Source of the DNA: an uncultured Saprospiraceae bacterium
GTDB taxonomy: Bacteria > Bacteroidota > Bacteroidia > Chitinophagales > Saprospiraceae
DNA length: 35,704 nucleotides
Assembly (NCBI GenBank): GCA_937974625.1
Contig: CALJVJ010000026.1
Coordinates: 1-35,704 of the forward strand
Reading direction: 5' to 3'
Part shown: one piece after another, positions 1-35,704 of the stretch
Layout of the letters: every line of letters starts with the position of its first letter
Numbering within the stretch: the first letter of the stretch is position 1
The notes under the pieces: model-generated
What the model saw: only the letters and a program-made list of their open reading frames with translations
The model's database searches: none
Told to the model about the DNA's origin: nothing
Translations under genes and position numbers: made by a program

Positions 1-467
1 TAACTATTTATGACGGACTCTTTTTTCGCTCTACTTCGTTGAAAATACTCGCCATAGCAAGCTATGTCTGCGTTTTTCGCCTTGTTGAGCAAAAAAATAG
101 CCTCGGTCAAAAGAGCAACTTATTTATGTCCTAGCACTTACGTGGACACAATTATCTTTAGCTTATAATGGATTCTTTTTCCGCTAGCTGCCCATCCGCT
201 CGCGGTTCTCAAGCTGCGCTTGTTCATCCTTAGAATTTTATTCAATAGCAAAGGCTATTAAAGAAAATTATAAGAAAAACTATCAAAAAAATAACCTCAT
301 TCTATTTCTAAATTTAATTATATCCAAGTACTTAAGGTGAATTATTGGCATTCATAGCCTAACGGTCGGATTTGGATTCTTTATACTCCCTATTGAAATA
401 TTAACAAAGTTGATTTATTTGTCTAAGCGTTCGTACTTATCTTAGAAAACGATTATTTTAGCACCTC
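1..467. other. non-coding stretch with small inverted repeats
   Basis: No convincing gene was found here. All six frames are short or interrupted. The first 115 bases contain pyrimidine-rich tracts and short self-complementary words, such as ATAGCAAGCTAT near 54-65, of the kind found in interspersed intergenic repeats. The word TCCAAGTACTTA near 324-335 recurs at about 18220-18231, before the gene at 18247. This may be a shared repeat end or a chance match. The stretch leads into the palindromic operator before the gene at 518. Confidence 0.4.
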
Positions 468-486
468 TAATATGTACTACATATTA
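468..486. promoter_or_regulatory. putative GntR/FCD operator, copy 1
   Basis: This is a perfect 19-base palindrome, TAATATGTACTACATATTA, ending 31 bases before the start codon at 518. The central GTACTAC fits the GTa.tAC core known for FadR-type GntR regulators. The inner 17 bases occur once more in the window, at 5711-5727, again just before a start codon. A GntR/FCD gene lies between the two sites. The palindrome and its duplication are seen in the sequence. The pairing with that regulator is inferred. Confidence 0.7.
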
Positions 487-517
487 TTATATTTATGGCT
501 TTGTTTAATCTACCAAT

Positions 518-2527
518 ATGAAATTATCGATTTTCTCTTTTTTTCTTTTAAGTTGCTGCTTGTTCTCCTGTAAAAGCGAGAATAGTTTACAAATTATCCT
601 AGCCGAAAATGCGACAAAAACAGAAAAAATAACTGCCGAAGATTTAAAAGCAGATTTAGCTAAAGTAACCGATTTAGCCATCACCATTCTTTCAGAAAAA
701 GAAATCACCAATGGCGGGAGAAAAATAATATTAGGTACCAGTTCTTCCAATCAGCTAATGGCAGAAATGCTCAAAACAGCAAACCTATCCTTAACAACAA
801 ATACCCCAGGTGCAAGAGGTGGCATCTGGCAAAAAATAGATGATAAAACTATTATTTTAGCGGGAAGTGATATCCAAGGCATGCAATATGCGGTGTACGA
901 TTATGCCAAGTTAGTATTGGATATTGACCCACTTCATTATTGGACGGGACATCCTACTAAGAAAATAGAAGTCGAACAACTTTTCCAATTTGACAATAAA
1001 ATCATTCCACCACCGCTCGTGCCTTTATTGGTTTATTTTGAAAATGATGTCGATGAATTAGCCAATCTGAAAAAGCCTTTATTAGAATACGATTGGGCAT
1101 CTTATACCAATATGATTGATGCCTTGGTTCGGATGCGGTATAATGGCATTCAACTATTTGATATGTTGGGCAGACCTGAATTTTTCCTACGGCCTACTTA
1201 TCAAAAAATTAGACCTGATTATGATATTGATTTGACCTATATTGAAAAAATGATAGACTATGCACATGACCAAGGCATGAAAGTTCAAATAGATATGTCG
1301 ATGGGCTATAAAATCAAATCTTTAGAGAGTAAATATGCTGATTGCTGGAAGGATAATAAAGATAAATGGTTCGATGTTTGGAATTATTATCTGACAGAAT
1401 CTCCTATTGGGAAAGCAGATATTTTTTCCCTACGCCCTCGAAATCAAGTTTGGGATTGGGAATATAAAAGCACCTGTGGTGAAGATAAAATAGCCGTTTT
1501 TAATGAAGTGTCTAAAAATCTAGATTCCATAATTACGCAACATAATCCAAATGCGGATAAAGTAATCATTTGCTATTCCGACGGAATGAAGATGTTCAAT
1601 GAAGGGTTCAACCCGCCAAAAGATTGGATTATCGCTTGGTCAGATGATGGCTATGCAGATTTCAAACAATATCCAAAAAGTACCAAAGGCTATCCGTTTG
1701 GCACTTATATGCACGCAGGTTATTGGAAAAATCATACCGTATCCCACCCCTACCCCGAACAAATTGATACCATCATGAAAAAAATGTTTATCGAATATCA
1801 GGCAACCGCTTATTGTGAAGTAAATGGACAACAATTTCGACCATTCTTGGTTAACTTAGAAGCATTTAGTGAAGTTTGTTATAATCCAGAAAGCTATTCA
1901 GGAAAGGCGTTCTATCAACAATGGGCTAGCCGATATTTTGCTAAAGAAAATACAGCCGCAGTTATCGAAGTGATGCAATTATGGGATAAAGCTTCTTTTG
2001 GAAAGGCAGGTTATGTACAAAATCTATGGGAAATTAGAGAGGCCATATCCTACTTATCCAAACTACCGATTGAGCGACCAGGTAAAAACCCTACGTCTTA
2101 TGAAGCAAGGCGAGTGGATAATGACTTAGCCGATTTACAAAAGCGATTACCCATGTTGGAAATGGCGTTGACTCAAGCAAAAGCATTATTACCCCAAACA
2201 TCCGATTCGTATTTTTTTCATGACCAAGTTTATTTACCTATTCAGTTGTATATGGACTTACTGACTTTTGAAAATAACTTGCACCAATTGTATGCTATCA
2301 ATAGAAAACAGGAAGCATCCCCATCAAATTCGTTAAAATCGGAAGCTTTAGCCTTATTAAAAACGACAAGAGCACAACTGGAAGTTATCTATAAAAACAG
2401 CGAAAAGGGCGATAAGAATCCACGGTGGCAAGGTTGGTATCATCCTACTCAAAGGCGACCCAACAATGGATTCCCAACCGTTGAAATGATGGATGCTATT
2501 GAATTAGCAATTGTGGAAAAATGGTAA
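518..2527 (+). CDS. alpha-glucuronidase-like glycoside hydrolase lipoprotein (GH67/GH115-like)
   Basis: The 669-residue product begins with a lipoprotein signal peptide whose lipobox ends at Cys18, so it is probably anchored in the envelope facing outward. Residues 25-150 resemble the N-terminal alpha/beta domain of GH67 and GH115 alpha-glucuronidases: a GGRKIILGTS segment, then a GMQYAVYDYAK segment leading to PLHYWTG. A barrel-like part follows from about residue 165, with YNGIQLFD and the GMKVQIDMSMGYK strand. GH115 enzymes are usually 800-1000 residues, so this is short and divergent, and I cannot assign catalytic acids. A role in releasing glucuronic acid from glycans is inferred from the fold and from uronate genes nearby. 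The next gene starts 48 bases downstream, and a perfect palindrome precedes this one. It could instead be an uncharacterised relative with another specificity. Confidence 0.65.
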   Translation: MKLSIFSFFLLSCCLFSCKSENSLQIILAENATKTEKITAEDLKADLAKVTDLAITILSEKEITNGGRKIILGTSSSNQLMAEMLKTANLSLTTNTPGARGGIWQKIDDKTIILAGSDIQGMQYAVYDYAKLVLDIDPLHYWTGHPTKKIEVEQLFQFDNKIIPPPLVPLLVYFENDVDELANLKKPLLEYDWASYTNMIDALVRMRYNGIQLFDMLGRPEFFLRPTYQKIRPDYDIDLTYIEKMIDYAHDQGMKVQIDMSMGYKIKSLESKYADCWKDNKDKWFDVWNYYLTESPIGKADIFSLRPRNQVWDWEYKSTCGEDKIAVFNEVSKNLDSIITQHNPNADKVIICYSDGMKMFNEGFNPPKDWIIAWSDDGYADFKQYPKSTKGYPFGTYMHAGYWKNHTVSHPYPEQIDTIMKKMFIEYQATAYCEVNGQQFRPFLVNLEAFSEVCYNPESYSGKAFYQQWASRYFAKENTAAVIEVMQLWDKASFGKAGYVQNLWEIREAISYLSKLPIERPGKNPTSYEARRVDNDLADLQKRLPMLEMALTQAKALLPQTSDSYFFHDQVYLPIQLYMDLLTFENNLHQLYAINRKQEASPSNSLKSEALALLKTTRAQLEVIYKNSEKGDKNPRWQGWYHPTQRRPNNGFPTVEMMDAIELAIVEKW

Positions 2528-2575
2528 TTTCCTATTCAAAACTTCGTACAGTACTTATTTAAAACAGAAAATATA

Positions 2576-4813
2576 ATGAAAGATAATAGTCGTGTTTTTA
2601 GTATAATCTTTTTCCTATCATTTACTTTGTTGCTATTCAACTGTAATCAAGCACCACATTATAAAGATGAAATTTATGAAAAACCAGTCATAAATCAAGA
2701 CCCTTCTGCGCCCATGCTTTCGCCAGAAGAAAGCCAAAAATCCATCTATTTACCAGCAGGTTTTAAGCTAGAATTAGTAGCTAGTGAGCCAATGATAGAA
2801 GAACCGATTGCCATTGCTTTTGATGGAGATGGAAAGATGTACGTGGCAGAATTATTGACGTATATGCAAGATATTGATGGCACTAATAAGAATGAACCTT
2901 GGAGCAGAGTTTCCCTCTTAGAAGACACAAATGGGGATGGAAAAATGGATAAAAGCACCGTTTTTGTAGATAGTTTGGTTTTACCTAGAAACCTGTTGCC
3001 CCTAGACGACCGAATCATTATTTCCGAAACTTATTCTAGAAATTTTTACAGTTATAGAGATACGGGTGGGGATGGCGTAGCCGATGAAAAAAAACTGGTT
3101 TATGCCGATTCGACCAGATTTAAGGGAAATTTAGAACATCAAGCTGCTAACCTGACTTGGAATATCGACAATCGAATGTATTTGAGTAGAAGACCTTATG
3201 TTTTTCGGTGGGATAATGATAAAGGTACTATGCTAAAAGATACCTTATTGGATAGTCCCGAAGGACAGTATGGATTGACGCAAGATGAGAATGGAAAATT
3301 ATTTTATTCTAGAGCTGGTGGAGAGGTCGTTGCGAGTAATTTTCAACAACATGCCATATATGGCCCTTTAGAAATGGAAGGCCGGTGGGCGGATGATTTT
3401 GAAGAACCTTGGCCGATTATAGGAACGCCTGACGTACAAGGTGGCACAAAACGACTTAGACCAGACAACACTTTAAATAAATTTACGGGCGTAAGCGGAC
3501 AAGAAATATTTTTAGGTAATCGCCTTCCTACTTATGGGGATTTATTTATACCAGAACCTGTTGGTAGACTAGTAAGAAGAGCAAAAGTGGAAAATATTAA
3601 TGGTAAAACGGTCTTGTCCAATCCATACAAAAAAACAGAGTTCATGGCATCCACAGACCCCAATTTCAGACCTGTTCATGCGAGGAATGGGCCAGATGGT
3701 TGTTTGTATATCGTGGATATGTATAGAGGAATTATTCAGGAGGGAAATTGGGTAAAAAAAGGAAGTTTTCTACGGCCAGAAGTGGAGCGTCGGAACTTAG
3801 ATAAAAACATTGGTAGCGGCAGAATTTATAGAATTGTCCATGAACAAATGCCTCCAGAAAAACCGATAAAATTATTAGCGAAGTCTCCCGCTGAATTAGT
3901 GCCTTTTTTAGGGCATTCGAATGGATGGTATCGGTTTACGGCACAAAAGTTATTAGTCGTTAAACAAGCTACTTCGGTTATACCTGTTTTAAAAAATACC
4001 CTATTAAATAATGACTCGTTTTTTAATGGGTGGTTTGGAACAGCAAAGGATTTAGGCATTGAACGCTTACATGCATTATGGACTTTAGATGGCTTACAGG
4101 CATTGGATAAAGAACTGTTAATTCAAAAATTGGCAGATGAAGATACTAGAGTTCGTTGTGCAGCTATTCGCTTATGTGAAAAATATTTGAAGGCAGGAGA
4201 TGAACCTTTATTCAATCGTTTATATCAAATGACAGATGATTCAAGTATAGCTATACAAATTCAATTAGTCTTATCTTTTAAAGCTTATCAAGATAGGGAA
4301 ATGGCCGCTAATGTTATTGAAGAAATAGTAGATACGCATCCTGAAAATGAAGTAATTTTAGCTTCCTCCACGATAATACCTTCTGAATTAGAATCGTTAA
4401 AGAAAACGTTTGGGGAACGAGGTGGCAGTACCAGAAAATCAATTTATAGAGGTTTTGATATTTACAAAAGTTTGTGCGCCACTTGTCATGGGCAAGATGC
4501 GAAGGGGTTAAAGGGCTTAGGCCCAGCTTTAGTTGGTTCTCCTAGAATTATGTCTAAAGATGCTACTTCTGCCATAAAAATTTTATTAGATGGTTTATCA
4601 GGTCCAATTGATGGAAAAGAATATGGCATTATGACGCCTATGAAAACCTATGATGACCAATGGATTGCGGATGTATTGACGTATATTCAACAACACTTTG
4701 GTAAAATGAATAATCGAAGTCGAGTTCGAACTAAAAAGGTCAAAGCTATTCGAGAAAAATATGCCAATAGAGATAGTTATTGGACGATTGAAGAATTGGA
4801 GCAAAGTAAGTAA
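2576..4813 (+). CDS. PVC-type heme-binding dehydrogenase-like lipoprotein with C-terminal cytochrome c
   Basis: The 745-residue product starts with a lipoprotein signal (lipobox Cys23). Residues about 55-430 match the membrane-bound dehydrogenase N-terminal domain typical of Planctomycetes and Verrucomicrobia (TIGR02604-like). Signs are an opening LPAGFKLELVASEP, repeated DTNGDGKMD-type turns, and an ARNGPDGCLYIVDMYRG segment. A helical HEAT-like stretch follows at about 450-600. The C-terminal domain has a covalent heme site, CATCH at 634-638, with a likely Met ligand in the GIMTPMKTYDD segment. It probably oxidises a sugar or sugar derivative in the periplasm and passes electrons to its heme, but the substrate is unknown. 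It follows the glucuronidase-like gene closely and is probably co-transcribed with it. Its stop lies four bases from the end of the convergent regulator gene. Confidence 0.8.
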   Translation: MKDNSRVFSIIFFLSFTLLLFNCNQAPHYKDEIYEKPVINQDPSAPMLSPEESQKSIYLPAGFKLELVASEPMIEEPIAIAFDGDGKMYVAELLTYMQDIDGTNKNEPWSRVSLLEDTNGDGKMDKSTVFVDSLVLPRNLLPLDDRIIISETYSRNFYSYRDTGGDGVADEKKLVYADSTRFKGNLEHQAANLTWNIDNRMYLSRRPYVFRWDNDKGTMLKDTLLDSPEGQYGLTQDENGKLFYSRAGGEVVASNFQQHAIYGPLEMEGRWADDFEEPWPIIGTPDVQGGTKRLRPDNTLNKFTGVSGQEIFLGNRLPTYGDLFIPEPVGRLVRRAKVENINGKTVLSNPYKKTEFMASTDPNFRPVHARNGPDGCLYIVDMYRGIIQEGNWVKKGSFLRPEVERRNLDKNIGSGRIYRIVHEQMPPEKPIKLLAKSPAELVPFLGHSNGWYRFTAQKLLVVKQATSVIPVLKNTLLNNDSFFNGWFGTAKDLGIERLHALWTLDGLQALDKELLIQKLADEDTRVRCAAIRLCEKYLKAGDEPLFNRLYQMTDDSSIAIQIQLVLSFKAYQDREMAANVIEEIVDTHPENEVILASSTIIPSELESLKKTFGERGGSTRKSIYRGFDIYKSLCATCHGQDAKGLKGLGPALVGSPRIMSKDATSAIKILLDGLSGPIDGKEYGIMTPMKTYDDQWIADVLTYIQQHFGKMNNRSRVRTKKVKAIREKYANRDSYWTIEELEQSK

Positions 4814-4817
4814 CAAG

Positions 4818-5522
4818 CTACAACCTAGCATAATGTGGCGTTAAATGCTCTCGCATCCTTTTCCGAAATTGAGCAGCAGTCCCATTTTCTAAGGTATCAA
4901 TTAAATCAAAATGGTTGATTTTTCCTTTGGCAGGTGCTTTATCCAAAGTAGCCTCTACCGCTTCCATATAATTAAAAATAGGTAAAAGCAATTTTTGAAA
5001 CCTACTCAAAGTGGAGTTGCCAGACATAGCATATAACTTTCCATGGAATTCGACTTCATATTTTGACCTTACATCTTGGGAATTTTGACAATTTTCATCA
5101 GCAGCCTCTCTATTTGCAATATCTTTTAGCTCTTGAATATCTGTATCTTTTTTTCGTACAAATAATAAATCTGCCATTCCAACTTCTAAAACTAAACGCA
5201 ATTCAAAAATATCTTGCATATTTTCTTTACCCAATAAAGAAGGGTCCATAATTCTCGTAAGACCACTCAATAAATCAGGTTCCGTTATCACCATTCCCTT
5301 GCGTTTTTTGGATTCTACCATTCCCATCATTCGCAAGCGGCTTAAGGCTTCTCTCACGACATTCCTACTCACTCCAAGATGGGCAGCCAACTCTATTTCT
5401 TTAGGCAATTGGTCTCCAATATTAAAATTATTAGCTTTTAAATAGCTCAATAGTTTTTGCTCGACCTGTTCGGCTAAAGATTGATGCTTTTTAGGAATTA
5501 AATTAGCTGTTAGAAAATTCAC
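4818..5522 (-). CDS. GntR family transcriptional regulator, FadR/FCD subfamily
   Basis: The 234-residue protein has a winged helix-turn-helix at residues 15-80, with GDQLPKEIELAAHLGVSRN and VVREALSRLRMMGMVE. An all-helical FCD ligand domain follows at about 100-225. His160, His204 and His226 fit the metal-binding histidines of FCD domains, where bound metal helps hold a carboxylate ligand. Members of this subfamily often sense uronates or their breakdown products (UxuR and ExuR types). It is transcribed away from the GH28 gene. Two identical palindromes with a FadR-like core, before the genes at 518 and 5742, are its likely operators. The effector is probably a uronate-derived compound, but that is inference from the neighbours. 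Confidence 0.92.
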   Translation of the reverse strand: MNFLTANLIPKKHQSLAEQVEQKLLSYLKANNFNIGDQLPKEIELAAHLGVSRNVVREALSRLRMMGMVESKKRKGMVITEPDLLSGLTRIMDPSLLGKENMQDIFELRLVLEVGMADLLFVRKKDTDIQELKDIANREAADENCQNSQDVRSKYEVEFHGKLYAMSGNSTLSRFQKLLLPIFNYMEAVEATLDKAPAKGKINHFDLIDTLENGTAAQFRKRMREHLTPHYARL

Positions 5523-5549
5523 AGATATAGTTTTATTAGGATAAATTCA

Positions 5550-5570
5550 GTTGCTTTTTCAAAGAGCAAC
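5550..5570. promoter_or_regulatory. near-perfect palindrome upstream of the GntR gene
   Basis: This 21-base inverted repeat has arms GTTGCTTTTT and AAAGAGCAAC around a central C, with a single mismatch. It lies 28 bases before the GntR start codon. It differs from the 17-base palindrome shared by the two target promoters. It could be a 5' untranslated hairpin or an operator for a different protein. Confidence 0.35.
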
Positions 5571-5710
5571 ATTATACCTATTTTTTTTCATCAAACCAAT
5601 AAATTATAGAAAAATTCCCCTCTTTTTTATTACCTAAAATCGAATCCCTCTTTTTTTTCGCCCTCTTTTAGGTTACTTCTTTTATTTTTAATATATTGCT
5701 CAGGTAGTTG

Positions 5711-5727
5711 AATATGTACTACATATT
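5711..5727. promoter_or_regulatory. putative GntR/FCD operator, copy 2
   Basis: This perfect 17-base palindrome, AATATGTACTACATATT, ends 14 bases before the GH28 start codon. It is identical to the core of the site at 468-486. Placed so close to the start, a bound protein would block transcription or its early elongation, which fits repression by the divergently transcribed FCD-type regulator. Confidence 0.7.
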
Positions 5728-5741
5728 AATAAAGGTAATAA

Positions 5742-7136
5742 ATGACAATATACAATATATTAAATTTTGGAGCGGTAAGTAATCAACAGATAGATAATGC
5801 AAAATTTATTCAAAAGGCCATTGACTCCTGTAGTAAGAATGGTGGTGGATGTGTCCTTATTCCCGCCGGCCTCACCTTCATAACAGGACCTTTTAAATTG
5901 AAATCCAACATTGAATTCCGAGTAGAAACTGGGGCTATTTTATTAGCAAATCCAGATGAATCTGTTTATACAGAAAGTGCTTTCCGTGAAAACAAAGGAG
6001 AAGGTACTATCTGGATTGGTGGAGAAAATTTAGAAAATGTGTCGATTACAGGTGGTGGAATTATAGATGGAAATGGTGCTGCTTTTATGGGCGAAGAACT
6101 GAAAGAAGCCTTTGCATTAAAGCCCTTTGATACCATAGACCCACGACCTCATATTTTGACTTTAATTAATGTCAAAAATATAAAAGTACATAATATTACT
6201 TTTCAAAATGCGGCCTATTGGGGACTGCATTTCATTGGTTGTAAAGATGTATTAATCAACAATATTTTTATTTATAATAGTCTCAAAATTAGAAACGGCG
6301 ACGGGATAGATTTAGACCATTCCCAAAATGTAAATATCAGTAATTGTCATATCGAATCTGGAGATGATTGTATTTGCTTTAAAAATAGAAGAGAATACGC
6401 AGAATTTGGCCCTTGTTCCGATATTACGGTTACAGGTTGTACCTTGACTTCCACTTCTTGTGCTATAAAATTTGGTTCTGAAAACATGGATGCAATTAAA
6501 AATGTCGTCATTAATAATTGCATCATCAAAAATAGCAATCGGGGAATTGGTATACAAAACAGAGACGAAGGCACTGTTTCCAATGTGATTATTTCTAACA
6601 TCATCTTAGAATGTCGACTTTTTGGAGATGTTTGGTGGGGCAAAGCAGAACCAATTTATGTTACTGCATTTCCAAGAGCGAATAGTAGTGGGAAAGATGC
6701 TGGTGTTCGATTTCCTGAAGGGGCAACAAAAGGTGAAGTAGGAAAGGTGTCCAATATTTCTTTCAGCAATATCCAATGTACTAGCGAAAATGGCATTTTT
6801 GTTGGCGGAGAAAACCCTTCTAAAATAAGTAATATTCGTTTTCAAGGCATTGAATTAACCATTAACAAAACGACCCATTATAAAGGTGGTTTATATGACT
6901 GCCGTCCTTGTGAAGGTGCAGATATGATTATGGATGAAACTGCTGGGTTCTACTTATACCAAGCAGCTAATATATCCATTAAGGATTGCCAGTTGACTTG
7001 GGGTGAAAATCGGATGGATTATTATAAAAATGGATTGACAGCAATTGCTTGTGAGCAAGTAGAAGTAATTGATTATACTCACCCAAAGGCTGACAAAAAA
7101 CCTTCCATTACTATACCAACAAAACTACCTAAATAA
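5742..7136 (+). CDS. GH28 polygalacturonase-like protein without signal peptide
   Basis: The 464-residue protein has the right-handed beta-helix repeats of GH28. The motif NGDGID at 185-190 and SGDDC around Asp208-Asp209 supply the three conserved acidic residues. Family members hydrolyse galacturonan or rhamnogalacturonan chains. The usual GHG histidine motif is replaced by a TSCAIKFGSE segment, and the usual RIK motif by GIQ, so specificity is probably not that of classical endo-polygalacturonases. An in-frame TAA directly precedes the ATG, so no upstream signal peptide is possible, and the mature-like N-terminus suggests a cytoplasmic enzyme acting on imported oligosaccharides. The stop overlaps the start of the symporter gene by one base (TAATG), implying coupled translation. 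A perfect palindrome 14 bases upstream suggests GntR control. Confidence 0.85.
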   Translation: MTIYNILNFGAVSNQQIDNAKFIQKAIDSCSKNGGGCVLIPAGLTFITGPFKLKSNIEFRVETGAILLANPDESVYTESAFRENKGEGTIWIGGENLENVSITGGGIIDGNGAAFMGEELKEAFALKPFDTIDPRPHILTLINVKNIKVHNITFQNAAYWGLHFIGCKDVLINNIFIYNSLKIRNGDGIDLDHSQNVNISNCHIESGDDCICFKNRREYAEFGPCSDITVTGCTLTSTSCAIKFGSENMDAIKNVVINNCIIKNSNRGIGIQNRDEGTVSNVIISNIILECRLFGDVWWGKAEPIYVTAFPRANSSGKDAGVRFPEGATKGEVGKVSNISFSNIQCTSENGIFVGGENPSKISNIRFQGIELTINKTTHYKGGLYDCRPCEGADMIMDETAGFYLYQAANISIKDCQLTWGENRMDYYKNGLTAIACEQVEVIDYTHPKADKKPSITIPTKLPK

Positions 7137-9328
7137 TGATTTTCGGATTAACCTATCTTGATATAATTGTTATGACCCTCTACTTTGGGGTGATTATCTA
7201 CATTGGAGTGCGTGCAAGTTTTGGTGTCAAAAGTCAAGAAGATTATTTATTAGGCGGGCGTAAATTCGGAAAGTTAACCAGCACTTTTGCCAGTTTTGGA
7301 CAAGCTACTTCCGCAGACGGGCCAGCAGGTGTAGCAACGACTACTTTTAATAATGGCGCAGCGGGTATATGGAGTTCCCTTTTAATGCTTTTTGTCACGC
7401 CCCTTTTCTGGATAACCGCTCCTTGGTTAAGAAGAATGCGAATGCTAACCATGGGCGATTTTTACAAAGAAAGATATGGGTCGAATGGCATGGCAGCTAC
7501 TTATGCGCTAATCGCTTCTATTGGGATGATGGGCTTATTATCAGTCGGTTATATGGCGGTGGCTAAAACAGCTACAGCAATGACCCCAAAACCTGTAACG
7601 GAATTATCGCAAACGGAAACAATTGAATTAGCACAAGCAGCCTCCTTAAAGCGATTAGAGGCTAGTGATATCAGTCAATTCACCCCTGCAGGATTGGAAG
7701 AATTAGACCAATTGCGTAAAGCAAATCCTAGAAGTATTTTTTCCTATTTAAACGAAACGATGCTGATTTGGGCGATTTGTTTTATCGTCTTACTATATAC
7801 CATTCTCGGTGGCTTAGAGGCCGCCGTTTATACCGACCTTTTGCAGGGCGTTTTTATAATTATTCTCTCCATCATTCTTTTACCCTTCGCTTGGTCCAGT
7901 ATTAATGAACTATACGGTGGTAATGGAATGATGTCCGCATTGACTCATTTACATCAGCAATTACCAGAAGATTCTTTTGAAATATTTGGTGCGCCGCAGA
8001 CCATTGATTTTACTTGGTATTTTATCTTAACTGCTGCCTTGGTTTCTGGTTTAACCGTCGTTACTCAACCCAATCAATTAGTGACTGCAGGAGCTGCTAA
8101 AGATGAATATTCTGCTCGAATTGGCTTTGTGACCGGTACGTTTATGAAAAGAGTGGTGACTATTCTTTGGGGAATGTTAGGTTTAGCAGCGATTCTCTTA
8201 TTTAGTAAAGAAATAAACAATCCAGATTTAACTTGGGGGCATGCGACTAGAGCTTTATTAGGCCCCTTGAATATGGGTTTAATCGGGTTGATGTTGGCGA
8301 GTATGATGGCTGCCTTAATGTCCACTGCAGATTGTTTGATGTTGACCGTTTCAGGGTTGATTGTCAATAACTTATACAAACCATTCGCAGATAATCCTTC
8401 TGAAAAAAAGTTGATTTTTGTAGGTAGAATTGCAGGTGGTATTTTTCTCATTGGCGGTGCCATTATTACCACCCAATTTGATAATATTCTGCAAATATTA
8501 AAATTTATTTGGGAATTTTTTGTTGTTTTTGCAGCCGCTTTCTGGTTAGGTTTAAAATGGAGAAAAGCCAATAAAAAAGGGGCGTGGTTAAGTATTGTCG
8601 GTTCTTTTTCTTTGTTTTATTTAATCCCCATTTTATTACCATTATTATTTCCTCAAATGCGTACAGCGGAAGGATTACTCAAACAAACCAATCCATCTGC
8701 CATGGAACGAGAGTACACGGCTCGCCCAATGGATGTGGCCAATAGAAATCAAGCTATTGCCGAATGGAACCAAGCAGTGGCCAATAATAAAACCGTAGGT
8801 ACTCAACCTGCTTTATTAGTAGAGGGTGATAAATTCAAAAAGGCGTATCAGTTACCTAAAAAGGCTATCTATTGGTCTAAAGGAGTGAGTACTTCATCAG
8901 ATAATTCACTACAAGGCAATGGGTATATTTACTTAGAATTATTGTTACTGGACACTTTAGGCTTTGATTTAAGTAAAAATCCTTATGCGCTTAATGAGTC
9001 TATTCGATTATTGATTCGCTTAATCTTTCCTTTTCTTTTGTTGATATTTGGCTCTTTATTATTCAAAGTCAAGCAAGAAGCATTTCTAATTCCTTTTTAT
9101 AATAAAATGAGAATTCCTGTCAGTGAAAAAGGGAAGGCACATGATAAAGAACTATTACAAGCTGGTTTAGCTAATTTTAATAACTCCTCCGCTACCCTAC
9201 TCTTTCCCAATTCTGATTGGGAATTTTATAAATGGAATCGACAAGATAGTGTTGGTTTTATTTTGGCATGGTGTATGGTTTTAGGGGTATTAGTCTTGCT
9301 TTATTTTGCGGTGACTTTAGGTAGTTAA
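7136..9328 (+). CDS. sodium:solute symporter (SSS family)
   Basis: The 730-residue integral membrane protein opens with a transmembrane helix followed by the family signature region SQEDYLLGGRKFGKL. Many further helices follow, as expected for a sodium-coupled SSS carrier. It is longer than a typical 500-600-residue member. Extra hydrophilic segments lie at about residues 148-205 and 510-600, before the last helices. The gene begins on the stop codon of the GH28 gene, so uptake and cleavage of the same sugar, perhaps an oligogalacturonide or a uronate, are likely coupled. The substrate cannot be read from the sequence. Because no SusC/SusD genes occur here, this carrier is the only evident sugar importer of the locus. 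Confidence 0.9.
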   Translation: MIFGLTYLDIIVMTLYFGVIIYIGVRASFGVKSQEDYLLGGRKFGKLTSTFASFGQATSADGPAGVATTTFNNGAAGIWSSLLMLFVTPLFWITAPWLRRMRMLTMGDFYKERYGSNGMAATYALIASIGMMGLLSVGYMAVAKTATAMTPKPVTELSQTETIELAQAASLKRLEASDISQFTPAGLEELDQLRKANPRSIFSYLNETMLIWAICFIVLLYTILGGLEAAVYTDLLQGVFIIILSIILLPFAWSSINELYGGNGMMSALTHLHQQLPEDSFEIFGAPQTIDFTWYFILTAALVSGLTVVTQPNQLVTAGAAKDEYSARIGFVTGTFMKRVVTILWGMLGLAAILLFSKEINNPDLTWGHATRALLGPLNMGLIGLMLASMMAALMSTADCLMLTVSGLIVNNLYKPFADNPSEKKLIFVGRIAGGIFLIGGAIITTQFDNILQILKFIWEFFVVFAAAFWLGLKWRKANKKGAWLSIVGSFSLFYLIPILLPLLFPQMRTAEGLLKQTNPSAMEREYTARPMDVANRNQAIAEWNQAVANNKTVGTQPALLVEGDKFKKAYQLPKKAIYWSKGVSTSSDNSLQGNGYIYLELLLLDTLGFDLSKNPYALNESIRLLIRLIFPFLLLIFGSLLFKVKQEAFLIPFYNKMRIPVSEKGKAHDKELLQAGLANFNNSSATLLFPNSDWEFYKWNRQDSVGFILAWCMVLGVLVLLYFAVTLGS

Positions 9329-9339
9329 TTATATATAAA

Positions 9340-9475
9340 TCGATATTTCAAGTCTCCAGACTTGGAATCACTATCTAGTCATCTCCCGACGACTGTAACC
9401 TATAGAAATTAGTTATATCTCGGTCGTCGGGAGACGACCAGATAGCCGTATCGAGTCTGGAGACTCGATACATCG
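9340..9475. repeat. long imperfect inverted repeat between symporter and MIOX genes
   Basis: Two arms of about 55 bases, at 9340-9395 and 9421-9475, are reverse complements over most of their length. They share blocks AGTCTCCAGACT, CTATCT and CTCCCGACGAC. Each arm also contains a smaller internal palindrome around GTCTCCAGAC. The loop is about 25 bases and AT-rich. There is no T-run characteristic of an intrinsic terminator. It may be a REP-like or MITE-like element, or a processing site that separates expression of the transporter and oxygenase genes. Confidence 0.75.
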
Positions 9476-9513
9476 AAAAATAATATTTTTTCAAATTATA
9501 AACCTACCAAATC

Positions 9514-10335
9514 ATGGAAATCCAAGAAGAAAAAACCTTTAGAAATTACGACCAAGGCGATATTACTGCTGCTGTCAAAGAGCATTATCGCAAAATGCGT
9601 TCTCGTCAAACGTTGGATTATGTACAACGTATGAAGGCTAAATATTTGACCTATGACAAACCTTTAAATCTTTGGGATGCCTTAGAGAAATTAGATGCAT
9701 TAATTGATGTAAGTGACCCAGATTTAGACTTACCAAACGTTCAACATTTGATACAATCTGCCGAAGCCATTCGAGCCGATAATCGCCCTGATTGGATGCA
9801 GTTAGTCGGTTTAATTCACGATTTAGGAAAGGTGATGTACCTCTGGGGTTCGGATGAAGACGGGACTAGTCAGGCAGAGCAATGGGGCATGGTTGGGGAT
9901 GTTTTTATAGTTGGTTGTCAATTGCCAGATTCTTGTGTCTATCCTGAATTTAATGCCTTAAATCCTGATATGCAGAACGCTACTTATAGCACTCCTTTAG
10001 GTATTTACGAGAAAAATTGTGGCATTGACAACACCCATTTAGCTTGGGGACATGATGAATATTTATTTCAAGTTTTGAAAAATCATCCCACGAATACTAT
10101 TCCAGAAGAAGGCATGGTTATGGTTCGGTATCATTCTTTCTATCCTTGGCATACCGGGGAAAGTTATGGCGAAATCACCAATGAAAAAGATGATAAATAT
10201 AAAGCAATAATTAAAGATTTTAATAAATACGACCTTTACACCAAGTGTGATAAAATCTTTGATTTAGAAGAAATTAAAGCTCATTATCAACCGATTGCGA
10301 AGAAGTATTTGGGGGATGAAGTGATTTATTGGTAA
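9514..10335 (+). CDS. miox: myo-inositol oxygenase (MIOX)
   Basis: The 273-residue protein is full length for MIOX, a non-heme di-iron enzyme that cleaves myo-inositol to D-glucuronate using oxygen. The HD-type iron ligands line up with those of mammalian MIOX: His78, His102-Asp103 in the LIHDLGK motif, His180 in AWGHDEYL, His207 in RYHSFYPWHTG and Asp240 in FNKYDLYTK. No signal peptide is present, so it is cytoplasmic. It is rare in bacteria outside Bacteroidota and a few other groups. Its position after the GH28 and symporter genes points to feeding glucuronate into a common uronate pathway. A large inverted repeat of about 136 bases separates it from the symporter gene, so it may be expressed separately. 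Confidence 0.95.
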   Translation: MEIQEEKTFRNYDQGDITAAVKEHYRKMRSRQTLDYVQRMKAKYLTYDKPLNLWDALEKLDALIDVSDPDLDLPNVQHLIQSAEAIRADNRPDWMQLVGLIHDLGKVMYLWGSDEDGTSQAEQWGMVGDVFIVGCQLPDSCVYPEFNALNPDMQNATYSTPLGIYEKNCGIDNTHLAWGHDEYLFQVLKNHPTNTIPEEGMVMVRYHSFYPWHTGESYGEITNEKDDKYKAIIKDFNKYDLYTKCDKIFDLEEIKAHYQPIAKKYLGDEVIYW

Positions 10336-10459
10336 GCATTTTGTTGTAGGGGCAATCCCTTGTGGTTGTCCATATCTCGGATAATTCCAAAGGATATTAA
10401 GTTCTAGTTGCAGAATTTTGATTTTGATTTTTATTTTTTAGTAATAAAGATTTTAATTT

Positions 10460-10500
10460 GCAAGATATTCTCCCCCGCCAGCGGGGGAAATATATCCTGC
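10460..10500. repeat. GC-rich hairpin in intergenic space
   Basis: CCCCCGC and GCGGGGG flank a CA loop, and the pairing continues outward imperfectly through GATAT to GC at both ends, giving about 41 bases in all. The block stands out from an AT-rich surround. No T-run follows. It is probably an extragenic palindromic element or an RNA-stabilising hairpin between the MIOX and GH92 genes. Confidence 0.6.
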
Positions 10501-10597
10501 GAACCTAAAACTTCGGAAAATGATTTAACACTTTATCCGAATTTAACAGCTCAGAGTACCGCTATGTAATTTCCAAGATAAAACAAGCATTCAAAAC

Positions 10598-12958
10598 ATG
10601 ACAAACCACCCGTATTTATTCTTATTACTCTTACTATTTACCTTTAGCAGTTGCCTCAATCCAAAAGAAGAAGTAACTAACCAGCCTACGGTCGAAAAAA
10701 TTAGACCCGTAGACTTGGTAGAACCCTTAGTAGATGCAGCCAATTCCAGATGGTTTTTCTTTAATTCAGCGACACGTCCTTTTGGGATGGTCAATCTAAG
10801 TCCAGATATGGTCATTAATGGCGCATGGAATTCAGGATATAGATATAACCAAGACACCATCCGTTGTTTTAGTCATGTGCATGCTTGGCAATTATCTGCC
10901 ATTCCAGTCTTACCAACGACAGGTGATTTTAAAGGGCATTTAGGGTCGAATAAATATGGGTCAAAATATACTCATGAAAAAGAGACCGTTAAAGCAGGTT
11001 ACCACCAAGTTTATTTAGAAGATTATGACATTGATGCAGAATTAACTGCTACTACCAGAGTTGGTTTCCACCGATACACCTTTCCAGAAGCCGAACAAAG
11101 CCATATTCATGTAGATTTTTCCACCTTTTTAGGCCCAAATGATACGGACAGCGGTTACGCAAAAAAAATCAATAATCGAGAAATAGCTGGCTATGCTTTG
11201 ATGGGGCCTACAAGACGTAGACCAAAGGCAACTTATGTTTATTATGTAATACAGTTTGATAAAGATTTTGAAAATTTTGGGACTTGGCAGGCTGGTCAAT
11301 TACAAGAAGGTAGTGAAATTGAAGGCGAAAAAACAGGTGCCTACGTAAGTTTTTCTACTAAAGATAAAGAGCAAAGATTAATGAAAGTGGGTATTTCCTA
11401 TGTAAGTACCGAACAGGCAAGGTTAAATATTCAAACGGAATTAGCCCATTGGGATTTTGATAAAACAGTAACTGCCACTCAAACCGAATGGAATAATTGG
11501 TTGAGTAAAATCGAAATCGAAGGCGGAACGGAAACTGAACAACGTCGATTTTATACCGATTTATGGCATGCTTTACAAGGGCGTAGAATTTTAAGTGATG
11601 TCAATGGAAAATATTGCGATATGACAGGTGATAAACCTCGAATTGGTCAAATTCCTTTGGACGATAAAGGACAACCTACCTTTAATCATTACAACTCCGA
11701 TTCTTTTTGGGGTGCGCAATGGACCTTGAATACACTGTGGCATTTGGTGTATCCAAAAGTAAGTGAAGAGTTTGTAAACTCAATGCTATTAATGTACGAA
11801 GACGGGGGTTTAATACCTCGTGGACCTTCGGGTGGAAATTATACTTATGTGATGACAGGGGCCTCCTCTACCCCATTTATTGTCAGTGCCTATATGAAAG
11901 GTATTCGAGGTTTTGATGTGGAAAAAGCCTATGAAGGATTGTTGAAGAACCATTCGGAGAACGGTATTATGGCGAAGGCAGGTTATGAGCATAATACTTT
12001 CACTGGAGGCGGTATTTCTTATTATTTGAGCAAAGGATACATTCCCCACCCCTTAGGTGACAAATCTAGAGGGTATCATAGAGATGGTTCTGGACAGACC
12101 CTGGAAAATGCTTATCAAGATTGGACCTTGGGTCAAATGGCAAAAGCCCTAGGAAATGATAAAGATTATGCCATTTATAACAAAAGAGGTCAGAATTATA
12201 GAAATATATGGAATGAAGAATTGGGTTGGATGTGGGTAAAAAATAGAGATGGTAATTGGGAAAAAGATGTAGATATTTTAAGGTATGACAACGGCTGGGT
12301 AGAAGCCAATGCTGCTCAATCTACTTGGTTTGTCCCACAGGACGTAGATGGCTTAATTGAATTGATTGGTGGTAAAAAAGCTTTTGTTGAAAAATTGAAT
12401 AACACTTTTGAAATAGCGCAAAAGCATGATTTTACTTCTGCTAAAAGTCATGACAAAGGAGAACAAGCTAAGAACCGTAGGAAGTATCTGAACTATGGCA
12501 ATCAACCTTCGATGCAAACAGCTTATTTATTTAATTATGCAGATGCGCCACATTTAACACAGTATTGGAGTCGCCAAGTTATCGACAAAGTATATAGCGG
12601 AATTTCTCCTGATTATGGGTATAGCGGAGATGAAGACCAAGGTTTAATGGGGTCTTTGTCTGTCATTATGAAAATGGGCTTATTTTCTATGAAAGGAGGT
12701 ACCGCCATCGAACCTACTTATGATTTAGGTAGTCCAATTTTTAATAAAATTACTATCCATTTAGATAAAAAATATTACCCTGGTGGTCAGTTTGTCATTG
12801 AGGCAAATAATAATTCATCCGAAAATTTATATGTAAAATCTGCAGTTTTAAATGGGGACGCCCTAGCTAAACCTTTTTTCTATCACAAAGACCTTGTGAA
12901 AGGCGGAAAATTAGTTTTAGATATGACTAACGAACCAGTTAAGACATTGGATAAATAA
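10598..12958 (+). CDS. GH92 family alpha-mannosidase-like lipoprotein
   Basis: The 786-residue product has a lipoprotein signal (lipobox Cys19). It spans the GH92 beta-sandwich, with RWFFFNSATRPFGMVNLSPD, and the helical barrel with WFVPQDVDGLIEL. GH92 enzymes are calcium-dependent exo-alpha-mannosidases of the envelope. The candidate general acid Glu569 (in VEANAAQ) and the acidic pair Asp678/Asp680 (in SGDEDQG) are kept. Glu569 and Asp680 are 111 residues apart, the same spacing I recall for Glu533/Asp644 of Bt3990. The usual NEP motif reads NQP at 635-637 and its following histidines are missing, so the sugar pocket differs from standard alpha-1,2-mannosidases. A mannose-containing substrate is likely but not certain. 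It is the last gene on this strand before a convergent DUF1501 gene. Confidence 0.9.
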   Translation: MTNHPYLFLLLLLFTFSSCLNPKEEVTNQPTVEKIRPVDLVEPLVDAANSRWFFFNSATRPFGMVNLSPDMVINGAWNSGYRYNQDTIRCFSHVHAWQLSAIPVLPTTGDFKGHLGSNKYGSKYTHEKETVKAGYHQVYLEDYDIDAELTATTRVGFHRYTFPEAEQSHIHVDFSTFLGPNDTDSGYAKKINNREIAGYALMGPTRRRPKATYVYYVIQFDKDFENFGTWQAGQLQEGSEIEGEKTGAYVSFSTKDKEQRLMKVGISYVSTEQARLNIQTELAHWDFDKTVTATQTEWNNWLSKIEIEGGTETEQRRFYTDLWHALQGRRILSDVNGKYCDMTGDKPRIGQIPLDDKGQPTFNHYNSDSFWGAQWTLNTLWHLVYPKVSEEFVNSMLLMYEDGGLIPRGPSGGNYTYVMTGASSTPFIVSAYMKGIRGFDVEKAYEGLLKNHSENGIMAKAGYEHNTFTGGGISYYLSKGYIPHPLGDKSRGYHRDGSGQTLENAYQDWTLGQMAKALGNDKDYAIYNKRGQNYRNIWNEELGWMWVKNRDGNWEKDVDILRYDNGWVEANAAQSTWFVPQDVDGLIELIGGKKAFVEKLNNTFEIAQKHDFTSAKSHDKGEQAKNRRKYLNYGNQPSMQTAYLFNYADAPHLTQYWSRQVIDKVYSGISPDYGYSGDEDQGLMGSLSVIMKMGLFSMKGGTAIEPTYDLGSPIFNKITIHLDKKYYPGGQFVIEANNNSSENLYVKSAVLNGDALAKPFFYHKDLVKGGKLVLDMTNEPVKTLDK

Positions 12959-12975
12959 TTCATATTGGACATTTC

Positions 12976-12998
12976 TTGATATTTCTGAGTAATATCAA
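12976..12998. terminator. possible hairpin terminator between convergent genes
   Basis: TTGATATT and AATATCAA form a perfect 8-base stem with a 7-base loop. It lies between the end of the GH92 gene and the end of the opposing DUF1501 gene. The stem is AT-rich and no clean T-run follows, so termination activity is uncertain. Confidence 0.35.
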
Positions 12999-13021
12999 AT
13001 CCTTATTTGAATAAAGCATTT

Positions 13022-14455
13022 TTAAACAAAAATTTCCTTAATTATCTTCCCTTCTCCATCAGGAGTTGTATAAAAAGGTCGCTTTTCTATTTCGTAATTA
13101 GTTTCAGGTGGAATGCCTAAGGCATGATATATACTTTGATGGATTTCATCAATTACAACAGGTTTTGTTATCGCTTTAAATGGGCGTTCATCAGCCGTTT
13201 CCCCATGGACATAGCCGCTTTTGATACCACCTCCCCACATTAAAAGGGAACAACCATCCGTGAAATGGCGATGCATTCCATATTGCTTTAAATTATCAAT
13301 ATTGTCGGGTACTTTGACCTGGTCTTTGACGGTTTGTCCCGGTCGCCCTTCTACCAACATGTCCCGACTAAATTCACTAGCTAAAATTACTAGCGTGCTA
13401 TCCAATAAACCTCGCTCTTCTAAGTCTTTGATTAATTGGGCAATCGGTTGGTCGATTTGAGCTTTCATATCTCTCAATCGAGTATGACCGTTTTCATGGG
13501 TATCCCATCCAAAAAATGGTACGTATTCGGTGGTTACACTAATAAATCTAGCACCATTCTCTACTAATCGTCGAGCTTGTAAACAGCCTAAACCAAATCT
13601 TCCAGTATTATATTTATCATAAATTTCTTTTGGTTCTTTACTTAAATCAAAAGCTTGGGCTGCTGGTGATTTTAATAATTCATAGGCTTTTTCCATTGAC
13701 CGAATTAATGATTCTTTTTGGTAATTACTACCATGGTTTTCAAAGGGACTATTTTTGACTAATTCTTTATACAACTTATTTCTGCTTTCAAAACGGTTTA
13801 GGTTCATCCCTTTCGGTGGAGATACACTTGCTAGGCCTCTATCAGGTTCAGGAATGATAAATGGGCCAAATTCACTACCTAAAAAACCCGCAGAATGAAA
13901 AGCTTTGAGTTCTTCCGCTTCTCCAACTGTAAATCGCTGACCGATATCAATAAAGGGTGGAATAACAGGATTTTTTGGACCTAATTCTTTAGCAATCCAT
14001 GCGCCAATGTGTGGTGGTTGGACGGATTGAGGCGGTTCATAACATGTATGCCAATGATATTGGTGTCTAGTATGTAAAATATGCCCTAAATCTGCCGCTC
14101 TGTAGGAACGAATTAAGGTTCCTTTATCTATTATCCCAGCAATATTTTCTAATCCTTCGGAAAAAGAAATACCATCTAAAGCAGTAGGAATCGATTTAAA
14201 AGTACTGATAACTTTTTTACTTTCCATCCCTTTTTCAAAGGGCGTATATTGCTTCGGGTCAAAGGTTTCGGTATGGGACATACCACCTGCCATCCAAAGA
14301 AGAATTACCGCATCTGCCGTAGATTTTCTAGTTTTTTGATTTGTACAAGCGGATAAAAATGGAAGAGATGACACAGATGCGCCCATTGCTGCAATACTAG
14401 CTTGCTGCATTTTGTTTAGGAACTGACGGCGAGTATAGTCGTTTGTTTTTTCCAT
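13022..14455 (-). CDS. DUF1501 domain protein with Tat-type signal
   Basis: The 477-residue protein begins with a twin-arginine motif (Arg9-Arg10 in TRRQFLNK) followed by an alanine-rich hydrophobic stretch, as expected for Tat export. The rest is DUF1501, a domain related in fold to the alkaline phosphatase/sulfatase group, with WMAGGMSHTETFDPK near the front and a LVILASEFSRD segment late. Its reaction is not established. In Planctomycetes and Bacteroidota it is usually next to a DUF1549/DUF1553 cytochrome protein, and here that partner is the next gene upstream on the same strand. The gap between the two is filled almost exactly by a 320-base repeat, so the promoter or leader of this gene must lie in or cross that repeat. 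Confidence 0.9.
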   Translation of the reverse strand: MEKTNDYTRRQFLNKMQQASIAAMGASVSSLPFLSACTNQKTRKSTADAVILLWMAGGMSHTETFDPKQYTPFEKGMESKKVISTFKSIPTALDGISFSEGLENIAGIIDKGTLIRSYRAADLGHILHTRHQYHWHTCYEPPQSVQPPHIGAWIAKELGPKNPVIPPFIDIGQRFTVGEAEELKAFHSAGFLGSEFGPFIIPEPDRGLASVSPPKGMNLNRFESRNKLYKELVKNSPFENHGSNYQKESLIRSMEKAYELLKSPAAQAFDLSKEPKEIYDKYNTGRFGLGCLQARRLVENGARFISVTTEYVPFFGWDTHENGHTRLRDMKAQIDQPIAQLIKDLEERGLLDSTLVILASEFSRDMLVEGRPGQTVKDQVKVPDNIDNLKQYGMHRHFTDGCSLLMWGGGIKSGYVHGETADERPFKAITKPVVIDEIHQSIYHALGIPPETNYEIEKRPFYTTPDGEGKIIKEIFV

Positions 14456-14459
14456 ATCA

Positions 14460-14779
14460 GAAGTTGTTTAAGGTTTTGTTATCAGATTGATTGTAAGTGC
14501 TTGAGATTCAAGACAAGGCTCCTTTATTTTTTTGTAGCCTTTCAGGGTGACCGAGAATGCATTTTCGTAATCGCCAAATTTATTTGGCTGGTTGATTTTC
14601 AGCACTTTATGAGAACCAGCCAATTAAAATTGGCGGTTACAAGTAGTTCTGGGTCACCCTGCTTTGCTACGGAAAACATAAATAGCTATGAGTTCGCAAA
14701 GCGAATGAACCGCATGCGGACGGGAGGCTGATTTTCAATGACTTGCAAGCAAGCCATTAGAATAACCTTAAACAACTTC
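14460..14779. mobile_element. MITE-like element, copy A (complete, 320 bases)
   Basis: Both ends carry the 16-base terminal inverted repeat GAAGTTGTTTAAGGTT. The interior has further paired arms: CAGGGTGACC at 14543-14552 with GGTCACCCTG at 14652-14661, GGCTGGTT with AACCAGCC, and the palindrome CCGCATGCGG. No protein is encoded. A related copy lies at 17717-17980. Copy A ends one base before the stop codon of the cytochrome gene and begins five bases upstream of the DUF1501 start codon, so it occupies the whole spacer between the paired genes. No clear target duplication was found. A transposase able to move it is not in the window. Confidence 0.8.
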
Positions 14780-14780
14780 T

Positions 14781-17624
14781 TCATAAAAACTGAAATTCAG
14801 GTAATATAATTACTGACCAAATCAAATCCTCCACCACTTCTTGCTTTGATTGGGTATCTAGTAGTTTTAAAATAGTGCTTTTTTCTTTTTGAGTCGAAAC
14901 CCTTCCTAATGTATTTTGATAGAACTGATTGATTAAAGATTCTAAATCATTATCCGCTGCAACCAATAATTTAGCCGCACCTTCTTGAATATGTGAATAT
15001 AAAAAGTCGTTATTGGTAAGCATCATGGCTTGTAATAAAGTCGCATTCCCTTCTCTGGTTGTGGCAACATTCTCTCTTGTAGGCCTTCCCAATGTTTTCA
15101 TAAAGGGGTCTAATTTTACCAAAGAAGCTCTAGCAAAATCTGATGGGTCATTTTTATTTTCGTAAGCAAAATCTATTAACTTTCCCCAATGTGCATTATT
15201 CGCATTTTTTCTAGATACACCTTTCCAATCCGTTTCTTCAAAGGTCAAACTAGTCCAATTAGCTGTTGGTTGTTTATTGGTGGTTATCCATGACTTGTCC
15301 GAATAAACATATTGTTCAGAACTATCCGCATAAGTAAGTCTTAATGCAAATAATAGCCCTGCTGGATTGGGCAATGTACCATCATTTGTACCTTTGACGG
15401 CGATAATATTTTCAGATTGGATAGTCTCTATTGGAATAGAATAACGCTGAACTTCTCGCCAATCTGCCCCTTGTCCTATTTTTTGTTCATTAAAATAACC
15501 TTCAAAACTATGGTCTGCTGTCACTATAATAGTTGCGGATTGAATGGGTTTATTAGATTCCAATTTAAAAGACTTTCTAAAAAATCGGTCTCCCGGTTCA
15601 GGCAAACTATTTCGGTCTAATTGTCGGTCTTGAAACCAAATCCATTGAGCAGGGAAAGGTGGATTATCTGGCAGGTAAGCAACACCATAGTATAATGGAT
15701 TAATGGTTTGACTCAAGGCATCGGCAAATTGTTCCGCAGTTAATCTACGAGAGGTAGGTCCTTGGAAAACAAATTTCTCACTAGCTACATAATAAGGCGA
15801 ATCATAATTAAAGGCAGGTAATTGATATGCTTTAGAAGTCATTATCGTTTCTAATAAATGAGGAATCGAATAACCATTATCAATAAAATCTGCTGCTAGC
15901 CAATCTAATAAATCTTGATTCCAAGGTAGTTTATCCATTTCGTCCACGGGTGCAATTATGCCTCTGCCAAATAATTTATCCCAAAAGCGATTAACCAAAG
16001 TCCGATATAATCGTCCATTTTTAGGCTGGCTGATTATTGCTGCTAGTTGACGTAATCTATCAACTAAACTATCTGCCATTACTTCACCTAATTCGGGATA
16101 AATAAAAGCAGTCCCCGTATATCTACCAGTTGGTTTATCACAACGATAAATTTCTAGGGTCGTATCTGCAAAAATATTGGCAAAGCCATAGGCTTGGTCT
16201 AAGGTTAGGTTATTCACAAAGCTATTATGGCAAGAGGCACATTTTAGATTTAACCCTAACAAAGATTGGGAGATATTTTGAGCCGCTTGCAATTCGACTC
16301 GCTGACTAGCATTTACCACACCACGCCATTGAATGCCTTGAATAAAACCTTCCGATTCTTTCGTTGGATTAATTAATTCTTCCACCATTATATTATAAGG
16401 CTTTCCTTCTATTAAAGACTGGTATAACCAATTGGTAATCTGGCTTCTACCATTCGTAATAAACCCCGGGCCAGAATAATCATTCCGCAATAAATCATTC
16501 CAAAAACTCAACCAATGCTGGGTATAATTTTCTTTATCTGCTAATAGCTTTTTAATTAATGTGCTTCGTTTATTAGGTGAAGTATCTTGAACAAATTGAT
16601 TGACTGCTTCAGGTTTTGGTAATAAACCTATTGCATCTAAATAAGCCCTTCTAATAAAACGGGAATCGTTAATTGGAGTTGTCCATTGAATATTATTGGC
16701 TTTAAAATATTGATTGACAAAACGGTCAATTGGATGATTAAGCTCTTCGGTAGCAGGTGGTATATTGGGTGTAGTTAACGCCATAGGTGCTTCTCGAAAA
16801 ACCTTTAAATCCTCGGCCGCCCAATTAGCACCTTTATCAATCCAAAGACTGATTAATTCAATAGCATTTGGTGGTAATACTTTCCCTTTTTGGGGCATCG
16901 CTTCCTTATGATTTCGAGGTAATTTTAATCGCCTAATGATTTCACTCTTTGCAGCAGCCCCTTTTATCAAAATTTGTCCAGTATCGCCACCATCAAAGAC
17001 TCCTGCTTCGTGGTCTAAAGCTAGACCTCCTTTCTTCTTAGCAGTACTGTGACATTGATAACAATGATGGGCAAAAATGGCTCTAACTTCTAGATTTAAA
17101 CTAGCTAATTCCGCAGTAGAAAAGCTATCTTTGTTTACCCATTTTTGGATATTGATAGGATTGCCAATATTAGATTGATTTTGACCAGGACTTATTTTTA
17201 AATAGTTTGCACCATGTGTGATAGTAGCACCAAAATGACCTGCAAAGCTCAAACAAATACAGGTTAATCCAAGTGCTATAAAAGGCATCTTTTTTGATAA
17301 ACTTGCTCTTTTCCAATACGTCCAAGAAGTCACAAGAGAAAGCGCAACTGTTCCCCAACCTAAGTATTGATGTTGGTTAATAAAATCTCCTTGGTATTCG
17401 CCCGATTGAACGAGTAATTGCCCCATAATCGCAGAAAGAAAAGCAGCAATTGTTCCTAAATAAACCATACCCACATACTTATTTTCTTCTTTTCGAAAAC
17501 GAGCTACTCCTTCTAAAATAAACGCACCAATTAATAAACCTATTGGAAAATGCACCAGTAAGGGGTGAAACTTTCCCGTTAAATCCAAAATCCAATGTGA
17601 GAAAAGTGATATCATATGAATCAA
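14781..17624 (-). CDS. membrane-anchored Planctomycete-type cytochrome with DUF1549 and DUF1553
   Basis: The 947-residue protein starts with four membrane helices (about residues 20-130) resembling DUF2231. A Planctomycete-type cytochrome domain follows, with heme site CYQCH at 188-192. DUF1549 then covers about 300-500 and contains a second heme site, CASCH, at 462-466. DUF1553 starts near 535 with the NRFWDKLFGRGI motif. A beta-sandwich resembling galactose-binding or rhamnosidase N-terminal domains, about 672-805, is inserted before the DUF1553 end. It probably handles electrons at the periplasmic face of the membrane, with the insert binding a carbohydrate. The enzymatic role is unknown. 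It is followed by its DUF1501 partner, and MITE-like repeats flank it on both sides. Confidence 0.88.
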   Translation of the reverse strand: MIHMISLFSHWILDLTGKFHPLLVHFPIGLLIGAFILEGVARFRKEENKYVGMVYLGTIAAFLSAIMGQLLVQSGEYQGDFINQHQYLGWGTVALSLVTSWTYWKRASLSKKMPFIALGLTCICLSFAGHFGATITHGANYLKISPGQNQSNIGNPINIQKWVNKDSFSTAELASLNLEVRAIFAHHCYQCHSTAKKKGGLALDHEAGVFDGGDTGQILIKGAAAKSEIIRRLKLPRNHKEAMPQKGKVLPPNAIELISLWIDKGANWAAEDLKVFREAPMALTTPNIPPATEELNHPIDRFVNQYFKANNIQWTTPINDSRFIRRAYLDAIGLLPKPEAVNQFVQDTSPNKRSTLIKKLLADKENYTQHWLSFWNDLLRNDYSGPGFITNGRSQITNWLYQSLIEGKPYNIMVEELINPTKESEGFIQGIQWRGVVNASQRVELQAAQNISQSLLGLNLKCASCHNSFVNNLTLDQAYGFANIFADTTLEIYRCDKPTGRYTGTAFIYPELGEVMADSLVDRLRQLAAIISQPKNGRLYRTLVNRFWDKLFGRGIIAPVDEMDKLPWNQDLLDWLAADFIDNGYSIPHLLETIMTSKAYQLPAFNYDSPYYVASEKFVFQGPTSRRLTAEQFADALSQTINPLYYGVAYLPDNPPFPAQWIWFQDRQLDRNSLPEPGDRFFRKSFKLESNKPIQSATIIVTADHSFEGYFNEQKIGQGADWREVQRYSIPIETIQSENIIAVKGTNDGTLPNPAGLLFALRLTYADSSEQYVYSDKSWITTNKQPTANWTSLTFEETDWKGVSRKNANNAHWGKLIDFAYENKNDPSDFARASLVKLDPFMKTLGRPTRENVATTREGNATLLQAMMLTNNDFLYSHIQEGAAKLLVAADNDLESLINQFYQNTLGRVSTQKEKSTILKLLDTQSKQEVVEDLIWSVIILPEFQFL

Positions 17625-17716
17625 TGGCTTACAAATCGTTAGAAACTGCCTAAATGTACTTAATCTACTTTACAATTTAATATCAGTATTCGATTTTTTT
17701 ATTATAATCATATTTT
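17625..17716. other. leader region of the cytochrome gene
   Basis: This AT-rich spacer of 92 bases lies between the start codon of the minus-strand cytochrome gene and MITE copy B. It presumably holds that gene's promoter, but I could not fix one by eye. Confidence 0.3.
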
Positions 17717-17980
17717 GAAGTTGTTTAAGGTTTTGTTTTGAGATTGATTTTAGGTGCTTGGAATTCAAGACGAAGCTCATTTATTTGGCTGGTTGATTTT
17801 CAGCACTTTATGAGAACTAGCCAATTAAAATTGGCGGTTACAAGTAGTTCTCGGTCAGCCTGCTAAGCTATGGAAAACATACACAGATATGAGTTCGCAA
17901 AGCGAATGAACCGCATGCGGATGGGAGGCTGATTTTCAATGACTTCCAAGTAAGCCATTAGAATAATCTTAAACAACTTC
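17717..17980. mobile_element. MITE-like element, copy B (264 bases, internally deleted)
   Basis: It matches copy A at 14460-14779 over nearly its whole length and has the same ends (GAAGTTGTTTAAGG, with one change near the far end). It lacks exactly the 56 bases that in copy A lie between two TTTATTT repeats (14523-14529 and 14579-14585). The loss is therefore best explained by recombination or slippage between those repeats. The deletion removes one arm of the central stem, and the remaining arm has one change (GGTCAGCCTG). The copy lies upstream of both the minus-strand cytochrome gene and the plus-strand gene at 18247. Confidence 0.8.
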
Positions 17981-18246
17981 TTTTAGATAAATATAAAATT
18001 TTCTAAAAATTGATTAATTTGTAGCACTTTTTGTTTTAATTCAATCAAACTACAATTATGAGAACCAAGCTTACCTCAAGCATCAATCAAATTAATAAAC
18101 CAACAAAGGTTTTAAGTGACAATGAAATTAGCTGAATAATTTTGAGGCTTATGAAAAAATAGAGATTATAAATTAGGTATAGGAAATACATAGATAGCTT
18201 GAAAATTTTTCCTAATTATGTCCAAGTACTTATCAAAAATTAAATA
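17981..18246. other. AT-rich intergenic stretch
   Basis: No supported gene was found. A 25-codon ATG-to-TGA reading frame at 18058-18135 is too short to trust. The word TCCAAGTACTTA near 18220, also seen near 324, precedes the gene at 18247. The stretch probably contains that gene's promoter. Confidence 0.35.
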
Positions 18247-18849
18247 ATGGGAACAATAAAAAAGTTTTTTAAACAAAATTTCGTCGATTATCTCATCCAA
18301 GCAATCTTAATTTTTCTAAGTGTTTTTCTTGCTTTTTGGCTAAATCAATACCAGGCAATTTATAAAGAAGCTTACATGACAAATAGAGCAGAGTTGGCTA
18401 TTTTAAAAGAAATGAAAAACAATCTCCTCATTCTTGAAATTTTGCATGAAAATCGATTACCTCTAGTTATAGGTAAAAAAGAAACGCTAGGTAAATTGAA
18501 AGCTTACAAATCTTTTAATCAATTTAAGCTAGCAGGGCATGAAAAAGGTTTTATGAGAACGGTGTTATCCAAAAGTGCAATATCGTTAATCAATGCCAAC
18601 AACGTCAACATTGATATTAGTATCAGACAACAACTGAATAAAATATATGAAAACCAAGAGGTTTATACAACTGCAGAACGCAAACTGTTTGATGAATTTT
18701 TAAACTCTTTTGAAATAAAAAAATCTGAAAATACTAAGGCTAGTTATCTAATTTTTTATAGTCTCTTAGGGGATGTTTGGAGTAAAGAAGTAACTTTAAT
18801 TAATAGTTTAAAGGAAGCTATAGAAAATTTGGAACAAGAAGTCTCTTAG
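18247..18849 (+). CDS. hypothetical protein with one N-terminal membrane helix
   Basis: The 200-residue protein has a basic amphipathic start, one membrane helix at about residues 14-34 (ILIFLSVFLAFWLNQY), and then a mostly helical soluble part. The layout resembles the DUF6090-like small membrane proteins common in Bacteroidota: a helix ending in a LNQY or INNW-like motif, then a segment of the type LAILKEMKNNL. I recognise no catalytic motif. Just past its stop, another frame stays open for about 45 codons with coding-like composition, which may be a shifted continuation. It sits alone between two cytochrome clusters on opposite strands. Confidence 0.7.
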   Translation: MGTIKKFFKQNFVDYLIQAILIFLSVFLAFWLNQYQAIYKEAYMTNRAELAILKEMKNNLLILEILHENRLPLVIGKKETLGKLKAYKSFNQFKLAGHEKGFMRTVLSKSAISLINANNVNIDISIRQQLNKIYENQEVYTTAERKLFDEFLNSFEIKKSENTKASYLIFYSLLGDVWSKEVTLINSLKEAIENLEQEVS

Positions 18850-18982
18850 AAATGAAACTTATTTAATAAGCGTTGAAAAACTAGAGGCATTGGATATTGT
18901 TGTTGAAAATTTGAGGAGGTTTACAAAAGAACCTAGCAATCCGCATGCATATTTAGTGAAAGCATTTTTGGAAAAGCAGTAA
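18842..18982 (+). pseudogene. possible frameshifted C-terminal remnant
   Basis: In the frame one base ahead of the preceding gene, an open stretch begins at the last codons of that gene and runs to TAA at 18980-18982. Its translation includes VEKLEALDIVVENLRR and EPSNPHAYLVKAFLEKQ, a plausible helical protein tail. It has no start codon of its own. It may be the original C-terminus of the gene at 18247 cut off by a frameshift, or a remnant of another gene. An artefact cannot be excluded. Confidence 0.3.
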
Positions 18983-19051
18983 TTTTAATAAATCCGGTAC
19001 AAGTAATCCTATGCTCATGGATTCTGATTCGTAATTATAACACTTGTTCTA

Positions 19052-22000
19052 ATGAAAAATGTATATCCTATTTTATTCTCAGCAAGTTTTATTTTTCTTT
19101 TCACCGCTTGCGGTATAGAAATACCTGATGCCATCCAAAAAGAATTGGCAAACCTGCCTGATAAAATTGATTATAATTTTCATATAAAGCCTATATTGTC
19201 TGACCGTTGTTTTGCTTGTCACGGCCCAGATGCTCAAAAAAGGGAAGCGAATTTAAGATTGGATGTTGCAGAAAATGCTTATGCAGCTTTAGCTAGTGGT
19301 AATGGAAGAGCCATCATTGCAAAAAATGTAAATAGCAGTCAGTTGGCACACCGAATTCTTTCAAATGATTTAGAATTGATGATGCCTCCGCCTGAATCCA
19401 ATTTAACTTTAAATATTAATGAAAAGGCTTTATTAATAAAATGGATTGAACAAGGAGCAGTCTATAAACCACATTGGGCATTTACTAAACCTAGCAAAAA
19501 ATCTATTCCTAATGCTGGAAAAGATTGGGCGATTAATGAAATAGACCATTTTATCGCTGACAAATTAGCTTTACAAAATATCCTGCCTGCTCCCGAAGCA
19601 AATCGCGAACAACTTATTCGTCGATTGTATTTTGACCTTACTGGCTTACCACCTTCTTTAACAGATTTAGACCGTTGGACGGCAGATACTCGACCAGATT
19701 ATTATGAACATTTAGTAGATTATTTATTAACCTCCACTGCTTATGGGGAACGAATGGCGGTCCATTGGTTAGATGTAGCGAGATTTGCAGACTCAGAGGG
19801 CTATTTGGATGATTTCCACCATTCCTTTTGGCCTTATAGAGATTGGGTTATTAATGCCTTTAATAAAAATCTGCCCTATAATGATTTTATCGTTTGGCAA
19901 GTCGGTGGTGACCAAATTCCAAATGCTACCAACGAACAAAGATTGGCAACTGCCTTTAATCGTCACCATAAACAAAACTCAGAAGGTGGTGTCACTCCAG
20001 AAGAATTTAGAGTAGAATATGTAGCAGACCGAACCAATACATTTGGCACTGCTTTTATGGGCTTAACCGTAGGTTGTGCCCGTTGCCACGACCATAAATA
20101 CGACCCATTCAGCCAAGAAAACTATTATCAATTATTTAGCTATTTTAACTCCACTATAGAAAGAGGTGATGGTATTTTTGGGTATAATTCTATTGAAAAT
20201 GGGAAAAAAATTCCACATGCTTTGTCCATGAATTCAGGGCCGGTTATGCCACTTCCTAATAAAGAGGTGGAAGCTATTCGAGCTTTATTATTAAAAGAAA
20301 TTGAGGAGAAACAAACGAGTATTCGTCAAATTGCTCAGCAAAATACCAGTCAATTTGAAAATTGGCTCCTACAAAAACCAAATTCGACCATTTTAAAGAA
20401 AGCAGTTCAAAAGGCAACCATCAACCATTTGACTTTTGATTTTATGGAAAATGGGAAAGGGGTTGATTTGGTTAAGGCTAATACTCAACCAACCTATGGT
20501 GGTAATATAAAACCTGTCGTTGGAAGAAAAGGACAAGGGTTGCAGAGCGATGCGGCTGGACAATATGTAGCAGATGGAAAGAGGGCACTTTTTGAAAGAG
20601 TCGACCCTTTTACCATTAGTTTTTGGATTAAAACACCCAGTACTTTTGATAGAGGACATGTGATTTATAATGGGAATAATCGAATTCAAGGTTATCGAGG
20701 TTGGGATATAGTGATGGATAGTACCTACTTAGATTTTCGATTGAACCATGCACACCCCTATCAGTCTTTAGACATTAGAACACCTGAACCTTTGCCCTTA
20801 AATGAATGGGTACATTTTGTCTGGACCTACGATGGTTCTAGCAAAGCAAAGGGGATGCGTTTATATCAAAATGGTCAAGCCATAACGCCTATCATTCAGC
20901 GAGATTATTTGTACCGTTCTACAAAACCTTATTTAGATAAAAGAGCTTCAGTTTACGCGCATTATCAAGGACTTGTTATCGGAAACCGTCATTACGACCA
21001 AGATTTCACAGGTGGTTTATTAGATGAAGTACAGATTCTCAATCGAGAAGTGGATGATTTATCGGCGTTATACTTATACGATAAGCAGGCAGGTGAAACT
21101 GATTTCGAGCAAGCTCTTGTTCAAAAAGGCGAAAAATTAAATCATTTTTATGATTTATTTATAGATACTCATTTAGAAAAAGAAAGAATTGCCTTAAAAA
21201 ATATTCAAGCAAAAGAAGTAGAGACCATTGACACCGTACAAGAAATTATGGTGATGGGTGATTTTGAAACAGAACGTCCAACCTATATTTTGGATAGAGG
21301 GGTCTATGATGCGCATGGCAAACAAGTTAATCGAGATGTTCCCAATTCTATTTTACCTTTTCCAGATGAGCTACCTAAAAATCGCTATGGACTTGGACAG
21401 TGGCTGATTCATCCCGAGCATCCCTTAACAGCAAGAGTTACGGTTAATCAATTTTGGTATTTAATTTTTGGTAAAGGAATAGTAGAAACGGTAGAAGATT
21501 TTGGCAATCAAGCGGCTTTGCCCAGTCATCCTGAACTATTGGATTGGTTGGCAGTTGACTTTAGAGAAAATGGTTGGGATTTAAAACGTTTGATAAAACA
21601 AATGGTCTTATCCAAAACTTATCGTCAATCCTCTAAAATACGTCCCGAACTATTAGAAATTGACCCGGATAATACCCTTTTAGCAAGAGGCCCTCGTTAC
21701 CGACGGTCTGCTGAAATGATACGAGATAATGTCTTAGCATCTAGTGGTTTATTGAATCGCCAAATAGGAGGACCTTCTGCCTTTCCTTATCAACCTGATG
21801 GGCTATGGAAAGAAGCAATGACACATGCCTTTTTTCCTGAATATGCTGTAGATTATGAAAAAGGACTTTATCGTAGAAGTGTTTACACTTTTTGGAAACG
21901 CTTGATGCCGCCACCTAACATGCTGGTTTTTGATGCCGCCACAAAAGTAGAATGCCAAGTGCGTCGACAAAGAAGTAATACCCCTTTGCAAGCTCTAGTT

Positions 22001-22327
22001 TTATTAAATGACGAACAGTTTATTGAGGGATGTAGAGTGCTGGCAGAAAAAATGTGGCGAAAAGCGGACGGAGATATTGCTGAGGCAACAACTAATACTT
22101 TCCGCCTTTTAACTAGCCGAGTCCCCTCTAATCGGGAACAACAGATTCTATTGGAACAGTATCAGGCAGAATTGACTTATTTTGAAGATAATAAAGCCCA
22201 AAGTTTAGCTTATTTGGACATTGGTAAGCAACCTAGAATGGTAGATTTACCTCCTACAAATATTGCTGCGCTGGCTCGGGTAACCAATACTATTTTGAAT
22301 TCGACGGAAGCTTATTATAAGAATTAA
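19052..22327 (+). CDS. cytochrome/DUF1549/DUF1553 lipoprotein with LamG-like domain
   Basis: The 1091-residue lipoprotein (lipobox Cys20) contains a Planctomycete-type cytochrome domain with CFACH at 53-57. DUF1549 follows at about 165-375 with a second heme site, CARCH, at 342-346. A LamG/concanavalin-like beta-sandwich occupies about 485-675, with WVHFVWTYDGSSKAKGMRLY and GLLDEVQILNRE. DUF1553 covers about 775-1065. LamG folds often bind glycans, so the insert probably targets the protein to a carbohydrate. No reaction is proven for the family. The stop codon overlaps the start of the following DUF1501 gene by one base, indicating coupled synthesis of the pair. It is a second version of the system encoded at 13022-17624, without membrane helices. 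Confidence 0.9.
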   Translation: MKNVYPILFSASFIFLFTACGIEIPDAIQKELANLPDKIDYNFHIKPILSDRCFACHGPDAQKREANLRLDVAENAYAALASGNGRAIIAKNVNSSQLAHRILSNDLELMMPPPESNLTLNINEKALLIKWIEQGAVYKPHWAFTKPSKKSIPNAGKDWAINEIDHFIADKLALQNILPAPEANREQLIRRLYFDLTGLPPSLTDLDRWTADTRPDYYEHLVDYLLTSTAYGERMAVHWLDVARFADSEGYLDDFHHSFWPYRDWVINAFNKNLPYNDFIVWQVGGDQIPNATNEQRLATAFNRHHKQNSEGGVTPEEFRVEYVADRTNTFGTAFMGLTVGCARCHDHKYDPFSQENYYQLFSYFNSTIERGDGIFGYNSIENGKKIPHALSMNSGPVMPLPNKEVEAIRALLLKEIEEKQTSIRQIAQQNTSQFENWLLQKPNSTILKKAVQKATINHLTFDFMENGKGVDLVKANTQPTYGGNIKPVVGRKGQGLQSDAAGQYVADGKRALFERVDPFTISFWIKTPSTFDRGHVIYNGNNRIQGYRGWDIVMDSTYLDFRLNHAHPYQSLDIRTPEPLPLNEWVHFVWTYDGSSKAKGMRLYQNGQAITPIIQRDYLYRSTKPYLDKRASVYAHYQGLVIGNRHYDQDFTGGLLDEVQILNREVDDLSALYLYDKQAGETDFEQALVQKGEKLNHFYDLFIDTHLEKERIALKNIQAKEVETIDTVQEIMVMGDFETERPTYILDRGVYDAHGKQVNRDVPNSILPFPDELPKNRYGLGQWLIHPEHPLTARVTVNQFWYLIFGKGIVETVEDFGNQAALPSHPELLDWLAVDFRENGWDLKRLIKQMVLSKTYRQSSKIRPELLEIDPDNTLLARGPRYRRSAEMIRDNVLASSGLLNRQIGGPSAFPYQPDGLWKEAMTHAFFPEYAVDYEKGLYRRSVYTFWKRLMPPPNMLVFDAATKVECQVRRQRSNTPLQALVLLNDEQFIEGCRVLAEKMWRKADGDIAEATTNTFRLLTSRVPSNREQQILLEQYQAELTYFEDNKAQSLAYLDIGKQPRMVDLPPTNIAALARVTNTILNSTEAYYKN

Positions 22328-23829
22328 TGTTTACCAAAATGATAAAAAATACCGACTTAAAAAATGCCCAATACCTTAAAACTAGAAGAGATTTTTTAAG
22401 GACAACGACCAAAGGTTTAGGTGCAGCGGCAATCGGTTCGCTGTTGATGCCTAATTTCTTGCAAGGTCATACCAATTCCTCAGTTGGAAATATGGCACCC
22501 CTTCCTAATAATAATGGTGGCATTTTAAAAGCCTTGCATCATGCCCCTAAAGCTAAACGAGTTATATATTTATTCCAAAGTGGCGGTCCTAGCCAAATGG
22601 AATTATACGATTATAAACCAGAATTAAATAAACGATGGGGCGAAGAAATTCCTGATAGTGTGCGCGGTAATCAGCGATTAACAGGGATGTTAGCGGCTCA
22701 ATCTAGTTTTCCTTTGGTAGGTTCTAAATTTAAATTTAACCAACATCCTACAACGGGTGGTTATTTTGGGGAACTTATCCCTAATATTGCCAGTATTGCA
22801 GAAGATATTTGTGTTGTTAATTCTATGCACACAGATGCCATTAACCATGAACCTGCGGTTGTATTTATGCAAACAGGCTCTCAACAAGTAGGGCGCCCAA
22901 GTATTGGTTCATGGATGAGTTATGGCTTAGGTAGTATGAATGAAAATTTGCCTGCATTCATTGTATTATTATCCAAAGGTTACCCTGAAACACAGAATAT
23001 TAATATGCAAGCTTGGGGCAATGGATTTTTGCCTTCCCACCATCAAGGTGTTCGGTTTAGGTCTGGTGTTGACCCCGTTTTGTATTTATCCAATCCTGCA
23101 GGAATTGATAAAATGAGCCGCCGCAGAGAATTGGATTTTTTAAAAAAGTTAGAAGCGGAACAAAAAGCAGTTTGGGGGGACCCAGAAATTGATTCAAAAA
23201 TTAGCCAATATGAAATGGCCTACCGTATGCAAACCAGTGTACCCGATGTAACTGATTTTTCCGATGAACCTGATTACATTTTTGACATGTACGGTGAAGA
23301 TGCTCGAATACCAGGCACTTATGCTGCAAATTGCCTTTTAGCTAGGAGACTAGCAGAAAGAGATGTACCTTTTATTCAGCTATATCATTTAGGTTGGGAC
23401 CATCATGGAGCATTACCTTATTTACTCCCTAAATTGACTCAATCGTCCGACCAAGCCTCTGCTGCTTTAGTTAAAGATTTAAAGCAAAGAGGGCTTCTTG
23501 AGGATACACTAGTTGTTTGGGGAGGTGAGTTTGGAAGAACCAGTTTCTCTCAAGGAAAACTAACCAAAAATAACTATGGACGAGACCATCATCAACGTTG
23601 CTTTTCCATTTGGATGGCAGGTGGTGGTGTAAAATCGGGTGTCAATTATGGCGCAACAGATGATTTTAGTTACAATATTGTGCAAAATGGTGTACATGTT
23701 CACGATTTCCAAGCAACCCTCCTTCACTTATTAGGTATTGACCACGAGCGATTAACCTTCAAACATCAAGGACGTCGGTATCGATTGACGGATGTCCATG
23801 GAAAAGTCGTCAAGGATTTGATTGCCTAA
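22327..23829 (+). CDS. DUF1501 domain protein with Tat-type signal
   Basis: The 500-residue protein has a twin-arginine motif at Arg20-Arg21 (TRRDFLRTT) and an alanine/glycine-rich hydrophobic segment. Tat export with a folded, possibly cofactor-bound enzyme is therefore likely. The DUF1501 body shows VIYLFQSGGPSQMELYD, a NHEPAVVFMQTGSQ segment, a LVVWGGEFGRT strand and DHHQRCFSIWMAGGG. It starts on the TAATG junction with the cytochrome/DUF1553 gene, a well-known pairing. The N-terminus before the Tat motif is long, so translation may instead begin at Met5 (22339). Confidence 0.92.
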   Translation: MFTKMIKNTDLKNAQYLKTRRDFLRTTTKGLGAAAIGSLLMPNFLQGHTNSSVGNMAPLPNNNGGILKALHHAPKAKRVIYLFQSGGPSQMELYDYKPELNKRWGEEIPDSVRGNQRLTGMLAAQSSFPLVGSKFKFNQHPTTGGYFGELIPNIASIAEDICVVNSMHTDAINHEPAVVFMQTGSQQVGRPSIGSWMSYGLGSMNENLPAFIVLLSKGYPETQNINMQAWGNGFLPSHHQGVRFRSGVDPVLYLSNPAGIDKMSRRRELDFLKKLEAEQKAVWGDPEIDSKISQYEMAYRMQTSVPDVTDFSDEPDYIFDMYGEDARIPGTYAANCLLARRLAERDVPFIQLYHLGWDHHGALPYLLPKLTQSSDQASAALVKDLKQRGLLEDTLVVWGGEFGRTSFSQGKLTKNNYGRDHHQRCFSIWMAGGGVKSGVNYGATDDFSYNIVQNGVHVHDFQATLLHLLGIDHERLTFKHQGRRYRLTDVHGKVVKDLIA

Positions 23830-23875
23830 GACATATTTGAGATAATATAAAAAGATTGCATCCTCAACCTACTTC

Positions 23876-25432
23876 TTAAATCCCTTTTATTAATTGTTTT
23901 ACCTCTTGTCCATAATCTGTTTTAATGTGACAATAATAGTTTCCTGCTGGAAGTTTGTGCCCTTCTAAAATTAAAGAATGTGTTCCTTCTTTAAAACGAC
24001 GGTTACTTAACACTTTTATTTCATGACCCAGTACATCAAACAAACTAATTCTAGCCCAACCTGATTTTACTGTGAACTCAATTTTTGTCTGATTTACAAA
24101 AGGATTTGGAAAAGCTTTTAGTCCAAACTGTTGCGTATCTAAAAGCTCTAAAGCTGTGGTAGTTGCACAGTTATTTAAAATGGGTAAATGCTGAAAATCA
24201 GTAAATAATAAATCCCTTACACTTTGCTCTGCCACCCCCAACCAATCTACTAAGATAGACCCATACACTGACCTGAAGTCAAATTGCATCGGCACGCCTT
24301 CTCCCTGTTGTGTGTCTGGTGAGATTTCTGGATTGTCTCCTATAATCGCTGAATTTACACAAGTCCCAAAAACCATTAGAGGTGCTGCTGTACCATGGTC
24401 CGTTCCTTGACTGTCATTGGATTTTATTTGTCTGCCAAATTCAGAATAGGTCATACCTAATACCTTATCCTCTATGCCCAATTGCTTTAAATCATCTTGA
24501 AAAGCAGTGATAGCATCCGATAATTCAGTGAGCAATAGTGGATGTCGACCATTTCGGTAATCCCCTTCAGATACTTGGTCACCATGAGTATCCCATCCGC
24601 CAATATCTACTACATAAACTTTCGTTTTTAAGCCACCTGCAATCAATTTTGCCACCACTTTAAGTTTGTTGGCAAGATTACTATTATCATTGTATTTCGA
24701 TGATAAGTTAGTTCCCTTTTCATTCGCTTTTTCAATTACCTCATTATAAGAGTTGGTTTGAATAATACTATTTACCAAAAATTCCATCTTGTCTCCAAAA
24801 CATGAGTCAGGTAAGGTCCGATTAATAGGTGTGGCTAAGGCACTCAAATTACTTGGGTCGACTAAAGCTGTACTAAAATTACCGCCAGTGCCTTCACAAG
24901 TTTCGTTTACAGAAGACCCTATTGTAATAGCAAAGGGGTCCGGATAATCCTCATTTGGATAGCCATTCGGATAGTCAGGATGTAATAAGTTAAAATAACG
25001 TCCCAGCCAACCTGTTGATAATACATCTGCTGAATCAGAAGCGGTTTGCCAAATATCTGTTGACCTAAAATGTGAACGATTGGCATCAGGATACCCTACA
25101 CTTTGAATGATATTTAATTTGCCTTCTTCATACACATTTTTTAATCCTTCCATTGCTGGATGTATTCCTGTTTTGTCTGTTAAATCAAGTATTTTATTTT
25201 CTGGTAATAGAATATTTGACCTAACTGAATTTAAGTTTTCGTATTGGTCTTTAGGTAAAATCATGTTTAAGCCATCATTCCCTCCACCCATTTGAATCAA
25301 GACCAATACTCGGTCATCTCCTTTGTCAAATAAGTTGAAAAACGGATTATTTATAGCGGATACGTTTACTTTTCCCAACATCACAGGCACTGTTGCCACT
25401 GAACTTCTTTTTATAAAGGTTCTCCTTTTCAT
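23876..25432 (-). CDS. DUF1501 protein with Tat-like signal and T9SS sorting domain
   Basis: The 518-residue protein starts with KRRTFIKRSS, a Tat-like motif with a weakly hydrophobic core. The DUF1501 domain covers about 40-420, with VLVLIQMGGGNDGLNM near the front and an AEQSVRDLLF segment at its end. Residues about 430-518 form a type A T9SS sorting domain: a FPNPFVNQTKIEF strand, then RISLFDVLGHEIK and LPAGNYYCHI. The protein should therefore cross the outer membrane and be released or anchored outside. Combining a Tat-like signal with T9SS sorting is unusual. It lies 69 bases downstream of a DUF1800 gene on the same strand, the standard partner of this branch of DUF1501. Confidence 0.9.
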   Translation of the reverse strand: MKRRTFIKRSSVATVPVMLGKVNVSAINNPFFNLFDKGDDRVLVLIQMGGGNDGLNMILPKDQYENLNSVRSNILLPENKILDLTDKTGIHPAMEGLKNVYEEGKLNIIQSVGYPDANRSHFRSTDIWQTASDSADVLSTGWLGRYFNLLHPDYPNGYPNEDYPDPFAITIGSSVNETCEGTGGNFSTALVDPSNLSALATPINRTLPDSCFGDKMEFLVNSIIQTNSYNEVIEKANEKGTNLSSKYNDNSNLANKLKVVAKLIAGGLKTKVYVVDIGGWDTHGDQVSEGDYRNGRHPLLLTELSDAITAFQDDLKQLGIEDKVLGMTYSEFGRQIKSNDSQGTDHGTAAPLMVFGTCVNSAIIGDNPEISPDTQQGEGVPMQFDFRSVYGSILVDWLGVAEQSVRDLLFTDFQHLPILNNCATTTALELLDTQQFGLKAFPNPFVNQTKIEFTVKSGWARISLFDVLGHEIKVLSNRRFKEGTHSLILEGHKLPAGNYYCHIKTDYGQEVKQLIKGI

Positions 25433-25501
25433 TATTTTTTATTTAAAAATCAGTAAACCAATTTTTATAAGGACTACTGATTGAATACTTAAGAAATTGA
25501 A

Positions 25502-27151
25502 TTATACTAAATAAAACTCTGGCATACGCAGCATGGCCTTTATCAAAGCTTGCAACTTATTCTCAATAGACCCTCTTAAAGAATCATCTCCTGCTAAAAA
25601 ATCACCATATTCTACGGTCCAATTATAGTCTTCTATTCCGGGTAAAATAATTGATTTTAAAGCGGAAAGTTGCGCTGAAGTAATGGCTTGGGAAAATAAA
25701 AGCCCTGCTAGTTCATTTATCAAGTCGTTAGGGTCTGTTGGATTATCCAAATTTGCCACAAAATCCAGTACATTGAGTTCAACTCTAAATCCATTATTAT
25801 TAAATCCATTGATAAACCGGTCCGACGCGGTTTGCCTAAGCGGAAGAGATACTGAATTTATCCAAATCTTGGTATATTGTGGCGCTTGATAAAATGCTTT
25901 CCAACCAGCAACCGTGGGATGATAAAGAAATGCCATTTCCATATTTGCCAATTGCCGATAAAAAACCAAGTAAAGCCGATATTTATGAAGTGGGTCATCG
26001 GGCATTGCTAATTGAAAGGTATTCAGTATTTTGAAGTAAAAATCGGCAGGATGATTGACCATGCAACCTCTAAAAGTTTGGGCAAAAAAATGTTCGCTTC
26101 TAATTAAGGCTTTTACCACGCTTTTGATTTCATAATTATCAGCAATCATCAATTGCGCCATTGGTTCAATTATGTTGGCTTCCACTTCACTGGTAATTTC
26201 TGCATGCAAAAACCAATTATAAATCTTTCGAGATATAAAACGAGCAACTTCCGCTTTTTGAAATATAATCGCAATTACATTTTTATACTCTTCTGCTCCC
26301 CCATCCGAAATAACTATATTATCAAATCTCGGAGACAACTGTTTAGTGCCTGTATCATGTCTATTGGATACAAAATAAGAAATATTAGCATCTTGCCCCT
26401 GGGCTAAATTTGTTCTCCATCCAGTCAATGCTCTTGCTAGTTCCGATACATCTTGTTCAGTGTAGTTAGTATAGTCGCCAGGTCCTGCGAGAGGGCCTTT
26501 ACCGATAGTAAATAACTCTAACAGTTCTCTAGAATAATTCTCATTTGGTGCATTTCTAGAGTTTTGTCGACCATTTAAAAAACCTAACATTGCTGCATCA
26601 ACAGTAATTTCTTCTACAAAAGTCTTGAAATTCCCTAGTGCATTTTTTTGCAATTTGGTATAATATTCATAAAACATCCGAGACCTAGTTGGATTTGAAA
26701 CCACAAAATGATTGTGCCAAAATAGGGTCATCTTTTCTCGAATATTTATCCGCTGACTAGAGTCTTGTATATTTTTAATAGTCCATGCCAATAATGATTG
26801 TCTTCTTTTGGCTCGTAACCCTGCTATATCATTGTCTTCAATAGAATTTATCCAGGTTTCACCATTGGGTACTTCAGGGTCATCGAAAAAATTAAAATAA
26901 ATAGGTGGTTCTGGTTGTGGTTGGTCTTCTAACAATTTTTCAACAGTTGCTGTTAAACCATCGGTGACTGCTTGCTTAATTTGTGCAGGAGTAGGGCCAA
27001 AGGTTGTTCGACGTAACAAGTGAGCTGCTTGCTCCAAAGTCCATTCTCCTTGATAAGGATTTAAGGAGCTATTGGTCGTTTGCATGGTCGGTGTCGAAGC
27101 CTTTTGTTGCGGCTGGCCGAATATTTTTGCAATGGAAGTTCTTCGATTCAT
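25502..27151 (-). CDS. DUF1800 domain protein
   Basis: The 549-residue protein matches DUF1800 along most of its length. It has the opening EQAAHLLRRTTFGPTPAQI, the central KMTLFWHNHFVVSN, the ENYSRELLELFTIG motif and the closing MLRMPEFYLV. The function of the family is not known. It is typically encoded just before a DUF1501 gene, as here. No clear signal peptide is seen, so export, if any, would depend on its partner or on a motif near RRTS at the start. The short gap to the next gene points to one transcript. Confidence 0.9.
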   Translation of the reverse strand: MNRRTSIAKIFGQPQQKASTPTMQTTNSSLNPYQGEWTLEQAAHLLRRTTFGPTPAQIKQAVTDGLTATVEKLLEDQPQPEPPIYFNFFDDPEVPNGETWINSIEDNDIAGLRAKRRQSLLAWTIKNIQDSSQRINIREKMTLFWHNHFVVSNPTRSRMFYEYYTKLQKNALGNFKTFVEEITVDAAMLGFLNGRQNSRNAPNENYSRELLELFTIGKGPLAGPGDYTNYTEQDVSELARALTGWRTNLAQGQDANISYFVSNRHDTGTKQLSPRFDNIVISDGGAEEYKNVIAIIFQKAEVARFISRKIYNWFLHAEITSEVEANIIEPMAQLMIADNYEIKSVVKALIRSEHFFAQTFRGCMVNHPADFYFKILNTFQLAMPDDPLHKYRLYLVFYRQLANMEMAFLYHPTVAGWKAFYQAPQYTKIWINSVSLPLRQTASDRFINGFNNNGFRVELNVLDFVANLDNPTDPNDLINELAGLLFSQAITSAQLSALKSIILPGIEDYNWTVEYGDFLAGDDSLRGSIENKLQALIKAMLRMPEFYLV

Positions 27152-27891
27152 TTAAAATGATTTAACTCGTTAATTATAGTTCTTTATATGAATATATAAT
27201 AGCTTAATAAAAGGAAAGATAGTTTTATAGTTTTATGTAAATTAGCTGTCAATTAAATCGTTTGGTTATTTATTCTACTTTACTAAAAGCGTTTTTTATG
27301 CCAAAATTATTCTTAAGACTATGAATATTAGAAATGGTTTAATGCTAATTGGGCTTATTGCAAAATAGGTTGCTTTTTAAGTGGTAAAAGTTTTCACGGA
27401 TATGTTTATTTGATTTATTTAAAGGCAGACCACTCCCCTATTTTCGACTAACCACTCTAAAAAATTAATAAGCCAATTTTTGACAAAAGAATGAAAATAC
27501 CCAATTAAATTTTTTAAATTTTAAAGATGTAAGTAATATTGACCAACATTAAAGTAGATATTGGTAATAAGCGCATTGATTTTTTCAAAACAAACGGTAC
27601 AAAAGGAGTTGAACATACCATTTGTTGCTAATACACTACAACAGAGTTAACGCATAATATATATTTGAATTCCCGTCCTAAAGAAATTATTATTCCAATC
27701 ACGGAATAACTAAAAAAATCTAAACGCCAGTCTGATTTTAACTTTTTTCAAATTGTATAGATTATTGGATTTGAGTCTTACTTATTCTATATCCTTTTAT
27801 TTCTATAAATTTTGAACTAGAACCGATTTTTTTATCAAAGAAATGCTCTAGGTAAAAGTGTAAACTTTTGACCCTTTGAAACTCCGACGTA
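27152..27891. other. 740-base intergenic region without a supported gene
   Basis: This AT-rich spacer separates two divergent genes and should hold both promoters. A 7-base stem (TTATTCC at 27690-27696, GGAATAA at 27703-27709) is the only clear structure. An open stretch near 27540-27635 translates to about 30 residues including KVDIGNKRIDFFKTNG, which faintly resembles the start of IS110-type transposases. The evidence is too short to call a remnant. Confidence 0.4.
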
Positions 27892-30800
27892 ATGACCAAA
27901 GGTTTTTTCCATTGCAGGGCATTTTTTCAAATATTTGTTACTATGCTGAAATTACCAATTACCGATTTTACACAAAAAACATGCTTTCCCTTAATTTTCT
28001 TACTATTCTCCTTTTTTTCGCATAACCTAATGGCAGAAGGCACCAAGTCCATTGCTCCATCTTCAGCTGATGAAGTAGCATTATTTATTGGTGCTGGAAA
28101 TACTGGTTTTGGTGGCGGAGATTATGGTATGTTCGCTTGGAAAGATTCCCCTTCCAAGTTCTATTTTAACATTCAAAATTCATGTGAAAAGGCTTATTTT
28201 GGCTTTAGTGTTCCCAAAACAAGCCGTTCCTTTTCAGCGAATTCTACCATTACTAAAGACCTTATATTTAGAATAATTGCGCCTGATGGTACTCCGTTGA
28301 ATGACTTATTGTGTTTTGGAAATACCACTATTAATGGAGAAGTTTGGCAAATTCTTAACACGTCTACCGCAAATATTACTAATCGCACACAAGCAGATAA
28401 TGGCCCGAGTCAATTAGGAAATACTGGTGGTTATAATGCTTTTGAATTAGATTTATCCGCTTGCGGAATTTCTCAAACTGGTAATTACTCCATTGAATTT
28501 TATACCACTGATTTGCCTTACGACCCCAATACTCCTGCTTCTGGTTTTTATATACCTTTATTTGATGTAACTGTGGCGGATTGTACCAATAATGATATTA
28601 TTGGTAGGGTATGGTCAAACAACTGGGGCTTTGGCATCAAAAATGATGGAGATGGTCCTTTTGACCGTGCGTTTAATGGCTCTTTCTACGTTTGCTCTGA
28701 AGAAGGCTTTATTACGCGACTTGATTTTAATACAGGAGTTAATACTCGTTTGGAAGCAGGGAAAAATAATGACCAACGTTCTGGTTTTAGAGCTGGGTCT
28801 TTTAATGTTTCTTTTAATAAAACTGGACCTGCGAATAGTGGAGATATTTTGGCAGATAGACAATCTGTTGGTAATCTTAATTCCCCTAACCCTACGCTAC
28901 CTGTTTTTCTTAGTTTACCCGATGAAGCTATTTGTCCTGAACCTGAAATTGGAAGTTTTCAAGCTGCGGCTAAATTTATAACTGGTTGTCCAAGTAATCG
29001 ATGTATCAATATTGAGGCAAGTGCTGTTGGGCAATTTGAAATTTTAATTGAAGGCCCCGGAGGAAATGGTATTTTTGATGAACCTACGGATAGAATTATT
29101 GCCTATTTGATAACAGAGGCAGATAAAACCGCAACTCCTCAAAATATAGATTTTGAGTATGAAGTTTGTGTGCCTTGGGATGGAAAAGATGGAGCAGGTA
29201 ATTTTTTATTTAGTACAGATATTACCGTTAAAGGTTCTTTCTCGCAAGGTATTTATCATTTCCCTGTTTATGATGCAGAATTTAATGATGATGGCTTTAA
29301 GGTAGAAACCGTTCGACCAGCTTTAGGACTACAATCTATTTTTTATGATGACCGATTGATTTCAGAAGCTAGTAATACTACAGAACCAAAGGATGGTCAA
29401 AGTGGTTGTCTTGCTCCTTGCCACAAATGGACTGGTGAGTGGGAAGATTATGCCAATAAAGATGATGTTTATGGGAATTTTAATACAATTAATTCCTGGT
29501 GGTTTGCTAATACCAGTGCAGAAGATTTAACTTCTAGTGTGGTGAGAACTGCTCCAATAAGTATCACTTGCCCACCAGATGTTAAAGATTGTCCAAATGG
29601 TGCGACAGATACTGCTCAAACAGGTGTAGCTATTGTGGAGGTTAATTCTATTTGTCCTGTTAGCTTAGATTATGAAGATATAATCCTTGAGGAAAATACT
29701 TGTCTAGGTACTAAAATTATTCAAAGAAAATGGAAGGCCTTTTTTGATTCCATGCCTGATAGTATAGTTTCCTGTATTCAAACGATTACTTTAAGTGCTC
29801 CTGAATTTATCAATTGCCCAAACGATACGGTTTTGACTTGCAATCCTAGTGGGGGAAATACCTACTTTTCTTGGCAACCTCCATCATTTGATGGTAGTTG
29901 TGGTAGTTGCCCTGAAGAGGAGGAAATTACAGGTTTTATGTATTTGGGTGAAAGAGGAGGACATCGTTACTACTGTTCAATGGATAAAGCAGTTTGGGCA
30001 GATGCTAAGGCAGGGGCAGCAAATATTGGCGGGTATTTAGCCGTCATCAATGACCGAAAAGAAAATGAATATTTAGCTAATTTTTTAGTTAATCAAAATG
30101 CTTATATTGGATTAACAGATGAGGGCGATGAAGGAAACTTCAAATGGTTAAACAATGACCCATTGGAATATACCAATTGGGCGGGTAATCAACCAAACAA
30201 CAATAATGGTAATGAACATTATGGTCAATTATTTTACAACGGTAGATGGAGTGATATTGCAGGGACGGACTCTTTAGAATATATTGTTGAGGTTCTTTGT
30301 GAGGATATTCAACAAATTGAAGGCCCTTTAAATGGAGAATCTTTCCCCATTGGAACGACCACCGTAACTTATCAAAATGGACCTGATTGTGGTGGTAATA
30401 CTTGCAGTTTCACTGTAACCGTAGAACCAAATTTAATTTTAGATTGTACAGAAGACATCATTGTTAATTGTGAAGATGGGCAAAATGGTGCTAAGGTGAC
30501 TTGGGAACCGCCTACTGCTAGCAGTTGTTGCGATAATTGCCCAGCAGCAGGCCAAGAGATAGAAGGGTTTGTTTATATGGGAAGATATAAGGGACATCAA
30601 TATTATTGTTCTAAAGAGAAGGCTACCTGGCCAACAGCTAAATTAATTGCCGAAAATAATGGTGGTTACTTAGCAGTTATCAACGATGCCGCAGAAAGTA
30701 ATATGCTAGGGGCTTTTTTAGCGAATCAAAATGCTTTTATAGGATTGCACGATACCAACAACGAAGGTAAATATGAATGGGTAAATGGCGACCCTTTTGA

Positions 30801-31872
30801 TTTTACCAATTGGTATCCTGGACAACCAAACAATAGAAATAATAACCAAGATTATGTGCAATTATTACCGGATGGCCGGTGGGATTATTATTATACAGAT
30901 AAACCTTTAGAGTTCATTATGGAGTTGCCCTGTCTGGATATTCAACAAACGGCAGGCCTTGCTAATGGTAGCATTTTTTCTGCTGGGACAACAACCGTTA
31001 GTTACACAGTAGAAGATGATTGTGGTCAAAAAGAAAGTTGCTCTTTTGATGTAACCGTTAATCCTTGTACAGCTAATGCTACACCTAAAGAATATTGTGA
31101 AGTGAAAGGTGAAAATACTTATTTTTTCTGGATTCGACATGTGGTTTTAGGAGCGATTAATAACGCTACAGGCAGTGATGGCGGATATGGTGATTATACT
31201 AATTTAAAAACGACTATTCAACCAGGGACAGAACAAACATTAGTGCTTTCCCCTGGATATGCAAGAAATCGCTATTGGGTTTATTGGACCGTTTGGATTG
31301 ACTTCAATAATGATGGGGATTTTGAAGATGCTGGCGAAGAATTATTAACGCACAAAGACTATAGAATTATTAAAGCAAAGATTGATATACCTCATAATGC
31401 AGTTCCTGGAAAAACTAGAATGCGAGTTGCGCTGAAATATGGTAGAAAAGCTGGTAGTTGCGAAACCTTTAGATATGGTGAAGTAGAAGATTATTCTATT
31501 AATATTTCATCTGCTAGTCTTGTAAATTCTGCCGCCAGACATAACAGCCTTAGACCTGCCAGAATTGAAGTATTAGAAACGAATGTTGCTCCTCCTACAT
31601 CTGAGTTATCTACAATTGATAACCCTGAAATGAAGGTTTTTCCAAATCCAATTTTCAAAGATTTAAATGTTCAATTGTCGAATTTCCATGAGAAAGAAGG
31701 CAGTCTGAAAATCTACAATCAATTGGGGCAGACCATTCACCAACAAGCTATCTCAGAAGAAACGAACCAAAATTTGGTCCTTGACCTTAGACATATTTCA
31801 GCTGGCTTGTATTTTATAAGCATTGAATCTAATGGACAAGAACCAATTGTTCAGAAATTTTATAAAGAATAA
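27892..31872 (+). CDS. secreted multidomain protein with two C-type-lectin-like domains and T9SS sorting domain
   Basis: The 1326-residue protein begins with a Sec-type signal. The second Met at residue 18 (27943) gives a more typical signal peptide and may be the true start. The first 640 residues are beta-rich repeats with no recognised family. Two C-type-lectin-like domains follow at about 680-804 and 887-1013, each with an IGL segment, a WxNxxP-like NWAGNQPN or NWYPGQPN motif and terminal cysteines. Each is followed by a short HYR-like beta domain. A GEVED domain lies near 1120-1205 (WVYWTVWIDFNNDGDFEDAG). A type A T9SS sorting domain ends the chain (KVFPNPIFKDLNVQL). It is likely a surface or released adhesin that binds glycans. 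The following hairpin at 31911 looks like its terminator. Confidence 0.85.
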   Translation: MTKGFFHCRAFFQIFVTMLKLPITDFTQKTCFPLIFLLFSFFSHNLMAEGTKSIAPSSADEVALFIGAGNTGFGGGDYGMFAWKDSPSKFYFNIQNSCEKAYFGFSVPKTSRSFSANSTITKDLIFRIIAPDGTPLNDLLCFGNTTINGEVWQILNTSTANITNRTQADNGPSQLGNTGGYNAFELDLSACGISQTGNYSIEFYTTDLPYDPNTPASGFYIPLFDVTVADCTNNDIIGRVWSNNWGFGIKNDGDGPFDRAFNGSFYVCSEEGFITRLDFNTGVNTRLEAGKNNDQRSGFRAGSFNVSFNKTGPANSGDILADRQSVGNLNSPNPTLPVFLSLPDEAICPEPEIGSFQAAAKFITGCPSNRCINIEASAVGQFEILIEGPGGNGIFDEPTDRIIAYLITEADKTATPQNIDFEYEVCVPWDGKDGAGNFLFSTDITVKGSFSQGIYHFPVYDAEFNDDGFKVETVRPALGLQSIFYDDRLISEASNTTEPKDGQSGCLAPCHKWTGEWEDYANKDDVYGNFNTINSWWFANTSAEDLTSSVVRTAPISITCPPDVKDCPNGATDTAQTGVAIVEVNSICPVSLDYEDIILEENTCLGTKIIQRKWKAFFDSMPDSIVSCIQTITLSAPEFINCPNDTVLTCNPSGGNTYFSWQPPSFDGSCGSCPEEEEITGFMYLGERGGHRYYCSMDKAVWADAKAGAANIGGYLAVINDRKENEYLANFLVNQNAYIGLTDEGDEGNFKWLNNDPLEYTNWAGNQPNNNNGNEHYGQLFYNGRWSDIAGTDSLEYIVEVLCEDIQQIEGPLNGESFPIGTTTVTYQNGPDCGGNTCSFTVTVEPNLILDCTEDIIVNCEDGQNGAKVTWEPPTASSCCDNCPAAGQEIEGFVYMGRYKGHQYYCSKEKATWPTAKLIAENNGGYLAVINDAAESNMLGAFLANQNAFIGLHDTNNEGKYEWVNGDPFDFTNWYPGQPNNRNNNQDYVQLLPDGRWDYYYTDKPLEFIMELPCLDIQQTAGLANGSIFSAGTTTVSYTVEDDCGQKESCSFDVTVNPCTANATPKEYCEVKGENTYFFWIRHVVLGAINNATGSDGGYGDYTNLKTTIQPGTEQTLVLSPGYARNRYWVYWTVWIDFNNDGDFEDAGEELLTHKDYRIIKAKIDIPHNAVPGKTRMRVALKYGRKAGSCETFRYGEVEDYSINISSASLVNSAARHNSLRPARIEVLETNVAPPTSELSTIDNPEMKVFPNPIFKDLNVQLSNFHEKEGSLKIYNQLGQTIHQQAISEETNQNLVLDLRHISAGLYFISIESNGQEPIVQKFYKE

Positions 31873-31910
31873 TCCCTAAATGATTTCTTTGAAAAAATAG
31901 GTAAGGAGGA

Positions 31911-31955
31911 GGTGTGTAAAAAGGCTCAATTTAAAATTGACCCTTTTTACACACC
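31911..31955. terminator. bidirectional hairpin terminator
   Basis: Arms of 22 bases with one mismatch, beginning GGTGTGTAAAAAGG and closing with CCTTTTTACACACC, surround a single central A. The stem carries its own A-run and T-run on opposite sides. It lies between the end of the plus-strand gene at 31872 and the end of the minus-strand gene at 31969, so it can serve both convergent genes. Confidence 0.75.
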
Positions 31956-31968
31956 CTTCATTTTTATA

Positions 31969-32421
31969 TTATACGCCAAATTGTCTAAGATGGTGGTCAA
32001 TATGTTTATAAGCCAATCGACTAATTTGTTCACTTTCCATTTTTCCAAAAAAGGGATGAACAAAGTCCTTATAATCCGTTGCTTTTTTAGTAGGATATTT
32101 TACTAAAACTTCTAACCACTCTTTTTTTTGTTGCTCTACATCTCCATTTCCAGTAAATTTTAGTGCTGGATGGGTAGGACTATTTCTTGCTAAGGGTGCT
32201 TCATCTTTAATGCTAGACTTTAGTGCCATCTTGCCAAATATCCTTCCTATAAACCTTCTTTTATAGGTGGCTTCTCTAAGCATTAACTTTTCATTTTCTG
32301 TACAATGTTTCAACATTTGATAAACGTTCATTTTACCCCATTGAGGTGTTGAATTCATCGTAATCTGTTCAATTCTATCCGCTAGTTCATTAATTGTCTG
32401 TGCTTTAAATATGTTTTTCAT
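31969..32421 (-). CDS. DUF1569 family protein (DinB-like fold)
   Basis: The 150-residue cytoplasmic protein matches the DUF1569 family. It has an N-terminal helix with ELADRIEQIT, the MLKHCTEN segment, and the C-terminal FVHPFFGKMESEQ followed by AYKHIDHHLRQFGV. The histidines at His68-type and C-terminal HxxxHH positions suggest the metal-binding four-helix arrangement of DinB-like proteins. The role in the cell is unknown. It is transcribed toward the terminator hairpin and away from the MarR gene. Confidence 0.8.
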   Translation of the reverse strand: MKNIFKAQTINELADRIEQITMNSTPQWGKMNVYQMLKHCTENEKLMLREATYKRRFIGRIFGKMALKSSIKDEAPLARNSPTHPALKFTGNGDVEQQKKEWLEVLVKYPTKKATDYKDFVHPFFGKMESEQISRLAYKHIDHHLRQFGV

Positions 32422-32578
32422 GTTATTAGTTTTTTAATTTAAAAATTGAATTTCACGGTAATAACGAAACTGCTTATTGAGGAGGGGACAATAAAGTTTT
32501 TTATTTTTTGGAGATTATAAAAATTGGCTAAAATGCTAGGATAAATTGTTAGAAGTAAAAATGGTGAAAACAAAAATA

Positions 32579-32596
32579 TACTTGCATATACAATCA
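32579..32596. promoter_or_regulatory. putative MarR operator, site 1 (imperfect)
   Basis: TACTTGCATATACAATCA matches the perfect palindrome at 33098-33115 at 15 of 18 bases. It lies 34 bases before the MarR start codon, where binding could autorepress the gene. Confidence 0.6.
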
Positions 32597-32630
32597 TTTT
32601 GTTTTATCTTTACTTTATAAAATAGATTTA

Positions 32631-33083
32631 ATGGATACACCTAATTTTGATAATATAGACCCTAGAGTTTGCGTAAATGCAAAATTGAGAAAGCTTCATC
32701 GCTTGCTTAATACTGCTTATCAGAATAAAATCAATCCTTTTGGTTTAAGAGGAAGTATGCTGTCTATTTTATTTATCATTGGTAAAAGGAAAGGAGTAAA
32801 TCAAAAAACCATTGCAGATGCTTTAGTTTTAGACCAATCTACCATGAGTAGAGACCTAAAAAAGTTAATTCAAAAAGGTTGGGTGGTAAAATCAACAGGA
32901 GCAGATTCTAGATATTCTCAATTGGCTTTAACAAAGGATGGCTATGCCCTATTAGAAGAGGTTACGCCAGTTTGGGAAGCTTTACAAGAAAAAATAACAG
33001 GCATTTTAGGAGCTTTTAATGTCCAGCAAATTGACCAAATTACACAAGCTATCACAGCTAATCTACCTGAACTTAAAAAATAA
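32631..33083 (+). CDS. MarR family transcriptional regulator
   Basis: The 150-residue protein has the MarR winged helix-turn-helix. Recognition-helix features include QKTIADALVLDQSTMSRDLKKL, and the wing follows with SRYSQLALTKDGYALL. Residues 1-45 and 115-150 are the dimerisation helices. MarR proteins bind palindromes as dimers and release DNA on binding small aromatic compounds or on oxidation. An imperfect and a perfect copy of the same palindrome lie before this gene and in the 46-base gap to the next gene. It probably controls itself and the membrane protein gene downstream. The ligand is unknown. Confidence 0.92.
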   Translation: MDTPNFDNIDPRVCVNAKLRKLHRLLNTAYQNKINPFGLRGSMLSILFIIGKRKGVNQKTIADALVLDQSTMSRDLKKLIQKGWVVKSTGADSRYSQLALTKDGYALLEEVTPVWEALQEKITGILGAFNVQQIDQITQAITANLPELKK

Positions 33084-33097
33084 TTTTTTTCACCATA

Positions 33098-33115
33098 TAC
33101 TTGTATATACAAGTA
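33098..33115. promoter_or_regulatory. putative MarR operator, site 2 (perfect)
   Basis: TACTTGTATATACAAGTA is a perfect 18-base palindrome in the gap between the MarR gene and the membrane protein gene, ending 14 bases before that start codon. Its size and AT-rich centre fit MarR binding sites. A related site lies before the MarR gene. Confidence 0.7.
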
Positions 33116-33129
33116 ATAAAACTATATTT

Positions 33130-33843
33130 ATGTCTGATTTACCTAATAGTCTTGCACTTCCTTTCTATTTGCCGATAATATTTGGTCTAGCATCACTTTA
33201 TACGCTTATCCAATTTTATAGAATTATTAGTAAATCTAAAGGGTTTAGTTCCAAAGCCAATTTGATTATTGGTGGTTTGATTGTTTGGATAGGTTTACAA
33301 GCTATGTTGTCCTTAAGCCATTTTTATACAATAAAAACAATGACTAGCCCACCCCGATTTTTGTTAGCTTTTTTCCCAATTTTATTATTCATGGTATCGG
33401 TATTCATAAGTAAACAAGGCAGGAAGTTTGTAGATAGTTTACCTCTTTTGCCTATTACTTGGTTAAATGTTGTTCGAATTCCTGTAGAATTTTGTTTGTA
33501 TTGGTTATTTTTAGATAAAGCAGTTCCTGAATTAATGACTTTTTCCGGTCGAAATTTTGATATTTTAGCGGGGCTAACAGCGCCATTTGTAGCTTATTTT
33601 GGCATTAAGAATGGTCAATTAAATCGTAAATTCCTTTTGGCCTGGAATGTTGTCTCTCTAGGTTTATTAGTATTCATCATATTTAATGGCTTACTTTCTG
33701 CTCCAACGGTTTTACAACAATTTGCATTTGAACAACCGAATATCGCTTTAGCTTATTTTCCCTTTGTATTATTACCAGCTTTAATTGTTCCCGTGGTATT
33801 ATTTGGACATTTTGTATCAATTCGTCAATTGTCTAGCAAATAA
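33130..33843 (+). CDS. hypothetical integral membrane protein, probably MarR-controlled
   Basis: The start at 33130 gives 237 residues with about seven membrane helices, among them LIIGGLIVWIGLQAML, FLLAFFPILLFMVSVFI and FVLLPALIVPVVLFGHF. A longer in-frame start at 33019 is unlikely, since it would lie inside the MarR gene and translate through the palindrome. I recognise no transporter or enzyme signature. The next-door MarR regulator and operator suggest an inducible role, perhaps in response to a toxic or aromatic compound, but this is inference. Confidence 0.75.
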   Translation: MSDLPNSLALPFYLPIIFGLASLYTLIQFYRIISKSKGFSSKANLIIGGLIVWIGLQAMLSLSHFYTIKTMTSPPRFLLAFFPILLFMVSVFISKQGRKFVDSLPLLPITWLNVVRIPVEFCLYWLFLDKAVPELMTFSGRNFDILAGLTAPFVAYFGIKNGQLNRKFLLAWNVVSLGLLVFIIFNGLLSAPTVLQQFAFEQPNIALAYFPFVLLPALIVPVVLFGHFVSIRQLSSK

Positions 33844-33951
33844 AATTATAGCTAGGATTGCATCCCAAATGAATTAATTGAGGTTCACAATTTCACGAAT
33901 CTTTATTTTATATTTTAAGCTTACCCTGATAATACCCCAAGAAGCGCAGCT
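33844..33951. other. junction between host genes and the small-gene island
   Basis: AT-rich spacer with no gene. After about 33930 the base composition shifts to richer GC. The frame of the disrupted gene at 33952 is already open from 33919, which suggests that its original start region has been altered. Confidence 0.35.
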
Positions 33952-34197
33952 ATAACAACCAAATTTCAAACGGATAGAATCGTTATTCAAATTTCAGAGA
34001 ATCGAGATTTTGAGATTTGCGACGAAGAGGGATTTTGTCTCGTTTCTACGGATTGCGGAAAATTCAACTTTTACATTTTTGAGTATTTAGGAGATACGCT
34101 TGCTTATACGTATATGCCAACGAGCGAACAGCTGGGCGAATGTTTTGATTCCTATATCCTCAAAGCCAAGATTCGAAAACCCTAAACCCCTACCCTA

Positions 34198-34422
34198 GTG
34201 CCTATGCAGCTAGTCAGCCGCCACAAAGACCAGACACCTAGCAGCACAGGCACACCCGCAGCAGTAGCCCAAAACCATCAGCAGCAAAGCTGCTAGGTGG
34301 TTTGGGCCACTGCTCAAAGCCAACCCGCTCCAAAGTAAATCGGAAACGATGGTGAGCCAACGCGCGGAAGTAGACACCTACGGCATAGCCGCACTTCGTG
34401 CGAGTACCTTGGTGGCCACTTC
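34198..34422. repeat. three consecutive GC-rich imperfect hairpins
   Basis: Hairpin 1 (34198-34253) pairs GTGCCTATGCAGCTAG with CTAGCAGCACAGGCAC. Hairpin 2 (34261-34313) pairs GCAGTAGCCCAAAACC with GGTTTGGGCCACTGC and closes around GCAGCAAAGCTGC. Hairpin 3 (34366-34422) pairs GGAAGTAGACACC with GGTGGCCACTTCC and holds an inner GCACTTCGTGC. The block is much richer in GC than its surroundings. It could be a structured RNA, a folded recombination site or an origin. No known RNA family was recognised. Confidence 0.65.
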
Positions 34423-34445
34423 CCCACCCTACGCACTTAATACGG

Positions 34446-34559
34446 GTATCACTGTATCAAAAAAAAGGTTGCTAGGAATTAGCATTGGAAAGCCTTATTT
34501 TTGGTTACTAATTTTCTTAATTACTGTATCACGTTAAACACTAGTTTGTTTTGATACAG
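34446..34559. promoter_or_regulatory. repeated TGTATCA words upstream of a small ORF
   Basis: GTATCA occurs at 34446, 34454 and 34526 on the plus strand, and TGATAC occurs at 34552. CTGTATCAAAA at 34452-34462 and TTTTGATACAG at 34549-34559 are perfect inverted copies. The last copy ends 28 bases before the ATG at 34588. Repeated, oriented words of this kind suit a cluster of protein binding sites controlling the ORF. Confidence 0.5.
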
Positions 34560-34587
34560 AAATCCAGAAATAATTAAATATAAAATC

Positions 34588-34902
34588 ATGGCAGCATTAT
34601 TTTACATTACTTCACCAGAAGTAAATTATACTAAAACTTGGCACATAGGCGCTAAACCCAATTTAAGCAAAGAAGAAATTGAAAACCTAGAGAAAGTGGA
34701 AATTGATGGAGACGAGGCTCAGTTTTTATATGGCTTTGGAATTAAATTTGACCATCCTAGAGTACATACCTTAAAAGGGAATGAAGCTAAAATGTATGTT
34801 ATTATTGCCTTATGTCTTTATGGCGAAAATTCAACCTATGAAGATACAGAAGGAAAAATAAACACCTATTTAAAAGGAGACTCGAATCCTAAGCTTAATT
34901 AA
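34588..34902 (+). CDS. hypothetical small protein inside the inserted cassette
   Basis: The 104-residue product is acidic, with no signal peptide or membrane helix. It contains MAALFYITSPEVNY at the start and a KMYVIIALCLYGEN strand later. I recognise no family. It is the only ORF with good coding character in the inserted segment and has its own upstream repeated words, so it is probably the cassette's payload. A role cannot be assigned. Confidence 0.6.
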   Translation: MAALFYITSPEVNYTKTWHIGAKPNLSKEEIENLEKVEIDGDEAQFLYGFGIKFDHPRVHTLKGNEAKMYVIIALCLYGENSTYEDTEGKINTYLKGDSNPKLN

Positions 34903-35026
34903 TCCAAGATTTTCGAATCTCGATTGGTGTCACTTGTTCCGGAATAATTCGAATTCTAGAAACTGGTTACGTAGGAGATTGGAGCGGGAACTTTGAACCT
35001 AGTATCATTTATCAAGAAACAGAATC

Positions 35027-35227
35027 ATGAAAATTGTAAAATTCTTTTTTAAGAATCTTCATAAGATTCACGAAAAACACAAAATTGAGGAATCGGAGGA
35101 AGCTAAAGACTTTTCAGATATTTGGTCTAACACCACGGAGCAAGGGAAAAAAGAGATAGGAAAAGAACTAAGCGGAATCTCAAAATTAACGACTAGAAAA
35201 TTAGGCACTAAGCCTGCTGATAATTAG
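35027..35227 (+). CDS. hypothetical small charged protein
   Basis: The 66-residue product is rich in lysine and glutamate and mostly helical, with no recognised domain. Its ATG overlaps the stop of the disrupted gene (ATGA), so translation was coupled to it. It ends with TAG. The next small gene starts 18 bases later in the same frame. It probably belongs to the same compact operon, perhaps of phage or plasmid origin. Confidence 0.6.
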   Translation: MKIVKFFFKNLHKIHEKHKIEESEEAKDFSDIWSNTTEQGKKEIGKELSGISKLTTRKLGTKPADN

Positions 35228-35245
35228 AAACTAAAACCCAGCACC

Positions 35246-35446
35246 ATGCTAACAATCACCAAACTCTATTATTCCGATACCTAGTATAAAGGTATCTATG
35301 AAGCCATCGACGAAAACGGGAAACGGTGGAGCTGGGTTCAATTCGTCGAATTGGAACTCGGAACAGGTTCCCCGTTTCCAGATGTCGGCGACCAGGTGCC
35401 GAATCCTTTAACTAAATACTTGAACCAGAAAAGGCGTAACCAATGA
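35246..35446 (+). pseudogene. small gene with in-frame amber codon
   Basis: The frame begins MLTITKLYYSDT and meets TAG at 35282-35284 (codon 13). It then continues without another stop for 53 codons, with coding character (YKGIYEAIDENGKRWSW, then LELGTGSPFPDVGDQVPNP), to TGA at 35444-35446. No in-frame ATG follows the amber codon. A single CAG-to-TAG change would explain it. The TGA overlaps the start codon of the next gene (ATGA). It is probably recently inactivated. Amber readthrough or suppression is possible but not shown. Confidence 0.65.
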
Positions 35447-35652
35447 CCATAATCATCAAACCCAATTCCATGAGGCAATGGATGGACTGGACCGAGCGAC
35501 TGGAGGATGCTGGTTGCGAGTGGAAAGCCATTCCTTCCACGAACCAAAACGCTAAAACGGAACAGGCTGCACTTTCCAGTATTCAGTTGGATAAGCTAGA
35601 TGCGGAATATATTTTGGGGGTGGTGATTTTAGCGGATGAATTTAATAACTAG
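35443..35652 (+). CDS. hypothetical small protein
   Basis: The 69-residue product starts MTIIIKPNSMRQWMDWTERL and ends DAEYILGVVILADEFNN. It has no signal peptide and no recognised domain. Its ATG lies on the TGA of the preceding broken gene, showing tight coupling. It ends in TAG, and a hairpin follows at 35673-35700. Confidence 0.55.
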   Translation: MTIIIKPNSMRQWMDWTERLEDAGCEWKAIPSTNQNAKTEQAALSSIQLDKLDAEYILGVVILADEFNN

Positions 35653-35672
35653 TCTATAAGCTACTTTTTTCG

Positions 35673-35700
35673 ATTTCGCATAATACCCAGAGTGCGAAAT
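35673..35700. terminator. possible hairpin at the end of the small-gene operon
   Basis: ATTTCGCA and TGCGAAAT form an 8-base perfect stem with a 12-base loop, 20 bases after the last stop codon. A T-run precedes the hairpin rather than following it, and the window ends four bases later, so its role as a terminator is uncertain. Confidence 0.4.
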
Positions 35701-35704
35701 AATT

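Follow-up and report, generated by a model that had tools for sequence, protein, structure and literature searches.

A short reading frame that may be interrupted at a shared TTCGAA by a composite 734-base segment

The described systems that come closest to the locus reported here are MITEs and other non-autonomous insertions, integron gene cassettes, and the illegitimate or microhomology-mediated capture of DNA. A segment of the MITE kind is short, is without a transposase and has a direct repeat at its ends, as has the segment of this study. In integrons, the core consensus of attC is RYYYAAC/GTTRRRY. A search of the literature by title found no work on the present feature.

The window (the whole stretch of DNA analysed, 35,704 nucleotides) comes from a genome assembled in 406 contigs and 84.49% complete. 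At the contig end, a cluster of four reading frames occupies positions 33952-35652. We give about an even chance to the explanation that this is a decaying cluster of orphan frames, of which the first was broken when a one-off, composite segment of 734 bases entered the palindrome AGATTCGAATCT, with TTCGAA left on both sides. The features of the region are as follows.

33952-34177, plus strand: left portion of the ORF presumed to be interrupted; no ATG, GTG or TTG start; best frame by codon usage, narrowly
34172-34177, no strand: left TTCGAA copy, from the sequence
34178-34911, plus strand: presumed inserted segment, 734 bases; one copy found in its own genome
34196-34440, no strand: GC-rich stretch with three hairpins (34198-34253, 34258-34316 and 34354-34440) from folding; no Rfam family at gathering score
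34450-34561, plus strand: repeat-like unit of about 110 bases that carries CTGTATCA motifs; inverted ends of 15 bases (93%); relatives in genome G333
34588-34902, plus strand: insert ORF, 104 codons; codon usage like the larger genes of the window; no relative found
34912-34917, no strand: right TTCGAA copy, from the sequence
34912-35030, plus strand: right portion of the ORF presumed to be interrupted; stop overlapping the following ATG as ATGA
35027-35227, plus strand: next ORF of the cluster, 66 codons, from the ORF list
35246-35446, plus strand: 66-codon frame with an in-frame TAG at 35282-35284, from the reading frame; probable pseudogene
35443-35652, plus strand: 69-codon ORF with an ATGA overlap with the preceding frame, from the ORF list

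On the left, the frame stays open over 33952-34182 and stops at TAA (34183-34185). Joining the two parts at TTCGAA gives 112 codons without a stop, up to TGA at 35028-35030, and neither ATG, GTG nor TTG was found as a start of this joined frame. Coordinates and translation thus bear out what the preliminary description had reported, namely TTCGAA on both sides, 734 bases in between and an open union of about 112 codons. The joined site is the 12-base palindrome itself, and perfect palindromes of this length occur eight times in the 35.7-kb window. The description had also denied terminal inverted repeats. This holds in so far as there is only the palindromic TTCGAA with its AA/TT flanks, but a 10-base inverted pair, GATTCGAAAA/TTTTCGAATC, is present at the segment ends and consists mostly of the palindromic repeat (AGATTCGAATCT). 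That the insertion was recent, as also claimed there, was not borne out.

Between the left and right frames there are 19 pairs of shared 6-mers when overlapping words are counted apart, and 13 of them join open, among them another join at TTCGAA (34948) and an 8-mer common to both frames (34088/34972). Ten shared 6-mers lie in the same frame in slightly trimmed parts. The in-frame 6-mer criterion is weak, since 98.8% of 1000 codon shuffles contained such a word somewhere. Taken alone, the shared 6-mer with its open joined frame is nearly uninformative, and the lesson of this case is that the two together are, by themselves, almost no evidence. The position of the join is less common. Through codon shuffles (20000 for each limit) of parts trimmed by 3 and 6 bases, we found an in-frame shared 6-mer within 12, 15, 20 and 30 bases of both edges in 1.4, 2.4, 4.8 and 11.3%, respectively. 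For the trimmed parts the observed join is inside the 12-base limit, and for the full frames it is within about 15 bases, so that 1.4-2.4% applies, a value for which the edge limit was fixed post hoc, with the case already seen.

A codon-usage score was trained on 13 genes of the window and compared over six frames, in bits per codon. The joined frame was the best of six in both parts, narrowly in the left (-0.09, next -0.13) and clearly in the right (+0.04, next -0.22). For reference, the training genes cut into 37-codon pieces gave a mean of 0.15 (sd 0.13), compared with -0.28 (sd 0.14) for wrong frames. On short pieces such a test has little power, because the non-coding stretch upstream (33844-33951) scores as high as the parts, with one frame, containing two stops, at +0.01. 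At 35027-35030 the stop of the right part overlaps the start of the next ORF in ATGA. Within the joined protein, hydrophobic and polar residues alternate most strongly over the 11-residue stretch LKAKIRISIGV (residues 69-79), which contains the join at residue 74, and the score of this stretch was matched anywhere in 0.52% of 5000 residue shuffles. This strand pattern is partly two half-strands in matching phase, since each half alternates by itself.

No homolog of the joined protein was found in 199 family genomes or in the genome_contigs, viral_contigs, phages and plasmids sets; the scans of genome_contigs and viral_contigs are seeded by exact matches of short peptides and detect no more than close relatives. 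Four of 385 phylum genomes gave a match, the own genome and three weak ones (E 0.0007-0.009, one-genome values in a search of 385). We judged all three to be chance: the match in G935 (residues 50-99) spans the join and falls where the ORF list has no entry, and the other two lie on the strand opposite to a listed ORF. The family-library searches (Pfam/NCBIfam) gave nothing, and PHROGs gave E 0.35 for residues 36-97, across the join. The preliminary description had called for a homolog uniting both parts, and the family, phylum, phage, plasmid and contig sets yielded no convincing one. The exact pattern of the joined site was absent from viral_contigs, stretch 33900-35704 had no DNA match among plasmids, and no empty site with uninterrupted DNA was found.

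The other frames of the cluster are similarly isolated. The 66-codon ORF at 35027 has no convincing homolog and no Pfam or NCBIfam match (PHROGs, E 0.05 and 0.31). For the frame at 35246, matches were found in six of 396 genomes, the own and five weak ones (E 0.004-0.008), with none in the family-library search or in PHROGs. The ORF at 35443 has no convincing homolog and no Pfam, NCBIfam or PHROGs match. The cluster as a whole looks decayed, because its first frame has no start and its third contains an in-frame TAG.

Most of the larger genes upstream of the cluster match Pfam families. The gene just upstream (33019-33843) has matches in seven of nine genomes of the genus, the own included, with 31-35% identity outside the own genome. 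Farther upstream we observed a sugar-related cluster at 518-12958 (glycosyl hydrolase families 115, 28 and 92, a sodium-solute symporter and myo-inositol oxygenase). At 13022-27151, three DUF1501, two PSCyt/PSD1 proteins and one DUF1800 protein are encoded close together, and 27892-31872 encodes a protein of 1326 residues with C-type lectin, HYR, GEVED and C-terminal sorting domains.

The 734-base segment appears composite: GC-rich hairpins come first, then the unit of about 110 bases, and then the ORF. It may be read as a patchwork of hairpin-rich DNA, a repeat unit also present in another genome of the genus, and a short ORF whose codon usage is host-like. The first part has 56% GC over 34178-34451, and fold z-scores of the hairpin-rich stretch were -4.3 for DNA and -4.7 for RNA of the plus strand, and -5.5 for RNA of the minus strand. 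Rfam gave nine matches below threshold (E 0.054 to 8) and none at gathering score. A distant DNA search with 34172-34600 hit one phage in two records (E 0.4) and no plasmid. The insert ORF scored +0.16 bits per codon. It has no convincing relative (one partial plasmid match, E 0.3) and no match in Pfam, NCBIfam or PHROGs.

Further copies of 34178-34911, which the preliminary description had proposed to look for, were not found in the own genome, where 40 of 48 and 40 of 50 first-look candidates were scored, and only partial, short matches were seen elsewhere. In the family DNA search, 41 of 398 genomes, the own included, had some match at E 0.01. The best foreign match was 63 bases at 84% in G333, and a long match was found in none of the 398 genomes, all with two first-look candidates scored per genome. 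The inner unit 34450-34561 has two relatives, both in G333, a genome of the same genus, on contigs C301 and C81, the C81 copy being cut by the contig end. Two parts of the unit, searched as exact patterns, hit 14 of 143 loci, all of which represent the three places in the window, C301 and C81, and the exact pattern of the unit's core was absent from viral_contigs. As read, the ORFs flanking both copies differ from those of the window. Near the C301 copy, the end region of the window is otherwise represented only by its contig-end repeat, at a distance of 11 kb, and by matches that are short and weak. When the window end was compared directly with five other stretches, the unit and the contig-end repeat were shared, and the other matches were weak.

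This contig-end repeat (35674-35704) is palindromic and about 31 bases long. Copies with 1-4 mismatches occur in G333 and G344 of the genus and in G168 of the family, and one copy in G344 follows a Tn3 transposase gene at a distance of about 110 bases. Its interpretation as the end of a Tn3-type transposon was dropped; the sole candidate on the opposite strand had nine mismatches and lay inside the transposase ORF. A possible copy at L098 (1473-1503) retains the core ATAATACCCAGAG but has other stem letters to its left and right (GGGC/GCCC), a pattern resembling the conservation of a hairpin whose loop is fixed. With 11 mismatches it does not rise above the control, in which shuffled patterns, searched over all loci with up to 11 mismatches allowed, gave 2-11 matches.

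On the insertion claimed by the preliminary description, a gene interrupted at TTCGAA is the somewhat more likely reading, as suggested by the codon frame, the ATGA overlap and the strand pattern, but neither a homolog nor an empty site accompanies it. We infer the insertion rather than observe it, since no empty site was found and the assembly is fragmented. Both parts would once have been one gene, and DNA would have been gained at the site, possibly through illegitimate (microhomology-type) joining or through a trans-acting enzyme that duplicates six bases. The chief rival dispenses with insertion: both frames would be unrelated remnants left in intergenic DNA under decay, and their joining at TTCGAA would be a coincidence found by looking. 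Its probability is appreciable, if well below even. The abundance of in-frame 6-mers in the shuffles, the many pairs that join open, the absence of a convincing homolog and of a usual start codon in both parts, and the codon score of the non-coding control are all as it would predict. A join at both frame edges, the best codon frame on both sides, a strand pattern running over the join and the overlap of the right part with the next ORF argue against it.

A transposase-less small cassette, mobilised by an enzyme encoded elsewhere and duplicating six bases at palindromic targets, is unlikely, even though the target is palindromic, the left part rich in hairpins and the ORF provided with its own upstream region. 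It is opposed by the single copy found among the candidates scored in the own genome, by the lack of a long match among the two candidates scored per family genome and by the inner unit, which in G333 stands without the rest of the segment. Less likely still in our estimate would be the narrower form of this idea, a hairpin-bearing single-gene cassette without transposase that targets 12-base palindromes like AGATTCGAATCT and duplicates six bases on entry. The "new type of small cassette" of the preliminary description is not supported, as the segment appears composite, one copy was found in its genome and no common ends were seen. An assembly chimera is most improbable of all; the genome is fragmented and incomplete and the region lies at a contig end carrying a repeat dispersed in the genus, but the codon usage of the insert ORF is host-like, and a shared word of six bases is too short to mislead an assembler. 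Should an empty site confirm the insertion, the frame would add another case of a gene disrupted by passenger DNA; a novel type of mobile unit would be indicated only if the same ends turn up elsewhere.

Compared with the known systems, the segment also resembles a MITE in holding a unit of about 110 bases that is bounded by 15-base inverted ends and has relatives in another genome of the genus. However, these inverted ends belong to the inner unit and not to the 734-base segment, which has no terminal inverted repeats at its own ends and is known from one copy in its genome; relatives exist for the inner unit only. As a possible target-site duplication, TTCGAA is seen on both sides, with the coincidence rate of the edge-restricted shuffles given above. 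The small ORF adjoining a structured stretch recalls an integron gene cassette, but the segment ends at TTCGAA, and no exact attC core was found on either strand of 34172-34470. The integron integrase model TIGR02249 exceeded its cut-off in none of nine genus genomes, the incomplete own genome among them; sub-cut-off matches occurred in 9/9 genus and 14/14 control genomes, none over cut-off, so that this search had no positive control. No group I or II intron or other catalogued RNA element was matched by Rfam at gathering score. Illegitimate or microhomology-mediated capture differs in that the event here is deduced and its empty site not seen, and it resembles the locus in its one-off occurrence, its composite content and its short junction repeat.
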